A stretch of 64,000 nt of DNA from NCBI GenBank assembly GCA_030430495.1, contig JAUIKM010000012.1:62001-126000 (forward strand). The letters are read 5' to 3'. Positions 1-64,000 of the stretch are shown here, in pieces. This stretch comes from a bacterium (GTDB lineage: Bacteria > Bacteroidota > Ignavibacteria > Kapaibacteriales > UBA7675). The first letter of the stretch is position 1. Each line of letters opens with the position of its first letter. Under the pieces are notes generated by a model. It saw only the letters and a program-made list of their open reading frames with translations, made no database searches and was not told the origin of the DNA. The position numbers were made by a program, and so were the translations under genes.

Positions 1-366
1 GTGGCGCGTTATGTTTCGTCCGGCGCTGTCGGCGTCGATCCGCGTATTATGGGCATTGGTCCTGTTACCGCTACGCAGTTGGCGCTTCAGCGCGCGGGAC
101 TCAAGGTGGCCGATTTGCAGCGCATGGAGCTTAACGAAGCCTTTGCGGCTCAGTCGCTGGCCTGCATCAATCAGCTTGGTATCGACCCTTCACTTGTTAA
201 CATTTACGGCGGCGCCATTGCGATCGGGCATCCCCTGGGGATGAGCGGCGGTCGTCTTGTCGGCACACTCACGCGCTCAATGCAACGCGATGGTCTGCGC
301 TATGCGGCGGCGGCCTTGTGCATCGGAGTCGGTCAGGGGCTGGCGGCTGTTTTTGAAGGAGTGTGA
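1..366 (+). CDS. Acetyl-CoA acetyltransferase (thiolase), C-terminal part
   Basis: This is the C-terminal 121 residues of a thiolase, which condenses or cleaves acyl-CoAs in fatty-acid or acetoacetyl-CoA metabolism. Visible thiolase signatures are NEAFA (about residue 45), the [11 protein letters not shown]-x-SG block carrying the active-site His (about 70-83) and the C-terminal CIGVGQG block carrying the second catalytic Cys (about 107-113). The N-terminal half, with the acyl-accepting Cys, lies before the window, so the GTG at position 1 is probably an internal Val codon. A strong intrinsic terminator follows 38 nt after the stop, so this gene ends its transcript. The acyl-CoA ligase at 4817-6484 and thioesterase at 7792-8322 also act on acyl-CoAs but are not in the same operon. 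Confidence 0.95.
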
Positions 367-403
367 AGCACTTTCGGTTAACAGAGTCTGTTTAACTATT
401 TCT

Positions 404-440
404 GGCCGGCGGAAAAACTTCCGTCGGCCTTTGTTGTTTT
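404..440 (+). terminator. Intrinsic terminator after thiolase
   Basis: Arms 404-414 (GGCCGGCGGAA) and 419-429 (TTCCGTCGGCC) pair over 11 bp with one G-U wobble around the loop AAAC. The T-rich tail TTTGTTGTTTT follows directly. Confidence 0.85.
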
Positions 441-677
441 GCGGGCTTTTTGGACAGCGTGCCGATCGATTTCTGCTGTTTAACATTTTCCGTTCATCCT
501 GAGCAGCCTCGCTCACTTCGTTCACGGTCTGTCTGACTATTTTGTTAGTTGTGCAGCCTGAATCTCTGTTGTTGCCATGCGGTCCCTGATCCAGGAGCGC
601 AAAATCTCGGGTACCGTCCCGTGCCGCGGAGACTCGCGGATTCCATTTCTTGACCCGCTGAATTTCAACCCGCGATT

Positions 678-734
678 CGGTGACAAACAAGAGGAAAAAG
701 CAAGCCGCGTCATCGTGGCGAAGCGCTCAGGCAG
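678..734. repeat. Dispersed intergenic repeat B, copy 1
   Basis: The segment begins CGGTGACAAACAA, continues with a purine-rich GAAAAAGCAAG block and ends with GCGAAGCGCTCA. The same order of blocks recurs at 50962-51022, again outside genes. The two copies are similar but not identical and differ by small indels. Confidence 0.6.
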
Positions 735-987
735 TCAGATCAAATCCAGCGCTACGAGGAAATTCGCCCGGTTATACACAGAAAACCGCCCGTTCATGAC
801 AGTATCCTGCCCGATCAAACTTTTCCGATTGACCGGCTTCATTGGCTGTTGCATGTTGCAGTTGTCGAAACCTCCGGAGGGTGCGACCGCGACGTATTTA
901 TCGCCGACATGGGCGAGCCTGATCAAAAAATTCCGCAAATTTTGGGGACTGGGTGAAGTGCGCCCGAATGCTGCAAAAAAGCGAAAA

Positions 988-1055
988 TTTGGACAGGTGG
1001 TGGAGGGGTGACGGACCCTTTTTTGTGTTGGTCCAAAATCCGTCCTGACACAAAA
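988..1055. repeat. Cluster of overlapping inverted repeats
   Basis: Four pairs of short arms overlap: TTTGGAC (988-994) with GTCCAAA (1031-1037); GACGGA (1010-1015) with TCCGTC (1039-1044); GGACC (1013-1017) with GGTCC (1030-1034); and TTTTGTGT (1021-1028) with ACACAAAA (1048-1055). Several pairings exclude one another, so an RNA from here could adopt alternative folds. No known riboswitch family is recognised. Confidence 0.4.
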
Positions 1056-1121
1056 CACATGGGACTTCAAGTGTTGACATCCATCCACCGAGCCCCGGAG
1101 TTTGTCGCAAATCAACTGGCC

Positions 1122-1140
1122 CGGTGATTTGAAATCACCG
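1122..1140. promoter_or_regulatory. Perfect 19-bp dyad, possible operator
   Basis: CGGTGATTTGAAATCACCG is a perfect 9+1+9 palindrome. The single-base centre makes an RNA hairpin unlikely, so a site for a dimeric DNA-binding protein is the better reading. It lies about 380 nt upstream of the coiled-coil gene at 1517. Which gene it would control is not shown by the sequence. Confidence 0.4.
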
Positions 1141-1516
1141 CACAATTCCAGACATCCGCAGCCCGCCAAAATGCCTTGAATGTGGCGCGAATCAATAAGT
1201 CCGTGAAAATGCAGGCCGCCCATAACTCCTGAATTATCTGGATTGAGATAAACCGTTTTGCCACGGGAATTCTGCTGGAAGTCGGCGTCGGGCCGGCAAT
1301 CGACAGAGTAAATAAGAGCCGCAGATTCATGACAATGAGATCGCACAAGCGTCCAATTGTCGAGCTCCAGGCACCGCGATTCGCCTGCCACAGACACTGC
1401 GCCGGATACCTGTGCGGCTCCCCCGACTTGGTTTTTATGCCTGTTTCGGCAATATTCGCGACGATAGCTCGCTGCCCAAGCGGCAAAATCTACGTCAACC
1501 GTGGATACGGTAATAT

Positions 1517-4500
1517 ATGAGTGCCCCCCTTTGTTTCTCCGGATTCCGCGCCAAATGCTGCGGACTGATCCTGTTATTTCTGCTGGTTCCCCACGTCCTG
1601 TCGGCCGCCGTTGAGTTTGCTGACCCGGCGCGGAGCAAAGAGTTCCGCGGCATCATCAAAGACTATTCCAGGTCGTGGCAGCTCTACGAATCCATGGCGC
1701 CCAAGACGCTGGCGGGACTGGTGGGCGAGTACGTCCTTCTGCGCGACGACGACAGCCTGACCGTGCAAATCGATACGCTCTGGTTCCGGAATGCCGGCCA
1801 GGAAATTGTGGCCCGCTACGTCGTCGGCGGGGAAACGACGCAACGATTTGCACTCGTGAAAAATCGTGGGCGCGGGCTGAAAATCACCCTGGACGCCAAA
1901 GTAGAAGCGCCGCCGGCAGCCGCTCCGGATGTGCAAAGCGAGCCCTCCCCGGCCGCAGTCGAGTCCGTCCCGGAAAGCGATGTTGATGCGGCATTTGAGC
2001 CTGAATCAGTCCCCGTAGCAGAGCCGGAATCGGTCTCCGAAGCCGAACCGGAAGCCGTTCCCGAAACTGTGTCAACAGTGCAAGCTGAACCCGATTCTGC
2101 TCCAAAAGTGGAGGCTGAACCGGAATCAGTCTCCGAACCTGCACCAGAAGCAGCCACAGAGCCTGAAGACGCTCCCGATCCGGAGGCCATCCCGGCAGTC
2201 GAGCCTGAAGTCGCCCAGGTCTCCGAACCCGAAGCAGTCTCGGAAACGGTTGCGTTCGATTCTGAGCGGGAAAATACGTCGGCTGGTTCCGGGCCCATTC
2301 CGCCGCCGCCGCTGGATGAGCCGACCGATGCGGAACCGCTTGTCATCACTGCGCCCGAGCCGGAACTCGCCCCGTTGACCAGATCGGGTTACGTTCCTTC
2401 ATCCGAGGCGCCGGACGACACCGTGCGGTCCACTCCGGCGGCTGCCGACAGCAGCGCCGCCGAACTGGCGCGTCTCAGGACTTCCGAGCGCCTCCTGCGG
2501 CAGGAACTCAGTGAACTGCGCAATCGCATTACGCTGCAGGCCGGCCTCCAGGATTCCATTGCCCGTCAGCAGCAGCTCATCGACAGTCTGGCCGACGAAA
2601 ACAAAGTGCTCGACGCCATGAACTGGGAGTCCGCCGAAAAGGTGCGCAGCCTGATGGCCGAACAGGTCGAATCCGATCGCCTGCGGGCCGTCAACGACTC
2701 GCTCTTTTTCCGCATTAAACAACTCGAAAATGTTTCGCAGCAAGATATTAACACGGACTCGCTGTTGGCCGAAATGAATGCTCTGCGCGAGACTAATGAA
2801 CGCGCCCAGCGCCGTTTCTACATCATTGGCAAGCTGCAGGAAGAGCGCGACTCTCTCACTCAGCTGAACAGCGATCTGCAGGCCACACTGCGTCGTCGCA
2901 AGCTCAGTGCAACGGATGCCGCTGTCGCCGAACGCGACTCACTTGTTAATCTTGTTGCCGCAGCCAAACAGGAAGTAAATTCGCTGCTCGACAGTCTGGC
3001 CGGGCGTGAACGGCTGCTGCAAAGTTTAAACAGCCGCCTTGAGCGCGTTGCCGACCCGGTGCCGGATGCGGCAGTCACGCGCGCCGTCGACAGCCTGCAG
3101 AATCGCGGAAATATCCTGGAAAACCGGCTGCTCGCACGCGAGGCCCGCATAGAAGACCTGCGCCGGGAGTTAAGTGCTCTGCGCGATTCTGTTAACAATT
3201 CTGCTGCCAGTTCTGCTGCCAGTTCTGCTGCCAGTTCTGTTGACAAATCAGCAGGCTATGTAGCCGGCGAGCGCGATCAGATGCAAACCGAGTTAAACGC
3301 CGGCCGAGCTCGCATTGCCGAACTGCAGGCGCGCGTCGATGAAATACGTGATAGCGCCGATGCGGCCAATGCGGGACGGGGAAGTGGTGAGCGCGCCGAC
3401 TCACTCGCCAAAATTGTTGAAACGCTCAGTCGCGCCAACAGCAGACTTCGCGCCGAGGTCGACCAGCTCGAAAATCGCCGCAAACAAGCCGAAAATGCCA
3501 AACTGGATCTGCGCGACACCTTGTCTGCTTTGCGCGGCGAAAGCGTCACCGTAGTGACCGATCTGTCCACCCGCCTCGACAGCATGGGCATTTTGCTTGT
3601 CTCGCAGGTTGCTACAATTAAACAACTGAACGATTCCCTTGACGCACTGCAAAAGAGCGGCGCACAACCAACTGCCTCGGCAACATCCGCCGTGGCAGAC
3701 AGTGCCGTGCCGGTCGCCGTCTACGACAGCGTCGTTGCACATCTGCAGCAGGCGCGCAGTACGGCCGCCGCCCTCGAGATTAACCTCAAACTGGCCGACG
3801 CGAACGTCGGTCGTCTCAACGATGAAAACAGCGAGCTGAGAGCGATACTCACACAACATGAAAGCATTATTGCCGACCTGGAACAACGCGGCGATTCGCT
3901 GGCGGCGCTGGTCCATCATAGTGAAGTCGAAGGCGTGATCCGCAACGAGGATGCCGTGCCGGTCGCCGTTTACGACAGTGTCGTCGCGCATCTGCAGCAG
4001 GCGCGCAGTACGGCTGCCGCCCTGGAAATCAATCTCAAACTGGCCGACGCGAACGTCGGTCGACTCAACGATGAAAACAGCGAGCTGAGAGCGATACTCA
4101 CACATCATGAAAGCATTATTGCCGACCTGGAACAACGCGGCGACTCGCTGGCGGCGCTGGTCCATCGAAGTGAAGTCGAAGGCGTGATCCGTCCCGAGGA
4201 TGCGGCTCTTATGAATTCACTCATCGATCGCGCGGACTCGCTGGAAAGTCGCCTGCTGATGGCGCAGGAATTACAGGATCAGGCTGAAGTCAGATCGGAA
4301 ACGCTGTTTCGACAGATGCTGGATGAGCGCGAGCGCGCCGGCCTGCTGGTGAACTCCTATGACTCGCTTCAGGTCTGGGCGGCCGATACACTGGTGATAC
4401 TGGATGCGCAGCGCGCCTACCTGGAAGCGGAACTGTACGATCTGCGCGATCGCATGGACCAATTGCGCGCGGATGCGCGCACCGAAGCGGATGTTGAAAA

Positions 4501-4816
4501 ATCCGTGGCCTGGGTCGTGGTGGGGACGGAGCGTGAACTGCGCGACCGCGGACTTATTCAGGGGCGCGGCGCCAACCTTCGTCTGGTTGAACCGCTCGAT
4601 CCCCGGGACTTTAACATTGCGCGTCGCGATGCAAAAATCATTGAACTGGCCGACAGGCCGTTTCCGGCCGAACGCCTTCAGCTGCTGACGCATCCGCAGG
4701 CCGACTACAGCGTCAGTTACCATCCGACGGGCAATGCCACGGCGACGCTGCTGACGATAGACAAACCGGAGGTTTTCTGGCGAACGTCTGAATTCCTGGT
4801 TGTTCTGCTGCGCTGA
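1517..4816 (+). CDS. Secreted coiled-coil protein with Bacteroidota C-terminal domain
   Basis: 1099 residues. An N-terminal signal peptide (hydrophobic CGLILLFLLVPHVLSA) is followed by a small domain (about 30-125). Next comes a Pro/Glu/Ser/Val-rich, probably disordered stretch (about 130-290), then a long coiled coil (about 310-995). A compact C-terminal domain (about 995-1099) begins WVVVGTERELRDRG and ends with a FWRTSEFLVV block. I recognise that ending from many exported coiled-coil proteins of Bacteroidota, some annotated as collagen-binding adhesins; its role is unknown. The coiled coil contains an 83-residue exact-phase duplication (730-895) and a short SSAA repeat. The ATG at 1517 gives a proper signal peptide, though no strong ribosome binding site precedes it. 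It runs convergent with the acyl-CoA ligase and their stop codons touch. A structural periplasmic or surface role is inferred. Confidence 0.85.
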   Translation: MSAPLCFSGFRAKCCGLILLFLLVPHVLSAAVEFADPARSKEFRGIIKDYSRSWQLYESMAPKTLAGLVGEYVLLRDDDSLTVQIDTLWFRNAGQEIVARYVVGGETTQRFALVKNRGRGLKITLDAKVEAPPAAAPDVQSEPSPAAVESVPESDVDAAFEPESVPVAEPESVSEAEPEAVPETVSTVQAEPDSAPKVEAEPESVSEPAPEAATEPEDAPDPEAIPAVEPEVAQVSEPEAVSETVAFDSERENTSAGSGPIPPPPLDEPTDAEPLVITAPEPELAPLTRSGYVPSSEAPDDTVRSTPAAADSSAAELARLRTSERLLRQELSELRNRITLQAGLQDSIARQQQLIDSLADENKVLDAMNWESAEKVRSLMAEQVESDRLRAVNDSLFFRIKQLENVSQQDINTDSLLAEMNALRETNERAQRRFYIIGKLQEERDSLTQLNSDLQATLRRRKLSATDAAVAERDSLVNLVAAAKQEVNSLLDSLAGRERLLQSLNSRLERVADPVPDAAVTRAVDSLQNRGNILENRLLAREARIEDLRRELSALRDSVNNSAASSAASSAASSVDKSAGYVAGERDQMQTELNAGRARIAELQARVDEIRDSADAANAGRGSGERADSLAKIVETLSRANSRLRAEVDQLENRRKQAENAKLDLRDTLSALRGESVTVVTDLSTRLDSMGILLVSQVATIKQLNDSLDALQKSGAQPTASATSAVADSAVPVAVYDSVVAHLQQARSTAAALEINLKLADANVGRLNDENSELRAILTQHESIIADLEQRGDSLAALVHHSEVEGVIRNEDAVPVAVYDSVVAHLQQARSTAAALEINLKLADANVGRLNDENSELRAILTHHESIIADLEQRGDSLAALVHRSEVEGVIRPEDAALMNSLIDRADSLESRLLMAQELQDQAEVRSETLFRQMLDERERAGLLVNSYDSLQVWAADTLVILDAQRAYLEAELYDLRDRMDQLRADARTEADVEKSVAWVVVGTERELRDRGLIQGRGANLRLVEPLDPRDFNIARRDAKIIELADRPFPAERLQLLTHPQADYSVSYHPTGNATATLLTIDKPEVFWRTSEFLVVLLR
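3199..3234 (+). repeat. 12-bp tandem repeat inside coiled-coil gene
   Basis: Three copies of TTCTGCTGCCAG, followed by a partial fourth, encode the SSAA repeats of the coiled-coil protein. The 12-bp unit keeps the frame, so copy-number change would lengthen or shorten a Ser/Ala linker. Confidence 0.8.
3704..4201 (+). repeat. 249-bp tandem duplication in coiled-coil gene
   Basis: Copies at 3704-3952 and 3953-4201 are nearly identical in DNA and encode the same 83-residue coiled-coil segment, starting AVPVAVYDSVVAHLQQ and ending GDSLAALVH-x-SEVEGVIR. The high DNA identity points to a recent in-frame duplication. Confidence 0.9.
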
Positions 4817-6484
4817 TCAGGATTTAAACTGCTGTGCTTTCCACTCGCTGAACAGATGGCGGACGCGCGTGCGCTGGTACTTGCCGGTCGACGTCACCGG
4901 CAGTTCGTCGCTGAATAAAACAACCTTGGGTTGTTTGCTGAAGGGCAGGCGCTCAGCGCAAAATCTGATGATATCGTCGGCTTTAACATTTGCATTTTCA
5001 GGGATAACCAGAGCGCCGACTTCCTCGCCGTAGAAATCGTTGTCAAAGCCGACGCATATTCCGGCTCTGACGCCTGGTGCGGCACTCAACACTTCATCGA
5101 TCTCCAGCGGAGCCAGGTTGACACCGCCGCGAATGATGAGTTCTTTTAAACGTCCCGTGATGAAGTAGAAGGCGCGTCCTGCGTCGTCCAGCTTGAAAAA
5201 GCCTTCATCGCCGCTGCGGAACCACTGGTGTTTAAACGTATCTGTATTGGCTTCCGGGTTGTTGTAATATTCCTTCATGATATTGCTGCCGCGGATCACA
5301 ATCTCGCCGCGTTCCATTTCCGGCAAGGCATTGCCTTCCGGATCGTGAATCGCCATTTCATTGTTGGGCAGCGCCAGGCCGATGCTGGGGAAGCCGTAGT
5401 CGTCGCGCCAGGTGTTAAACTCGGCGTCGCTCAGATCCAGCGGCATGAACGAGGAGTAACAAGTGCTTTCCGACAGTCCATAGCCGTGAATAATGCGAAT
5501 GTTGAACCGCGTTTCAAATCGCCGCGCCAGTTCGCAGGTGAGCGGCCCCGCGCCGCAAATAATGTGTCGGAAGCCCGCCTCGTGAACGCCGTCCGCCTCC
5601 GTGTCGGTCTCCAGCAGAAAGGCGAGCAGCGTCGGCACCACTGAGACGATATTAACGCCCTCGACCCGGATCGTGCGGAAAAAGCGCGAGCTGCTGAATT
5701 TGCGATTTAACACGACCGACCCGCCGGCAAACATGGGAGTGACATGGGTAACGATCGTGCCGTTGACGTGGTGCACCGGCAGCACGCACATCATGCGCGT
5801 GTCCGCGTCGATGCCGTGCCATTCGGCAATTGCCTGCGCGTCCGACATCAGATTGCGCTGCACCAGCACCACGCCCTTGGGTTTGCCGGTCGTGCCGCTG
5901 GTGTAAACAATCAATGCTTCCGCGTCCAGATCGTAGGTCGGCATGAATTCCATCGCATCCTGCCGGTCCACGTGAAAGTGGAAGTCGTCTTCCTCGCGCC
6001 GCTGATCGTAGACGGGCACAACGTGCAGTCCCGAACCCGCCGGCCGAAAGCGCGCGACCCTATCCAGATAATCCTGGCGGCAAAACAGCACGCGCGCCCC
6101 GGAATTTTCCAGAATGAACCGCAGACGCGCGTCATCTTCGCCCATGTTAAGCGGAACAACGCACAGTCCCAGCGCCCAGGCGGCGAAGTACTGCACAATC
6201 GTGTCGCTGTGATTGTGCGCCGCCGTGGCGATGCGGTCGCCGGGACTCAGCCCCAGCTCGCGCATGTACGACGCAGTACAGGCGCAGCGCTCCTGGAATT
6301 CCGCATAGGTCAGTTCCGAGCGCTGACCGTCATCGTCGTTGAAAATCAGAAAGACGTCGTCCGCCTGTTCGCGGCCGCGCGTCAGCAGCAGCTCGGCGAA
6401 GGAGTTAAACGGAAATTCTACAAGGCGCGCGTCGCTGCCGTAGGCGCGCTGGGCGGCCAAAATATTTACTCGGTAATCTTGCAT
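4817..6484 (-). CDS. AMP-dependent acyl-CoA synthetase / ligase
   Basis: 555 residues, full length for the ANL (acyl-adenylate) superfamily, which activates a carboxylate with ATP and joins it to CoA. Visible motifs are the P-loop-like YTSGTTGKPKG (194-204), GYGLSEST, RSGDEG, the hinge region ITGRLKELIIRGG, and the C-terminal catalytic Lys in STGKYQR (about K535). The substrate cannot be read from the sequence; a medium- or long-chain fatty acid or an aromatic acid is possible. The gene is divergent from the threonine aldolase (170 bp between starts). Its stop codon abuts that of the convergent coiled-coil gene. It is not in an operon with other acyl-CoA genes. Confidence 0.93.
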   Translation of the reverse strand: MQDYRVNILAAQRAYGSDARLVEFPFNSFAELLLTRGREQADDVFLIFNDDDGQRSELTYAEFQERCACTASYMRELGLSPGDRIATAAHNHSDTIVQYFAAWALGLCVVPLNMGEDDARLRFILENSGARVLFCRQDYLDRVARFRPAGSGLHVVPVYDQRREEDDFHFHVDRQDAMEFMPTYDLDAEALIVYTSGTTGKPKGVVLVQRNLMSDAQAIAEWHGIDADTRMMCVLPVHHVNGTIVTHVTPMFAGGSVVLNRKFSSSRFFRTIRVEGVNIVSVVPTLLAFLLETDTEADGVHEAGFRHIICGAGPLTCELARRFETRFNIRIIHGYGLSESTCYSSFMPLDLSDAEFNTWRDDYGFPSIGLALPNNEMAIHDPEGNALPEMERGEIVIRGSNIMKEYYNNPEANTDTFKHQWFRSGDEGFFKLDDAGRAFYFITGRLKELIIRGGVNLAPLEIDEVLSAAPGVRAGICVGFDNDFYGEEVGALVIPENANVKADDIIRFCAERLPFSKQPKVVLFSDELPVTSTGKYQRTRVRHLFSEWKAQQFKS

Positions 6485-6592
6485 TGCGGTATCAATTTTC
6501 TCAATAAATCACTTGCGGGAATCTCCGCCCGCCGGCGCGCAAATTAGCCAAAAAATGCTAAAACGCGGACAGCCCTTTCTTGCGCCGGCAGC

Positions 6593-6621
6593 TTGCAGGG
6601 TGCGGCCGAAGTGCTAGTTTG
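6593..6621 (+). promoter_or_regulatory. Possible promoter of threonine aldolase gene
   Basis: TTG (6593-6595), 19 bp, then TAGTTTG (6615-6621). This resembles the Bacteroidota TTG/TAnnTTTG promoter but the -7 box is one base short. It is well placed, 34 nt before the ATG at 6655. Confidence 0.4.
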
Positions 6622-6654
6622 CAGTTTCCGATTTCGACAGGACAGGAAAGCACT

Positions 6655-7701
6655 ATGATTGATTTGCGCAGCGACACAATTACCGTCCCGACCGAAGCCA
6701 TGCGCGCCGCCATGGCCGCCGCTCCGGTGGGGGATGATGTCTGGGGCGAAGACCCCACTGTAATTGAACTTCAGGAGTTCGGCGCCGGCTTATTCGGCAA
6801 GGAGGCCGCCCTCTACGTACCCTCCGGCGTCATGGGCAATCAACTGGCACTGCGGGTGTTGTGCAACGACGGCGATGAAGTGCTCATCGACTCCCAGGCG
6901 CACATTTATTATTACGAAGCAGGCGCACCATCCGTAATTTCGCGTGTACAGCTCCGGCCGGTTGAAAGCAATCGCGGCTTGCTGGACGTGTCGGCGCTGG
7001 ATGCGGCCGTGCGTCCCGGCGACGTGCATTTTCCGCATACGCGTCTGCTCTGTATCGAAAACACGCACAATCGCTACGGCGGTCTGCTGATGCCGCCCGA
7101 CAACCTGGCCGAGGTGGCCGCCTGGGCCGCGGAGCGCGACATCAGGCTGCACTGTGACGGCGCGCGTCTCTGGAACGCCGCCATCGGCGCCGGTATTGCG
7201 CCCGCCGAATACGCCGCTCCCTTCGATACGCTTTCTGTCTGTCTGTCCAAGGCGCTCGGCGCGCCTGTCGGTTCCTTGTTGCTTGGCAGCAGGGCAAACA
7301 TCGACAAGGCCCTGAAATGGCGCAAGATTCTGGGTGGCGGGATGCGCCAGGCCGGCATCATCGCAGCCGGCGGATTGCACGCAATCCGCGAACACTACGG
7401 CTTGCTGGCCGAGGATCATCGTCGTGCCGCTGCGTTTGCCGCTTCCCTGGAAGCTGCCGGGCTGGGCGTCGACACCAACTTCAACGCCGAACTAAAGGGG
7501 CGGCTGACAAATATCGTTTTGTTGCGTCACGACGGACGTCGCGACTCATCGGTGATACTGGAGGAGTGCCGTCGGCGCGGGCTCCTGCTGTCCAACATGG
7601 GCGGCAACATGCTGCGGGCGGTCTTCCATTTTCAGGTGGGGGATGCCGCAGCGCAATCGGCCGTTGAAATCGCAACGTCGGTCTTTGCGGATGCTGTCTG
7701 A
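6655..7701 (+). CDS. ltaE: Low-specificity L-threonine aldolase
   Basis: 348 residues, a normal length for this family of PLP enzymes that split L-threonine (and allo-threonine) into glycine and acetaldehyde in the cytoplasm. The N-terminus MIDLRSDTITVPTEAMR is typical. The HCDGARLWN block holds the Asp that pairs with the PLP pyridine nitrogen (about D168). The SVCLSKALGAPVGS block carries the PLP-binding Lys (about K199). The start is set by the RBS ACAGGAAAG seven bases upstream of ATG 6655; an in-frame upstream ATG at 6580 would add residues not found in the family. The gene stands alone between the divergent ligase and the thioesterase. Confidence 0.93.
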   Translation: MIDLRSDTITVPTEAMRAAMAAAPVGDDVWGEDPTVIELQEFGAGLFGKEAALYVPSGVMGNQLALRVLCNDGDEVLIDSQAHIYYYEAGAPSVISRVQLRPVESNRGLLDVSALDAAVRPGDVHFPHTRLLCIENTHNRYGGLLMPPDNLAEVAAWAAERDIRLHCDGARLWNAAIGAGIAPAEYAAPFDTLSVCLSKALGAPVGSLLLGSRANIDKALKWRKILGGGMRQAGIIAAGGLHAIREHYGLLAEDHRRAAAFAASLEAAGLGVDTNFNAELKGRLTNIVLLRHDGRRDSSVILEECRRRGLLLSNMGGNMLRAVFHFQVGDAAAQSAVEIATSVFADAV

Positions 7702-7738
7702 TTGCGCGGCTCAATCTGGGTTTTTGAGCGTTTTTACG

Positions 7739-7746
7739 TAAATTTG
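7739..7746 (+). promoter_or_regulatory. Possible -7 box upstream of thioesterase
   Basis: TAAATTTG is a perfect match to the Bacteroidota -7 box TAnnTTTG, 45 nt before ATG 7792. No TTG lies at the usual distance upstream, so the call is weak. Confidence 0.35.
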
Positions 7747-7791
7747 CAGCTATGCGTGAAAGTGACCCACAGGCTGTAAACCTATTCCAAT

Positions 7792-8322
7792 ATGAACCTC
7801 AAGCAAGATGAAACGACGCAGGACTCTGCGTCGAACAAGTCCGCTTCCCGGGAAATTGCGGCGAATATCGATTCGTTTCGCCACCTCTTCGGATCGCGCG
7901 TTCGCAATTCGGACTGCGATCGTCAAAACATCGTTCACAATGCAGTGTATCTGTACTGGCTCGAAGCTGCCCGTGTAGAGTATTTTCGGGAAATCGGTCT
8001 GCCGATCGACCGCAAGACTTTCATCACGAAGCATCATTTTGTTGTGGCGCATCTTGAAATCAACTACCTGTGGGCTGCGCAGTTTGACGACGAATACGTC
8101 GTCCGGACTCGCACAGGTTTTGTCAGGAACACATCGTTTGGTATGGATCAGATCATCAGCCTGCCGGATGGTAAAACCCTCCTTACCGCTCAAGCCGTTC
8201 TGGTCAATTTGAACCCTGCCGATCAACGTCCCCAGCGAATTCCGGACTCCTATCGCAAACTGGTCAAAGATTTTGAGGGTTCAACAGTAGAGATTAGCCA
8301 ATGGGACAAGTACAGCGCCTAG
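7792..8322 (+). CDS. Acyl-CoA thioesterase, 4HBT hot-dog family
   Basis: 176 residues with a single hot-dog fold of the YbgC/FadM 4-hydroxybenzoyl-CoA thioesterase type, which hydrolyses acyl-CoA thioesters. The key block is VRNSDCDRQNIVHNAVYLYWLEAARVEY in two parts: the SDCD stretch holds the usual catalytic Asp position and HNAVYLYWLEAAR matches the family helix. About 35 N-terminal residues before this block are extra and polar. The last 22 bases overlap the start of the NagZ-like gene, so the two are probably translationally coupled. No clear RBS precedes the ATG. Substrate unknown. Confidence 0.85.
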   Translation: MNLKQDETTQDSASNKSASREIAANIDSFRHLFGSRVRNSDCDRQNIVHNAVYLYWLEAARVEYFREIGLPIDRKTFITKHHFVVAHLEINYLWAAQFDDEYVVRTRTGFVRNTSFGMDQIISLPDGKTLLTAQAVLVNLNPADQRPQRIPDSYRKLVKDFEGSTVEISQWDKYSA

Positions 8323-9896
8323 GGCGTCTTCCCCGCTCTCTTGGTATTCGGCGCATGGCGGCGCAATGTGTCGTTGCCAGACTGAATGAAGCGGATTACT
8401 ATCACAAACCCGAAGTGCGCGAGCGCATCACCTCTCTTGTGGAGAAAGATGGTCTCGGCGGCATCTGTGTGTTTGCCGGCAGCCTGACCGGAACCGCCAA
8501 TATTATTGCAGACCTCCAGCGCAAAGCCAAAATCCCCCTGATGGTCGCAGGCGATTTTGAACACGGTCTGCGCATGCGTCTGGACGAAGGTACCGCCTTT
8601 CCGCACGCCCTCGCCCTCGGCAAGTCGGATCAGCCCGATCTGACGCAGAGCGTCGCCGAAGCGATTGCGCGAGAAATGAGCGTCGTCGGCATTCACTGGA
8701 ATTTTGCTCCGGTCGTGGATATTTTTTCCAATCCGCTCAACCCGGTCATTAATATTCGCTCTTTTGGCGAAAACGCCGAACTCGTCTCGCGCCACGCCCG
8801 CGTGTTTATCCGCGGTTTGCAGAACGAACGCGTGCTGGCTTGTGCCAAGCACTTTCCCGGCCATGGCGACACCAGCGTGGATTCGCACCTCGATCTGCCC
8901 GTACTCACGCAGTCCGCCGACGAACTGCGCGAGCGCGAATACGAGCCCTTTCGCCAGGCCATCGAAGAAGGTGTGAAATCAATCATGGTCGGTCACCTGG
9001 CCGTGCCCTCGCTTGATCCCTCAAACACTCCGGCCTCGCTCTCGCCAATAATTGTCCAACGGGAACTGCGTGAAAAACTCGACTATCAGGGGCTGATCGT
9101 CACCGACGCGCTGGATATGAAAGCCATTACGCGCTCCTACGACTCGGCTGCGGCGACGCTTGCGGCCATCAAAGCGGGAGCGGATGTAGCGCTTCTGCCC
9201 GAAGATCCGCTTGCGGCTATCGATGCTCTGGAAGAGGCTATTCGCTCCGGTGAAATTCCCCGTCTGCGCATGCAGGACTCCGTCGAGCGCATTCTCGAAG
9301 CCAAAAAATGGGCCGGCGCGATCCGTCAGAGTTCACAAATGGGCGCAAACGACGTGCCGCAGCTTTCCCTGGATGCGCATCGTCGCATTGCCCTTGAAGC
9401 TTCGGCCGGCGCGTTGGAGTGGTACGGCCGCGACGAAAAAATTACCCCGTTGGATCAGTTCGACGTCATTGCCGGTTTTGCCCTTGTCGATGACGGCGAC
9501 ATTCCGACGGCAACCCGCTTTTTTCGCTACCTCTCGCAGTGTTTTGAAAAAGACTGTCACTTTGCCTTCATCGATCACCGAATTCGCGAGGACGAGGTCG
9601 ACTCTCTCGTCGCCGATACGGCCGATGCTCGCGTGGTGATTCTACCGGTTTTTGCCCGTGCCGAGGTCAAGCAGGACGAAGTCCAGATTTCTGGTCGGCT
9701 CAAGACTGTTGCTCGCAAGCTGGCCGGTCGTCGTCCTTCCGTCGCCGTTCTGTTCGGAAATCCGCACGTTCGCCACACGTTGCCCGCTACGGCACACCTC
9801 TGCGTGTTTTCCAACGGGGAAGGCAGCCTGGCGGCCGCCGCTCGCGAATTGACGACGCGCAATCGTTCCGCCGACGAGCAGGATTCCCTGGACTGA
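8301..9896 (+). CDS. nagZ: Glycoside hydrolase family 3, NagZ-like beta-N-acetylhexosaminidase
   Basis: 531 residues. The first 340 form the GH3 TIM barrel and about 190 more form a C-terminal domain absent from short NagZ enzymes. The NagZ-type acid/base loop KHFPGHGDTSVDSH (about 183-196) supplies the His/Asp pair, and VTDALDMKAI carries the nucleophile (about D269). These are the hallmarks of enzymes that remove N-acetylglucosamine from muropeptides during cell-wall recycling. The ATG at 8301 overlaps the thioesterase by 22 nt; an ATG at 8355 is an alternative that would trim the first strand. No signal peptide is visible, which agrees with a cytoplasmic role. A terminator candidate follows. 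Confidence 0.88.
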   Translation: MGQVQRLGRLPRSLGIRRMAAQCVVARLNEADYYHKPEVRERITSLVEKDGLGGICVFAGSLTGTANIIADLQRKAKIPLMVAGDFEHGLRMRLDEGTAFPHALALGKSDQPDLTQSVAEAIAREMSVVGIHWNFAPVVDIFSNPLNPVINIRSFGENAELVSRHARVFIRGLQNERVLACAKHFPGHGDTSVDSHLDLPVLTQSADELREREYEPFRQAIEEGVKSIMVGHLAVPSLDPSNTPASLSPIIVQRELREKLDYQGLIVTDALDMKAITRSYDSAAATLAAIKAGADVALLPEDPLAAIDALEEAIRSGEIPRLRMQDSVERILEAKKWAGAIRQSSQMGANDVPQLSLDAHRRIALEASAGALEWYGRDEKITPLDQFDVIAGFALVDDGDIPTATRFFRYLSQCFEKDCHFAFIDHRIREDEVDSLVADTADARVVILPVFARAEVKQDEVQISGRLKTVARKLAGRRPSVAVLFGNPHVRHTLPATAHLCVFSNGEGSLAAAARELTTRNRSADEQDSLD

Positions 9897-9935
9897 GGCT
9901 CGCGACAATAATTCCAAAGATCAGCAATCTCCCCG

Positions 9936-9970
9936 GACCGGTCGATAATTGCCCCTGACCGGTCTTTTCT
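9936..9970 (+). terminator. Probable terminator after NagZ-like gene
   Basis: GACCGGTC at 936-943 and again at 957-964 (add 9000) form an 8-bp stem, since each is self-complementary, with a 13-nt loop. TTTTCTGACTTTCTT follows. Confidence 0.6.
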
Positions 9971-10303
9971 GACTTTCTTGTTAATCACCGGGAGGGGAGC
10001 GGTCGGTTCACGTGTTTAAAACTTTTTAAACATCCGTCCCTTGTTCAACAAATGTGAAGCCTCGCCAAAGTCTGCCGGCGGCAGTCCAAGCGATTTGCCA
10101 CGGGCATTTGCACCACAATGCAGAATACGTATTTCTACGGATTGAATAAGAGCTCCGCTTTGGAGAACTTTGTAGCTGATGTTGAAGCATAGGCTTCAGC
10201 TCTCCAGCAAGACCAACGCAATTTGGAAACGTAAGGTCGCGTGGCTCCGCCACAGCGATCAGGGACGGTCTTGCCCCGACTGCACGCTAACTCGGACGCA
10301 CGT
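9971..10303. other. Gene-free stretch carrying the surface-locus promoter
   Basis: Between the terminator and ATG 10304 there is no gene. The notable content is the operator-promoter at 10126-10172 and, just after it, an imperfect hairpin in the predicted leader (TGAAGC, loop ATAG, GCTTCA, about 10183-10198). Two TTTAAA-containing blocks lie near 10014-10030. Confidence 0.6.
10126..10172 (+). promoter_or_regulatory. Dyad operator plus Bacteroidota-type promoter
   Basis: The dyad TACGTATTTCTACGGA (10126-10141) overlaps the -33 TTG (10142-10144). After 20 bp comes GAACTTTG (10165-10172), a 7-of-8 match to TAnnTTTG. The same arrangement, with high identity over about 50 bp, lies at 27345-27392. 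The box ends 132 nt before ATG 10304, against 131 nt in the second copy. A NarL/LuxR-type regulator is the obvious class to bind such a dyad; that is inference. Confidence 0.7.
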
Positions 10304-12034
10304 ATGGATCCAGCTGCCACAATTTCTGCACGCTTTCATGTCGGCAAATTCGGCAGATCGCTGTTGCGAGTGCTTGTTTTCCTGGCGGGGGTGTTGGCTG
10401 TATTGACCGCGGCTCAGGCGCAGAATGCCGGTCTGGGAACGAGCACGCCGGATCCCTCGGCTTTGTTTGAGTTGTCTTCAACAAATTCCGGTTTGTTAAC
10501 GCCCCGCATGACGACGGCGCAGCGCGACGCCATTGTTTTACCCGCGGCTGCTCTGCTGATTTTTAACACGAGCGACAATCGATTCCAGTACAATGCCGGT
10601 ACGCCGGCAGCGCCCGACTGGCGCGACCTCGTCACGCTCGATGTTGTTAATACCGGTTTCTGGTCTTCGAGCGGTAATGCTTCGACCAATCCCGCATCTG
10701 ACTTTGTCGGTACAACCGATGCTCAGCCGCTGGTGCTGCGCACGAACAACAGCGAGCGCGTACGCATCGCCGCCGGCGGCAATGTCGGTATTGGAACAAC
10801 AAATCCTCTGTCCCTGCTGAGCGTGGGACCAAACTCCGCATTTCGCGTGAACGCGTCCGGTCAGATCGAAGCCGCCGCCGGGATTGTCTCCGCAGGCGAC
10901 ATTGATTTCGCGGCACTTAGCGCAGGCGGACTGGTTTCTGCCGCAGTCGGAACGGGCCGTCTGTCCATCGCGCTCGGCGGAACCGACTACGAACTGCCCC
11001 TGACATTTTCCAATGGCCTGCAACGCTCCGTCAATTCCGTCGGTCTGGGCGGCAGCATGACGACGAATACCGTAATTGCAAATGCGGGTTTTAACCTCGT
11101 TGTCAGTGGCTCCGGTCGCATGGGAATAGGTATAGGCAACCCGCAAGTTAAACTCGATGTTGACGGAGCGCTGCGTCTTGGCGGCGCGGCTATGGCCACC
11201 AGCGGCGTCATTCGCTGGAGCGGAACGGATTTTGAAGGACATGACGGTACGCAGTGGCGCTCGTTTACGGGTGGCGGAACCGGTGGCGCCGGTTGGAATT
11301 TAAACGGAAACAGCGCTACTTCCGCGTCCTTCCTGGGAACGATCAACGCGCAGGATCTTCGCCTGCGTGTTAACAATGTGCAACGCCTCCTGATCACGAC
11401 CGCGGGCAACGTGGGTGTCGGTTTAACATCGCCGCAGCAGATGCTGGATGTGGCCGGCGCAATCCGACTGGGCAATACTACCCAGGCCACCGGCGGCAGC
11501 ATTCGGTTTACCGGCGGCGACTTTGAAGGTCACGACGGGTCCGGCTGGATTTCGCTGACCGGCTCCCTTCGCGGATGGTCGGTCACCGGGAACAGTGTTG
11601 ATCCCGGCGACTTCCTCGGCACCACGAACGACCGTGATCTGCCATTTCGCAGCAACAACACCGAATACATGCGCATCACGACGAGCGGCAGCGTTGGTAT
11701 CGGAACAGTTGCTCCGACCGCGCGGCTTGATGTGAATGGTTCAGTTAAGCTCGGAACCCGAGGCAGCACGATCGCCAACGTGATCAAAGTTACCGTCAAT
11801 GCCGATGTAGGCGTACTCGGATCCAACGACTTCCGCACCGAAACCATTACGGTGACCGGTGCGCGCCCCGGCTCGACGGTCTTTGTTTCGCCCTCGGCGC
11901 AACTGCCGGCAGGCGTAATCATCGGGCACGCATTTGTAGACGCGAACAATTCGGTCGAAATCAAGTTTGTTAACATCGGCATCGCGCCCGCCAACCCGGA
12001 TGCCCAGGATTACTATGTGACGGTTATCGAATAG
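10304..12034 (+). CDS. Secreted VGIGT-repeat surface protein
   Basis: 576 residues from ATG 10304. A long signal peptide has a hydrophobic core LLRVLVFLAGVLAVLTAAQA and cleaves near residue 40. The body has four repeats of a module best known from Bacteroidota surface proteins and phage-fibre-like proteins: an NN-x-x-R-x-x-I strand, then G-x-VGIGT-x-x-P, then LDV-x-G-A-x-RLG. The repeat centres are at about residues 160, 271, 368 and 463. Two of them carry FEGHDG-x-x-W inserts. The last 85 residues form a different C-terminal domain and there is no T9SS sorting domain. The start is supported by the promoter-to-ATG distance, which matches that of the 27.5 kb gene; GTG 10241 is an alternative. 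It is likely cotranscribed with the giant gene 67 bp downstream. Confidence 0.8.
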   Translation: MDPAATISARFHVGKFGRSLLRVLVFLAGVLAVLTAAQAQNAGLGTSTPDPSALFELSSTNSGLLTPRMTTAQRDAIVLPAAALLIFNTSDNRFQYNAGTPAAPDWRDLVTLDVVNTGFWSSSGNASTNPASDFVGTTDAQPLVLRTNNSERVRIAAGGNVGIGTTNPLSLLSVGPNSAFRVNASGQIEAAAGIVSAGDIDFAALSAGGLVSAAVGTGRLSIALGGTDYELPLTFSNGLQRSVNSVGLGGSMTTNTVIANAGFNLVVSGSGRMGIGIGNPQVKLDVDGALRLGGAAMATSGVIRWSGTDFEGHDGTQWRSFTGGGTGGAGWNLNGNSATSASFLGTINAQDLRLRVNNVQRLLITTAGNVGVGLTSPQQMLDVAGAIRLGNTTQATGGSIRFTGGDFEGHDGSGWISLTGSLRGWSVTGNSVDPGDFLGTTNDRDLPFRSNNTEYMRITTSGSVGIGTVAPTARLDVNGSVKLGTRGSTIANVIKVTVNADVGVLGSNDFRTETITVTGARPGSTVFVSPSAQLPAGVIIGHAFVDANNSVEIKFVNIGIAPANPDAQDYYVTVIE

Positions 12035-12101
12035 CCCCCAATTGCCTGTACGCCATCTTACACAGTCTGTCTTACTCCCGTACCGGAGACGCCTTTTCAA
12101 C

Positions 12102-15100
12102 ATGTGGAACCAAATATCTCTACATACAACTGGGCCCCGCCTGAGAACACGACGTCACTGGTACTGTGTTAACCTGCTGACTTTAACCCTCTGTCTACTC
12201 CTGGCTCAGCACTCTATGCCGGCTCAGACACCGTTCAGCCTGACCAATGGCGCCGGCCTGACGCTGACGGACGGCGCTTTGTTTACACTGAACGGTTCGC
12301 TGGAAATTGACGCCGCGTCCAATCTCACTCAGCAGGGCGGCGGTACTATCCGCGTTACCGGCGACTGGACAAACTCCGGAATCTTTAATGCCGGCAATGG
12401 CGAAGTAGAATTTCATGGCTCGGTTGCTCAGACAATCGGAGGCAACGCAACTACAACGTTCAACCAACTGCTCATTCTCAAAGATGCGCCCGGCAACCTC
12501 GTTAACATTGATGCCGACTTTACGGTGTCGGGGCCATTTCCAGTTACTACCGGCACGCTTCGGTTTGTTAACAATTCTGCTCGCACCGTCACGGTGCAGG
12601 GCGATCTCAGTATTTCGGCGACAGCTTCGATGGATGTTGCCGTCGCAGGCAATGCGCTCGGCCACCAACTGGATGTTTCCGGCTCTCTCACGAACCTGAA
12701 TATCCTCGACCTTCGCCCCGGCGGTCCCGCAACTGCCGACCTGCGGTTGAGTGGTTCCGGCTCGGTCGCGTTGAGCGGCGCAGGATCCGTTACGCGTTTT
12801 AATCGAATTACCGTCGACAAAAACTCACTTGCCGACGTCGTTGACGTCACTGCCACAGACTTTGATGTTCCCGACAACTGGTTGACAATTGACGGTGGTC
12901 TGTTGCACCTTGCCGGAGCGTTTTCCCTGACGACAGAATTTTTTGTTAATCCCGCCTGGACCATTCCGTCGACAGGTGGTCTGTGGCTTGACAATCCCTC
13001 TGTGACGGCTGAAGGTCAGAATGGCGACGGCACTGTGGCCGGTTTGCTGCGCGTCGGCGATGGTGTGTTTAATGTCGGCGACGGCGCCAATGAAAACAGC
13101 CTGTTTTACGACGATGGAGCGAGGATAGAAATTCTTGGCGGTGAGATTAACGTTGCAGCTCGCTTTTCCGGAACATCCACTTCGGATGAATTGACGTACG
13201 AACAAAGCGGTGGATTTCTGCGGGTTGGAACGGCCGTACGTTCCTCGAACGGCGCGTATGGAATGTTCGACATCAGCTCGGCCGCATCGACCTTTGACTG
13301 GAGCGGCGGTGAAATTGTCCTGCAACGCGTCGTTGACGGCAGCAACGGCCGCGAAGAGTACGTGAATTTCGCCGGCGCCGGCAGTGTCACCGGCGGCGTC
13401 CTGCGCATCGACAATCAGGATCAGAACAACGATCGCTATGACATCCAGAGTGCGGCGGATGTGTACGAACTCGTCATGGAAGCGAATCTGAATCCGCGTG
13501 TGCGCCTGGATCGCAATCTCTCATTGCTGGGCAATTTCACCCTGGCCGGCGGCGGTGGCAACCGACTGATTTTTGCCAATAACGACCTCAGAATCGGCGG
13601 CGATTTTATTAACAACGGCAACAGTGGCAATGCGGTCAATGAGGGCAATTCCTCGCGAATCATTTTCAATGGTTCAGGTGAACAGCTTATCCGCGGCAGC
13701 AATCCGAATCCGACGGAACTTCCGGAAGTCCGGATTAACAAAACCGGTGTTGGCGATGTCAGGCTCCAGACCAACGTTTCAATTCTCGGCGACCTGCGTC
13801 TGTTTTCAAGTCACCATTTGGACATCGACATATACGATCTGAGGATCGGTGAAGGGTATGGCATTTTCAGCGATGCCGGTACGGCCCGTGTTTTTGATGT
13901 CGGCAAGAATGTTTATTCGGCGGCCGGAGTCAATACTGGTACTTTGATCCGTTCCGTCGCACAGGGCGCTTCCACGCCGCTGGACCTGCATTTTCCGCTG
14001 GGCACTCCCGGTGTGTATACGCCGGGGCTGGTGCAGTTCCTCAACGGCGGTGCGAGTTTCGGCGCCAATGCCGAAGTACAGATGCGCGCAGTGACGCAGG
14101 AGCATCCGGCTGTAGAACTCACCAACGTCTCGCTGGATAAATACTGGACGATTACGACCAATGCCGTGACGCTTAACCCGCGCGGCGCCACGGTGCAGTT
14201 TGAGTACAATCAGAGCGAAGTCAACGGCAACGAGGGCAGTTACCTCGTACTCTATTTCTCGCCGTCCTGGCCGCAGCCGGGCGGTTTCTGGCAGATTGAT
14301 CCGGGTCTTTCAGACGACATCGTGCAGTTTAACTTCAAGCTGTTTTACTCGCAGGAAGTTAACGCTTTGGACGGCGACTGGACGGCCGGAGAAGATGATG
14401 CCGGTATTGCGCAGTATTTCAGTCGCATTGATGGTCCCTACGAAAACCCGTCCACTTGGTCGCGTTCTACATTTGGCGGTCCGCCGTCGAGCACAATTCC
14501 GAACAAGTTGTCCGACAAAGTGTTTATCCGCAACCACGCAATCAGCGTCAATGCCGACCCGGCACCTGCTGCGCTGATTGACATTCAGAGCGGATCAACA
14601 ATCACCGTCAACGGGGACTATGCTTTTACGGGCGATACCTTGCGTCTGGCCGACGACGCAGAATTTGTTAACGCCCATTCCGCGGGTTTTGCCCAGGTCG
14701 GTGCGTCCGGTGCAGTGCAGACGACCATTCGCGATCTGAGCGCAGCCGCCGTGTATCGATTTAACGGAACGGCCTCACCGCAATCCACCGGTGACGGGCT
14801 GCCCAGCCCCGTGCAGACAATCATTGTCGACAAAGCTGCGGGCGACACATTGTTGCTCGGCAAGTCCATCGCCATCGGCGACTCGCTGGTAATCGAAAAC
14901 GGCGTATTGGATCTGGGTGCTTTCACCGTGAACGGGAACAGTTCCGGGCGCAGTCTGAAGATGCGCGCCGGCGAGCTCCTCGTGCGCAATACATTCCCGA
15001 CCAACTACAGCGCTCCCACGTTTACACAGGGGCGCGTGACGTTTGGCGGCACGGGAAACCAGACAATTCCCAGCTCGGGTTCCAGCCCGGCTGTGTTGCA

Positions 15101-18100
15101 GTACAACGAACTTGCAATCAGTGGCTCGCGCGGACCTACTGCGGCGATCAGCCTGCGGCCGCAGGGACAGATCAGAATCGGTGCTTCGCTGGACATTTCC
15201 GAGCTGGAGTTTTCCGGCGCGGCCTCGCAGCGGTTTCTCACCGACGGTTCCACCGTTGTCTTTAATGCCGCCGGTGCTCAGTCGATTCCAACGCGGCCGC
15301 TTGCTCCCGCCGACTCCCTTGTGTACCTGAACTACTACAACCTCGTGACTGCGGGCAGTGGCGTTAAGTCGCTTTCCAGCACCGGAGCCTGCACATTTGT
15401 CGTGCTTAACAATCTGGATATTCAGGCCAATACAACGCTTGAGTCGGCCGGTTTTGACCTGGAAGTTCGCGGCGATTGGAACAACAGCGGCGGCGTCTTT
15501 GACGCCGGGACCGATGCCGTCATCTTTCGGTCCGAATCCCTGGGCGAGAACATCAATATCAGATCGCGCAGTACGGTGGACAATGCATTTAATACCGTCC
15601 TGTTTGACGGTTTGGGTGCAATCACGCCACTGGACGATATGGCAATTGAAAATGACCTGCTGATGGGCACCTCGGCCACACTGACTATGACCAGTTCAAC
15701 GCTCAGTCTGGCGGGTGACTGGATCAATACGGGTGGGACGTTTTCGGCCGGCAACTCGCAGGTTGTGTTTAACGGCGCAGCGCTGCAAAAACTGCGGGTT
15801 TCCGGCCACGGGCAGGAATTCTACAATCTGACTATCGACAACGTCGGTGCGGGAATCGATGCGCGCTACGTCGGCGCGGCGACGGATGGCCTTACAATCG
15901 AAAACACCCTGGATCTTACAGGCGGAAATATCGACGTCGGTGAGCGTCACATCTGGACCAAAGGACCAGTTGTGCGAGGCGGCGGCGCTCCCGGTCACGT
16001 CGTCGGAGAATTGCGGAAAACTGTTGGAACAGGGCCGCAATCGATAGAGTACGAAGTCGGCTATGCCGCTGCGTATACGCCTGTGACACTTGATGTTGAC
16101 GGGACAGGTGGAAGTGCAGGTGTGGTTGGCGTTCGCTCGGATACTGTAACGGGATCGTCTTCGCCCGTGAGCACCGGCGTTGCCCCGGCGGGCAATTTGT
16201 TAAACGATTTGCGCCACGTGCGGCGCCAATGGCGGATTTCCGTGCCGTCCGGCGGATCGTTTAGTCTGGGCGCACAGCGCAGCTACACCGCCGAACTTAA
16301 CTTTCTGGCCGGCGATGCGCGCAACGGAGCAGATCCGCTCCTCTACGAATCGCGGCTCTGGAATGGTACGACCTGGACCTTGCCGAATCGATTTGAGAAT
16401 CCGGCCCAGGGTCTGCGCACGGCGACGACCATCGCCTTTGAAGGACTTACAGAGTTCGGCACATTGACAATCGGCGAACCCGACGCCTACAGCTTTTACA
16501 GTCTTGTCGACAACGGCGACTGGACTAGTCCGGGCTCCTGGTCGACTCAGGGTTATGGCGGCGCTCCCGCGTCCATCGTGCCCACAGCCACCGCGCGCAT
16601 TTACATCGGCGACAGTAAAACAATTCGTCTCGACGCTGCGGCAACTGTTAACGGCGAACTGACAATCGACTCATCAGGCGTGTTTAATGCGGACGTCAAT
16701 GTCGTGACCGGCACGGGCGCGTTCAGCATGGACGTGGAGTCGACGCTGATGTGCGGCAACGTCGGTGGATTGCGCGCCGCGGCGGCTTCCGGATCGATCC
16801 AGACTTCCGTGCGCAATTACAATCCGGCATCGCACAATCGCGGGACATTTGTCTACACCGGTGCGCAGGCTTCACAGATCACCGGCGACGGCCTGCCAGG
16901 CACCGTAGCCCGTCTGATCATTCAGAAGGATGCCGCGGATGTCACGCTTGACAACAGCGTTAACGTCACGGATACGTGCCGCCTTGAGAGCGGTGAACTG
17001 GTACTTGGAGCGGCATTAAATCTGCAGGGTGATCTGCGCGCAACAACCAATGCGTCCGTAACGCCGCAGACTTTTACGGTGACGTTCAACGGCAGCACCG
17101 GCCAGAGCATAATCGCTTCGGCATCCAACCTCTCGCTGTTTAACCTGACGGTGAACAAAGCGATCAATACCGGCCTGCTTACGCTCGGCACCAACTCCGC
17201 AATTACCGTTAACGGCAGCCTGCGATTTGAATCGGGGAACCAGGCATACATCGATGCGCGCAGCAATACCGACTGCAATGTCATTGTACCCGGCAGCGTG
17301 GTGCGCGCGGGAATTGGTCACGTGGACGGCAACCTGCAGATGAGTGTCGGCGCCGGCGCCCAGACGGTGTTGTTTCACGTCGGGCAAGAAGAAAATTACG
17401 TGCCTTTTACCTTCAGGCTGGAAGGTTCCGGCGGAACGGCAGGTCTGGTGGGGATACGCAACAACCCCGGGCGGCACACTGCGCTGAATCACTTTGACAC
17501 GCCGATTGATCCCAACCGCTATGTACCGCGTTTCTGGCGTGTTACCACCCCGCAGAATTCAACTTTTGTCCGCGGTAATCGCACGGTGACCGTTACCTGC
17601 CAGATTCTCGATCCGGCGGATGCAGGCCTTATCGATGCGATCGCCTGCAGTGAACTCGGTTTTTATCGCGGCGCGACCGAAGGCTGGCAGTCACTGCGCC
17701 CCAATACGGCCGCTGCGAACTACGCGGCCGGATTCGGCTGCGGCGATACGCGTTTAACACTCGGCAACATCGATTACGACGGCAGCGCCAGTACAATTGT
17801 CGCCAACGACTTCCCGGTCGACACCCTGTTGGGATCGACGCAGGTGTTGACGGACGGCTCGACCTTGCTGGGCGATTTCGTCATCGGCAACCAGAATTCG
17901 ATCGCAATCACGACGTTCTACAGTCGCACGGACGGCGACTGGTGTGATGTCAACACCTGGTCAACCGTCGACCACAACGGCGCACCCGCTTCGCGCCACC
18001 CGAATACTCAGTACGACGTCGTATTCATAGCCGCCAACCACACAGTCTCGATGGATTGTAACATCGGTACTTCGTGGCTGTACGGCGGCGGTGCAATCGA

Positions 18101-21100
18101 GAATGCCTTTTATGGGCCCAATGTGACGGTCAAGAAAACAGGCACGCTGATGCTCGGTCCGTTTGAACTGCGTGGAGCGGCGCTGACGGTGAATAAGGGC
18201 GGCACACTTGGAGTTGGATCGCAGGATGGTATCCGCAGTGGATTTACCGGCAACGGCAATGTGCTGACATATACGCGTGCATTTCTCGATAGTATGAACA
18301 TTGTGTATACCGCCGAGGGATACAATGCGTCGGTTGGCGGGGACTTCAGTTACTGCAGGCCAGGCTGGAATTCAAACACGCATTGGATTTCGCGCGTGCG
18401 CGTACGCGACAACAACAATGTTACGTTTTTTGATAATCAGACCGACAATTTCGGAAACGGCTTGTTTTATTATGCCGACAGCGTCATTACGATGACGGCC
18501 GGGCAGCAGTACGACATGGTGTTTAATCCTGGTACGGGAGGCAGCAAGCGCTGGCGTGTGTGGATCGATTTTGACCGCGATGGATCGTTTGACGACAATT
18601 CGTCGGAGCGGATGGTTGACTTTACCGGTTCCGGTCAGCAGACTTCGCCGGACTTCACTATTCCGGGCGGAGCTCTGCCTGGCGTTGCGCGTATGCGCGT
18701 GCAGATGCGCGACGGCACCAACACTACAGGCCCATGTAACGGCGGTACAGGTGAAGTGGAAGACTATACGGTGCTGATTGTTAACGACGCGACCCAGGTG
18801 ACCCAGCAGACAGGCAATGGATTGCCGGACATCCTGTGGGCTTTTGAAGTCGACGCACAGCGGACAAACCCTGGTACGGTTCAACTGGGCAAGAATATTG
18901 ACGTAGCCGACTCGCTTGTGTTAACGCGCGGAACTCTTGAAATCGGCAGCAACGATATCGACCTCGGCGGCGACTGGGTTAACAACAATTCCACTGCGGC
19001 GCTCAACACCGGAACGGGAGAGGTGACCTGCGTAGGATTTAAACAACAGAAAATTCGCGGCAGTGCCGCGACAACCTTTAACGATTTCAGCCTGAACAAA
19101 GACGAAAACAACCTTGAGTTTGCCACGAGCGCTACCATTGGCGGCACTATGTCTTTCGACGCCGACAACCTTGCTCTCCTTGGCGAAGGTATTGAGCTTA
19201 CTTTTGAGCCTGCGGCGACGCTTAATCCCGGCGCCGGCGCATTCAGTAAAACGCGGATGTTCCGCAGCGATGGATCCACAAGCGCGGGCATCATTCTTAA
19301 ACAGTTTACTGCGGCTGCCGGCGCAAAGTCGTTCCTGTTTCCGGTTGGTATTGACACGGTGTACAATCCGGCCGATCTCAGCATTACCGGAACCTACGGC
19401 GCCTTACCGACGATCGGCGTCCGGCTGCGCGATGGATTGCACCCTCAGCGCTTGCAGGATGACATGTTGAAAAAATTCTGGACGGTGACGACAAGCGACA
19501 TCTCCGCCATTGTTTCCAACTCCCTGCAGTTCGGGTATGAAGATGTCGACGTTACAGGTGATGTCTCGAGTTATCTGCCCGCGTTTTACCGCAGCACCGG
19601 CGAATGGGAAATTAACGTCGGCGACAATCCCAAAGCCACACCTTCACCGGTAGTAGCAAGCGATGCGCCCTTCGTCGATGGCGACTGGAGCGCCGGTGGA
19701 AAACTCGTCTTTTTTACCGGCCGGATTTTTTACAGCCGGCAGACGGGCGACTGGAGCAATCCGGAAAATTGGTCCAATGTCGGGCACGCGGGTATTCCTG
19801 CCTCTTATTATCCATTTGAATTGTACAGCAACGACACCGTGATGGTTGACGGCCACATTATTACCGTGGATCTTGACTCGGTAGCGGTCGACTCCCTGCG
19901 CATCGGCGGATCGTTTAACGGCACGGAGGCCCTGGGTCGCGGGATTGTCCGATTTGGCGCCACACCGGGACAAAAGCATCTTGTTGTCAGCCGAAGTCTT
20001 GATGTTGAGTACGACGGCATTATCGACGGCGACAACTCCGGAGCGCGTTACGACACATTGACGATCACGGGCAATATGCGCAACGTTGCACAGTCCGGCT
20101 CAAGCGCGGGTGTGTACTTAAACAACAGCCCGACCAACAATACGGTCCTGCGTTTTTCCGGCGGGGGCAACAACACGCTCAGCGGAGACGGCGTCTGGGG
20201 CGATGTTGCACGCGTCAGGATGCAGAAATCCAACGGCCTTGCCGATACGCTCATTAACCTGTCGGCGACCTTTTCCGAAGCGACCGGTCGTGCATCGAAT
20301 TATTTCTTCCAGCCGCTTTCCGGTGTGCTGCGCCATGCCACAAGCGGAACCCTGGGCCTCTCCTATGGCAACGTGTCTGTTACGATGTCGCCCAACACCG
20401 CATTTGATATTCAGGATGGGGAAGTAAAAAGCTCCGGAAACCTCATTTCCAACGCAGCCACACACATTCGGTTGCGCGGCGGCGATCTGCGCGTCGGCGA
20501 CGAATTAAACGAGCACTTTCTGTACCGGGCCGGCACAATCGTCCGCGTGGAAGACGGCGAATTTGATATTGCGGGCATCTTTGGTCGATTCAACGCCGGT
20601 TCGACAGTCCAGTACGAACAGTCTTCCGGCGGTACAACGCGCGTGATGCGGCAAGGCAACAGCGACGCGTCCAGAATTGGCTTTGATATGGTTAATTCGG
20701 GTTCGTCGTTCAGCATGAGTGCCGGTCGCATCATTGTTGCCAATGGCACCAGCGGCGCGTCGGCGGACTTTCGGGTCGATGCGGGCAGTGGCAGCGGCAT
20801 GACGGGCGGATTGATTCAGACGGGCGACTCTACGTTTACAAATACCGGCATTGTCAAACTGGCCGGCTCCATGCCGATCTACTCGCTGCATGCCGTGTCC
20901 GGCGGCGTTAAAACGCGGGTTACGGAAGAAACGTTTGTCATCAGCAACGGAGTGGAAGTCGACAACGCACACCGTCTGCAGCTGTACGGCAATACGCTGG
21001 AAGTTGGCGGGGACATTGTTAACTACGGTTTGTTTGATGCTGTCAGCGGCTCAAATCCGTCGGACGCCCGCCTGTTGGTTTTGAACGGAAGTTCCGACCA

Positions 21101-24100
21101 GACGATTTACAACGATGATGCCGGGGGATTGCAAACTTACAACCTGCGATTGTCCAAATCCGGTGGAAACCTCATACTCGGCGGCGGCGCCAACTCCAAT
21201 CTGATTGTGCACAACACGCTGGAATTTGCGGCTGGAAACCAGGCGCTTATTGACGCTCGCAGCAATGCGCGTTATGTTGAGCATTCACCGACAACCAGCA
21301 GCTCGCTGCAATTGATTCGCAATGGCCTTGGTCATGTTGATGGCCGGCTCTATCGTTGGGTAGATGCCGGCGCCAGGATCGTCAACTTTGCGGTCGGCAC
21401 ATCTGCTTCCCTGAGCGCCTATACACCGGCGGTGTTTGAAACTCAGGGCAGCGGGGGAACGGCCGGTCTGGTGGGCGTGATGGCCAACGGCAGCAGTCAC
21501 CCGCACATCTCCACGGCAAGCGTTAAACTCGACAACAATATTCAACGCTACTGGAATGTCACGACTGCCGGGGCGTTTGATCTGGGCGCTTCGCGTACCT
21601 TCCGTTTAACCTTGCAGTTTATCAATCCCGACGACCTGCGCAACAATCCCGAGTTGCTCTTTTTTGAGCAGCATCGCTACACACCTGCCTGCCCGGACCT
21701 GCCTGCACTGTGTCCGTCCGGTGGAAGTTGGGCAACGCTCACAACGCCTGCGCGCACCGATACCACTATGCGTTCTTCCGGCAACACTGAATTCGGCGAT
21801 TTCTTGCTGGCGGAGTTAAACAGCACGACCTTCTACAGTCGTCAGAACGGCAATTGGACCGACCCCGCAACCTGGTCCGTAACTGGTTACACGGGAGCGG
21901 CCGCGCCGCGCATTCCGGATCAATCAACGGACATTGTGCGGATCGGCAACGGAAAACGCGTCAGTCTGCCCGGCTCTATTATCACGCCGACAATTCGTTC
22001 CGTGCTTGTGGAGGTGTTTAACAATCTGCCCGGCGAGCTCTACATTGAGGGCGACCTGGGCACCGTGCGCGGACTGAGTTTTGAACTGCAGGATTCCTGT
22101 ACGCTCGGCATGCATCACCTGCAGGGGATTGCTCCTCTGGGCGACCGCGGCGCAGTACAAACTGATACCCGTATCTTCGGCGTTGGCCGCTACGTGTTTA
22201 ACAGCACGTCCGGCAGTCAGAACACCGGCGATGCCCTTCCGGACAGCGTTGCCGCCATCATCGTTGACAACAACTCCACGCCGTTTAACTCCGTGTTCCT
22301 GTCCTTGCCGACCGGCGCAAATCCCGTCGGCGTGCGCGACACTCTGCTGATTGAGCACGGAACATTCAACTGCGGACGGCGCAGCCTGCATTTGTACGGA
22401 GACATGATTCTGCGCAACAATGGACTGTTTGATCCGCTTGATGCATCAGTTGCCTTCCGCGGTCCGATTGACCGGGATTTGCGCCTGGACAACCACGACG
22501 GCGTGGACTTTTACGACGTCAGCATCGAAGGCGAGGATTTGTTGGTTAAATCCGACTACGTGGCGTCCTCGACTGCGCACGTACATGTCCTTAACACGTT
22601 AACCTTCAGTTCCTCCGGAAACATCCGCGTTCGCGATGCCGACCGCTATGTGGAAGTGCAGGTCCCCGGCAACGTAGTGCGTGTTAACAACTTGGGGCAC
22701 GTTGACGGGAAAATGCGCAAACCGGCAGCGGCGGGGGCCGACAATATTGTCTATGAAATCGGCAATCTGGACGATTACACGCCGGTTGAGCTGCAGTTGG
22801 CGGCCGGCAGCGGCGGTGCGGCCGGTTCGGTCGACGTCATCTCGTATGCACCGGCTCCGGATGAAGAGTGGATCGGCAACCGCCTCGACGCCGACGCCAA
22901 AATCGACAGATACTGGAGCGTCACCGGTGCAACGACTTTTGTTCTGGGCAGCCGCACCGCCAACGTCACACTTGGATTTCCGGCGGCTGAACTCGCGGGC
23001 ATCACAACCTCGAACAGCATTGTCCGCCGTCGCAGTATTCCGGTTGAAACGCCGGAGTGGTCGGATCGGCGCAGGCTGGATTGGAATGTTGGCGCCGCCA
23101 ATGTACGACTGAGTGCCGGGGCGACTCCCTGGCCCGGTCTGGGCGAGTTTTATGTAGGTAAGCGTGCGCAACGCATTTTCTACAGCCGCAGCGACGGTGC
23201 CTGGAACAACTCTACGTCCTGGTCATTTACCGGATTTGCCGGCGCAGCGGTGCCGGCCGGAGTATACCCGAATCACGACTGGCAGCTCGCACCCGGACAG
23301 GAATACGAAGTGCGCGACAGCGTGATCATTGGCGGCGGCCACGAAATATTGTTAAACACCCAGCCTGAGATTGCCTATCTCGAGTTGACGGGCAGTGGCG
23401 TCCTGCGCATCGACGCGGGTTCATTTCTGACGGAAAGCCCCTACGGCACCAGTGCATCAATCGTGCGCGATGATGCGGTTGTTAACATTGCTGCGGCTGC
23501 GGGTATCGAATCCGGAACAAGCGCCGGCATCTGGCGTTTCAGCGATGCCGTACGTGTGTTCGAGCCGCGTGCGGACTACGTCTTCAGCGGTTCATTCGAT
23601 CAGCTGTTTGGTGGTGCGTTTCCCCTTGCGGTTAACGATATTCTGGTGGACACGGACAACAATTCGCGCAATGTCATGCTCAACCGCGACGGCATTGACA
23701 TGAGCGGCGACCTGACAGTTCAAACCGGCCGACTGGTTTTTGACAACAATGACGCTTTTGGCTCTCCCGCAGACCAGGCCCTTTCTGTTAGCGGTAGTCT
23801 TTCGGTTGCCGGTGGAGCGGCGTTTGAGGTAGAAACGAGCGGTACAGGTCCAAGGACACACAGCCTGTCTCTGCGCGGCGATGTTAACATCGACGGCGAA
23901 TGGTTGATGCGTCCCGTGCCGAATAACTCCAATTTTAAAGCCGAAACGATTTTCAGTTCAACAGCAACCCAGAATCTGAGCGGCGTTGGAACGGTGCGTC
24001 TGCATGGCGTTACGCTCGACAAGGGAGCGCCGGGAACACCGGTTGTCAGTTCTGTCGACCTTGGAATCAGCCGCATCGGCAGCGGCGACGCCATCAATTT

Positions 24101-26564
24101 TGTTAACGGCACCTGGGAACAGAGCGCCGGCGCGCTGACAATGGACGACGGCGTTGGACAATCTCGAACTCAGACTATTGCGGCAACAGGGGCGCTGCAC
24201 ATAACGGGATCCGGTTCATATGTCATGGGGCAGGACGGCTCGGGCGCATCCCTTGTGATCGACGGTGGCGAGCTGCTTCTTAACAGCAGCGGAGCGGTTG
24301 AAATTGGCAATTTTGACGGAAATTCGTTGCGCTATACCAACACTGCCGGCAATCGGATCAGAGTGTTAAACGGAACGATGACAGTTGCCGGACGCATCAG
24401 TCCGGAAGTTGCCGTCGACACCTATCAGCTCGACTACTATCAGGCCGGTGGACAGGTAAATGTTGCGACTGTCGGTCATGACAACGCAACGCTCGGTTCA
24501 TTTGACCTGCGCGCCCCCGGCTCATCGTTTGCCATGGCTGCCGGAAAGTTGTTGGTGCGTAATGCAAATGTGAGCAGTGCCGTCGGACGTCCCGCCGATG
24601 TCAATATTCTGGCGTCCACGGTCAACGTAACCGGCGGAACGATTCAGTTCGCAGACGCTTTCTCGGCCGCAGCCCAGGAATTTGATATTGAAGTGAGCAA
24701 CGGCGCGATCTGGAATTTAACGGTCGGCAGCACCAGCGCTGCGTTGCATCCGCTTGTTGCGGCCGGCAACCTCAGAATTCAGGCGGACGTGTTTAATGAC
24801 GGTCGTATAGATTTCACCGAACTGCGAAACGCGGCAGCAGCGCCGGATGCGGTCATGACCTTCCAGGGCGGCGGCGCGGGCAATCAGAACGTTACCGGCG
24901 CAGGTGTGACGGCTTTGCAGCACATGACTATGAATCGCGCTGCGGGCAGCGGCGTCGTGTACCTTGGTCACGACGTCAGCGTAGCCGGCGTTCTGGACCT
25001 GCGAGAAGGTGCCAACTCCAATCAGCAGGTGGTTGAGCTCGGAAGCAATGCAAATCTTACGATCCAGTCTTCGGCCGTTGGCGCAATTACAGACGCGGGG
25101 ACAACCGTCGCGCCATATCGATACGTGCGTACAAGTCTGCTCAGCGGACGACTGCATCGAGCTGTGACGGCGTCCGGTGGCAACTATCTGTTCCCCGTCG
25201 GTTCGTTTGACGGCGGCGTCGACAAATACACGCCGGCGGAGTTTGCTGCTGCGGCCGCCGGAGCCGATGGTTCCATCGGCGTTCGGGTTTCGCCCGGTAG
25301 GAAAGCTGACGGCGGCCACTTACACCTGAGCGGGGGAGCGAGCGACTATATCCGCCGCTACTGGGCGATAGGCGATGTGAGTTCCGGCGTGTCCGGCCAA
25401 TGGACGTTCAACTACCTCGACGGCGTCGACGATATTACCGGTGATGAAAACAATTTTGCGACGATCGCCCGCTGGAATCCGGTTGATGAAGGCGGCAGCG
25501 GGTCGTGGCGTCTGATGTCGGGCGCTTCACTGAATTCCGGAAGCAACATCTTTACGTCACCGGCCGGTCTGGCGGCATCTGAGTTTGAAGGTGACTGGAC
25601 CCTTGGCGATGTCGGAGCATTCAGGCGAATTTTCTACAGTCTGACGTCCGGATTGTGGAATCTCAGCTCTACGTGGACGTTTGATCCATCGCACCTTGGC
25701 GCTCCGGTTAGTCCGGGACTGTTCCCCGACAATCCACAGGACAGCATTGTAATCGGCGGCGGGACCGCAGGGACAGGCAACCACGTCGTGTTGCTGGATG
25801 CGGATCGCACGATCGGCGGGATGACGGTCGGAACATCACCGTCAAATACCGGAACGCTGGATCTGGCCGACCAGTCAATCTCCGGTGAGTGGTTTCAAAC
25901 GACGACCGGATCGACTATCAGAATCGGGTCTCCACAGGGTATTGTGGCGGCGCCGGTCAGCAGCGGCAACGTCAGAACTGCAAACAGGCTGTTCTCAACG
26001 GAAGCCGGCTATGTATACAGTGGCACGACCAATCAGGTGTTGGGCGACGGTCTTCCGGCGACGATGGCGAGCTTCAGCGTCGAGAACAGTGGTGCGACCG
26101 GCAACAACGTGGTAACCCTTGACCGCGACCTCAATGTGACCGAGGCAATGCGACTTATCTCCGGTGTGCTCGATGCAGTCACCTTCGGTGTAAGCAATGC
26201 GGGCGGCGGGGAAGCTGTAATGACGAGCAACACCCTGCTTAGAATCGGTGGATCGGCCGACTTCTCAACTGCTTTGCCTGGATTTGCACACTACCGGATA
26301 GACATTCACAACACGGTCGAATATTACGGCATCAACCAGAGCGTCACGGCTCCGCCCAACGGTTCGGACGGCTACGGCAACGTCAATATCAACCTCAACG
26401 GCACCAAGACTGTAGCACTGCCTGTTCGCGCCCGCGGGGATTTGCGCGTGCAAAACGGCGCAATATTGCATATTTTACCCGGCGTCAATGCTTTTGAAGT
26501 ATTCGGAGCAGTCAGCAATGATGCGACGATACTCAATGAGGGTCGATTGAAGATCGGCTCATAG
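12102..26564 (+). CDS. Giant secreted repeat protein (about 4820 residues)
   Basis: A signal peptide (hydrophobic VNLLTLTLCLLLA) leads into a protein built from about seven long units. Each has beta-strand-rich parallel-helix-like stretches (NLTI/VTFNG-type repeats), a GHVDG-x-L...F-x-VG...YTP...GGTAGLVGV module (near residues 617, 1297, 1737, 2397, 3077, 3530, 4347), a YW-x-VTT module, and a FYSR-x-DG-x-W-x-x-P-x-TWS module (near 770, 1463, 1940, 2542, 3243, 3692, 4510). A GEVED-type domain sits once, about 2095-2228, ending GEVEDYT. There is no type A T9SS sorting domain; the protein ends on a strand ILNEGRLKIGS. The ATG at 12102 has GGAG 13 nt upstream; TTG 12042 is an alternative. Both smaller relatives lie downstream. 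A giant adhesin or matrix scaffold is likely by analogy. Confidence 0.85.
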   Translation: MWNQISLHTTGPRLRTRRHWYCVNLLTLTLCLLLAQHSMPAQTPFSLTNGAGLTLTDGALFTLNGSLEIDAASNLTQQGGGTIRVTGDWTNSGIFNAGNGEVEFHGSVAQTIGGNATTTFNQLLILKDAPGNLVNIDADFTVSGPFPVTTGTLRFVNNSARTVTVQGDLSISATASMDVAVAGNALGHQLDVSGSLTNLNILDLRPGGPATADLRLSGSGSVALSGAGSVTRFNRITVDKNSLADVVDVTATDFDVPDNWLTIDGGLLHLAGAFSLTTEFFVNPAWTIPSTGGLWLDNPSVTAEGQNGDGTVAGLLRVGDGVFNVGDGANENSLFYDDGARIEILGGEINVAARFSGTSTSDELTYEQSGGFLRVGTAVRSSNGAYGMFDISSAASTFDWSGGEIVLQRVVDGSNGREEYVNFAGAGSVTGGVLRIDNQDQNNDRYDIQSAADVYELVMEANLNPRVRLDRNLSLLGNFTLAGGGGNRLIFANNDLRIGGDFINNGNSGNAVNEGNSSRIIFNGSGEQLIRGSNPNPTELPEVRINKTGVGDVRLQTNVSILGDLRLFSSHHLDIDIYDLRIGEGYGIFSDAGTARVFDVGKNVYSAAGVNTGTLIRSVAQGASTPLDLHFPLGTPGVYTPGLVQFLNGGASFGANAEVQMRAVTQEHPAVELTNVSLDKYWTITTNAVTLNPRGATVQFEYNQSEVNGNEGSYLVLYFSPSWPQPGGFWQIDPGLSDDIVQFNFKLFYSQEVNALDGDWTAGEDDAGIAQYFSRIDGPYENPSTWSRSTFGGPPSSTIPNKLSDKVFIRNHAISVNADPAPAALIDIQSGSTITVNGDYAFTGDTLRLADDAEFVNAHSAGFAQVGASGAVQTTIRDLSAAAVYRFNGTASPQSTGDGLPSPVQTIIVDKAAGDTLLLGKSIAIGDSLVIENGVLDLGAFTVNGNSSGRSLKMRAGELLVRNTFPTNYSAPTFTQGRVTFGGTGNQTIPSSGSSPAVLQYNELAISGSRGPTAAISLRPQGQIRIGASLDISELEFSGAASQRFLTDGSTVVFNAAGAQSIPTRPLAPADSLVYLNYYNLVTAGSGVKSLSSTGACTFVVLNNLDIQANTTLESAGFDLEVRGDWNNSGGVFDAGTDAVIFRSESLGENINIRSRSTVDNAFNTVLFDGLGAITPLDDMAIENDLLMGTSATLTMTSSTLSLAGDWINTGGTFSAGNSQVVFNGAALQKLRVSGHGQEFYNLTIDNVGAGIDARYVGAATDGLTIENTLDLTGGNIDVGERHIWTKGPVVRGGGAPGHVVGELRKTVGTGPQSIEYEVGYAAAYTPVTLDVDGTGGSAGVVGVRSDTVTGSSSPVSTGVAPAGNLLNDLRHVRRQWRISVPSGGSFSLGAQRSYTAELNFLAGDARNGADPLLYESRLWNGTTWTLPNRFENPAQGLRTATTIAFEGLTEFGTLTIGEPDAYSFYSLVDNGDWTSPGSWSTQGYGGAPASIVPTATARIYIGDSKTIRLDAAATVNGELTIDSSGVFNADVNVVTGTGAFSMDVESTLMCGNVGGLRAAAASGSIQTSVRNYNPASHNRGTFVYTGAQASQITGDGLPGTVARLIIQKDAADVTLDNSVNVTDTCRLESGELVLGAALNLQGDLRATTNASVTPQTFTVTFNGSTGQSIIASASNLSLFNLTVNKAINTGLLTLGTNSAITVNGSLRFESGNQAYIDARSNTDCNVIVPGSVVRAGIGHVDGNLQMSVGAGAQTVLFHVGQEENYVPFTFRLEGSGGTAGLVGIRNNPGRHTALNHFDTPIDPNRYVPRFWRVTTPQNSTFVRGNRTVTVTCQILDPADAGLIDAIACSELGFYRGATEGWQSLRPNTAAANYAAGFGCGDTRLTLGNIDYDGSASTIVANDFPVDTLLGSTQVLTDGSTLLGDFVIGNQNSIAITTFYSRTDGDWCDVNTWSTVDHNGAPASRHPNTQYDVVFIAANHTVSMDCNIGTSWLYGGGAIENAFYGPNVTVKKTGTLMLGPFELRGAALTVNKGGTLGVGSQDGIRSGFTGNGNVLTYTRAFLDSMNIVYTAEGYNASVGGDFSYCRPGWNSNTHWISRVRVRDNNNVTFFDNQTDNFGNGLFYYADSVITMTAGQQYDMVFNPGTGGSKRWRVWIDFDRDGSFDDNSSERMVDFTGSGQQTSPDFTIPGGALPGVARMRVQMRDGTNTTGPCNGGTGEVEDYTVLIVNDATQVTQQTGNGLPDILWAFEVDAQRTNPGTVQLGKNIDVADSLVLTRGTLEIGSNDIDLGGDWVNNNSTAALNTGTGEVTCVGFKQQKIRGSAATTFNDFSLNKDENNLEFATSATIGGTMSFDADNLALLGEGIELTFEPAATLNPGAGAFSKTRMFRSDGSTSAGIILKQFTAAAGAKSFLFPVGIDTVYNPADLSITGTYGALPTIGVRLRDGLHPQRLQDDMLKKFWTVTTSDISAIVSNSLQFGYEDVDVTGDVSSYLPAFYRSTGEWEINVGDNPKATPSPVVASDAPFVDGDWSAGGKLVFFTGRIFYSRQTGDWSNPENWSNVGHAGIPASYYPFELYSNDTVMVDGHIITVDLDSVAVDSLRIGGSFNGTEALGRGIVRFGATPGQKHLVVSRSLDVEYDGIIDGDNSGARYDTLTITGNMRNVAQSGSSAGVYLNNSPTNNTVLRFSGGGNNTLSGDGVWGDVARVRMQKSNGLADTLINLSATFSEATGRASNYFFQPLSGVLRHATSGTLGLSYGNVSVTMSPNTAFDIQDGEVKSSGNLISNAATHIRLRGGDLRVGDELNEHFLYRAGTIVRVEDGEFDIAGIFGRFNAGSTVQYEQSSGGTTRVMRQGNSDASRIGFDMVNSGSSFSMSAGRIIVANGTSGASADFRVDAGSGSGMTGGLIQTGDSTFTNTGIVKLAGSMPIYSLHAVSGGVKTRVTEETFVISNGVEVDNAHRLQLYGNTLEVGGDIVNYGLFDAVSGSNPSDARLLVLNGSSDQTIYNDDAGGLQTYNLRLSKSGGNLILGGGANSNLIVHNTLEFAAGNQALIDARSNARYVEHSPTTSSSLQLIRNGLGHVDGRLYRWVDAGARIVNFAVGTSASLSAYTPAVFETQGSGGTAGLVGVMANGSSHPHISTASVKLDNNIQRYWNVTTAGAFDLGASRTFRLTLQFINPDDLRNNPELLFFEQHRYTPACPDLPALCPSGGSWATLTTPARTDTTMRSSGNTEFGDFLLAELNSTTFYSRQNGNWTDPATWSVTGYTGAAAPRIPDQSTDIVRIGNGKRVSLPGSIITPTIRSVLVEVFNNLPGELYIEGDLGTVRGLSFELQDSCTLGMHHLQGIAPLGDRGAVQTDTRIFGVGRYVFNSTSGSQNTGDALPDSVAAIIVDNNSTPFNSVFLSLPTGANPVGVRDTLLIEHGTFNCGRRSLHLYGDMILRNNGLFDPLDASVAFRGPIDRDLRLDNHDGVDFYDVSIEGEDLLVKSDYVASSTAHVHVLNTLTFSSSGNIRVRDADRYVEVQVPGNVVRVNNLGHVDGKMRKPAAAGADNIVYEIGNLDDYTPVELQLAAGSGGAAGSVDVISYAPAPDEEWIGNRLDADAKIDRYWSVTGATTFVLGSRTANVTLGFPAAELAGITTSNSIVRRRSIPVETPEWSDRRRLDWNVGAANVRLSAGATPWPGLGEFYVGKRAQRIFYSRSDGAWNNSTSWSFTGFAGAAVPAGVYPNHDWQLAPGQEYEVRDSVIIGGGHEILLNTQPEIAYLELTGSGVLRIDAGSFLTESPYGTSASIVRDDAVVNIAAAAGIESGTSAGIWRFSDAVRVFEPRADYVFSGSFDQLFGGAFPLAVNDILVDTDNNSRNVMLNRDGIDMSGDLTVQTGRLVFDNNDAFGSPADQALSVSGSLSVAGGAAFEVETSGTGPRTHSLSLRGDVNIDGEWLMRPVPNNSNFKAETIFSSTATQNLSGVGTVRLHGVTLDKGAPGTPVVSSVDLGISRIGSGDAINFVNGTWEQSAGALTMDDGVGQSRTQTIAATGALHITGSGSYVMGQDGSGASLVIDGGELLLNSSGAVEIGNFDGNSLRYTNTAGNRIRVLNGTMTVAGRISPEVAVDTYQLDYYQAGGQVNVATVGHDNATLGSFDLRAPGSSFAMAAGKLLVRNANVSSAVGRPADVNILASTVNVTGGTIQFADAFSAAAQEFDIEVSNGAIWNLTVGSTSAALHPLVAAGNLRIQADVFNDGRIDFTELRNAAAAPDAVMTFQGGGAGNQNVTGAGVTALQHMTMNRAAGSGVVYLGHDVSVAGVLDLREGANSNQQVVELGSNANLTIQSSAVGAITDAGTTVAPYRYVRTSLLSGRLHRAVTASGGNYLFPVGSFDGGVDKYTPAEFAAAAAGADGSIGVRVSPGRKADGGHLHLSGGASDYIRRYWAIGDVSSGVSGQWTFNYLDGVDDITGDENNFATIARWNPVDEGGSGSWRLMSGASLNSGSNIFTSPAGLAASEFEGDWTLGDVGAFRRIFYSLTSGLWNLSSTWTFDPSHLGAPVSPGLFPDNPQDSIVIGGGTAGTGNHVVLLDADRTIGGMTVGTSPSNTGTLDLADQSISGEWFQTTTGSTIRIGSPQGIVAAPVSSGNVRTANRLFSTEAGYVYSGTTNQVLGDGLPATMASFSVENSGATGNNVVTLDRDLNVTEAMRLISGVLDAVTFGVSNAGGGEAVMTSNTLLRIGGSADFSTALPGFAHYRIDIHNTVEYYGINQSVTAPPNGSDGYGNVNINLNGTKTVALPVRARGDLRVQNGAILHILPGVNAFEVFGAVSNDATILNEGRLKIGS

Positions 26565-26627
26565 CGAGCGCTTTTTGCCCAGGGAAAACGGCAGCCGCAC
26601 CTTGTTCCACTCCTTTCACCTACGACC

Positions 26628-27269
26628 ATGCGCATAGTCATCGCTGATGATCACGAGGTATTTCGGCTCGGATTGAAAACCCTGCTGAAGTCTGAAAAGG
26701 ACATTGAGATAGTCGGAGAAGCGCCCGATGGCAACAATGCAGTCCGGCTCGTCAAGGAACTGCACCCGGACGCGGCGCTGATCGACATTCTGATGCCGGA
26801 AAAAACCGGAATTGAAGCCGTATTGGAGTTGAAGGAATACGACAAGAGCATTCGAATCATCATGTTGACGTCGCTGGAGGACAAATTTCACCTGTCCAAG
26901 GCCATGTCCGCCGGGGCGAACGGATACTTGTCAAAAGAAGTTGGCCGTCAGGAATTGATTGATGCACTGCACGCCGTGGTGCGTGGTCAGCGCGTTTTCA
27001 GCTCTTCAATTTTGAAGATAATGGCCAATCCCAACGAAGTTCCCTACTTCAGCGACGAGTTCAGCATTGCCAATGTCAATATATACCTGTCCGACCGCGA
27101 ACAGGAAATTCTGAAGCTGATATCAAAGGGTTTGACCAGCAAGGAAATTGCGGAAGAGCTGTTCATCAGCCCGCGTACGGTCGAGGCCCATCGCACCAAC
27201 CTCATGCAAAAGCTGCAGATCAAGAATATCGCCGGATTGATCAGATTTGCACTACTGAACCTGCCCTGA
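26628..27269 (+). CDS. NarL/LuxR-family response regulator 1
   Basis: 213 residues: a receiver domain with acidic pair D7/D8, phosphoacceptor D53 (ALIDILMP) and the conserved Lys near 103 (GYLSKEV), then a LuxR-type helix-turn-helix (about 150-205, LSDREQEILKLISKGLTSKEIAEEL). Such proteins bind DNA as dimers at dyads after phosphorylation. No histidine kinase is encoded in the window. The gene starts 63 nt after the giant gene, with no terminator seen between, and ends 75 nt before a dyad-promoter that matches the one upstream of the giant's operon. Control of both promoters, including its own operon, is a reasonable inference. Confidence 0.92.
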   Translation: MRIVIADDHEVFRLGLKTLLKSEKDIEIVGEAPDGNNAVRLVKELHPDAALIDILMPEKTGIEAVLELKEYDKSIRIIMLTSLEDKFHLSKAMSAGANGYLSKEVGRQELIDALHAVVRGQRVFSSSILKIMANPNEVPYFSDEFSIANVNIYLSDREQEILKLISKGLTSKEIAEELFISPRTVEAHRTNLMQKLQIKNIAGLIRFALLNLP

Positions 27270-27344
27270 CGCTTACGTTTTCGTCACTTCTGATCTAATG
27301 GCACGAATAATCAGTCGTTCCTGCTTGGCTCTCCGTCCTTAAAA

Positions 27345-27392
27345 TACGTAGTTCTACGGATTGAACTGAAGCTTGCTTTGGGGCTATGTTTG
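27345..27392 (+). promoter_or_regulatory. Dyad operator plus Bacteroidota-type promoter, copy 2
   Basis: The dyad TACGTAGTTCTACGGA (27345-27360) abuts TTG (27361-27363). After 21 bp comes TATGTTTG (27385-27392), a perfect TAnnTTTG box. It matches the site at 10126-10172 through the dyad, the following ATTGAA, a GCTTTGG block and TTTGTAGC. The box ends 131 nt before ATG 27523. Confidence 0.75.
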
Positions 27393-27522
27393 TAGCAAAG
27401 CCTGGGTATCACGTCGTATTCCAGCGTTTTTCTGGCACACAGACAGGTCTCTCGAAAAAGATTACAACAGATAATTGAATCAATTCATGCTGTATTCCCT
27501 CAACAATCAAGGACAAATCAAC

Positions 27523-29805
27523 ATGCGGATTAAGCACAAATTGAAGCGCCTTGCCCTTGCGACCTCCTGTGGTCTCCTGGTCGCCGGAGCAGGTGCTGTT
27601 GCGCAGAATCTGAACAATGACGGCGGTACGATCAACAATATCGGCGACATTGTGTTTTGTACGACTGCCGGTGAATTTCAAAGTGGTGGTGTCGGCGCCG
27701 CACTCAACGGTGACGGTACGGTGACCTTTGAAGGTATCGACAACCGTTTCACCGACCAGAACGGCGTTTTTGCCGATGCACTCACGCCCGGTGAAACTGC
27801 CGGCACGCGCATCCCTTACGAAGTGATCTGGTCCGCCGCGGCCGGTACTCAGACAGTTCAGGGGCGCTACTACGAAAATCTGACGGTTGAGGACGCCTCG
27901 CTCAAGACCATCTCGGATGGCATCTTCGTGAGCGAAGTTTACACAGCCGGGGGCAACGACCGCACGTACAACGGCACGTTCACGTACGATGGTTCGCTCG
28001 CGCAGGACATTTTTGCTGAAACCGGTATGGCGGCCGGTACGAATCGCTACAACAATCTGCAGTTGGGCGAAGCTGGTACGAAAACGCTGCAGGCGGGCGA
28101 CGTAACGACGATCGACGGCGATCTCGTGATGTTGGCCTCCAACACGGGCGGTTTTGAGGTTCTCGGCGGCCTGACGATCGGCGATGAAGTAACGCAGGAC
28201 GCTGCTGCGCCACTGTTGATCGATGCTACGGGCGGCGGTGCTGCCGACGGTCAATTTACGACCGGCACGGGCAACGGTGCGTTTGCCGGTACGGTTACCA
28301 TCGACAACGGCGGTTTGCTTGATATCGCCGGCGCCGGTGCGACCAACGAATTTTCGAATACCGTTGACGTTACCGACGGTGACTTCTTTGTGCGCGATGG
28401 TACGGGCGACGTGACGGTTTCCGGCACGATGACGCTGGCCAACCTGGCTACCGCAACGATCAACCTGGAGCAAAACGCTACGGTGGTCGTGACTGGCAGT
28501 CTGACGAACAACCACGCCGCCGGTGTGAACGCCAACTTCGACGATGCTTCGACGGTAGAGTTCAGCGGTGCGGCCAATCAGGTTGTCATGCAAACGGTTG
28601 CCTCCAACCCCTATGGCAACCTGAGCACGGACAATGGCGTGAAAGACGCCGGCGGTGATGTCTACATGAGCAACAACCTGGATGTCGGTGTTACCGACGG
28701 CGCAGGCGGCAACCTCGATATGGGCGCCAACACGCTGTACATGACTGATCCCAATGCGACGGCCGATTACGATGCCACGAACTACACCGAAGTCGTCGGC
28801 GCCATGCGCCGTTCGGTTGACGCTGGTGTGGTTGGCCCGTACACGTTCAACAACGCCGAATCACAAGTAACGTTCACGAACAACCCGTACACCGGCTATT
28901 TTGAGATGAACGTTCAGCCGGCTACCGCTCCAAACAACTACGACGCCTCGACGGACGTCAATCGCAAAATCACGCTTGACTTCGACGACGACACCTGGAC
29001 GGCTACCATTCGCGCCGGCTGGAAGGATGGCGAGCAGGGCGCAGGCTGGGGCGGTGCTTCGCCGGTTACGACGGAAGACCAGTTGCGCTTCTTCGAAGCC
29101 GACGGCACGAACGAGCAGAAAGTTGCTACGGGTAATGCACCGTCTCGCGACAACGCCAGCCAGCTTCGCTATGTCCAGCTGGCCGGTATTGACGCTACGG
29201 CCGTTGCCATGCCCGGCAACGCTATCAGCGAATTCTACGCAACCAACGACCTGCTGCTGCGCGGTGGACCGACGACCTTCTACGCTATCGCCGACGGTCG
29301 CTGGTCGAACCCGGGTACCTGGGACGAAGGTCTGGAACCGCACGAATATGATAACGTCATCATCCCCAACGGCTTTACGGTTCACGTCGGTTATCGTCGT
29401 GACGGTATCGACGGTCTGATTGTCGGACCGAATGGCGGTCAGATTGAAGAGGGATACTCGCAGGGCGGCGACAACACGCGTGACGACGCTCTGGCAGTCA
29501 ACGTGACGGTGGAAGACGGTGGTGGTCTGCTTGTCGGTTATGACGCCGCCGGCGCTGCCGATGAGACGGACGGTACGGTTACGTGGCAGCTTGCCACCGG
29601 TGGTTTGCTGACGAACGCTTCGGGTCTCGGCGCGACAACGGCTCCGACGGAAGCTGTTCTGGCGACGACGCAAGGCGATGCCATTGATTACCCCGGTTTC
29701 ATCAACTTCGGTAACATTGGCAGCAACCTTGGTCACTTCCAGGCCAACTCGATCGACAACACCGGTTACATCGCCAACGGCGGTACGCTCCGCGTTTGTG
29801 ACTAA
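27523..29805 (+). CDS. Abundant acidic surface protein with two terminal cysteines
   Basis: 760 residues. The ATG at 27523 has the RBS AAGGA nine bases upstream and gives a clean signal peptide (cleavage near AVAQ-N). The protein is a small relative of the giant: strand-rich repeats, one VVGAMRRSVDAG module (compare GHVDG) and one FYAIADGRWSNPGTWDEG module (compare FYSR...TWS). It is rich in Asp, Gly and Thr and poor in Lys. The mature chain has only two Cys, C46 near the N-terminus and C759 as the penultimate residue. It has no T9SS sorting domain and ends IANGGTLRVCD. Codons are strongly biased to GGT, CGT, ACG and AAC, as in P1, which suggests very high expression. A major surface-layer or filament subunit is inferred. 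Confidence 0.85.
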   Translation: MRIKHKLKRLALATSCGLLVAGAGAVAQNLNNDGGTINNIGDIVFCTTAGEFQSGGVGAALNGDGTVTFEGIDNRFTDQNGVFADALTPGETAGTRIPYEVIWSAAAGTQTVQGRYYENLTVEDASLKTISDGIFVSEVYTAGGNDRTYNGTFTYDGSLAQDIFAETGMAAGTNRYNNLQLGEAGTKTLQAGDVTTIDGDLVMLASNTGGFEVLGGLTIGDEVTQDAAAPLLIDATGGGAADGQFTTGTGNGAFAGTVTIDNGGLLDIAGAGATNEFSNTVDVTDGDFFVRDGTGDVTVSGTMTLANLATATINLEQNATVVVTGSLTNNHAAGVNANFDDASTVEFSGAANQVVMQTVASNPYGNLSTDNGVKDAGGDVYMSNNLDVGVTDGAGGNLDMGANTLYMTDPNATADYDATNYTEVVGAMRRSVDAGVVGPYTFNNAESQVTFTNNPYTGYFEMNVQPATAPNNYDASTDVNRKITLDFDDDTWTATIRAGWKDGEQGAGWGGASPVTTEDQLRFFEADGTNEQKVATGNAPSRDNASQLRYVQLAGIDATAVAMPGNAISEFYATNDLLLRGGPTTFYAIADGRWSNPGTWDEGLEPHEYDNVIIPNGFTVHVGYRRDGIDGLIVGPNGGQIEEGYSQGGDNTRDDALAVNVTVEDGGGLLVGYDAAGAADETDGTVTWQLATGGLLTNASGLGATTAPTEAVLATTQGDAIDYPGFINFGNIGSNLGHFQANSIDNTGYIANGGTLRVCD

Positions 29806-29861
29806 TCAGCTTGAATCCGTATGGGTTCTGTGATTTGACAGGAAAGACAGCATGATTCGGA

Positions 29862-29888
29862 GCCGGTCGGGCGAACAGTCCGACCGGC
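29862..29888 (+). terminator. Strong hairpin after the abundant surface protein gene
   Basis: GCCGGTCGG (29862-29870) and CCGACCGGC (29880-29888) form a 9-bp stem with a 9-nt loop. There is no T-run after it, so it may stabilise the upstream mRNA or cut down read-through into the next gene rather than stop all transcription. Confidence 0.45.
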
Positions 29889-30009
29889 ACTCCGGAGTAA
29901 AACGCGCTGTCGAGACACGAGAGTGATGTACACCGTGCTGCCGGTTGAATTCGCTTCAATTAAACAAGCAGGTTTCCTTTCCGCCATCAGGGAAGAAGAA
30001 CGTAGACAC

Positions 30010-32103
30010 GTGAAACAACGCATTCTCATACTGACGGTTCTCCTTGCAACTATCCTGCCCGGCATCGCACTCGGCAGGACGGGTGGATCCATGAAGAATG
30101 CGGGCCAGATTTACAACGCAGGCAAGATTGAAACGAGCGTAGCCGAAAGCAGTCAGGGAAGAATTACCAATCCCGGCAGTCTCTTCATAAGTGCTGCGGC
30201 ATCGTTTCAACAGGACACCATCGACGGCCACGTCATTTACGATGGCGACGACCAATCGCAATCGCAGTTTGTTCCTCAGATCGTGTATCAGAATCTCGAA
30301 TTCAGTGGTCGTGGACTTAAACGACTTGAAGCACTCGATACCATCGTGACGCTCGATACATTTGTTACGGCCTCCGGTGAAGTGCAAATCGTCATGCGTG
30401 AGGGCGCTGAAGTTGTTACGCGTGGTCGTGTGAAACACAACGGCATTATTAATCGCGACTTTCTGCATGGCCGGGTTGTGATGCAGGGTACTCAGGCGCA
30501 GGCGATTGACGGCAACGGAAGCTTTAAAGTTCTGGCACTTGACAATGCTGCTGGTTCTGATGTTGTTAACGGCGGTGGGTTCAGTGTTAACCATCGGCTT
30601 GAATTGCTGCGCGGTATGTTTCGCAATGATGTAGCGAACAACTTTACACTTGGTGACTCCGCGTTAATCGTAAGAAGTGTTGCATCCGAATTGGCCGAAG
30701 CTCCGCTGTTTGGCGAAAATGTTTCCGTCACATATATCGGTGATGGGAAGATGTTCTCCGGAGCGGAACTTCCGGTGGATGACAACACGTTGCAGAATCT
30801 TCGTCTTGAAACGACGGAAGGCTTGGTTCTCAATCAGTCCGTGACTGTTAACGACACATTATACCTGGGCAGCAATGTCGATACAGATCCTGGTCAGGAA
30901 CAGCATGTGTTGACACATGCGAGCATCGAAAACCCCGAATTCGGAAATGACGATGTCGAAGTCCGCGGTTCAGTGCGGCGGACAAGATTGGCTGCCGGCG
31001 GTGTGCGCAATGTGTTTAACAATAAACACACCTACGCAGCATTTGAAGATGAACAAAGTCTTGGTGGAATGACCGCCATGACGGTGCGGGTGCTGCCCGA
31101 CACAATACCACTGCCGCTGACGGTAGATACGGAAGACAAAGTTCTCCGCTCCATTACAGTAACGGCCGAAGATGAAGGCGGCGAAGTTGTTCAGGATGGA
31201 TTTAACGCCGAATTCGGCTATGCCTTTCGTCTGGATCAGACGGAAGAGTTGAACGGCCTGGACACCTTTGATGTACAGTTGCAGTACAGCACGGTGGATG
31301 CATGGCAAAATGTCGCTGAACCGCGCGAAACAATTGAGATAGACGGAAACTGGGCCAGGGGCAGCGTACCAAATCTGCAACGCTCCGGCTTTTATGCAAT
31401 CGGCATTGGTGAACTGCTGCCCAATGCGCTTGTCGATATTCGCATTCTCATGGAAGGTCCGTACCGCAATGGTCGCATGGCTGCCGATCTGTCGGAAGGC
31501 GGCTTCCTGCCGAATTCTCCTCCGGCGATGTATCCCTACAGCCTGGATCCCAATCGGCAGTTTATTGCCATGGGGGAACTGGGCGAGCGCCGCAAAGAAA
31601 TTGTTGACTGGGTCGTGGTGGAGTTCCGCACCTTGTTGAGCGGCGGTGAATCCCGCTTCCGCACCGGACTGATCACTTGGGACGGCAACATCGTCGACTA
31701 TCGCGACGGCCAAACCCAGATCAAGATCGATTCCGGTACTTATTACATCGTGGTCCATCACCGCAATCACCTTGCCGTGGTTACGCGGGACCAACAGATG
31801 CTGACGCCGGAAATCCACTCATTTGATTTTACGCGTGCAGCCCTGCTGCTGGGCGGCAGCAACGCCGTCAACCTTGTTGATGAAAGTGAAACCGGACGTC
31901 AATACTATGCCATGATCGGCGGTGATACCAATGGCGACGGTGTGATTGACGATAGAGACTATGATTCTTCGGCTACGGCAACCTGGCTAAATCACGATGC
32001 GGAGGGATATGTCAACCCCGACACCGATATGAACGGCATAGTGACGACGCGAGATGCGAATGTTTCCTGGAACAACCGCGAAAAAGAATCCTTTGCGCGA
32101 TAA
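30010..32103 (+). CDS. Surface protein with dockerin-like C-terminus
   Basis: About 697 residues from GTG 30010, which gives the signal peptide KQRILILTVLLATILPGIALG and has a purine-rich stretch upstream; ATG 29926 is an alternative that would bury it. The mature N-terminus has N-x-G-x-I-x-N-x-G strands like those at the ends of the 27.5 kb protein. A VRGSVRRT...FNNKHTYAAF segment matches the GHVDG-type module of the giant. The last 60 residues (about 637-690) hold two calcium-loop motifs, DTNGDGVIDDRD and NPDTDMNGIVTTRD, like a type I dockerin. No cohesin is recognised in the window. It is followed after 18 nt by the T9SS cargo gene, so they share a transcript. Confidence 0.82.
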   Translation: MKQRILILTVLLATILPGIALGRTGGSMKNAGQIYNAGKIETSVAESSQGRITNPGSLFISAAASFQQDTIDGHVIYDGDDQSQSQFVPQIVYQNLEFSGRGLKRLEALDTIVTLDTFVTASGEVQIVMREGAEVVTRGRVKHNGIINRDFLHGRVVMQGTQAQAIDGNGSFKVLALDNAAGSDVVNGGGFSVNHRLELLRGMFRNDVANNFTLGDSALIVRSVASELAEAPLFGENVSVTYIGDGKMFSGAELPVDDNTLQNLRLETTEGLVLNQSVTVNDTLYLGSNVDTDPGQEQHVLTHASIENPEFGNDDVEVRGSVRRTRLAAGGVRNVFNNKHTYAAFEDEQSLGGMTAMTVRVLPDTIPLPLTVDTEDKVLRSITVTAEDEGGEVVQDGFNAEFGYAFRLDQTEELNGLDTFDVQLQYSTVDAWQNVAEPRETIEIDGNWARGSVPNLQRSGFYAIGIGELLPNALVDIRILMEGPYRNGRMAADLSEGGFLPNSPPAMYPYSLDPNRQFIAMGELGERRKEIVDWVVVEFRTLLSGGESRFRTGLITWDGNIVDYRDGQTQIKIDSGTYYIVVHHRNHLAVVTRDQQMLTPEIHSFDFTRAALLLGGSNAVNLVDESETGRQYYAMIGGDTNGDGVIDDRDYDSSATATWLNHDAEGYVNPDTDMNGIVTTRDANVSWNNREKESFAR

Positions 32104-32121
32104 TCCGGGAGCCGGCCTGAT

Positions 32122-33426
32122 ATGAAGAAAATCTACCCACACAAATTCCATCATCTTCTGCCTGCACAAATCTGCCGGCGTGCCGTTTTGTTTGCGCTTA
32201 CCTGCGCAGTTCTGAGCCTCGTACTGCCTGAAAGGGCAACGGCGCAAAATGAACAGGACACAATTGCTCACGTTTCCGCGGTGTTGGTGGCGCAGCCCAA
32301 ACCCAATGCAGTGGACCTGGATGTCTGGGTGTTAAATGTCTCGGACAACGAATGGCTTATGTGGGCAAATGGAACATTCCAACTGGAATTTCCCGGGATC
32401 GCAATGGAAGAATGTTCGGTGGAATTGCTCCCGGGCTTTTCTGATTTGCCTGCTGCTCAGTACGAAATCATTCACAATACCTTCCCGGGACGCATGAGTA
32501 TTGGCGTTCTGGGACCCCGCAGTTTCGGCGATTGTATACCCGTTGCTGTTGATGACAGCATTCGGGTTGGGCGTTTTCGGGTTTCAATTCCCGAGCCGGG
32601 CTTCCTGCCGCTCACGATGGACTGGGTGCAGCCGCTGACAAAATTTCAGGCGACGGCGTTCAAGATTTTTGATGACCGCGCGCCCTTTTTCTTTTCCGAT
32701 GATAACGTCGCGATGCTCGTTGGCGATTATGCCACCTCTTATGAGGTTCGCGACATTGATTTGCCTCCTTTCCTTCTGGTGGACTTTCACGGCGAGTATC
32801 TGGGCGATCGCAAGGTAAGACTGTTCTGGCGAACCGAATCTGAATATGCCAATCGTGGTTTTGTTATCGTGCGTGGCATCAGACCGATTGGACAGCTCGG
32901 TGATGAACTGGATTTTGTTGACACGATTGCCTGCCATGAACTCTATCCGGCTGAAAACCCGGACTGTCGGCGCGCCGATCTTAACAGTCCGGGCCTTAGT
33001 CTGGCGCCTCTGGACTATTCCACACGCGATACTGTTGAGTATCGTGAAGAAGAGTATGTCTATAGACTGTACTATCATCACTTTGACGGCAGTCTGATCT
33101 ATCTGGCCGAAACGCGTGTGTATGTTCCGAGCTCGGTCATCAGTTCCGCACAGGCCAATCCCAATCCTTTTTCTCGGCAGACAACTATTCAGTATGCTGT
33201 CGACGACCGCGTAATATTGACGGCAAAAGTTTACGATTATAATGGACGTGAAGTTGAAACGCTGATCGACCGCCAGATTACCCCGATCGGACAATATGAG
33301 ATTGGGTTCGAGGCGTCGCGTCTCAGCTCGCAGGGTCTGTATAATGTGCGGTTTACCGCATACCCGGTTGATGATCCGGCTGTTTTGATTTCTACTGCCG
33401 ACGTCAAACTTCAACTAATCAGATAA
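32122..33426 (+). CDS. T9SS-exported protein with type A sorting domain
   Basis: 434 residues. The start ATG 32122 follows GGGAG ten bases upstream. A signal peptide ends near ERATAQ. A beta-rich N-terminal domain (about 45-215) is followed by a fibronectin-like domain (VRLFWRTESEYANRGFVIVRG ... EYVYRLYYHHFDG in order). The final 85 residues start ANPNPFSRQTTIQY and end VKLQLIR, matching the T9SS type A sorting domain. It should cross the outer membrane through the type IX pore and be anchored or released. It sits between the dockerin-like protein and the OmpA-type protein, so a role in the same surface structure is inferred. Confidence 0.88.
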   Translation: MKKIYPHKFHHLLPAQICRRAVLFALTCAVLSLVLPERATAQNEQDTIAHVSAVLVAQPKPNAVDLDVWVLNVSDNEWLMWANGTFQLEFPGIAMEECSVELLPGFSDLPAAQYEIIHNTFPGRMSIGVLGPRSFGDCIPVAVDDSIRVGRFRVSIPEPGFLPLTMDWVQPLTKFQATAFKIFDDRAPFFFSDDNVAMLVGDYATSYEVRDIDLPPFLLVDFHGEYLGDRKVRLFWRTESEYANRGFVIVRGIRPIGQLGDELDFVDTIACHELYPAENPDCRRADLNSPGLSLAPLDYSTRDTVEYREEEYVYRLYYHHFDGSLIYLAETRVYVPSSVISSAQANPNPFSRQTTIQYAVDDRVILTAKVYDYNGREVETLIDRQITPIGQYEIGFEASRLSSQGLYNVRFTAYPVDDPAVLISTADVKLQLIR

Positions 33427-33438
33427 GTGTGTTTCGCG

Positions 33439-34911
33439 ATGGTCCGGCGTCGAATCCCAGAATTGTTGTTGCTGGTATGCCTGTTTGCAGGTATGCCTTT
33501 GCATCTGCTTGCGGTGCAGAACGACAGCCCGGAATCGTCCTCCGTCGACGATCAGCCTGACCTTGAGTTTTCAGTTGACGATGTCAGCACCGACCGTCAA
33601 CTGGTGGGGGCGGCCACACGCATGGATGTGCTCGACAACAAAGACACACTGATAACCACCTCAGGCTACGGCGACTTCTGGTTTGGTGTGTTTGGCGGCC
33701 CCAACCTCGGCACCTATCTCGGCGATCTGAACCTGGCGCTAAACAGGTCTGCACGACTGCGCAACCTTGGAAGACAGTTCGGTTCCGGGTCCTCGCTTGG
33801 ATATTTTATTGGCGGGATGGCTGAGTGGAACCCACCTGAATGGGGCTGGGGACTGAGGCTGCATGTTGCGATGTTTGACGTCCGCGACGGAGCTTTTGAA
33901 TCGCTCGAGAATCAGTCGGTACTTGCCGAATATGAAGGTGAGACTCGCTTCAAATATTTTACAATTTCGCCCTCGGCCCGAATGGATGTGGTTGGCGGCC
34001 TGTATGCCTTCGGCGGCCTCGATTTTGAATTTAACACTGGATCGGAGGCTGTGGTTGTTCCGACTGTCGACTCAACTGCCTTGATTCGCGAACGTCGGGC
34101 CGTCCAATTGGACGTTCACGGCTTCCGCATGGGGATACACGTCGGCGCCGCTTACGAAGTGCTGATGCTGGAAGTGGCACAAAGTGCGCGCATCCGTTTT
34201 GCTCCTTTCCTCAGCCTGCATTACGGCACGGAAGTGACCAACAATCTCAACTCCGATCTGAACCTTGGTTTCATGCGCCTTGGGTTGGAGCTGAAGGCCG
34301 CGCTCAACAGTGAAACTCGGACTCTGCGGCGCTACGACCCAACCTACCTGGAACCGACTGTTTATCTGGCAACCCTGACCAACCGATTTGATTATGAAAT
34401 TCCGTCCATTCAGCCGAGTGAACGGATTGCCGTTGCGGCACTGGACATCATTCCGCGGCCTGTTCCGGAAGCGCCGGTCATAGACTCGGCGACAATCGAG
34501 CCGCCGACTGTTGCAAGTGCGGAAGTGAGAACTCCGCGTCCGCAGCGCCCGGCGATCCAGCTTGCCGGACTCAATGAGGAATTCATTCTCGGAGTGGATG
34601 GCGGTGCGCTCAGTACCGACCTTACTGCTGAATCCTATGACTACCTGAATGCCATGGTCAATTTCTTGAATCAGAATCCTTCGGTCGAAGTGCAAATTGC
34701 GGGATATACGGACAACTTTGGAACGCCCGAAGAAACGCAGCGGGTGTCTGAGTTGCGGGCGAACCACGTGTACAATTACCTTCAACGAAAAGGTATCAAC
34801 CCGAATCGACTCTACCGTTCTGGCCTTGGCGCGCGTTCTCCGATCGCCAACAATATCACGGAAGAAGGTCGCCGGCGCAATCGCCGTGTTGCCATCACCC
34901 TTATTGAGTGA
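33439..34911 (+). CDS. OmpA-type outer-membrane protein
   Basis: 490 residues from ATG 33439 (GTG 33427, directly after the previous stop, is an alternative). A signal peptide PELLLLVCLFAGMPLHLLA is followed by an acidic linker, then a beta-barrel-like domain (about 70-310) rich in alternating aromatic strands. A Pro-rich linker leads to an OmpA C-terminal domain (about 375-490) with peptidoglycan-binding features: GYTDNFGTPEETQRVSELRA and the closing ARSPIANNITEEGRRRNRRV. Such proteins tie the outer membrane to the cell wall. As the last gene of the 27.5-34.9 kb cluster it may anchor the exported proteins encoded upstream; that is inference. No terminator is obvious. Confidence 0.88.
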   Translation: MVRRRIPELLLLVCLFAGMPLHLLAVQNDSPESSSVDDQPDLEFSVDDVSTDRQLVGAATRMDVLDNKDTLITTSGYGDFWFGVFGGPNLGTYLGDLNLALNRSARLRNLGRQFGSGSSLGYFIGGMAEWNPPEWGWGLRLHVAMFDVRDGAFESLENQSVLAEYEGETRFKYFTISPSARMDVVGGLYAFGGLDFEFNTGSEAVVVPTVDSTALIRERRAVQLDVHGFRMGIHVGAAYEVLMLEVAQSARIRFAPFLSLHYGTEVTNNLNSDLNLGFMRLGLELKAALNSETRTLRRYDPTYLEPTVYLATLTNRFDYEIPSIQPSERIAVAALDIIPRPVPEAPVIDSATIEPPTVASAEVRTPRPQRPAIQLAGLNEEFILGVDGGALSTDLTAESYDYLNAMVNFLNQNPSVEVQIAGYTDNFGTPEETQRVSELRANHVYNYLQRKGINPNRLYRSGLGARSPIANNITEEGRRRNRRVAITLIE

Positions 34912-35257
34912 GTCCCGACTGGTACCGAATTCGACTGTTGACTCTCATCTCGGGTTGTGTATCTTAAGTTCTCGGCGAAATCTCGTCGATTTTTGTCTGG
35001 CGCATTTTGGACGTCGGATAATTTGCAGGCTGCCTCTGTTGTGTTATTTTTGCCAAGTCAGAGGCGCGTATACATCCAATCCCTATACTTACCTCTTTGC
35101 AGCACCGGGCTGCCCAGCCGGCCCGAAGGTAAGCGCCCGCAAGTTCATTCGCAGTTCAGAGAATTTGACAAATGCGCCGACTCATTGGCGTTGATATATA
35201 GCGCCGACGGCTAAGCGGCCAACCCACGAAACGTACTACATTTATTGCGGCAACTAC
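34912..35257. other. Gene-free stretch ahead of second response regulator
   Basis: No gene is seen. It carries a good Bacteroidota-type promoter (35022-35052) that predicts a leader of about 200 nt before ATG 35258. No terminator for the OmpA-type gene was recognised. Confidence 0.55.
35022..35052 (+). promoter_or_regulatory. Bacteroidota-type promoter of response regulator 2
   Basis: TTTG (35022-35025), 19 bp, then TATTTTTG (35045-35052), a perfect TAnnTTTG box. Transcription would begin near 35059. Confidence 0.6.
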
Positions 35258-35902
35258 ATGCACACAGCACTGGTAGCAGACGACCATCAGATTCTTCGCA
35301 GCGGCCTGAAACTCTTCCTGACATATAGTATGGACATGGAAGTCACCGAGGCTCAAAATGGGGAAGAAGCGCTTGCGCAGATAGCAAAGCGGGATTTTGA
35401 CATCGTACTGCTTGATCTTTCCATGCCGGGGCGTGCGGGGCTCGACCTCTTGAAAAGTCTGCGCAGCGCAAAATCTGACATGCCCATTCTGATATTAAGC
35501 GCCCAGCCGGAAGAGCGCTATGCTGTTCGGGCACTCAAAGCCGGCGCCAGTGGTTACGTGGACAAGTCGGCCGACACAATTGAGTTAATGACGGCTATTC
35601 GCAAGTGCCTGGCCGGAGGACGTTATGTAAGCCCATCTTTGGCGGAAAAGCTGATCGAGGATGCCGCCAGGGAATCCGAGGATCTGGCCGCGCACGAAAC
35701 GCTGTCTGACCGCGAGTTTCAGATCTTGTGCCAGATCGGTTCCGGCAAATCTGTCGGTGGCATCGCGAAGGAACTGCACCTGTCGGTAAAAACGATCAGC
35801 ACGTACCGCAAGCGCATTCTGGAGAAGATGAAACTCGCCACCAACTCCGAGTTGATGCAGTACGCTCTGAAGCATCGGCTGCTTGAGAAGGTAACCGACT
35901 AG
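35258..35902 (+). CDS. NarL/LuxR-family response regulator 2
   Basis: 214 residues: receiver domain with D8/D9, phosphoacceptor D53 (VLLDLSMP) and Lys in GYVDKSAD, then a LuxR-type helix-turn-helix (about 147-205, LSDREFQILCQIGSGKSVGGIAKEL). It is only distantly similar to regulator 1. It is transcribed alone, with its own promoter and a terminator 38 nt after the stop. It lies between the OmpA-type gene and the first of four T9SS paralogs, but no sensor kinase is nearby. Which signal it reads, and whether it controls the paralogs, cannot be told from the sequence. Confidence 0.92.
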   Translation: MHTALVADDHQILRSGLKLFLTYSMDMEVTEAQNGEEALAQIAKRDFDIVLLDLSMPGRAGLDLLKSLRSAKSDMPILILSAQPEERYAVRALKAGASGYVDKSADTIELMTAIRKCLAGGRYVSPSLAEKLIEDAARESEDLAAHETLSDREFQILCQIGSGKSVGGIAKELHLSVKTISTYRKRILEKMKLATNSELMQYALKHRLLEKVTD

Positions 35903-35940
35903 GTTCAAACAGTCAATTCCGCTGATTTCTACGAGATTTT

Positions 35941-35982
35941 GGGGCCATGTGGAAAATTTGCACATAGCCCCATTTGATTTTA
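35941..35982 (+). terminator. Terminator after response regulator 2
   Basis: GGGGCCATGTG (35941-35951) pairs with CACATAGCCCC (35961-35971), with one mismatch, around a 9-nt loop. ATTTGATTTT follows. Confidence 0.7.
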
Positions 35983-36088
35983 AAGACAGGCCTTTCTAAC
36001 TTCCAAGCTTGTTGCATGCCGTTTACAGCCTGAAACTGAGATATTCAAAAGAATTCGCAAAGAACCGATAAGATTGGGGAAAACTTTT

Positions 36089-36115
36089 TGTAACCCGCAA
36101 AATTATTGTGTGTTC
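36089..36115 (+). promoter_or_regulatory. Conserved upstream element of P1 (ECF-like promoter)
   Basis: TGTAACC, 14 bp, TGTGTTC. The first bases of TGTAAC and GTGTT are 21 apart, exactly as at 40936, 45943 and 51061. The AAC-containing upstream half and the spacing resemble ECF-sigma promoters. It lies 165 nt before ATG 36254, closer than in the other copies (about 305 nt). Confidence 0.6.
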
Positions 36116-36177
36116 TGTCGCGGAGTTTGGCTCTAAATCGATGATTTTTAACGGGTTAATCCCCGAGCAACCCAAGT

Positions 36178-36253
36178 ACCTGCAGAGCGACGATATCTGT
36201 AAATCTGTGTGAATAAACATTGTTTCTTTATCCTGCACCTTTTGGAGCATTCT
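36178..36253 (+). repeat. P1-type leader, shared with P4
   Basis: From ACCTGCAGAGCG to TTTGGAG and the start codon, this 76-nt leader is repeated with few changes before P4 (51546-51619). It includes the RBS GGAG (36244-36247). The match shows that P1 and P4 were duplicated together with their leaders. Confidence 0.8.
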
Positions 36254-39200
36254 ATGAAACGTGCATTTCTAGCTGTCTTGGCCTTGACTTTTCTCGGTAG
36301 CATCCCTCTGGTTGCCGGTGGAAAAGGCTCGGCCGATGACCTGTTGAGGCGAAGCGCGGGAGCGTCGTACCCTCAACCTTTCGACACCGAGGCTGATTGG
36401 CCGCGCACGTCGCCGCCGATTTCCACCGGGTATTACATTGTGGATAGTGAAGATGGCGCCGGCGATCCCTATACGCCGAAGCCCTCCGAGCTGTTTGTCG
36501 ATACCACCACCGAGCGTGGTACCTGGCGTCGCATTATCTCCGGCCCGAATCAGTTTCCGGCCGAATACTGGGATTCGTTTGAGGAAGGACACATGTACTT
36601 CCGCAACCCCGGTAACCAAGACGACTCAACTGACAACGCCTTCGCGGGTCCGATGCGCATCGGTTTCCCGTTCTATTTCAACGGCGTTCGTTATGACAGT
36701 TTTTACGTCTCTACCAACGGTCTGATTGCGCTGAGCAATCGTCGCTATTTTTACGATTCGGAAACGGGCGAGCGCACGATTCCCGAAGGTCAGCCGACCG
36801 CATGGGATCCCGAAAGCGACGATACCCGTACGCGTAATGATCCCGATGCCAATGGATTGGAAGATCCTATCGCCGACGACTGGGGTTATACCTGGGTGGC
36901 TTGCGGTGGCGATCCGTCCAACCCGACCGGTGGTATCCGCTGGCCTACGAATTCCAACCTGACGGACTCCGGTCCTGGACCCGGTATCAACACGACGAGC
37001 ATCATTCAGGACGCGCCGATCATCGCGCCGTTCTGGGATGACTGGCAACTTTCGCAGTTCAACAATGAACTCAACCTGAAAGAAGACTACGGCCAGGTGT
37101 GGTTCAAGCGTTCGGTCAGCCGCGATCGTCTTACGATCTACTATTTGCAGCTCTCCCCGATTGGCCTGAAAACCAATCCCAACGGTGGTACGATCAGCTT
37201 TGGTGCGAACAACCGCATCGGCGAAGGCAGCCCGGCGTTCTATGTGAACGCTCAGGTAACCCTGAACCGCTCGGACTCGACCATCAACTTCCTGTACCGC
37301 TTCAAAAACCCGCCGCTGTTTGTGGTGGGCAACCGTCCCGTCGACCCCTGGGCCGTGGTGCGCTTCAATGCGACCGTTGGTGTACGTGGTAAAGCCCGTT
37401 ACATCGATGACAACTTCCAGGAGCAGCGTTACACGCAGCACTCGACCTACCTGTGGAACCGTAACGTGTTTGTTGTCGGTCCGGTTAACTCCGAAACTTC
37501 GACGCCGAACACTGACCTTGCCATCAAATTCAAGCAGTACAAAAACGTGCTGCGCGTGGTTCGCATCAACTACCTGATTCCGGATCCGACCGACGGCGAG
37601 TTTAACATCTCGGTTTCCGATCCGAACAACTACGAACTTCTCGTCGGTGATCAGCTTCTCGGTTCGCTGCAACCTGTAGCGATCTTCCAGAATCTGACGA
37701 ACGACATTCAAGGCACGCGCGGAGTCAACTTCCAGAAGCAGGATCTGACCTTCCGCACGCGTTTCAAAATCCAGAACGACATTCTGAATGACACGATCGT
37801 CTACAGCCGTCAGGTTTGTGTTGACAGCTTTGCGCTGGCCAACTCGAACGTTTCGGGTGTGCGTCTTGTCAACTTCGCCGGTGAGACCGTGCCGTTCAAC
37901 GGCAACGGCGTGCCGCCGTACGGCTTTGTGGAAGTGAAATTCCCGGCGTACAAAACCAACCAGTTCCTGCCGAACCAGATCGGTCGTCTGACCTCGCTGG
38001 TTATTGGTGAGCCGGCGCAGTGCTCCGGTTCGCGCGCAGGATATGGCGATGAGTGGGCATTTGATGATACCACGCGTATCCGTTTGTTTGGTATCCGCAT
38101 CCTCAACAGCTTCTCTGACAACGTGACCGACTTTAACTTCTCTCGTCGTGAAGGTACCCTTCCGTCGGTGAATAAGTGGGTTTCGCTGGGTGCTGAAGCT
38201 GTCGACGGCGATGCCAACACCTTCAACCCGCCGCCGCCGAGAGGTGAGTTCGCTTCGGCCAACAACGAGTTCGTTACTCTGAACTCGCCTGTTATCCGCA
38301 TGAACCGCTTTGACCTTGCCGGTAATGACCTGGCTCCGAATGGTGACGAAATCCGTTCGTTCCCTGTCGACCTGCGCGGCCGTTCCTCGGCGATCCTGTC
38401 CTTCTCGTACCAGCGTACCGGCGTTCCGCCGGACAATACGTTTGACCGCGGTTGGTCCGACGCTACCCTGATCGGCCCGGAAATCCGTGTCGTACAGGAC
38501 GGTAACTGGGAAACGACGGGGCCGGTACAGCGTCCCGACCTGCTTGAGCTGGATTTTGCCAACCCGAGCCCGGATGCTTACAACAACATCACGAACATTC
38601 AGCCGCGCGGCTGGGGAACGCACCCCAACCTGGCTGATCCCGACAAGCCGATCTCGAATAACCCCTCCTTCACCGTTTTCGGTGGTGGTGGTTTCCGTCG
38701 CGGCTGGCACGAGCTTAACTCCGACTCGGCTCTGACGAAAGCCGACGGTCTGCGCTACGATCAGTTCGACGATGGTAAAGACCAGGAATTCAACAAAGTT
38801 TTTGTTGAAATCCCGAGTTACATCCTCGACGCCCCGAACGACGGCGCTCGTTTCTTCCGCTTCAAACTGAGTGTTCGCGCAAACCGCAACAGCGTTCCGC
38901 CGAACCCGCAGGATGACGATGACCGCTTCTACATTGACAACACGGCGATCCTGTTCCCGACAGAAACGCCCGACCTGGAAATCAGCCTTGTTCGCGTGAA
39001 CTGGCCCTACACGATGGTTCCTGCCAGCCAGGCTTCCAGCGTTCCGGTTGAAGTGAAACTGTCCAACAACAGCATCATTCCTTCGCGCGCTTTCGCTGTT
39101 CAGGTTCTGATCAAAGAACGCGGTGCTTCCGATGAACTGCGCGTATACTGCCGCGCACAAACGCTGCCGTTCCTGCGTGCTCAAACTGAGTCGGTCAAAG

Positions 39201-40762
39201 CCTTCCCGGTATGGAATGCTCGCCAGACGCGTCCGGGTCGCTATATCCTGGCTGCTCGTATGCGCATCCCCGGCGGCGATCCCGAGCCTCTGAACGACAC
39301 GACTTACGGCGAATTCAATCTGGTCTTCGGTCAGGCGTTCGCTTACGATCCGCCGAACCCGACTGGTACGAACGACGTGCCGCAATTCTCGCAGGCCACC
39401 GGTAAAGGTCTTAACCTCTCCGGCGCCAACAGCGGTGGTTTCTCGGCTTCGACGGCCTTTGGCTCCGATGCTGGTAACCGTTCCGGTCAGATCGCAATGA
39501 AGTTCGAACTGTTCACGCAGGATACGATCCTCGGTTATCAGGCTCACTTCGGTAGCCTCAACTCCGATGTTCTGAATACGACCTACTCGATTTACGAAGA
39601 CGGCGGCGGAAGCCCGTCGGCAACGCAAGTTTCCGGTACGCGCATGCTGCGTCAACGTGGTCTCTATGACCTCGACGCTCAAGGCCGTCCGGCTACTTCG
39701 CAGTCCGACCCGATCTTCAACGAGTACGCCACTTACCTGCTGCCGAAAGAAGTAGTTCTTTCGCCCGGCAAATACTGGATGGCTGTTGCTCAGATGGGTA
39801 CGGAAGGTTTCGAACTTGGTGCCACGGCTTCCCGCATGGGTATGCAAACGACGAACTACACGACGATTCCGGTTCTCGGTGTCAGCGGTACCAGCCTTAT
39901 CATTGACAAAACGCTGCGCGAGCGCAACCGCTCCGGTCAGCTGATCAACGGTAGCTGGTTCGCATACGAAAACACCTATCGCAGTGGTGCGTGGTCGCAG
40001 TTCTCTCCGACCATTGGCAACCCGGGTTACGCGCACCTTGCGCACACCGGTCAGGTTGTCTTCTATCGCACTTACACGCGTGGTAGCTGGATTCCGCTGA
40101 TTCGCCCGTACTTTGGTGAGCGCGCCTTCAGCAACCCGCCGCAGTACGTTGACTTCGAAGAGTGCGAGAAATTCGCTCCGGTTGAACTGACCGACTTCGA
40201 CGGTGAATCGCTGCCGCCCGCCGGTATCGAACTGTACTGGGCAACGGCTTCGGAAACCAACAACGCCGGTTTCTACGTTGAGCGCCGCATGGCCGGTTCC
40301 GACAGCGAATACCTGTCGCTCGGCTTTGTGCAAGGTGCCGGTTCCTCGACGGCTCCGGTCAAGTATGACTTCCTGGATGCCGACGTATTCCGCGGTGAAA
40401 CCTACGAATACCGTCTGCGTCAGGTCGACTTCGACGGCTCTGTCTCCTTCTCGCGTGCCATCACGCTGGAATACGACTACGCCGACGCTCTGCAACTGGC
40501 CAACAAGCCGAATCCGTTTACGGAAATGACCGACATTACCTTCAGCGTCCCGAGCGCTTCCAACGTACGCCTCGAAATCATCGACGTACTTGGCAACTCC
40601 GTCCGCGTTCTGCATGACGGCGACATGCGCCCGGCTGCTGAGAAAACGATCTCCTGGGATACCCGCGACAACACGGGTGCCGAAGTTGCTGCAGGTGCTT
40701 ACATCTGCCGCCTGACTATCGGCGAAGAGACGATCGTTCGTACCCTGAACGTGGTGAAATAA
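36254..40762 (+). CDS. T9SS cargo surface protein, paralog P1 (highly expressed)
   Basis: 1502 residues. The start ATG 36254 has GGAG six bases upstream and a clean signal peptide (to about residue 20). The N-terminal region has a FNGVRYDSFYVSTNGLIALS block (about 140-165) and an APFWDDW block (about 260-275), weakly like nidogen-type beta domains. A long beta-rich middle of unknown function follows. Near 1310-1410 a fibronectin-like domain (ELYWATASETNNAGF ... YEYRLRQVDFDG) precedes a type A T9SS sorting domain (about 1416-1502, PNPFTEMTDITF to RTLNVVK). No TTA, CTA or TCA codon occurs over about 1330 consecutive codons, so an antisense frame stays open there. That bias implies very high expression. 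A major surface-layer-like protein is inferred; no enzyme motif was seen. Confidence 0.9.
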   Translation: MKRAFLAVLALTFLGSIPLVAGGKGSADDLLRRSAGASYPQPFDTEADWPRTSPPISTGYYIVDSEDGAGDPYTPKPSELFVDTTTERGTWRRIISGPNQFPAEYWDSFEEGHMYFRNPGNQDDSTDNAFAGPMRIGFPFYFNGVRYDSFYVSTNGLIALSNRRYFYDSETGERTIPEGQPTAWDPESDDTRTRNDPDANGLEDPIADDWGYTWVACGGDPSNPTGGIRWPTNSNLTDSGPGPGINTTSIIQDAPIIAPFWDDWQLSQFNNELNLKEDYGQVWFKRSVSRDRLTIYYLQLSPIGLKTNPNGGTISFGANNRIGEGSPAFYVNAQVTLNRSDSTINFLYRFKNPPLFVVGNRPVDPWAVVRFNATVGVRGKARYIDDNFQEQRYTQHSTYLWNRNVFVVGPVNSETSTPNTDLAIKFKQYKNVLRVVRINYLIPDPTDGEFNISVSDPNNYELLVGDQLLGSLQPVAIFQNLTNDIQGTRGVNFQKQDLTFRTRFKIQNDILNDTIVYSRQVCVDSFALANSNVSGVRLVNFAGETVPFNGNGVPPYGFVEVKFPAYKTNQFLPNQIGRLTSLVIGEPAQCSGSRAGYGDEWAFDDTTRIRLFGIRILNSFSDNVTDFNFSRREGTLPSVNKWVSLGAEAVDGDANTFNPPPPRGEFASANNEFVTLNSPVIRMNRFDLAGNDLAPNGDEIRSFPVDLRGRSSAILSFSYQRTGVPPDNTFDRGWSDATLIGPEIRVVQDGNWETTGPVQRPDLLELDFANPSPDAYNNITNIQPRGWGTHPNLADPDKPISNNPSFTVFGGGGFRRGWHELNSDSALTKADGLRYDQFDDGKDQEFNKVFVEIPSYILDAPNDGARFFRFKLSVRANRNSVPPNPQDDDDRFYIDNTAILFPTETPDLEISLVRVNWPYTMVPASQASSVPVEVKLSNNSIIPSRAFAVQVLIKERGASDELRVYCRAQTLPFLRAQTESVKAFPVWNARQTRPGRYILAARMRIPGGDPEPLNDTTYGEFNLVFGQAFAYDPPNPTGTNDVPQFSQATGKGLNLSGANSGGFSASTAFGSDAGNRSGQIAMKFELFTQDTILGYQAHFGSLNSDVLNTTYSIYEDGGGSPSATQVSGTRMLRQRGLYDLDAQGRPATSQSDPIFNEYATYLLPKEVVLSPGKYWMAVAQMGTEGFELGATASRMGMQTTNYTTIPVLGVSGTSLIIDKTLRERNRSGQLINGSWFAYENTYRSGAWSQFSPTIGNPGYAHLAHTGQVVFYRTYTRGSWIPLIRPYFGERAFSNPPQYVDFEECEKFAPVELTDFDGESLPPAGIELYWATASETNNAGFYVERRMAGSDSEYLSLGFVQGAGSSTAPVKYDFLDADVFRGETYEYRLRQVDFDGSVSFSRAITLEYDYADALQLANKPNPFTEMTDITFSVPSASNVRLEIIDVLGNSVRVLHDGDMRPAAEKTISWDTRDNTGAEVAAGAYICRLTIGEETIVRTLNVVK

Positions 40763-40792
40763 TTCACCTCCGTTCTACGGTAAATAGATAAG

Positions 40793-40824
40793 AAAACCCC
40801 CGAGCAGCAATGTTCGGGGGTTTT
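40793..40824 (+). terminator. Terminator after P1
   Basis: AAAACCCCCGA (40793-40803) pairs with TCGGGGGTTTT (40814-40824) around a 10-nt loop. The P4 gene has a close copy of this terminator. Confidence 0.9.
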
Positions 40825-40935
40825 CGATTTTAAACGCGTTTGCACACGATCTAATTACGTTCCTAACGCCGGCTTTGATTGTATTTATGCGCAAGACGGC
40901 TGAACGAGTAATCAGTCAATTGTATCTGCATCAGC

Positions 40936-40962
40936 TGTAACCTCAGCAGCTTATACGTGTTG
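40936..40962 (+). promoter_or_regulatory. Conserved upstream element of P2 (ECF-like promoter)
   Basis: TGTAACC, 14 bp, CGTGTTG; same internal spacing as the P1, P3 and P4-upstream copies. It starts 304 nt before GTG 41240. Confidence 0.6.
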
Positions 40963-41239
40963 ACCACTGACCCGACGCAGCCCCTCTCGTTTGCCCCCCA
41001 CCTTGATAGACAGCCTTCTCGATTGTTGTTGAGTGTTCAACAAACAACGGCCCTTTTGTCGCGAAACCGCAAGATTAACAGCGAAATGCAATTCAAATAT
41101 ACGTGCGCATCGGGCCGCCAGGCGTATGTTAACAGAATTGCAGCTTGCCGGACAGAGGCAGGCTGAGCCGTAGCACAAAGCTGCTGCATGCAGATCACTT
41201 CAAGACCGACTGACCAAAACACATAAGAAGGAAAACTGT

Positions 41240-44200
41240 GTGGGACGACTACTACTTTGTTTGATCTTCAGCGCAATACTGTTTTACCCGCTTGAACTCC
41301 TTTGCGCCGACAAACACTACAGCGACCGCGTCGCCGCTGCCACGAGCGGACAATCGATTCCCGGGCCTTTTAACCTTAAGACTGACTGGGAGCGCGACTT
41401 GCCGGCGATTTCGACCGGTTATTACATGCTCAACAGTGAAGACCCGCTGGATACGCCGCTGCGCCCCAAGGTGGCCGATCTTCTGCGACCTCTCGATAAA
41501 GAACCCGAGGCCTGGCACAGAATTGTCTCGGGGCCCAATCAGTTTCCAGCTGAACACTGGACGACTAACAAAGAGGGTTTTGCGTATTTCAGAAATCCGG
41601 GAGATCTGGATGATTCAACCGACAATGCCTTTGCGGGACCGATTAACATAGGTTTTCCGTACTATTTTAACGGCGTGCGCTACGATAGTTTTTACGTTTC
41701 GAGCAATGGTCTGATTGCGCTGAGCAACCGGCGCTACTACTACGATGCCAACGGCGAACGAACAATACCGGAGGGGAAATCCACAGCCTGGGACTCGGAG
41801 AGCGATGATACGCGTATCCGCACTGACGCCCGGAATACACAGGGTGTTAACGATGCTGTTGCGGACGATTGGGGTTACAATCACGTAGCCTGCGGCGGCG
41901 ATCCCGACGATCCGCTTGCCGGAATCAGGGCTGCGCGCAATACCGCGCTGGACGCCGATGGTTTTGCACAGTCCGGTATGATCGACGAAACTCCGCTGAT
42001 CGCCGCCTTTTGGGATGACTGGCAGCTGCCACAGTTTAACATCAACACCAACAAAGCGGAAGACTATGGCCAGGTGTGGTACAGACGATCGGAGGATAAT
42101 AAGGAGTTGACAATTTACTTTGTCAATCTCGTGCCGATTGGCACAAAACAACATCCGGATGCGGGATTGCCCGACATAGTGTTTGCCAATGATGCACGCA
42201 CGGGTGCGCAGCGTGCAGCGTTTGCTGTCAATGCGCACGTGACATTAAACAGCAAAGACAGCTCCGTTGTTGTTCTGACTCACAAGTATTCCACACCGAT
42301 CCTCATGATAAACAATCGCCCGGTGAGTTCATCCGCCATCGTTCGGCGGAATACCACCATGGGTCTGCGCGGACAAGCGCGCTACAAAGTTGACAAAGGG
42401 GAGGTTAAGCGCTACCTGCAGTATACCGAGGGATTGCGCGACGGGCAGGTATTTGTCCGGGCAACGGATATGCCGCACGAACTTGAAAACGTGCTCGGTC
42501 CCAACAATGCGATGCGATTTAAACAGTACACAAATCTGTTCAGTGCTGTGCGGATCGAATTCCTGACGAAAGATCCAAAAACACTCGAATACTCAGTTCC
42601 CGTTCGCGATCCCGACAACTATGAATTGCTGATCAGAGATCCCGTGCTGGGCGGCATTAAGCCGATAGCGATTTTCCAGAACATGTCCAACGACATCCAG
42701 GCTGTCGGCGGAGTTAACTACCGCGAGCAGGACGGACGATTCCGGGCCACATTTCAAATCAGCAATGAGATTGTAAACGATACATTGGTGTACAAGCGCA
42801 GCATCTGCGTCGACAGTCTGGCGCTTGCCGAAAGCAATGAAAGCGGCGTGCGCCTGGTTAATTACGAGGGCCGCACGTTGGAATTCGATGGCAACGGCGT
42901 GCCGCCCTATGGATTTGTGCAGGTGACATTCCCCGCGTTTGAAGCCGGTTTTCAGCATAACCTGACCGGACGTCTGCGCGCCGAAGCGCTGGCGCAGAAC
43001 CTGTCTTGCGCCGAAGTTAACCTTGGAGAAGAATGGACGTTTGACAATATTTGCAGTACTCGACTTCACGGGCTGCGGGTGTTAAACAGCTTCTACGACA
43101 ACGCGTCCGGATTCCACTACACGAGACGCAGCGGCGCAATTCCCGACAGCTACAAATGGGTCTCTCACGGCGCTGAAGCAGTGGACGGCAGAAAATACAC
43201 ATTTAACCCGCCGCCGCCGATCGACGTGGTAGAGGTGGCCGGTCATCCGGATGAGACCCTGGTTGGCCCGGTCATGCGACTTAACCGCATGGATGAGAAC
43301 GGTCGGGATCTGGCGCCGGGCGGCGATGAACTCGTTTCATTTCCGGTTGATCTGCGGGGAAAATCTTCCGCTGTTTTGTCCTTTTCATACCAACGCACCG
43401 GTATTCCGCCGACAAATACATTTGATCGCGGCTGGTCCGATGAAATCCGCGTCGGGCCCGAGGTGCGCGTGGTGGAGGACGGACAGTGGGAAACGACCCA
43501 ACCGTTGCAGGAACCGGACGTGCTGGAGCTGCACTTTGCGAATCCCAGCCCGGACGGCTACAACAATATTGTTAACATCCCAGCTGACGGCTGGAGCGTG
43601 CATCCCAACATTGCCGATCCCGATTTTCCCATCGTCGACAATCCGGCATTTACCGTATTTGGCGGCGGCGGATATCGGCGCGGTTTTCACGAGAACAATC
43701 CCGATTCGGCTCTGACGCGCAGGCAGGGACTGCGCTACGACTCACTCGATACGGGAAGCGATCCAGCTTTTGTTAAAGCCTGGGTTTGCATACCGGACTA
43801 TATACTGAATGCGCCCAACGACGGCGCTCGCTACTTCAGATTCAAGTTGAAAGTCAAAGCAAAAGACGACGGAATTGTTGAAAATCCACGCGACGATCCG
43901 GACGATTTTTACATCGACAACGTCGCGATCATGCCGCCGACGGAAATACCTGATTTGGAAGTGAGCATGGTGACAACCGGTCAGCAGAAGGAAGCTTATC
44001 CATATTCGGCATTTCCGGCCAGCCAGGCCGTAAATATTCCGGTGCAGATCAAGCTTGTGAACAACAGCGATCAGCCGTCGCGCGCTTTCAGTGTTTTGGT
44101 GGTTTTGAGAGAAAAGGACAATACGGACAAGATCGCATACTGTCGGACTCTGACGCTGCCTTTCTTGCGCGCCAAGGATGAGTCGATCAAACAGTTTCCG

Positions 44201-45757
44201 ACCTGGAATGCGCTCCGATCGCGTCCCCTGACCTATATTGCCGCGGTTGAGTTACGTGTTCCCGGTGGCGACCCCAATCCCTTGAACGACAGCACGAGCA
44301 GTTTGTATACGCTGGATTTTGCACATGTTCTGGCTTATGATAAACCGGACCTTGTCGGGACAAACAGCGCTGAAGCATTTGCACAAATAGCCGGCAAGGG
44401 CATAAATCTGCGGGCATACAACAGCGGACGCTTTTCATCCGCGACAGCATTTGGCGACGATGCAGGTAGTTCGAGCGGACGAATTGCTGTTGAATTTGGA
44501 CTGTCAATCCAGGATACAATTCTTGGCTATCAGCCATTTTTCGCGGCCCTGTCAAACGGCTCACAAGAAGTTCACTTTGCGATTCACGAAAATGACGGGG
44601 GAATACCGGCGGCAAATCCAGTCCCGGGATCTTTCATGCGGCGTGAACGCGGGCGCTACGATCTTGATGCACGCGAACAACCGTCCTCCGGCGCTTCCGA
44701 CGATTTGATTTTTGGCGAATACGCTACGTATTTACTGCCGAATTTGCTCGTTTTACCGCCCGGAAAATACTGGATGGTTATTTCGCAGACCGGGCGGGAG
44801 GGGCTTGAACTTGGAGCTTCGGCTTACCGCATGGGAATGCAAACGTTAAATTATACCACAAAGCCGGCGCCTGGCGAAAGCAGCGCCGGAATGATGCTTT
44901 CGCACAACTTCCGCTCGCGCACGCGCCAGGGGGAGTTGGTCAACAACAACCACTTTCTATATGTTAACAGCCTCTTCGGCGACGACTGGCATCCGTTCAC
45001 GCCGACGGTCGGAAATCCGGCCTACGCTCACCAGGATCACGCCGGAGAAATCAATGGGCTGCGAACATATACACGTGGATCGTGGATTCCGATGTTAAGA
45101 CTGTACTTTGGTCCCAGGACCTGGGCTGATACACCGGACTACATTGATCCCATCTACTGCCCGAACATACCGCCGGTTGAACTCGTCAGTTTTGACGGTG
45201 AAGCGCTGCCGCCCAGCGGAATTGAGTTGTATTGGTTGACCGCTTCGGAGTCCGGCAATGCCGGTTTCACTGTTGAGAGACGCACCGTCGGGTACGGTGC
45301 GGAGTTTAATTCCATCGGCTTTGTTAAAGGCGCCGGAACAGCAACTCGGCAGATAAATTACGATCTGCTGGATGCCGACGTTGAGCGCGGGACAAGCTAC
45401 GAATACCGGCTGCGCCAGGTTGACTACGACGGAACGACAGAGTATTCACGTTCAGTCATAGTTGAGTACGACTATGCCGAGGCGCCGGAGCTGAACAACA
45501 CGCCCAATCCGATAAGTGAATCAACGGATATTTCTTTCGGTCTGCCGGCGGGCGCGATGGTGCGACTGGAGATACTTGACGTGCTCGGCAACTCGGTGCG
45601 CTTGTTAACTGAAGGATACATGCTTCCAACGGCGCGCAAGACAATTCCCTGGGATGTTTGTGATGACGGAGGTCGCAAAGTGACGGCAGGCCTGTATTTC
45701 TGCCGTTTAACGGTCGGCGAACAGACGATTGTGCGCACGCTCAACGTCGTCAGATAG
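41240..45757 (+). CDS. T9SS cargo surface protein, paralog P2
   Basis: 1505 residues. GTG 41240 is the start: the RBS AGAAGGA is seven bases upstream and the frame opens with a signal peptide (LLLCLIFSAILFYPLELLCA). It is colinear with P1 over its whole length, with the same SFYVSSNGLIALSNRR and AAFWDDW blocks, the FNPPPP block near 650, the fibronectin-like domain (ELYWLTASESGNAGF) and a type A sorting domain ending VRTLNVVR. It is clearly more distant from P1 than P4 is. Codon use is ordinary for this genome, with FN and VN pairs mostly written TTTAAC and GTTAAC, so expression is probably lower than that of P1. It has its own upstream element and terminator. Confidence 0.9.
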   Translation: MGRLLLCLIFSAILFYPLELLCADKHYSDRVAAATSGQSIPGPFNLKTDWERDLPAISTGYYMLNSEDPLDTPLRPKVADLLRPLDKEPEAWHRIVSGPNQFPAEHWTTNKEGFAYFRNPGDLDDSTDNAFAGPINIGFPYYFNGVRYDSFYVSSNGLIALSNRRYYYDANGERTIPEGKSTAWDSESDDTRIRTDARNTQGVNDAVADDWGYNHVACGGDPDDPLAGIRAARNTALDADGFAQSGMIDETPLIAAFWDDWQLPQFNINTNKAEDYGQVWYRRSEDNKELTIYFVNLVPIGTKQHPDAGLPDIVFANDARTGAQRAAFAVNAHVTLNSKDSSVVVLTHKYSTPILMINNRPVSSSAIVRRNTTMGLRGQARYKVDKGEVKRYLQYTEGLRDGQVFVRATDMPHELENVLGPNNAMRFKQYTNLFSAVRIEFLTKDPKTLEYSVPVRDPDNYELLIRDPVLGGIKPIAIFQNMSNDIQAVGGVNYREQDGRFRATFQISNEIVNDTLVYKRSICVDSLALAESNESGVRLVNYEGRTLEFDGNGVPPYGFVQVTFPAFEAGFQHNLTGRLRAEALAQNLSCAEVNLGEEWTFDNICSTRLHGLRVLNSFYDNASGFHYTRRSGAIPDSYKWVSHGAEAVDGRKYTFNPPPPIDVVEVAGHPDETLVGPVMRLNRMDENGRDLAPGGDELVSFPVDLRGKSSAVLSFSYQRTGIPPTNTFDRGWSDEIRVGPEVRVVEDGQWETTQPLQEPDVLELHFANPSPDGYNNIVNIPADGWSVHPNIADPDFPIVDNPAFTVFGGGGYRRGFHENNPDSALTRRQGLRYDSLDTGSDPAFVKAWVCIPDYILNAPNDGARYFRFKLKVKAKDDGIVENPRDDPDDFYIDNVAIMPPTEIPDLEVSMVTTGQQKEAYPYSAFPASQAVNIPVQIKLVNNSDQPSRAFSVLVVLREKDNTDKIAYCRTLTLPFLRAKDESIKQFPTWNALRSRPLTYIAAVELRVPGGDPNPLNDSTSSLYTLDFAHVLAYDKPDLVGTNSAEAFAQIAGKGINLRAYNSGRFSSATAFGDDAGSSSGRIAVEFGLSIQDTILGYQPFFAALSNGSQEVHFAIHENDGGIPAANPVPGSFMRRERGRYDLDAREQPSSGASDDLIFGEYATYLLPNLLVLPPGKYWMVISQTGREGLELGASAYRMGMQTLNYTTKPAPGESSAGMMLSHNFRSRTRQGELVNNNHFLYVNSLFGDDWHPFTPTVGNPAYAHQDHAGEINGLRTYTRGSWIPMLRLYFGPRTWADTPDYIDPIYCPNIPPVELVSFDGEALPPSGIELYWLTASESGNAGFTVERRTVGYGAEFNSIGFVKGAGTATRQINYDLLDADVERGTSYEYRLRQVDYDGTTEYSRSVIVEYDYAEAPELNNTPNPISESTDISFGLPAGAMVRLEILDVLGNSVRLLTEGYMLPTARKTIPWDVCDDGGRKVTAGLYFCRLTVGEQTIVRTLNVVR

Positions 45758-45792
45758 GCGTTGGATTGCCGTGCTGAAGGTCGCTGAATGAA

Positions 45793-45833
45793 GTCCCCGA
45801 TGTGAGAAATTCGGGGACCTCCTTTGCTTTTTG
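45793..45833 (+). terminator. Terminator after P2
   Basis: GTCCCCGA (45793-45800) pairs with TCGGGGAC (45811-45818) around a 10-nt loop. CTCCTTTGCTTTTTG follows. Confidence 0.85.
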
Positions 45834-45942
45834 TCTGTCAACCGGTCCAAACAAACATGTAGTCCCCCGCACGCCAGATTGGCGCAGTTCTGCGGGGCAA
45901 TCTGCTTAAGTGCAACAAATTCAGCCACACGGGCAAACAAGC

Positions 45943-45969
45943 TGTAACCACAATCCCGCCCCGGTGTTC
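45943..45969 (+). promoter_or_regulatory. Conserved upstream element of P3 (ECF-like promoter)
   Basis: TGTAACC, 14 bp, GGTGTTC, followed by a block CCGTACCAT that is shared with the orphan leader at 51061. It starts 304 nt before ATG 46247. Confidence 0.6.
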
Positions 45970-46246
45970 CGTCGCCGTACCATACATTCCGATACTGAAA
46001 AGCCGCTTGCCCAAAACCGGCTGTTAAACAGTTGCGCGGATTAACTGGTTGCCATTGAATCGCAGTGCAGACGCCCGTTCGACTGCTTCAATGATGCAGC
46101 TACAGCCGCCGGTCCCACATTCAGATCGTTTAAACCGGACGTCAAGCCGTCCGTCCCGCTGGTTTGCAACGGCAATTTGTCGCAGTGTCCTGCCGTTGTG
46201 TTGACCGCATTGTTCACCGAAAATGTTAACAGCTACGGAGGCTGGG

Positions 46247-49200
46247 ATGACACATATGCTACGAACTATTATCCTGTGTTTGTTCGCTGTGTCCATGGCA
46301 GTTCCGCTTACGGCCAAAAAGGCGAGCGACAAAACTACAAGTTACACCGGCGGCCAGTCGATACCAGGGCCGTTTAATGCCGAATCGGACTGGGTGCGTG
46401 ATGAACCGGCAATCTCGACCGGGTACTACCTGCTCGACAGCGAAGATCCGTCGGAGTCGCGCCACGTGCCCAATCCGGCCAGGCTGCTGCACTCGCTTGA
46501 CGAAGAAGTGGATACATGGCATCGGATCATTTCCGGTCCAAATCAATTTCCACCTGAACACTGGACGACGCATCCGGAGGGACATGCGTATTTCCGCAAT
46601 CCCGGCGACGCCGACGATTCAACCGACAATGCTTTTGCCGGTCCGATCAGGATTGGATTTCCGTTTTACTTCAACGGTGTGCGCTACGACAGCTTTTACG
46701 TTTCGAGCAATGGCGTGATCGCGCTCAGCAACCGGCGCTATCACTATGACGAGAGCGGACAGCGAACAATCCCTGCTGGCGCTGCAACGGCCTGGGACGA
46801 TGAAAGCGACGACACGCGGCCGCGTACCGACGCACAGTTCACAAAGGGACTTAACGACGCCGTGGCCGACGACTGGGGCTTTTTGCACGTGGCATGCGGC
46901 GGCGACGAACGCGACCCGCTGGGAGGCATCCGCTCGCCGCGCAATACGGCTCTCAACGACGATGCAATAGACGGGTCCGACCTGATTGATGAAGCGCCGA
47001 TTATTGCGCCGTTCTGGGACGACTGGCATCTCTCGCAGTTTAACAGTCAAACCAATCGCGTGGAAGATTACGGTCAGGTCTGGTACCGACGTTCGCGTGA
47101 CAGGCGGGAGCTGACCATCTACTTTATTAACCTTTCGCCTCTCGGCAAAAAAGAACATCCCGACCAACCTTTGGCGGATATCGACTTCAAAGCGAATATC
47201 CGTCCCGGCGCCGCTACGCCGAACTTTTCCATCAGCGCTCAGATTACGTTAAAACGCGATGACGGCGAGATCGCTATTGTTCCGGAGCGTTACTCGGTGA
47301 ACGAGGTCGAGGTTGACGGCCGGCGTGTGAATCCCGCCGCGATTCTGCGCCGGAATGCCACTGTAGGCGTGCGTGGCAAGGCGCGCTACCGCGACGCACA
47401 GGGCGAGCTGCGGCGCTATTCACAATACACGGAAGCCGTGCACAACGGTCAGGTGTTTCTGCGAGAGGCCGAGTACCAACGGCACACCCAGAATACTATG
47501 GGAGCATCGACGGCGCTGCAGTTTGCACAACTGCGCAATGTGCTGCGCACGGTCAGCCTGCGCCTCTACGGCAAGAATCCGGTTGACGGCTCGTACACAA
47601 CTTCAACCGAAGATCCAGGCCACTCTGAAGTGGTGCCTGGAAACAAAGAACTGAGCAGTTTTCAGCCTGTCGCGGTATTCCAGAATCTTTCAAACGACAT
47701 CCAGGGGCCGGACGGTGTTAACTACCAGGCTCAGGACCTCAATTTCCTGGTCTCGTATCGACTGACGAATGATCTGCGCGCAGATGAAACAATTGCAACG
47801 CACATTCAATGTGTTGACAGCGCCGCGCTGGCCGATCCGGAAAACAGCGGGGTGCGACTGATTGACCATGCCGGCCGGCCGCTCGCGTTTAACGGCAACG
47901 GCCTGCCGCCCTATGCTTTTGTTGAAGTGACTTTTCCGCCGGTTGAAGAATTGACGCAGGGAAAACCGGAGCACTTTGGTCGGCTGAGTTTTACGGCGCT
48001 GGCTGAGCCCTACGCCTGTAACGGTCTGGAGTACCCCGAGCCGTGGTATTTCGACAATGTTAAAAAAGTGCAAATCTACGGCATGCGGGTGCTGAACGGA
48101 TTGTATGATAATTCTTCGGATTTTGACTACACCAAACAAACCGGGCCGCTTCCCAATGCCGGCATATGGCGCTCGGAGGGCGTGGAAATTGTGCACGGTA
48201 CAGCCAATACTTTTCACCCGCCGCCGCCGCGCGAAAGAGTCGATGTGGAAGAGAACTTCACTTTAAGTTATGATTCGCCCGTGATGCGCCTTAACCGCCT
48301 CGATCTGGACGGGAGCGACCTGGCGCCGGACGGCGATGAACTGATTTCCTACCCCATAGACCTGGGCGACGCGGAGACCGCGCTCTTGTCCTTTTCGTAT
48401 CAACGGACGGGACGGCCGCCGTCCAATACTTTTGATCGCGGCTGGTCGGACGAGCTGCGCGTGGGACCGGAAGCGCGCGTAATTCAAAACAGCGACTGGA
48501 CAACAACGCCGGTGCAGCAGCCGGATGAGCTGGAAGTGCACCTGGCTTATCCCGATGCGTCGGGATTGAGCAGCCTGGTTAACATTCCGGATGAGGGCTG
48601 GAGTGTTCACTACAATTCGCGGGACCCCGAGAATCCCATCAGGGACAATCCGGCGCTGACAATCTTCGGCGGCGGCGGGTATGGCCGCGGCTTCAGCGAG
48701 CAGGATCGCGACTCATCGTTGACCGCGGCGCAGGGGCTACGCTACGTTCCCTTCGACACGGGCAAGGACTTTGTCTTTAACAAAGGATTTGTTGAAATCC
48801 CGAGCTTTATGTTAAAAGCGGTGCAGGATGGGCCGTCGTTGCTGCGCGTCAGATTCGCCGTCAAAGCGCAAAACAACGGTCTGCCGGCTTATCCGCGTGA
48901 CGACGCCGACGACTTTTTTATCGACAACGTGGCGATAATGACTGACAAAGATGGTCCTGAGCTTGAGGTGAGCAGCGTTGAAATCGAACGAATTGCCAAA
49001 ACGGCCTTTCCGGCCAACGTCGCCAACTGCCTGCGACCTCTGGTGACGATTGTTAACAACAGTGAATCGCCCAGCCGTGCGTTTGCCTGTTGGCTGCAGA
49101 TAATGGAATTTGGCGATCCGCTTCTGCGCACGGTGTACTCACGCGCACAGACCTTGCCTTTTCTGCGCGGCCAAACTCAGACCGTTAAGGTGTTCCCGCA

Positions 49201-50731
49201 GTGGCACGGCCAGAATACCAGGCCGGGGCGCTATCAGTTGTGCGCAAACCTGAGGTTGCCTGGAGGCGATAAGAACCCGCTGAACGACGCCGTACATGGA
49301 TTCTACGACCTTCAGTTTAACGACTTCATTGCACACGACCATCCCCGGATTCAGGGCCGCAACGACGTGCCGCAATTCTCCGGCGTCGCGGGCAAGGGGA
49401 TTAACCTCGGCGCACAGAGCAGCGCTCTGTTTAACTCGAACAGCGCGTATGGCGCCGACGGCGGCGACGGCCCCGGCCGGATATTCGTCAGATTTGACAT
49501 TGACAAACCAGATACAATTCTGGGCTATCAGGCCTTTTTTGGCGGACTCAATACCCATGCCGATGCCGTTGAACTCGGCTTGTATCCCTCAAAGTCAGGC
49601 GCGCCTACGCCGTTCCCTGTTAAGGGCTCCGTTACAACCCGCAAGCGCGGCGACTTTGATCTGGACGCCGCCGGCGATTCCGTTACAAGCGATAAACTGT
49701 TTAATGCCTACGGCACCTGGTTGCTGCCGCAGCCGCTTATACTTGAACCCGGCGTATACTGGCTCTACATCAGTCAACTCGAATCGCGCGGCTTTGAACT
49801 GGGCGGCTCCGCGCATCGCATGGGCATGCAGACGCTAAACTACACAACAACGCCCGAGCCCGGCATCTCCGGTTTGAGCGTTCTGCTGGAAGAGGGGCTG
49901 CGGGAGATGAGCCGCGCCAATGATCTGCTTAACAGTCGTCGTTTTTTGTATGAAAACGAAGCGGGCAGTTTTGAACTCGTCGACTTTACACCGAACACAG
50001 GTAATCCCGGCTACGCGCACCTGACGCACGCCGGGCGCGTTGGCGAGCTTAACACTTTCAGCCGCGGCAGTTGGATTCCCATGCTGCGTCTGTACACGGG
50101 ATTCCGCGACTTCGCCGATCCGCCGATCTACACCGAAGAGTTTAAGCCGGTTGAACTGCTTGACTTTGCCGGATATGCCGTGCCGCCCACAGGTGTTGAG
50201 CTGCTGTGGAACACGGCGTCCGAGTTAAACAATGCCGGATTCTACGTCGAGCGCCGCCGAGCCGGCAGTCAGAGCGAATTTTCCTCACTGGGGTTTGTGC
50301 AGGGGAACGGGTCGTCGACGCTTAAACATCGCTACGACTTCCTGGATGCGGCGGCGCAGCGCGGTGCAAGGTATGAATACCGCCTGCGCCAGGTCGACTA
50401 CGACGGAACAATCGACTTTTCCGCTTCAGTTGTTGTGAGCTACGACTATACTGACGACCTGCAATTGACGAATACGCCCAATCCCTGCCGGTCCGGAACA
50501 AACATTATGTTTAACATTCCGTCGGCGTCGCACGTGCGGCTCGAACTCTATGATGCACTCGGAAATCCCGTTCGCGTTCTCCACGACGGCGTGTTGTCTG
50601 CCGATCCGCAGCACAGCATTGCCTGGGATACGCGGGACGACAATGGGGCGGAGGTGGCGGCCGGCGCTTACTTCTGCCGATTGACCATTGGTGAACAACA
50701 CAAGGTGCAGGCGCTGCAGGTATTGCGTTAA
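46247..50731 (+). CDS. T9SS cargo surface protein, paralog P3
   Basis: 1494 residues from ATG 46247, chosen for the RBS CGGAGG six to seven bases upstream and a signal peptide (RTIILCLFAVSMAVPLTA). An in-frame ATG at 46223 lacks both. It is colinear with P1, P2 and P4: SFYVSSNGVIALSNRR (about 140-160), APFWDDW, the FHPPPP block, the fibronectin-like domain (ELLWNTASELNNAGF) and a type A sorting domain (PNPCRSGTNIMF to ALQVLR). It is the most divergent of the four by eye. Codon use is like P2, with many TTTAAC and GTTAAC pairs. It has its own terminator, so the four paralogs are separate transcripts rather than an operon. Molecular role unknown. Confidence 0.9.
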   Translation: MTHMLRTIILCLFAVSMAVPLTAKKASDKTTSYTGGQSIPGPFNAESDWVRDEPAISTGYYLLDSEDPSESRHVPNPARLLHSLDEEVDTWHRIISGPNQFPPEHWTTHPEGHAYFRNPGDADDSTDNAFAGPIRIGFPFYFNGVRYDSFYVSSNGVIALSNRRYHYDESGQRTIPAGAATAWDDESDDTRPRTDAQFTKGLNDAVADDWGFLHVACGGDERDPLGGIRSPRNTALNDDAIDGSDLIDEAPIIAPFWDDWHLSQFNSQTNRVEDYGQVWYRRSRDRRELTIYFINLSPLGKKEHPDQPLADIDFKANIRPGAATPNFSISAQITLKRDDGEIAIVPERYSVNEVEVDGRRVNPAAILRRNATVGVRGKARYRDAQGELRRYSQYTEAVHNGQVFLREAEYQRHTQNTMGASTALQFAQLRNVLRTVSLRLYGKNPVDGSYTTSTEDPGHSEVVPGNKELSSFQPVAVFQNLSNDIQGPDGVNYQAQDLNFLVSYRLTNDLRADETIATHIQCVDSAALADPENSGVRLIDHAGRPLAFNGNGLPPYAFVEVTFPPVEELTQGKPEHFGRLSFTALAEPYACNGLEYPEPWYFDNVKKVQIYGMRVLNGLYDNSSDFDYTKQTGPLPNAGIWRSEGVEIVHGTANTFHPPPPRERVDVEENFTLSYDSPVMRLNRLDLDGSDLAPDGDELISYPIDLGDAETALLSFSYQRTGRPPSNTFDRGWSDELRVGPEARVIQNSDWTTTPVQQPDELEVHLAYPDASGLSSLVNIPDEGWSVHYNSRDPENPIRDNPALTIFGGGGYGRGFSEQDRDSSLTAAQGLRYVPFDTGKDFVFNKGFVEIPSFMLKAVQDGPSLLRVRFAVKAQNNGLPAYPRDDADDFFIDNVAIMTDKDGPELEVSSVEIERIAKTAFPANVANCLRPLVTIVNNSESPSRAFACWLQIMEFGDPLLRTVYSRAQTLPFLRGQTQTVKVFPQWHGQNTRPGRYQLCANLRLPGGDKNPLNDAVHGFYDLQFNDFIAHDHPRIQGRNDVPQFSGVAGKGINLGAQSSALFNSNSAYGADGGDGPGRIFVRFDIDKPDTILGYQAFFGGLNTHADAVELGLYPSKSGAPTPFPVKGSVTTRKRGDFDLDAAGDSVTSDKLFNAYGTWLLPQPLILEPGVYWLYISQLESRGFELGGSAHRMGMQTLNYTTTPEPGISGLSVLLEEGLREMSRANDLLNSRRFLYENEAGSFELVDFTPNTGNPGYAHLTHAGRVGELNTFSRGSWIPMLRLYTGFRDFADPPIYTEEFKPVELLDFAGYAVPPTGVELLWNTASELNNAGFYVERRRAGSQSEFSSLGFVQGNGSSTLKHRYDFLDAAAQRGARYEYRLRQVDYDGTIDFSASVVVSYDYTDDLQLTNTPNPCRSGTNIMFNIPSASHVRLELYDALGNPVRVLHDGVLSADPQHSIAWDTRDDNGAEVAAGAYFCRLTIGEQHKVQALQVLR

Positions 50732-50761
50732 ACATCATCTCAAATGCAACACTCGCGCACA

Positions 50762-50802
50762 CACGTCGCCCCGAGCCAAACTCCGGGGCGACGTGCTATT
50801 TT
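50762..50802 (+). terminator. Terminator after P3
   Basis: CACGTCGCCCCG (50762-50773) pairs perfectly with CGGGGCGACGTG (50784-50795) around a 10-nt loop. CTATTTT follows. Confidence 0.85.
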
Positions 50803-50814
50803 AAAGCCGGTGCG

Positions 50815-50887
50815 TTTTAAACAGCGCTTTGAGGCCTTGCCGCTGCGGCGGCCTCAGGCTTGGCGCGATTGTCTTGTTTGTCGCGCA
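50815..50887. repeat. Dispersed intergenic repeat A, copy 1
   Basis: It starts TTAAACAGCGCTTTGAG, passes through a CTGCGG...CTCAGGCT block and ends with GGCGCGATT, CTTG and TTGTCG. A close copy lies at 56264-56336, downstream of P4. The inner part can fold (GAGGCC with GGCCTC) in this copy, less so in the other. Confidence 0.75.
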
Positions 50888-50961
50888 GAGATCAGTCTCA
50901 CGTCTCCAGGTGAATCCGTCAACCCCAAGTAAACACGTGCCCAGGCCCGTCACATACCACC

Positions 50962-51022
50962 CGGTGACAAACAAAAAGAAAAAGCAAGCTGCCGAGCGGA
51001 GCGATGGAAGCGAAGCGCTCAG
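50962..51022. repeat. Dispersed intergenic repeat B, copy 2
   Basis: CGGTGACAAACAA, a purine-rich GAAAAAGCAAG block and GCGAAGCGCTCAG recur here in the same order as at 678-734, about 50 kb away. Confidence 0.6.
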
Positions 51023-51059
51023 AACAGCAGCGCAGCGTTGGAAGCCTTTTGTCGCGTAT

Positions 51060-51387
51060 CTGTAACCCGACGCGCCCCTCCGTGTTCCACTGCCGTACCA
51101 TGCCCTCAGATGTTGGAACAGCCGCCCGTCCGACGCCGTTTGTTTAAATCTTGCCCGTGAAAATTGTGTGTCATTGATCTGCGCGCCCTCCGCCCGTAGC
51201 ACGGGATCAATACCTGCACGAAAGTTTAAGCCCGAAAATCAGATCAACTTGCCCGGACCTTGAGTCATCTGCTCTGTTGTTGTTCAACGGAGCCGGAGAT
51301 GCGGTTCTGTGCCTCTGTACCAGCCACAGTACCACACACAAAATGTTAATAGTCACGGAGGCCGGCATGAAACACCAGTTAACAGAG
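51060..51387 (+). pseudogene. Orphan P3-type leader with dead start codon
   Basis: CTGTAACC at 51060 and an AAAATGTTAAT...CACGGAGG-x5-ATG end at 51367 match the start and end of the P3 leader (45942-46247), and the two have almost the same length (307 and 305 nt). After ATG 51367 the frame codes only for MKHQLTE and stops. I read it as the remnant front of a lost P3-like paralog, now lying upstream of P4. The middle of the leader has diverged, so the match rests on the ends and the spacing. Confidence 0.6.
51061..51087 (+). promoter_or_regulatory. Conserved ECF-like element in the orphan leader
   Basis: TGTAACC, 14 bp, CGTGTTC, with the same internal spacing as the elements of P1, P2 and P3. 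It is 559 nt upstream of ATG 51620, so it could still drive P4 with a very long leader. Confidence 0.55.
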
Positions 51388-51545
51388 TGATCGCGTAGAG
51401 TATCCTGCACGCGGTCTGCCGCAGGGTCGCACGCGACCGGATGGTCGGCTTGCCTGCATTGTGCGGAGCAACGCCGGACCACGATACAAACACCTCGTGC
51501 GACCGAAGGTATTGATGAACGCCTTAAACACCCGCGCAGGTTAAG

Positions 51546-51619
51546 TCCTGCAGAGCGATGACATCCGTAAGCCCAGGTAATTAAACAATTGTATTTGACC
51601 TGCACATTTGGAGTGTTTT
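51546..51619 (+). repeat. P4 leader, copy of the P1 leader
   Basis: TCCTGCAGAGCGATGACATC and the following bases up to the RBS GGAG (51610-51613) match 36178-36253, the last 76 nt before P1. P1's own TGTAACC/GTGTT element is not included in the copied part. Confidence 0.8.
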
Positions 51620-54600
51620 ATGAAACGTGTATTTCTGGCTGTTTTGGCCCTGATCTTGCTCGGCAGTATCCCATTGCTTGCCGGTGGAAAAGGCTCGGCC
51701 GATGAGCTGTTGAGGCGAAGCGCGGGAGCGTCCTACCCTCAACCATTCGACACCGAAGCGGATTGGCCGCGTACCTCGCCGCCGATTTCGACCGGTTATT
51801 ATATTGTGGATAGTGAAGACGGCGCCGGGGATCCCTATACGCCCAAACCGTCGGAGCTTTTTGTCGATACCACGACCGAACGCGGTACATGGCGTCGCAT
51901 TATCTCCGGCCCGAACCAGTTCCCGTCGGAGTACTGGGATGATTTTGCCGAAGGGCATATGTATTTTCGCAACCCCGGCAACAAAGACGACTCAACCGAC
52001 AACGCCTTCGCGGGTCCGATGCGCATCGGTTTTCCGTTTTATTTTAACGGAGTTCGCTACGACAGTTTTTACGTCTCGACCAACGGTCTGATTGCGCTGA
52101 GCAATCGCCGCTATTTTTACAATTCGGAAACGGGCGAGCGCACGATTCCCGAAGGTCAGCCGACAGCATGGGATCCTCAGAGCGATGACACACGTGCGCG
52201 CATTGATCCCGACGCCGACGGATTAAAAGACCCCATTGCCGACGACTGGGGTTATACCTGGGTGGCTTGCGGCGGAGATCCGTCCAACCCGACCGGCGGT
52301 ATCCGCTGGCCGACGAATTCCAATCTGACGGACTTCGGTCCCGGCCCCGGCATCAACACGACGAACATCATTCAGGACGCGCCGATCATCGCGCCTTTCT
52401 GGGACGACTGGCAGCTCTCGCAGTTTAACAATGAGTTTAACCTGAAGGAAGACTACGGCCAGGTGTGGTTTAAACGTTCGGTCAGCCGCGACCGCCTGAC
52501 GATCTACTTCCTGCAGCTCTCGCCGATTGGTTTAAAAACCAATCCGAACGGCGGAACGATAAACTTTGCGGAAAACAACCGCATCGGCCAGGGCAGCCCG
52601 GCGTTTTATATTAACGCCCAGGTGACACTCAACCGCTCGGATTCGACAGTCAACTTTTTGTACCGCTTCAAAAACCCGCCGCTGTTTGTGGTGGGCAACC
52701 GTCCCGTCGACCCCTGGGCCGTGGTGCGTTTTAATGCTACCGTCGGCGTGCGCGGTAAAGCCCGCTATATCGATGACAATTTTCAGGAGCAGCGTTATAC
52801 GCAGCACTCGACCTACCTCTGGAATCAGAATGTCTTTGTCGTCGGACCTGTTAACTCCGAGACTTCGACGCCGAACACCGACCTTGCCGTCAAATTCAAG
52901 CAGTACAAGAACGTGCTGCGCGTTGTTCGCATCAAGTACCTGATTCCGGATCCGACCGACGGCAAGTTTAACATTTCGGTTTCCGATCCGAACAACTACG
53001 AACTTCTCGTCGGCGATCAACTGCTGGGCGCAATTCAACCCGTAGCGATTTTCCAGAACCTGACGAACGACATTCAAGGGTCGCGCGGCGTTAACTTCCA
53101 GAAACAGGAGTTGACCTTTCGCACGCGCTTCAAAATTCAGAATGACATTCTGGACGACGCGACGGTTTACAGCCGTCAGGTCTGCGTCGATGAGTTTGCA
53201 CTCGCGAACCCCGAACTCAGCGGCGTGCAACTTGTTGACTTCGCCGGCGAACCCGTGCCGTTCAAGGGCAAGGGCGTGCCGCCCTATGGATTTGTTGAAG
53301 TGAGGTTTCCGGCGTATAAAACAAACCAGTTCCTGCCGAACCAGATCGGTCGTCTGACTTCGCTGGTGATCGGAGAACCGGCGCAGTGTTCCGGCGCGCG
53401 CATCACCTACGGCGATGAGTGGGCCTTTGACGACACCACGCGTGTTCGTCTGTTCGGCATCCGCGTCCTCAACAGTTTCTCGGACAACGTCACCGACTTT
53501 AATTTCTCGCGTCGCGAAGGCACACTTCCGTCGGTGAACAAGTGGGTCTCGCTGGGCGCCGAAGCTGTCGACGGCGACGCCAACACCTTCAACCCGCCGC
53601 CGCCGCGAGGCGAATTTTCGTCGGCCAACAACGAGTTCGTGACACTGAACTCGCCGGTGATTCGCATGAACCGCTTTGATCTGGCCGGCAACGACCTGGC
53701 TCCGAACGGAGATGAAATCAGATCGTTTCCCATCGACCTGCGCGGGCGCTCCTCGGCCGTCCTGTCCTTCTCGTACCAGCGGACCGGTGTTCCGCCGGAC
53801 AATACATTTGACCGCGGTTGGTCGGACGCCACGCTTATCGGCCCGGAGATCCGCGTCGTCCGCGACGGCAACTGGGAAACGACGTCGCCGGTGCAGCGTC
53901 CCGACCTGCTCGAGCTGGACTTTGCCAACCCGAGCCCGGATGCATACCACAACATCACGAACATCGGCACGCGCGGCTGGGGCACACATCCCAACCTGGC
54001 GGATCCCGACAAACCGATTACGGGCAACCCGTCCTTCACCGTCTTCGGCGGCGGCGGTCATCGTCGCGGCTGGCACGAGATGAACTCCGACTCGGCTCTG
54101 ACGAAAGCCGACGGGCTGCGCTACGACCAGTTCGACGACGGCAAAGACCAGGAATTCAACAAGGTGTTTGTTGAAATCCCGCGCTACATTCTCGACGCTC
54201 CGAACGACGGTGCACGCTGGTTCCGCTTCAAGATGACTGTTCGCGCGAACCGCAACAGCTCGCCGCCGGACCCGCAGGACGACGACGACCGCTTCTACAT
54301 CGACAACACGGCAATCCTGTTCCCGACGGAAAACCCCGATCTGGAAATCAGTCTTGTTCGAGTTAACTGGCCTTACACGATGGTTCCCGCCAGCCAGGCG
54401 GTCGAGGTTCCGGTTGAGGTGAAGCTGTCGAACAACAGCATCATTCCCTCGCGCGCCTTCGCCGTTCAGGTGATAATCAAGGAACGCGGAGCGTCCGATG
54501 AACTGCGTGTGTACTGCCGTGCGCAGACCCTGCCCTTCCTGCGCGCGCAGACCGAGTCGGTCAAAGCCTTCCCGGAGTGGAATGCTCGTCAGACGCGTCC

Positions 54601-56125
54601 GGGCCGCTACATTCTGGCCGCCCGCATGAACGTCCCCGGCGGCGATCCCGAGCCGCTGAACGACTCGACCCACGGCGAGTTCAACCTGGTCTTTGGCCAG
54701 GCGTTTGCCTACGACCCGCCGAACCTGTCCGGAACAAACGACGTGCCGCAGTTCTCGCAGGCCGTCGGTAAAGGTCTCAACCTCTCCGGCTCCAACAGCG
54801 GCGGATTCACGGCATCTTCGGCCTTCGGCGCCGACGCCGGCAACCGCTCCGGTCAGATCGCCATGAAGTTTGAGCTGTTCGCGCAGGATACGCTCCTCGG
54901 TTATCAGGCGCACTTCGGCAGCCTCAACTCCGATATTCTAAACGTCACGTATTCGCTCTATGAAGGCGACCAGGTTCCTGGGGCGCGGCAGGTTTCCGGT
55001 ACGCGTATGCTGCGTCAGCGCGGACTCTACGACCTGGACGCTCAGGGCGACCCGGCCGCGTTTAACTCCGATCCGATCTTCAATGAGTACGCCACCTACC
55101 TGCTGCCGAAAGAAGTGGTGCTTTCGCCGGGTACTTACTGGATGGCCGTGGCTCAGATGGGGACGGAAGGTTTTGAACTTGGCGCCACGGCTTCGCGCAT
55201 GGGCATGCAGACGACGAACTACACGACGATTCCGGTTCTCGGCGTCAGCGGCACCAGCCTCGTCATCGACAAAACGCTGCGCGAGCGCAATCGCTCAGGC
55301 CAGCTGATAAACGGCAGCTTTTTCAGCTATGAAAACACCTATCGCAGCGGCGCCTGGTCGCAGTTTACGCCGACCATCGGCAATCCGGCCTATGCGCATC
55401 GCGCTCACGATGGTCGGGTTCAGGGGCACCTCACGTACTCGCGCGGCAGCTGGATTCCGCTGATCCGCCCCTACTTTGGTGAGCGTTCCTTCAACGACCC
55501 GCCGCAGTATGTCGACTTCTTAAAGTGCGAGGAGTTTAAACCGGTGGAACTGACCGACTTCAACGGCGAATCGCTGCCGCCCGCCGGTATCGAACTGTAC
55601 TGGGCAACGGCTTCGGAAAGCAACAACGCCGGTTTCTACGTCGAGCGCCGCATGGCCGGTTCCGACAGCGAATACCTGTCGCTCGGTTTTGTTCAGGGCG
55701 CCGGCTCTTCGACGGCTCCGGTCAGTTACGACTTCCTGGATGCCGACGTCTTCCGCGGCGAAAGCTACGAATACCGTCTGCGCCAGGTCGACTTCGACGG
55801 CACTGTTTCATTCTCGCGTGCTATCACGCTGGAATACGACTACGCCGACGGATTGCAACTCGTTAACAAACCGAATCCGTTTACGGAAACGACCGACATT
55901 ACTTTCAGCATCCCGGGCGCTTCCAGGGTACGCCTCGAAATCATCGACGTGCTGGGCAATTCCGTCCGCGTTCTGCACGACGGCGACATGCGTCCGGCCG
56001 CCGAGAGAACGATCTCATGGGATACGCGCGACAACACGGGCGCCGAAGTCGCCGCAGGCGCTTACATCTGCCGTCTGACTATCGGCAATGAGACGGTCAT
56101 TCGCACTCTGAACGTTGTGAAGTAA
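51620..56125 (+). CDS. T9SS cargo surface protein, paralog P4 (near-twin of P1)
   Basis: 1501 residues from ATG 51620 (RBS GGAG six bases upstream, signal peptide to about residue 20). The protein is almost the same as P1 throughout, with only scattered substitutions; the clearest difference is near residues 1115-1135. It has the same nidogen-like blocks, fibronectin-like domain and type A sorting domain (PNPFTETTDITF to RTLNVVK). The DNA differs far more than the protein. Where P1 uses TTC-AAC, CGT and GGT, P4 often uses TTT-AAC, CGC and GGC, and only about 790 codons in a row lack TTA, CTA and TCA. This suggests lower or conditional expression, or a copy under weaker selection. P1 and P4 flank the more divergent P2 and P3. 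Confidence 0.9.
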   Translation: MKRVFLAVLALILLGSIPLLAGGKGSADELLRRSAGASYPQPFDTEADWPRTSPPISTGYYIVDSEDGAGDPYTPKPSELFVDTTTERGTWRRIISGPNQFPSEYWDDFAEGHMYFRNPGNKDDSTDNAFAGPMRIGFPFYFNGVRYDSFYVSTNGLIALSNRRYFYNSETGERTIPEGQPTAWDPQSDDTRARIDPDADGLKDPIADDWGYTWVACGGDPSNPTGGIRWPTNSNLTDFGPGPGINTTNIIQDAPIIAPFWDDWQLSQFNNEFNLKEDYGQVWFKRSVSRDRLTIYFLQLSPIGLKTNPNGGTINFAENNRIGQGSPAFYINAQVTLNRSDSTVNFLYRFKNPPLFVVGNRPVDPWAVVRFNATVGVRGKARYIDDNFQEQRYTQHSTYLWNQNVFVVGPVNSETSTPNTDLAVKFKQYKNVLRVVRIKYLIPDPTDGKFNISVSDPNNYELLVGDQLLGAIQPVAIFQNLTNDIQGSRGVNFQKQELTFRTRFKIQNDILDDATVYSRQVCVDEFALANPELSGVQLVDFAGEPVPFKGKGVPPYGFVEVRFPAYKTNQFLPNQIGRLTSLVIGEPAQCSGARITYGDEWAFDDTTRVRLFGIRVLNSFSDNVTDFNFSRREGTLPSVNKWVSLGAEAVDGDANTFNPPPPRGEFSSANNEFVTLNSPVIRMNRFDLAGNDLAPNGDEIRSFPIDLRGRSSAVLSFSYQRTGVPPDNTFDRGWSDATLIGPEIRVVRDGNWETTSPVQRPDLLELDFANPSPDAYHNITNIGTRGWGTHPNLADPDKPITGNPSFTVFGGGGHRRGWHEMNSDSALTKADGLRYDQFDDGKDQEFNKVFVEIPRYILDAPNDGARWFRFKMTVRANRNSSPPDPQDDDDRFYIDNTAILFPTENPDLEISLVRVNWPYTMVPASQAVEVPVEVKLSNNSIIPSRAFAVQVIIKERGASDELRVYCRAQTLPFLRAQTESVKAFPEWNARQTRPGRYILAARMNVPGGDPEPLNDSTHGEFNLVFGQAFAYDPPNLSGTNDVPQFSQAVGKGLNLSGSNSGGFTASSAFGADAGNRSGQIAMKFELFAQDTLLGYQAHFGSLNSDILNVTYSLYEGDQVPGARQVSGTRMLRQRGLYDLDAQGDPAAFNSDPIFNEYATYLLPKEVVLSPGTYWMAVAQMGTEGFELGATASRMGMQTTNYTTIPVLGVSGTSLVIDKTLRERNRSGQLINGSFFSYENTYRSGAWSQFTPTIGNPAYAHRAHDGRVQGHLTYSRGSWIPLIRPYFGERSFNDPPQYVDFLKCEEFKPVELTDFNGESLPPAGIELYWATASESNNAGFYVERRMAGSDSEYLSLGFVQGAGSSTAPVSYDFLDADVFRGESYEYRLRQVDFDGTVSFSRAITLEYDYADGLQLVNKPNPFTETTDITFSIPGASRVRLEIIDVLGNSVRVLHDGDMRPAAERTISWDTRDNTGAEVAAGAYICRLTIGNETVIRTLNVVK

Positions 56126-56155
56126 TTCACAATCGTTCCAAGGTAAACAGACGGG

Positions 56156-56193
56156 AAAACCTCCGGGCAGCAATGTTCGGAGGTTTTCTTGTT
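56156..56193 (+). terminator. Terminator after P4
   Basis: AAAACCTCCG (56156-56165) pairs with CGGAGGTTTT (56178-56187); CTTGTTT follows. It is a diverged copy of the P1 terminator. Confidence 0.88.
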
Positions 56194-56263
56194 TAATATG
56201 TGCGGGATCACCGCTGCTCCGCCCGGGTGTTCGAGGGCGAGTGTTTAACGCGTTGTGCGCAGT

Positions 56264-56336
56264 TGTTAAACAGCGCTTTGAGCCCTTGCCTGCGCTGCGG
56301 TCTCAGGCTCGGCGCGATTTTCTTGCTTGTCGGCGA
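56264..56336. repeat. Dispersed intergenic repeat A, copy 2
   Basis: It matches 50815-50887 from the TTAAACAGCGCTTTGAG block to the final TTGTCG. Both copies follow a paralog of the T9SS array, P3 and P4. Confidence 0.75.
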
Positions 56337-57084
56337 GCTGGAATTCACTCAATCCGCGGTCGGCGGAGAAGTGATGCACCGCGAGTTTGACGTTGGCCGT
56401 TGGATTGGCGGGCAAGCGTCTCGGGTGGACAGGGCGTTCTGCAGTGTTGTCATTTACAGGTTTGGTCGCGTTTGCCATGTGCGGCGACAGCGGCTTCCGC
56501 GGGGTGACGGGCCGCGATCGGCCTGGAGCCGTTCAAGCAATAAAACTGACCGCTCAACCAGGAAGTTTGCACCGTTCAGTTTTTTGCGGTAGGAAAGGGT
56601 GGGCGAGATGGTTAAGCTTGTTTTGACGGCGCGCAGCATGCGGCGTGTTGGTCAGCGAACCCGACGAACGGAATCCCGAAAAAATCTGCACGGAAGCAGG
56701 GTGGGAGGCGTGCGTTTGAGCGTGGAGGAGTATACCCGAGGTGGTGGCGGGGCGGGCCCCTAAGATCAAGGCAGAGGTGCGTCCAACAGCCTGCAAGCCC
56801 CAAGCCGTAAAGCCGTAAGCGCAGTAAAATCAATCACTTATGGCAAACCTCCTCGCCGGGCGCCGCCAAACAATCGCTCCGGTTCCCGCAAATTTTACTC
56901 GCATACTTCAGCGCCGACGATTCCACACTGAACGCATCTGCTCCGAACTCGAACGGCCTCCAACTGCGGCTGAGCGGTTTCTGCCTGTCGGCTGAGTTGC
57001 TGGTCTCGGCGACACAGTTGCTTCGGGCTGGGGGACTTGGGACGGCGCTCGGCGACTTGCAATTTCGCGCTCTTGTGTTTCCGA

Positions 57085-57116
57085 TTTGCGGCCGCGCCGC
57101 GCGCGCCGTATTTTTG
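57085..57116 (+). promoter_or_regulatory. Bacteroidota-type promoter of HIT gene
   Basis: TTTG (57085-57088), 20 bp of GC-rich sequence, then TATTTTTG (57109-57116), a perfect TAnnTTTG box, 38 nt before ATG 57155. Confidence 0.7.
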
Positions 57117-57154
57117 ACGCAGTCCACGCTGCCATCTAATCAGGGAGCCGATCA

Positions 57155-57499
57155 ATGTCCGACAGCATTTTTACCAAAATCATCAATCGCGAAATTCCCG
57201 CGAATATCGAGTACGAAGACGATCAGTTGATCGTTATCCACGATATCAACCCGCAGGCGCCCACGCACCTGCTCATTGTCCCCAAAAAAGTCATCCCGAC
57301 CATTAATCACGCCGATGCGTCCGACCGCGAACTGCTCGGTGAGATGATCCTGCGCGCCCAGGCCGTCGCCGCCAAACTCGGTTTTGCCGAAGACGGCTAT
57401 CGGCTCGTGTTTAACTGCAATCTGCACGGCGGACAGGAGGTATATCATATCCACCTCCACCTGCTCGGCGAACGACAGATGAAGTGGCCTCCAGGCTGA
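57155..57499 (+). CDS. Histidine triad (HIT/HINT) family protein
   Basis: 114 residues, normal for the HINT branch of the HIT superfamily, cytoplasmic hydrolases of nucleoside phosphoramidates and related nucleotides. The start MSDSIFTKIINREIPA is typical. The catalytic triad motif is H98-I-H100-L-H102 in VYHIHLHLLG, preceded by NLHGGQ. The RBS AGGGAG stands seven bases before the ATG. A good Bacteroidota promoter lies just upstream and a small hairpin follows the gene. The ABC transporter genes start 94 nt downstream and may be read partly from the same promoter. Confidence 0.95.
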   Translation: MSDSIFTKIINREIPANIEYEDDQLIVIHDINPQAPTHLLIVPKKVIPTINHADASDRELLGEMILRAQAVAAKLGFAEDGYRLVFNCNLHGGQEVYHIHLHLLGERQMKWPPG

Positions 57500-57539
57500 T
57501 TTTTCAATCCCCGCGGCTGCTTTATGCCCGGATGCAAGA

Positions 57540-57563
57540 TTGTTGCTTAGGCAACAAGTTTTC
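57540..57563 (+). terminator. Weak terminator-like hairpin after HIT gene
   Basis: TTGTTGC (57540-57546) pairs with GCAACAA (57551-57557) around TTAG, followed by GTTTTC. The tail is short, so partial read-through to the ABC transporter genes is likely. Confidence 0.4.
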
Positions 57564-57593
57564 AACCTTCGAACCTCCAGAGGCCCCAGGTCT

Positions 57594-58295
57594 ATGAGTC
57601 AAGCCAGTGTCCTGTCAATGCGCCACGTCGTTAAACTCCGCGGCCGCGGCGACGATATCTTCCGCTTTGCCGTCAAAGCGTTTGACATTGCCGCTACAGG
57701 TGAAATGGCCGTCACGGGGCCCAGCGGCTCGGGCAAGTCGACCCTGCTCAACCTCGTCTCGGGACTCATTACGCCCGACAGCGGAACCATCACCCTCGCG
57801 GGCCAGGAAATCAGCGCCCTCGGTGAAGCGCAGCGCGACCGCGTGCGCGGTCGCTGCGTCGGCCAGGTCTACCAGACCTTCAACCTGCTGCAGGGTTTCT
57901 CCGCGCTCGAAAACGTGCTTCTGGGCCAGAGTTTTTCCGGCATGGCCGGCGCCGCCGCCCGCAGCCGCGCCGAGGAACTGCTGCAACGCATGGGCCTCGG
58001 TGAAAAACTCAAACGCCTGCCGTCCGAACTCTCCGTCGGCGAACAACAGCGCGTCGCCGTGGCGCGAGCGCTCATCCACAAACCGCAGCTGATTCTGGCC
58101 GACGAACCGACGGCCAACCTCGACGACCCCAATTCGCGCAAAGTCGTCGAAGCCCTGCGCGAACTGGCGCAGGAAGCCGGCGCAGCTCTGCTGCTCGTCA
58201 GTCACGATCAGCGCGTGATCGAGATGATGCCCGCCGTTACCGACATTTCGTCCATTGTTTCGATGACCAGACCAAGCGGGGAGGCGGTACGATGA
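57594..58295 (+). CDS. ABC transporter ATPase, MacB/LolD type
   Basis: 233 residues. The Walker A motif is GPSGSGKST (42-50), the signature LSVGEQQRVAVARA and the Walker B LILADEPTANLDDP. This is the nucleotide-binding subunit of a MacB/LolD/FtsE-like transporter, the class that works with FtsX-type permeases. The ATG at 57594 is preferred because an in-frame upstream start (57540) would add residues not typical of the family. Its stop overlaps the permease start (ATGA), so the two are translationally coupled and form one transporter. The DUF3299 gene downstream points to a metal-related task. Confidence 0.93.
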   Translation: MSQASVLSMRHVVKLRGRGDDIFRFAVKAFDIAATGEMAVTGPSGSGKSTLLNLVSGLITPDSGTITLAGQEISALGEAQRDRVRGRCVGQVYQTFNLLQGFSALENVLLGQSFSGMAGAAARSRAEELLQRMGLGEKLKRLPSELSVGEQQRVAVARALIHKPQLILADEPTANLDDPNSRKVVEALRELAQEAGAALLLVSHDQRVIEMMPAVTDISSIVSMTRPSGEAVR

Positions 58296-59770
58296 CCATC
58301 TGGGGAATTCTCCTGCGCATGCTGCGCCAGCGCGCCGTCGCGACCTTTCTGACCGCCGTCACAATCGCCGCCGGCGTCGCCCTCGTGGCCGCCACCTTGA
58401 TTTTGCGCGAGGAAAGCGAACGCGCCTTCGCCCAGAAAGAAACCGGCTTCGAAATCCTCGTCGGCGCCAAAGGCAGCCCGTTGCAGCTCGTGCTCAACTC
58501 GCTCTACAACGTCGGTCCGCCCGTCGGCAACATCGCCTACGGTTTTCTGGATTCCGTCAAAGCCGATCCGCGCGTCAACCTGGCGCTGCCGATGGTCACC
58601 GGGGATAACGTGCTCGGGTATCGCGTCATAGGCGTGGCGTCCGACTTCTTTACGCAGTTTGAATTCCGCCGCGGTGAAAACGTCAAACTGGCCGAAGGCG
58701 CGGCGTTTACGGCCGACTACGAAGCCGTGATCGGCGCGGACATCGCCGCCGCCGGCGACATCCGGCTCAACGACGTCGTGACTATGACGCACGGCATCGT
58801 CGACGAGGAAAGCCAAACGCATGCCCACGGTCAGGTGCGCGTCTGCGGCGTGCTCGAACCGACGGGCACCGCCATCGACCGCAGCGTCTACACCAGCCTC
58901 GCAACCGTGTGGGATGTGCATTACGTCGAGTATGAAGAGCAGCGCCTCGCGGCCGAAGCGGCGCAAGCCGAGTTTGCCGCCGAAGAGCCGGACGCCGACG
59001 ACCCGGAGGTTAACAAAAAAATTCAAGGGGAAGCGGAAACCCACGATCATTCGGACCATGACCACGATCACGGCCAGGTCGACGATGTGCACGATCACGC
59101 GGACCATGACCACGATCACGGCGACCACGATCACGCGGACCATGACCACGATCACGGCGACCACGCGCATCACCTGCACACGGCTCCGGGCGAAAAAATT
59201 GCGCATGAAATTCCGGTCGAATTTCAGACGATCAGTTCGGTGGCGGTCAAGCTGAAAAGCCCGATCTTTTTCGAGAGTTTTATCCGGCTGATCAATGAGA
59301 ACAGCATCGCGCAGGCCACGATGCCGGTGCGCGAAATCCAGAGCCTCTTTGCCATCGTCGGAAACGTCAACGGCATTTTGCTGGCCGTTTCCTGGCTGGT
59401 AATTGTGATCGGCGCGCTCTCGATTTTTGTGTCCATCTACAACTCGCTCAACGAACGCAAACGCGAAATCGCCATTCTGCGCTCGCTCGGGGCGCGCCGC
59501 CGCACGATTTTTGGCCTGATCGAACTTGAGGCGATGGCCATCGCACTCTGCGGTTCCCTGGCCGGAATCATTCTGGCGCACCTGGGCCTCAACTTCTTCG
59601 GCGCTGAGATTTCGGCGCGCGTCGGCGTCAATCTCGATTTTGCGCTCTGGTACAACTTCGAACTGCTGCTGATGGCGGGCGTGGTCCTGCTGGCGGCGCT
59701 GGTGGCCTGCGTGCCGGCCTGGAAAGCCTACCGCGTGGACGTGGCGCACAACCTGGCCCCGATCTCCTGA
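58292..59770 (+). CDS. FtsX/MacB-type ABC permease with His-rich loop
   Basis: 492 residues. One transmembrane segment lies near the N-terminus (about 12-36). A periplasmic MacB-like domain follows, then three C-terminal segments (about 360-390, 415-440, 450-480) around the NERKREIAILRSLGARR block usual for this family. The unusual part is a stretch at about 250-295 with repeated HDHADHDHDHGD units, inserted in the periplasmic domain and typical of zinc-, copper- or nickel-binding loops. It is encoded by 36-bp DNA repeats. With the adjacent DUF3299 protein this suggests metal sensing, import or trafficking rather than lipoprotein or drug transport. Similar transporter/DUF3299 neighbourhoods occur in zinc-regulated loci of proteobacteria, as far as I recall. 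Confidence 0.9.
   Translation: MTIWGILLRMLRQRAVATFLTAVTIAAGVALVAATLILREESERAFAQKETGFEILVGAKGSPLQLVLNSLYNVGPPVGNIAYGFLDSVKADPRVNLALPMVTGDNVLGYRVIGVASDFFTQFEFRRGENVKLAEGAAFTADYEAVIGADIAAAGDIRLNDVVTMTHGIVDEESQTHAHGQVRVCGVLEPTGTAIDRSVYTSLATVWDVHYVEYEEQRLAAEAAQAEFAAEEPDADDPEVNKKIQGEAETHDHSDHDHDHGQVDDVHDHADHDHDHGDHDHADHDHDHGDHAHHLHTAPGEKIAHEIPVEFQTISSVAVKLKSPIFFESFIRLINENSIAQATMPVREIQSLFAIVGNVNGILLAVSWLVIVIGALSIFVSIYNSLNERKREIAILRSLGARRRTIFGLIELEAMAIALCGSLAGIILAHLGLNFFGAEISARVGVNLDFALWYNFELLLMAGVVLLAALVACVPAWKAYRVDVAHNLAPIS
59090..59161 (+). repeat. 36-bp tandem repeat encoding the His-rich loop
   Basis: Two perfect 36-bp copies (59090-59125 and 59126-59161), each starting CACGATCACGCGGACC, encode HDHADHDHDHGD. 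A third, imperfect copy lies at 59042-59074. The frame is kept, so copy-number change would alter the number of metal-binding His residues. Confidence 0.88.
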
Positions 59771-59881
59771 GGCGCGCGGCGCGGCAATTTCCAACATCGT
59801 CAGCGGCCGCGCGTCTGTTGTGCCTGGCGTGACATTTCCCGACGCTGTTTTTCCAGGCCAATCCAAAACTTCCGCTTGAGC

Positions 59882-60358
59882 ATGATTCTTTTGTTAACCT
59901 CGCAGTTGTCATCGTCCATCCGCACAGTCGGCCTCGCGCTGCTGATCGCGACGGCGCTGATGCTGCCGCAGAACGTCAATTCAACGACGCCTGCGCCGGA
60001 AGTCAAGTACAAACGCGTGTCCTTCGGTGTTCTCGGTCTCTACGTGCCGGGCTCGCCGCCGCCCAAAAAGGTGCTGGAACTGGATGGGCAGAACATCGAA
60101 ATGCTCGGTTTCCTGGCGGCGATCAACCAGCTGGAGGACATGGAGGAGTTTATCGTCTCCAAAGTGCCGCCGCTGAACTGTTATTGCCATCCGGCAACCA
60201 AGGTCAATGAAATGCTGATGGTCCGGACGCCGAAAGGCAAGGGGATAGATTTCAAGTCCGGCATTGTAAAAATCCGCGGCAAGCTGCACGTCAGCAAAGA
60301 CATCAAAAGTGAGTACGACGGCCCGATGTACGAGCTCGAATGCTACGAGGTGCTCTGA
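59882..60358 (+). CDS. Exported DUF3299-like protein
   Basis: 158 residues from ATG 59882. An N-terminal hydrophobic segment (VGLALLIATALML) acts as a signal peptide or anchor. The body matches the DUF3299 pattern: VLELDGQNIEMLGFLAAIN (strand-turn), then EEFIVSKVPPLNCYCHPATKVNEMLMV with a Cys-x-Cys-His cluster, then VKIRGKLHVS. DUF3299 proteins are small exported proteins of unknown function often next to ABC transporters linked to metals. The C-x-C-H cluster could bind a metal ion. It lies 111 nt after the His-rich permease, with no terminator between, so all three genes probably form an operon. Confidence 0.78.
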   Translation: MILLLTSQLSSSIRTVGLALLIATALMLPQNVNSTTPAPEVKYKRVSFGVLGLYVPGSPPPKKVLELDGQNIEMLGFLAAINQLEDMEEFIVSKVPPLNCYCHPATKVNEMLMVRTPKGKGIDFKSGIVKIRGKLHVSKDIKSEYDGPMYELECYEVL

Positions 60359-60401
60359 ACCCGCGCGCTCCGGCGCTGTATTAACCCGATATCAGACAAA
60401 C

Positions 60402-61370
60402 GTGAAACGAACAAAAAAACCATCCGGGAGCGGCGCGGGATCGCGGCGCTCTTCGTCGTCTTCTCCCAAAAACCGCCGCTCCGGCGGCACGGCTTTCGGT
60501 CGCGGCTCCAAGTCCTCGCGTCTGCGCGGCCGCGGCGGTAAAAGCGGCGCGCGTCCCGCCAGACCCGAGCCCCTGCTGACCAAAGCCACAGTCGATGCGC
60601 GCGAAAAACCCGGCCTGCGCCTCAACAAATACCTGGCCAATGCCGGCATCGCCTCGCGCCGCAAAGCCGACGAACTGATCGAATCGGGCGTCGTCAAGGT
60701 CAACGGCAAAATCGTCACTGAACTCGGCATGCGCGTCGGCCCGGGCGACAGCGTCACCGTCAAGGGCGATCCCGTCTCCTTCGACAAACTGCTGACCTAC
60801 ATCCTGCTGAACAAACCGAAAGACTGCATCACGACCAACAGTGATGAAAAAGGGCGCACAACCGTGCTGGACGTGGTGAAATCCCGCGAGCGCATTTTTC
60901 CCGTCGGCCGCCTGGACCGCAACTCCACCGGGGTGCTCCTGCTGACCAACGACGGCGATCTGGCCTATCGCCTGACGCACCCCAAGTTTCAGGTGACTCG
61001 CGTGTACAAGGTGCGTCTGGACAAAGGCCTCCAGATCGACGATCTGCGCGCCATCGCCGGCGGCATCGAACTGGACGACGGCCCGACGCAGCCCTGTGAC
61101 ATTGCCATCGACTCGGGCGACCGCCGCGATGTGGTCATCAGCCTGACTGAGGGCCGCAACCGCGAGGTGCGCCGCATTTTTGAGGCGCGTGGTTATCTTG
61201 TGCGCAAACTGGATCGTAAAATTTACGCCACGCTGTCCACGCGCGGCATGGCGCGCGGCGACTTCCGTCATCTGACGCGTCAGGAAATTCGCGAACTGGA
61301 ACAAACTGTCGGTCTCAACGGGCGCGACGAGCTCATCCAGCAGCATTCGCGCCGTCGCCAATCCAAATAG
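60402..61370 (+). CDS. Pseudouridine synthase, RsuA/RluB/RluE family
   Basis: 322 residues from GTG 60402. The first 65 residues are a basic, Gly/Ser/Arg-rich tail, common in RluB-like enzymes and likely to touch rRNA. An S4 domain follows (about 67-125, LRLNKYLANAGIASRRKADEL), then the catalytic domain with Asp in GRLDRNSTGVLLLTNDGDL and the TEGRNREVRRIFEARGY block. The enzyme isomerises uridine in 16S or 23S rRNA; the exact site cannot be assigned. The start is 43 nt after the DUF3299 gene and lacks a clear RBS; a longer frame begins at 60309 but would overlap that gene. Confidence 0.92.
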   Translation: MKRTKKPSGSGAGSRRSSSSSPKNRRSGGTAFGRGSKSSRLRGRGGKSGARPARPEPLLTKATVDAREKPGLRLNKYLANAGIASRRKADELIESGVVKVNGKIVTELGMRVGPGDSVTVKGDPVSFDKLLTYILLNKPKDCITTNSDEKGRTTVLDVVKSRERIFPVGRLDRNSTGVLLLTNDGDLAYRLTHPKFQVTRVYKVRLDKGLQIDDLRAIAGGIELDDGPTQPCDIAIDSGDRRDVVISLTEGRNREVRRIFEARGYLVRKLDRKIYATLSTRGMARGDFRHLTRQEIRELEQTVGLNGRDELIQQHSRRRQSK

Positions 61371-61386
61371 TTTTTCGGGAGCGCTC

Positions 61387-61875
61387 ATGATTCAACAACT
61401 GCCTCGTCTCGCGGTCGCGGTCTGCTGTCTGATTCTCGCCTTGCACCTGTCCCTCCCGGCCCAGGATCGCTCCGCCGTTCCGCTGCCGACTTACACGCTG
61501 GCCGAAAACGATGTGCCAACCGAGCTGCGTAACATGGTCCGCGATTTTTTTGCACAGCTGGCGCAGAACAAACCCGTCGGCGCGTTCGACAAACTTTTGA
61601 CCGGCAGCCGCATACTGGACGATACCAGCAACGTGGCGACGCTGGTGCGGCAGTCGCAGCGCGCGCTGAATTTCTACGGTCCGCAGGAGAGCGTGGAGTT
61701 TATCAGCGCCGAAGCCGTTACGCCGTCCTTCATCCGCGTTCGTTACCTGGCCCTGCATCGCGTTTACCCCATCAAGTGGGTTTTCACCTTCTACCGTGCG
61801 CCGGCCGAAGGCTGGATCGTGGCGCTGCTGCGCCTGGACGACAAGGTGGAAAGCAGCTTTACCGACGGCTGGTAA
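61387..61875 (+). CDS. Small exported protein, NTF2-like fold suspected
   Basis: 162 residues. ATG 61387 follows GGGAG at 61377-61381. A signal peptide (LAVAVCCLILALHLSLPA) is followed by an alpha/beta domain of about 120 residues with ELRNMVRDFFAQLAQNKPVGAFDKLL, a pattern seen in small NTF2-like or DUF4864/DUF4019-like exported proteins. No catalytic motif is visible. The start is only 16 nt after the pseudouridine synthase stop, so they are probably cotranscribed. Function unknown. Confidence 0.8.
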   Translation: MIQQLPRLAVAVCCLILALHLSLPAQDRSAVPLPTYTLAENDVPTELRNMVRDFFAQLAQNKPVGAFDKLLTGSRILDDTSNVATLVRQSQRALNFYGPQESVEFISAEAVTPSFIRVRYLALHRVYPIKWVFTFYRAPAEGWIVALLRLDDKVESSFTDGW

Positions 61876-62059
61876 GGGCGGCCGGTGCGCCCTCGGCGCC
61901 TTGCCGCAAAGCCCTGCAACCTGCGCCGCGCGCTTGCGTAGGGAAGCGCCTGAATGCCCGCCGAAGGTCCACAATGCACGTCGCCGCTCAAACGTTGCAT
62001 CATGCATGGGCGGTGCGGCGCTACCGGGGTGAAGGACATACAATAGAAGGGACGAGAAG

Positions 62060-63670
62060 ATGACAACGACAAAAGTGATACTGGCCGGTGCGGGGATTTC
62101 CCTCGGCGTCCTGCTCGGCGCGCTGGCGCAGCCCGTGATTTCCGGCGACAATGTCTACACGCAGGTCAAAAAGTTCAGCAACGTGCTGAACATCACGACC
62201 AAAAACTACGTCGACGAAGTCGACAGCGAAAAACTCGTGGCGGCCGGCGTGCGCGGCATGCTCGAAGAACTGAACGACCCGCACTCGGTCTACATCCCGC
62301 CCAAGGAAAAAGAAAAAATCGACGAGGACTTCCGCGGCAGTTTCGACGGCATCGGCGTCTCGTTTGAAATGCTCAACGATACCATCACCGTCGTCACGCC
62401 CATCATCGGCGGCCCGAGCGAAAAACTCGGCATTCTGGCCGGCGACAAAATTGTGCGCATCGACGGGGAAGACGCCGTCGGTCTCGAATCCGAAGAAGTA
62501 CCCAAACGCCTCAAAGGTCCGCGCGGATCGACCGTAAGCGTCGACATCTTCCGCGCCGGCGAAGCGGGCGACGGCATCATCAACTTTGAAATCGTCCGCG
62601 ATGAAATTCCGATCTACAGCGTCGACGCCCACTTTCTGATCGACAGTTCCGACGTCGGATATATCCGCGTCAATCGCTTTGCCGCGCAGACCCACAATGA
62701 AATGGTCGCGGCAGCGACGGAGCTGCAGGAGCAGGGCATGAAAAAACTCATCCTCGACCTGCGCTTTAATCCCGGCGGATACCTCAGCCAGGCCACGCGC
62801 ATGGCCGACGAGTTTATCGGCTCCGGTGAAAAAATCGTCTACACGCGGGGCCGCCGCGATGAATTCAACGAAGTGTTCCGCGCCACGAGCAGCGGGCAGT
62901 TGGAAGACATGCCGCTGATCGTGCTGATCAACGAAAGCTCCGCTTCCGCATCGGAAATCGTGTCCGGCGCCGTTCAGGATCTCGATCGCGGTCTGATCGT
63001 CGGCGAAACCTCCTTCGGCAAAGGGCTGGTCCAGCAGCAGTACACGCTGAATGACGGCTCGGCTTTCCGCCTGACGACCTCCAAATACTACACGCCCTCC
63101 GGCCGCCTGATTCAGCGTCCATACAAGGATCGCGACAAATACTACAATCTGGAAGGCCGCGCCGATCTGGAAGAAGGTGAGAACATCGACCACGCCGGCG
63201 ACAACGACAGCGAAGAGCGTCCCGAGTATTCGACCAAGAGCGGCCGCGCGGTCTACGGCGGCGGCGGCATCGTGCCCGACTACGTCGTCAAGGCCGACAC
63301 AATTACCGAACTGTACCGTCAGCTCTTCCGCAAAAACGTCTATCGCCTGTTTAACGATCGTTACCTGCCGGACATGCGCAAACAGATTGAGCAGGATTAC
63401 GGCGAAGACTTCTACGCTTTTGATCGCGGTTTTCATGTGGACGACGCCATGATCGACAATCTGAAAGCGATCGCGGCGGAGAAAAACATCGAGTGGTCGG
63501 ACGAGGATTTTGCGGCGGACGACGTGAAGATCCGCATCGTGATGAAGGCCGAAATTGCGCGCTCCGTCTGGAACAACAACGAGTCGGTGGCGGTGCGCCT
63601 GCACATCGATCGCCAGGCGCAGAAAGCGCTCGAACTGTTTCCCGAAGCCGTGAAAATTGCGCGTCTTTAA
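62060..63670 (+). CDS. C-terminal processing peptidase, S41 family
   Basis: 536 residues. An N-terminal hydrophobic segment (VILAGAGISLGVLLGALA) anchors or exports it. An N-terminal helical domain, a PDZ domain (about 85-170, GIGVSFEMLNDTITVVTPIIGGPSEKLG in parts) and the S41 protease core follow. The catalytic Ser is S296 in SASASEIVSGAVQD and the Lys K321 in TSFGKGLVQ, 25 residues apart as in E. coli Tsp. A C-terminal domain of about 130 residues is unlike Tsp but usual in Bacteroidota members. The enzyme trims or degrades periplasmic proteins from the C-terminus. The RBS AAGGGA lies shortly before the ATG. The gap to the gene before is 184 nt. Confidence 0.94.
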   Translation: MTTTKVILAGAGISLGVLLGALAQPVISGDNVYTQVKKFSNVLNITTKNYVDEVDSEKLVAAGVRGMLEELNDPHSVYIPPKEKEKIDEDFRGSFDGIGVSFEMLNDTITVVTPIIGGPSEKLGILAGDKIVRIDGEDAVGLESEEVPKRLKGPRGSTVSVDIFRAGEAGDGIINFEIVRDEIPIYSVDAHFLIDSSDVGYIRVNRFAAQTHNEMVAAATELQEQGMKKLILDLRFNPGGYLSQATRMADEFIGSGEKIVYTRGRRDEFNEVFRATSSGQLEDMPLIVLINESSASASEIVSGAVQDLDRGLIVGETSFGKGLVQQQYTLNDGSAFRLTTSKYYTPSGRLIQRPYKDRDKYYNLEGRADLEEGENIDHAGDNDSEERPEYSTKSGRAVYGGGGIVPDYVVKADTITELYRQLFRKNVYRLFNDRYLPDMRKQIEQDYGEDFYAFDRGFHVDDAMIDNLKAIAAEKNIEWSDEDFAADDVKIRIVMKAEIARSVWNNNESVAVRLHIDRQAQKALELFPEAVKIARL

Positions 63671-63750
63671 ACAAATGCGCCCGGGCTTTTGACGATCCTG
63701 AACTTTACAATGCGGCTTCCTTTGATGCGTTCTAAGGGAGTCGCTTTTTT

Positions 63751-64000
63751 ATGCTGAACATTTGCTTCCCTTCGACGGTCGGCCGTGCGGCCCGTCGACT
63801 CAAAAATTCTCCGGCGTTGCAGTCCATTCAACTATTTCTGGTGAATCACATGTTTGTATGCAAGGAACCGGGCCGGTTCTCACTGCTTCTGATGTTTGTT
63901 GTTCTGGCCGGCATGATTGGCTTTGGCGCACCGCGCGCCGATGCGCAGATGTTGTATCAGGGCGAAATCCTGGAGTACGATGTCTCTTACCTCGGATTTA
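63751..64000 (+). CDS. DUF3108-like exported protein, N-terminal part
   Basis: The frame runs off the window after 83 codons. ATG 63751 has the RBS AAGGGAG ten bases upstream, but an in-frame ATG at 63850 would place the hydrophobic LLLMFVVLAGMIGF segment and the cleavage site PRADAQ in the usual signal-peptide position. The mature part starts MLYQGEILEYDVSYLGF, the opening strand typical of DUF3108 proteins, exported envelope proteins of unknown function. It follows the S41 protease gene by 80 nt. No terminator is clear in between, so it may be the last gene of the same operon. Either start is possible. Confidence 0.7.
   Translation, partial: MLNICFPSTVGRAARRLKNSPALQSIQLFLVNHMFVCKEPGRFSLLLMFVVLAGMIGFGAPRADAQMLYQGEILEYDVSYLGF

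Follow-up and report, generated by a model that had tools for sequence, protein, structure and literature searches.

The window, that is, the whole stretch of 64,000 nucleotides that we analysed, carries on its plus strand several genes for exported proteins and, among them, a gene for a response regulator (RR). The first gene (10304..12034) encodes an exported protein of 576 aa with the N-terminal sequence AQNAGLGTSTPDPSA, which is tail-fibre-like according to PHROGs; we call it the family-A protein. It is followed by the gene for a giant exported protein of 4,840 aa (12042..26564), which contains a GEVED domain and gives a sub-threshold match to G8. The next gene (26628..27269) encodes a LuxR/NarL-type RR, identified with Pfam and through its orthologues. 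The coordinate steps within this unit are 8 and 64, and the RR gene is the last in it. Further downstream lies the gene for the family-B exported surface protein of 760 aa (27523..29805). The RR consists of a receiver domain (PF00072, E 5.6e-27) and a C-terminal GerE domain (PF00196, E 1.5e-22). Its recognition helix SPRTVEAHRTNLMQKL occupies residues 181-196, and the phosphoacceptor is likely to be D53 in the motif LIDILMP. It stays below the NCBIfam cut-offs for named regulators; the best scores were 156.9 against a cut-off of 300 for MctR, 142.5 against 250 for NarL, and 89.6 against 255 for FixJ. No linked kinase was found beside the RR gene in relatives. The genes immediately 5' of it in relatives from families f4 and f2 encode NAD synthase, an aminotransferase and a SpoU methylase; a kinase is hinted at only in L246, where a sub-threshold match to HisKA lies 1.6 kb past the site. 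The window also contains a second LuxR-type RR gene (35258-35902), whose product is 30% identical to the first. It lies just 5' of several genes for proteins of about 1,500 aa: four large open reading frames follow one another at 36209-56125 (1517, 1505, 1502 and 1505 aa), and the first of them gives weak matches to FlgD_ig and to a type IX secretion sorting tail.

Two similar sites precede the genes of the family-A and family-B proteins. Site A has the layout TACGTATTTCTACGGA - TTG - N20 - GAACTTTG (10126-10172, plus strand). Its operator is a 7-2-7 dyad, TACGTAT-TT-CTACGGA (10126..10141), and its core promoter (10142..10172) is made up of the TTG at 10142-10144 and a degenerate -7 box at 10165-10172. 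Site B, on the same strand, has the layout TACGTAGTTCTACGGA - TTG - N21 - TATGTTTG (27345-27392), with the dyad TACGTAG-TT-CTACGGA (27345..27360) and a core promoter (27361..27392) in which the TTG occupies 27361-27363 and the -7 box 27385-27392. The preliminary description, made from the letters of the window, had placed a shared dyad, a TTG and, 20-21 bp further on, a -7 box at both sites, and all of these are present at those positions. The distances it gave were also correct: the -7 box ends 132 nt (site A) and 131 nt (site B) before the ATG codons at 10304 and 27523, and the RR gene ends 75 nt 5' of site B. It had described the TTG as overlapping the dyad; at both sites the TTG in fact abuts it. 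The further blocks that it listed as shared, GCTTTGG and TTTGTAGC, are indeed shared by sites A and B; relatives do not have them, apart from TTTGTAG at one site (L097). Because relatives do not keep them, these blocks are probably not essential, and we rejected them as functional elements. Outside a core of about 50 bp, the upstream regions of sites A and B do not align. Therefore, we also rejected a recent duplication of the promoter. No other dyad in the window comes closer than 2 mismatches, and the number of gapped composites expected in the window by chance is 0.00.

The best relatives of the RR belong to 'Candidatus Kapaibacterium' (75% identity), to a metagenome-assembled genome (64%) and to Ignavibacteria UBA7675 (58%). 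By search labels, the window genome falls with the Kapaibacterium genome in one family, Kapaibacteriaceae (Bacteroidota), and for that reason a promoter of the -33/-7 type is expected. The consensus for the primary sigma factor of Bacteroidota is a -7 box TAnnTTTG with TTTG or TTG near -33 (PMC7366714). Site B, with TATGTTTG and a TTG 21 bp upstream, agrees with this consensus; site A, with GAACTTTG, agrees only partly. Scanning of the site-B region for sigma-70 promoters and terminators gave nothing above chance.

We then compared the locus across the order. In all three of the nearest RR orthologues, the dyad, the TTG and the -7 box are found between the RR gene and the next gene. The composite was present within 460 nt downstream of the RR gene, with at most 2 mismatches, at 18 of 57 RR loci in the order; the controls gave 0.0 for shuffles, 0 for the upstream side and 1 for the reverse strand. 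With a relaxed half-site, the number of RR-adjacent loci rose to 28, in six families of the order. The genes that follow these 28 sites mostly encode an exported protein starting with NVGIGTxxPDxSA or a family-B protein. RR orthologues of families f3 and f10 have no adjoining site. At three loci of family f5 (L201, L275, L285), an RR gene with a QN helix is followed by the operator and then by a further RR gene, which looks like a duplication of the module.

The whole twin arrangement, that is, site A, the family-A gene, a giant of about 4,830 aa, the RR gene, site B and the gene for surface protein B, recurs in two other genera. Both G198 and G294 (identical with genome G347) carry, 17-18 kb 5' of the RR site and in the same orientation, a further site at the place of site A; in G294 this further site has one mismatch. 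The giants of these genomes (4,820 or 4,832 aa) are encoded between the family-A protein and the RR. The giants of the window and of the two genera share 48-56% identity over about 4,800 aa, and the B proteins 40-60%. The -7 box of site A is degenerate and GAAnTTTG-like in all three genera (GAACTTTG, GAAATTGG and GAAGTTTG). In 123 genomes of the order, the dyad with TTG, TACGTANNNNTACGKATTG, occurs 45 times versus 1 for the reversed control. These sites lie mostly 5' of genes for homologues of the same surface proteins, often directly 3' of an RR gene. Homologues of the family-A protein stand behind the same operator in families f2, f4, f8 and f9, and homologues of the family-B protein in f1, f5, f8 and f9. 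In rearranged genomes, too, the gene 3' of the site belongs to family A (f2, f4, f8) or family B (f5, f8), or encodes a partial homologue of the giant (f8). As exceptions, the next gene is flgC-like or a further RR gene, and a few sites have no -7 box; in the flgC-like case (L258, genome G311), the operator and TTG lie 63 bp 5' of a gene for a FlgC-like flagellar rod protein. The full composite was found 0 times in the genomes of the class that were searched outside the order.

In the LuxR-type family, residues of the recognition helix are known determinants of specificity (PMC3246441). It turned out that the dipeptide formed by residues 186-187 (numbering of the window RR) tracks bases 2-3 of the half-site across the 28 loci next to an RR gene. 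With an ET, EA or DT helix, the half-site is TACGTA (bases AC) at 17 of 17 loci. An ES helix goes with TAAGTA (AA) at 4 of 5 loci, a QS helix with TAGGTA (AG) at 3 of 3, and a QN helix with TGAGTA (GA) at 2 loci and TAAGTA (AA) at 1. Permutations, which ignore shared ancestry, gave p <5e-5 overall and 0.0008 within family f5 alone. Sister genomes of f5 differ in both helix and site (ET with TACGTA in G164 versus ES with TAAGTA in G288), and another f5 genome, G312, combines an EA helix with TACGTA. A search for TAAGTA-type sites found two 5' of family-B genes, in genomes of the ES class (G160 and G236); its other matches lie 5' of unrelated genes. Sites away from an RR gene fit less cleanly: G311, G319 and G315 have TACGTA sites, and the helix of their best RR is ES or QS. 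As judged from these comparisons, the specificity pattern is unusually clear, within the already known type of a LuxR-type RR with a 7-2-7 operator.

Thus, we consider it likely that sites A and B are operators and core promoters of one regulon of exported-fibre genes, which is activated by the RR encoded at 26628-27269 and includes the RR's own operon. The preliminary description had guessed from the sequence that this regulator is linked to both promoters. The link is very probably real, because relatives keep the module of regulator, site and surface gene, and the site changes in step with the helix. The proposed surface regulon run by a NarL-type regulator is supported by the 28 RR-adjacent loci in six families and by the twin arrangement in two further genera, but across the order it is wider than the two promoters first suggested. 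The RR, presumably as a phosphorylated dimer, would use its recognition helix to read the 7-2-7 dyad TACGTAG-TT-CTACGKA, with residues E186-A187 corresponding to bases 2-3 of the half-site. With TAnnTTTG placed at about -11 to -4, the dyad would extend from about -51 to -36 and have its centre near -43.5. The RR bound directly 5' of the -33 element could then produce class-II activation of a Bacteroidota-type promoter. Site A would drive a 17-kb operon for the fibre-like protein, the giant and, last, the RR, and site B would drive the family-B surface protein. Because the RR gene closes the site-A unit, positive feedback of the RR on its own operon is likely. We infer binding, phosphorylation, activation over repression, co-transcription and feedback alike from the comparison of sequences. 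Several f5 promoters keep the dyad and the -7 box and have no TTG. This missing element and the poor -7 box of site A are both what one would expect if core elements were replaced in function by an activator.

The RR could also bind the same dyads as a repressor that blocks RNA polymerase at -33 and is released by a signal. As the dyad directly adjoins the -33 TTG, a bound protein could cover this element, and NarL itself acts as a repressor at some promoters (PMC4549865). However, a repressor would be expected to act on strong core elements, and the -7 box of site A is degenerate in three genera; moreover, many f5 promoters have the dyad and yet are without TTG. We regard repression as unlikely. 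It is even less probable that the site is read by another regulator, such as a paralogous LuxR-type RR (for example, that at 35258-35902) or an ECF sigma factor, and that the adjacent RR is a mere neighbour. The genome does encode several LuxR-type RRs, helices of this type are generally similar, and some of the TACGTA sites belong to genomes with a different helix in the best RR. Against this, the site adjoins the RR gene in six families and covaries with residues of the RR helix, whereas the loci of the seven other best LuxR-domain relatives in the genome contain no dyad closer than 3 mismatches. As for a sigma factor, the perfect symmetry of the dyad suits a dimer instead.

Activation by the adjacent RR thus remains our preferred reading, and a conserved surface-fibre regulon of Kapaibacterium-like Bacteroidota is well supported by these sequence data. 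Giant exported fibre proteins from an uncultured order of bacteria are thereby linked to a regulator, an operator and a set of genes, and a guess based on two short sites in a single genome proved checkable by comparative genomics. The covariation also offers a code of protein-DNA specificity for LuxR-type RRs, for which residue swaps give a direct test. Our literature search found no work on Kapaibacteria with type IX secretion and no regulatory work for this order. In Bacteroidota, type IX secretion is regulated by the two-component proteins PorX/PorY with SigP, and PorX is a REC-PglZ protein that works with an ECF sigma factor. By description, the window system would be similar in that secreted surface proteins are under two-component control; in contrast to PorX, the window RR binds DNA, as predicted, with a GerE domain and at an operator of its own. 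The operator of Escherichia coli NarL consists of inverted heptamers with a 2-bp gap (7-2-7, 16 bp), as in the engineered narG site TACCCCTAAAGGGGTA (PMC4549865). The window RR shares with NarL the REC-GerE architecture, and its predicted operators have the 7-2-7 geometry and the outer TAC...GTA seen in that site. Here, however, the heptamer is TACGTAG, a single site abuts the -33 element of a Bacteroidota-type promoter, the predicted targets are exported surface proteins, and there is no linked kinase of the NarX/NarQ type. For FixJ of Sinorhizobium meliloti, also a LuxR-type RR, SELEX gave the half-site GTAMGTAG (PMC4999443), which covers the two main half-sites found here, TACGTAG and TAAGTAG. 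FixJ, by contrast, acts on fixK and nifA in the control of nitrogen fixation at low oxygen, and the window RR reaches only 90 bits with the FixJ family model versus the cut-off of 255.

Finally, we assessed how often the dyad occurs in the 5.6-Mb genome. Exact matches to TACGTAnTTCTACGGA are 2, sites A and B only. The sequence TACGTAGTTYTACGTA, one base off the dyad, has some tens of copies elsewhere, and TACGTANTTYTACGKA is found without mismatch at 22 places, the two window sites included. Most near-dyads form the end of a dispersed hairpin repeat, in which TGAGCTGTGAGCCCTnAGGGCTCACAGCTCA is followed by the palindrome. The repeat has 45 copies of AGCTGTGAGCCCTnAGGGCTCACAGCT with at most 3 mismatches (for example, around position 1501 in L003-L031) and, among six genomes, is present in this one alone, with 0 copies in the five relatives searched. 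Its dyads have no TTG and no -7 box and therefore do not represent additional promoters like sites A and B. Many dyads 5' of unrelated genes, which the preliminary description had named as a refutation of its own proposal, are thus present in a superficial sense only. About 30 sampled hairpin copies end in the near-identical, operator-like palindrome TACGTAGTTYTACGTA, and sites A and B might on this ground be degraded repeat copies of no regulatory meaning; this is scarcely credible and already largely refuted, as the window sites have ordered promoter elements and no hairpin, and promoter-type sites are conserved in all five relatives without the repeat. We can also imagine, with little confidence, that the repeat has spread some 30 near-perfect operator copies that, by titrating the regulator, set the threshold for a surface-fibre switch, while regulator and operators co-evolve across the order by a readable code in which residues 186-187 set bases 2-3. 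A third exact dyad-TTG site lies elsewhere in the genome (G000:C73:123126-123144, minus strand; L242), about 190 bp 5' of a gene for a 55-aa peptide. Its membership in the regulon is opposed by a poor -7 box and by a better promoter, TTG-N20-TAATTTAG, nearer to the peptide gene. The next gene encodes a 729-aa protein resembling a C39-peptidase ABC transporter, so that this may be a peptide-export locus.

Follow-up and report, generated by a model that had tools for sequence, protein, structure and literature searches.

Four giant paralogs behind a common element

The window (the whole stretch of 64,000 nucleotides analysed here) belongs to a genome made up of 80 contigs totalling 5.6 Mb, referred to below as G000, and carries four giant paralogs, all on the forward strand. 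P1 (36254..40762, 1502 aa) is a giant, predicted secreted protein with a C-terminal sorting tail: its last 110 residues score 25.4 bits against TIGR04183 (cut-off 23). P2 (41240..45757, 1505 aa) is 55% identical to P1, P3 (46247..50731, 1494 aa from the start used, with a further in-frame ATG upstream at 46223) 51% and P4 (51620..56125, 1501 aa) 91%. P2 has no Pfam match at E 0.001, and the Pfam family FlgD_ig is matched above its cut-off by P3 and below it by P4. By their C-terminal sorting domain the giants would be cargo of the type IX secretion system (T9SS); the assignment is clear for P1 and follows by homology for P2–P4. The window also contains an open frame of 4840 aa (12042-26564) that looks like a repetitive surface protein, and one of 772 aa in a similar style (27487-29805).

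The search for named relatives of the giants gave only two, both from a Candidatus Kapaibacterium sp. MAG. Of the 41 genomes in a set made up of the window's genome and its relatives, 36 give strong matches to the giants (best E 1e-149 or lower), the remaining five (family f8) giving weak matches. In a sample of 148 genomes from the phylum, near-full-length matches are confined to the same order and to a single further member of the class (G159, 39%).

Searched on both strands, the window has four copies of the exact pattern TGTAAC-N15-GTGTT, one ahead of each giant. The predicted promoter of P1 spans 36089..36114 on the forward strand (−35 TGTAAC at 36089-36094, a 15-bp spacer, −10 GTGTT at 36110-36114, then CT). 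Those of P2 (40936..40961; −35 at 40936-40941, −10 at 40957-40961), P3 (45943..45968; 45943-45948 and 45964-45968) and P4 (51061..51086; 51061-51066 and 51082-51086) lie on the same strand. A preliminary description of this DNA had given these four positions, with the starts of TGTAAC and GTGTT 21 bp apart, and had noticed no intergenic copy elsewhere in the window; both observations are borne out, the four sites being the sole exact matches on either strand. Its general formula, TGTAACC-N14-nGTGTT, implies 22 bp between the starts and has to be replaced by TGTAAC-N15-GTGTT (equivalent to TGTAACC-N14-GTGTT). The C directly after TGTAAC is present at all four window sites but at just 22 of 56 sites over four genomes, and it therefore falls outside the core. 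Over the same 56 sites there is a mild bias to C and then T after GTGTT (33/56 and 34/56). When two mismatches are allowed the window yields 13 matches against 11.6 expected, so the signal resides in the exact core.

Spacer specificity and placement across genomes

The genome-wide motif search proposed in the preliminary description returned 16 exact copies in G000; the 12 beyond the window's four are all intergenic according to our own gene finder, and the reversed pattern gives three matches compared with 16. When the spacer is varied from 10 to 20 bp, G000 has 27 matches, 16 of them at N15 and 11 at the ten other spacers together. The N15 share is 14/27 in G002, which belongs to the same family, 15/33 in G011 and 11/40 in G001. 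Pooled over the four genomes, 56 matches at N15 stand against 71 over the ten other spacers (Poisson 6e-31).

Coding and intergenic calls were made with our own simple gene finder based on codon usage. In the four genomes 54 of the 56 N15 sites fall between genes, and at 51 the gene that follows is co-directional. As a control we used 40 of the 42 other-spacer sites from three genomes, leaving out the 29 sites of G001. In these three genomes no N15 site out of 45 is coding and 43 point into the next gene, compared with 25/40 and 10/40, respectively, for the control (Fisher 2e-11 for coding, 4e-12 for co-directional placement). In G001 two of the 11 N15 sites are coding, which counts against a promoter. 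Random occurrence at similar density, which would have spoken against a promoter, is not what is seen: N15 sites are enriched, intergenic and co-directional relative to other spacers, the pattern expected of a promoter and not of a random word. The element has an AAC-type −35, a −10 at fixed spacing and one orientation, as would be expected of an ECF promoter.

We may ask whether the four copies could be functionless, owing their likeness to the shared ancestry of duplicated leaders or to chance. The promoter region of P4 (51060..51125, forward strand) is indeed homologous to that of P3 (45942-46006), with 71% identity over 66 bp, and this pair is 41% alike outside the core. In the other five of the six pairs the similarity there is no higher than chance (24-28%), in line with the earlier remark that the bases between the half-sites differ, and the promoter regions of P1 and P4 give no alignment despite the 91% identity of their proteins. 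As the same placement recurs at 12 further genomic sites and the element is conserved in other genomes, this explanation has next to no probability; it is already contradicted by the genome counts, the spacer statistics and the placement controls.

The 3′ part of the P4 leader with the start of the gene (51518..51666, forward strand) is homologous to P1 (36150-36300, 74%). Judged from these alignments, the P4 leader (51060-51666) is a chimera of a P3-like promoter region and a P1-like 3′ end, and the core of the element persisted through the reshuffling. The leaders of the giants are 140-533 bp long, compared with 28 bp at the sigma gene described below, and we count this against a promoter. 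An Rfam search over 35900-51700 gave zero matches, and the idea that the leaders contain a riboswitch or another known RNA was accordingly rejected.

An ECF sigma gene behind its own element

The preliminary description had also proposed a search for an ECF sigma gene that fits the element. Sigma region 2 is matched by 33 proteins in G000, and the loci of 30 of them were fetched. Among these 30, an exact co-directional element lies upstream of one gene only, on contig C33 outside the window (L176:5019-5588, 189 aa), which has the element in its own promoter region, 28 bp before the start codon. The protein exceeds the cut-off of PF04542 (63.6 bits) and that of TIGR02937 (95.8 against 42.9), and has the composition of an ECF sigma factor, with regions 2 and 4 only in about 190 aa. 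Region 4 (PF08281) is found in four proteins of the 45-member set encoded downstream of the element, which by placement contains four sigmas.

The nearest homologs of the C33 sigma, in G002 (73%), G011 (60%) and G001 (60%), are reciprocal best hits by a wide margin, and each has the exact element upstream. The distance from element to start codon at the four genes is 24-31 bp, and the chance of an exact element upstream of the sigma gene is about 2e-4 per genome. In family f5, represented by three species of one genus and hence by about one independent event, the sigma gene and the giant gene are both preceded by a version with a 16-bp spacer (3/3), the assignment of the promoter to the giant gene being verified by a signal peptide downstream. 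This co-variation of the spacer supports the reading of the giants by the homolog of the C33 sigma. With the element upstream of the sigma gene in four genomes (N15) and three genomes (N16), the promoter would be autoregulated, a conclusion drawn from sequence alone.

In the seven genomes read, the gene after the sigma gene overlaps it by 4-14 bp. In three of four sequences its product has a single hydrophobic segment, around residue 100 (that of G001 falling below 1.6), and a model of its N-terminus (pLDDT 70) has as top PDB match RsiW bound to SigW, albeit weakly (E 0.52). Gene order, hydrophobic segment and this weak fold match suggest a membrane protein that is anti-sigma-like.

The element could instead be the operator of a transcription factor, for example of one of the LuxR-type response regulators encoded in the window at 26628-27269 and 35258-35902, the latter directly upstream of P1. 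Yet it is neither a palindrome nor a direct repeat, and a palindromic operator was rejected on this ground. Its orientation is fixed in 51 of the 54 intergenic N15 sites, it sits 24-31 bp ahead of the sigma start codons, at a distance that suits a promoter, and a search of the four intergenic regions of the giants for three simple types of housekeeping promoter found none. We therefore consider an operator very improbable.

Recognition helix and choice of sigma factor

In Corynebacterium glutamicum σD, Val169 is reported to meet the T of GTAAC, and σH, which reads GGAA, has a serine there (PMC6338062). We equated a column of the recognition helix with Val169 through an alignment on a shared arginine, not through structure. 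Among the 30 aligned sigmas of G000, TGTAAC lies no more than about 300 bp upstream of all six with valine at this column, compared with one of the 24 without it (p 1.2e-5). In 29 other genomes the nearest sigma has TGTAAC upstream in every case and carries valine in 26 and isoleucine in three, although these 29 are homologs of one another and thus non-independent. The link between valine and TGTAAC offers a simple predictor of which of the approximately 30 sigma genes per genome read TGTAAC promoters.

It also raises the question of whether P1–P4 have ECF promoters that are read mainly by another Val-type paralog, or by several ECF sigmas that overlap. Valine and an upstream TGTAAC are common to six sigmas of G000, the sigma gene on contig C16 has TGTAAC-N15-GTATT upstream, one base off, and a divergent exact site adjoins the sigma gene on contig C64. 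Against this, the exact co-directional element belongs to the C33 gene alone among the sigma loci fetched, the −10 upstream of the other Val-type sigmas differs, and the spacer co-variation in f5 tracks the C33 homolog. Another or a shared reader is therefore unlikely, if less so than an operator. As a separate observation, the C16 sigma gene has two divergent TGTAAC-N15-GTATT sites upstream (L044:721-809), and this −10 variant may mark a separate specificity.

Other genes behind the element

The 51 co-directional sites lead to 50 downstream genes. Five were excluded from the test for sorting tails (one shorter than 115 aa and four truncated at the end of a contig or stretch), and six duplicate control genes were dropped. 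TIGR04183 is matched at E 0.01 by 24 of the 45 complete downstream proteins, compared with 9/97 and 11/98 other genes from the same stretches (Fisher 1e-9). Enrichment holds after removal of all eight giants, each treated as matching (16/37, p 4e-6).

The giants of G002, G011 and G001 also carry the element, which is missing at one of the four copies in G002. Among 24 giant loci examined across the order, 18 have no TGTAAC within 800 bp, one G022 copy among them; an element upstream of all giants in the order was thus rejected.

Other predicted targets in G000 include a DUF3160 protein, two DUF7619 proteins, a TPR protein, a redoxin-like lipoprotein, an archease and a C25 peptidase. The DUF3160 protein, the TPR protein and the archease are among the non-sigma targets that recur between genomes. 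In two genomes the exact element lies far upstream of the archease gene (462 and 612 bp; L177:5176 and L145:1760). The site at L185:5111 is directed away from the C64 sigma gene and into a sorting-tailed protein, and a related protein in G002 (25%) likewise has a site beside another sigma gene (contig C160).

The C25 peptidase (L178:4867-10680, 1937 aa) is PorU2-like: it scores 264.6 bits against the model of the putative sortase PorU2, under the cut-off of 450, and its G002 homolog, likewise behind an element, scores 305.6. The PorU2-like homologs in G011 and G001 have no element, and the gene was rejected as a conserved target. The PorU genes proper are on contigs that have no exact site (C73 in G000, C119 in G002, C66 in G011, C195/C136 in G001). 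A literature search for 'PorU2' together with 'type IX secretion' found no paper.

The suggestion in the preliminary description that the sigma factor is dedicated to the cargo array fails on the 12 additional exact sites, among them the one ahead of the sigma gene itself and those of further secreted proteins. A regulon of the whole T9SS cargo was rejected as well: sorting-domain matches in G000 number at least 150, exact sites outside the array about 12. As predicted from its sites, the regulon takes in the operon of the sigma, further proteins with a T9SS tail and, in two genomes, the PorU2-like sortase.

A proposed circuit and comparison with known systems

That the element is an ECF-sigma promoter, as first proposed, is strongly supported by orientation, intergenic placement, spacer specificity, conservation and the sigma's own element. 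TGTAAC-N15-GTGTT is very probably the −35/−10 promoter of a single ECF sigma factor, the one whose gene is on contig C33. We infer from the sequences that this sigma binds the element and that transcription starts there, and we likewise infer its release from the membrane. An envelope signal would free the sigma from the product of the overlapping gene, a single-pass membrane protein; the freed sigma would then transcribe the operon it belongs to, P1–P4 and about ten further genes, many of which encode secreted proteins that carry a T9SS sorting tail.

A wider proposal, which we hold to be unlikely, is that the ECF circuit co-ordinates a lineage-specific protein coat, with the sigma driving its own operon, the giants as coat proteins (found almost only within this order), other sorting-tailed proteins and, in two genomes, the PorU2-like sortase. 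The outer TPR region of the anti-sigma would then gauge the secretion or surface state, and spacer length and sigma helix would drift together between families. From a motif seen by eye have come a named candidate sigma, a predicted promoter and, for an uncultured lineage, a regulon that can be tested; the result suggests that ECF sigmas in this group control selected type IX cargo.

A parallel with Porphyromonas gingivalis, drawn in the preliminary description, is loose. In the PorXY–SigP cascade an ECF sigma is linked to type IX secretion within the same phylum; but the reported SigP motif, C(T)AAA(G/C/T)A(T)A(C)T(A/G)A, is unlike the element when compared by eye, and the targets named are genes of the T9SS machinery, whereas here they are mainly secreted cargo (PMC4800418). 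We thus regard the analogy as weak. The window's genome also encodes a PorX-like protein with receiver and PglZ domains (contig C71, L188:799-2373).

ECF16 sigmas (Bradyrhizobium japonicum EcfF, Brucella BcrS) are reported to share the −35, tGTAACc, and the autoregulated arrangement of ECF sigma and anti-sigma, but their −10 is CGAA/GCGAAA and their targets belong to the oxidant response (PMC3420878, PMC8315932). The sites here have GTGTT in place of CGAA, by design of the search. The σD regulon of C. glutamicum is unrelated and from an unrelated phylum, and its −10 is given as GAT, compared with GTGTT here, of which GTT resembles the −10 of σH. It is alike in its −35, GTAAC, whose T is met by a hydrophobic valine of the recognition helix, and in the conserved promoter of its anti-sigma gene, GTAAC-15 nt-CTCGAT (PMC6338062).
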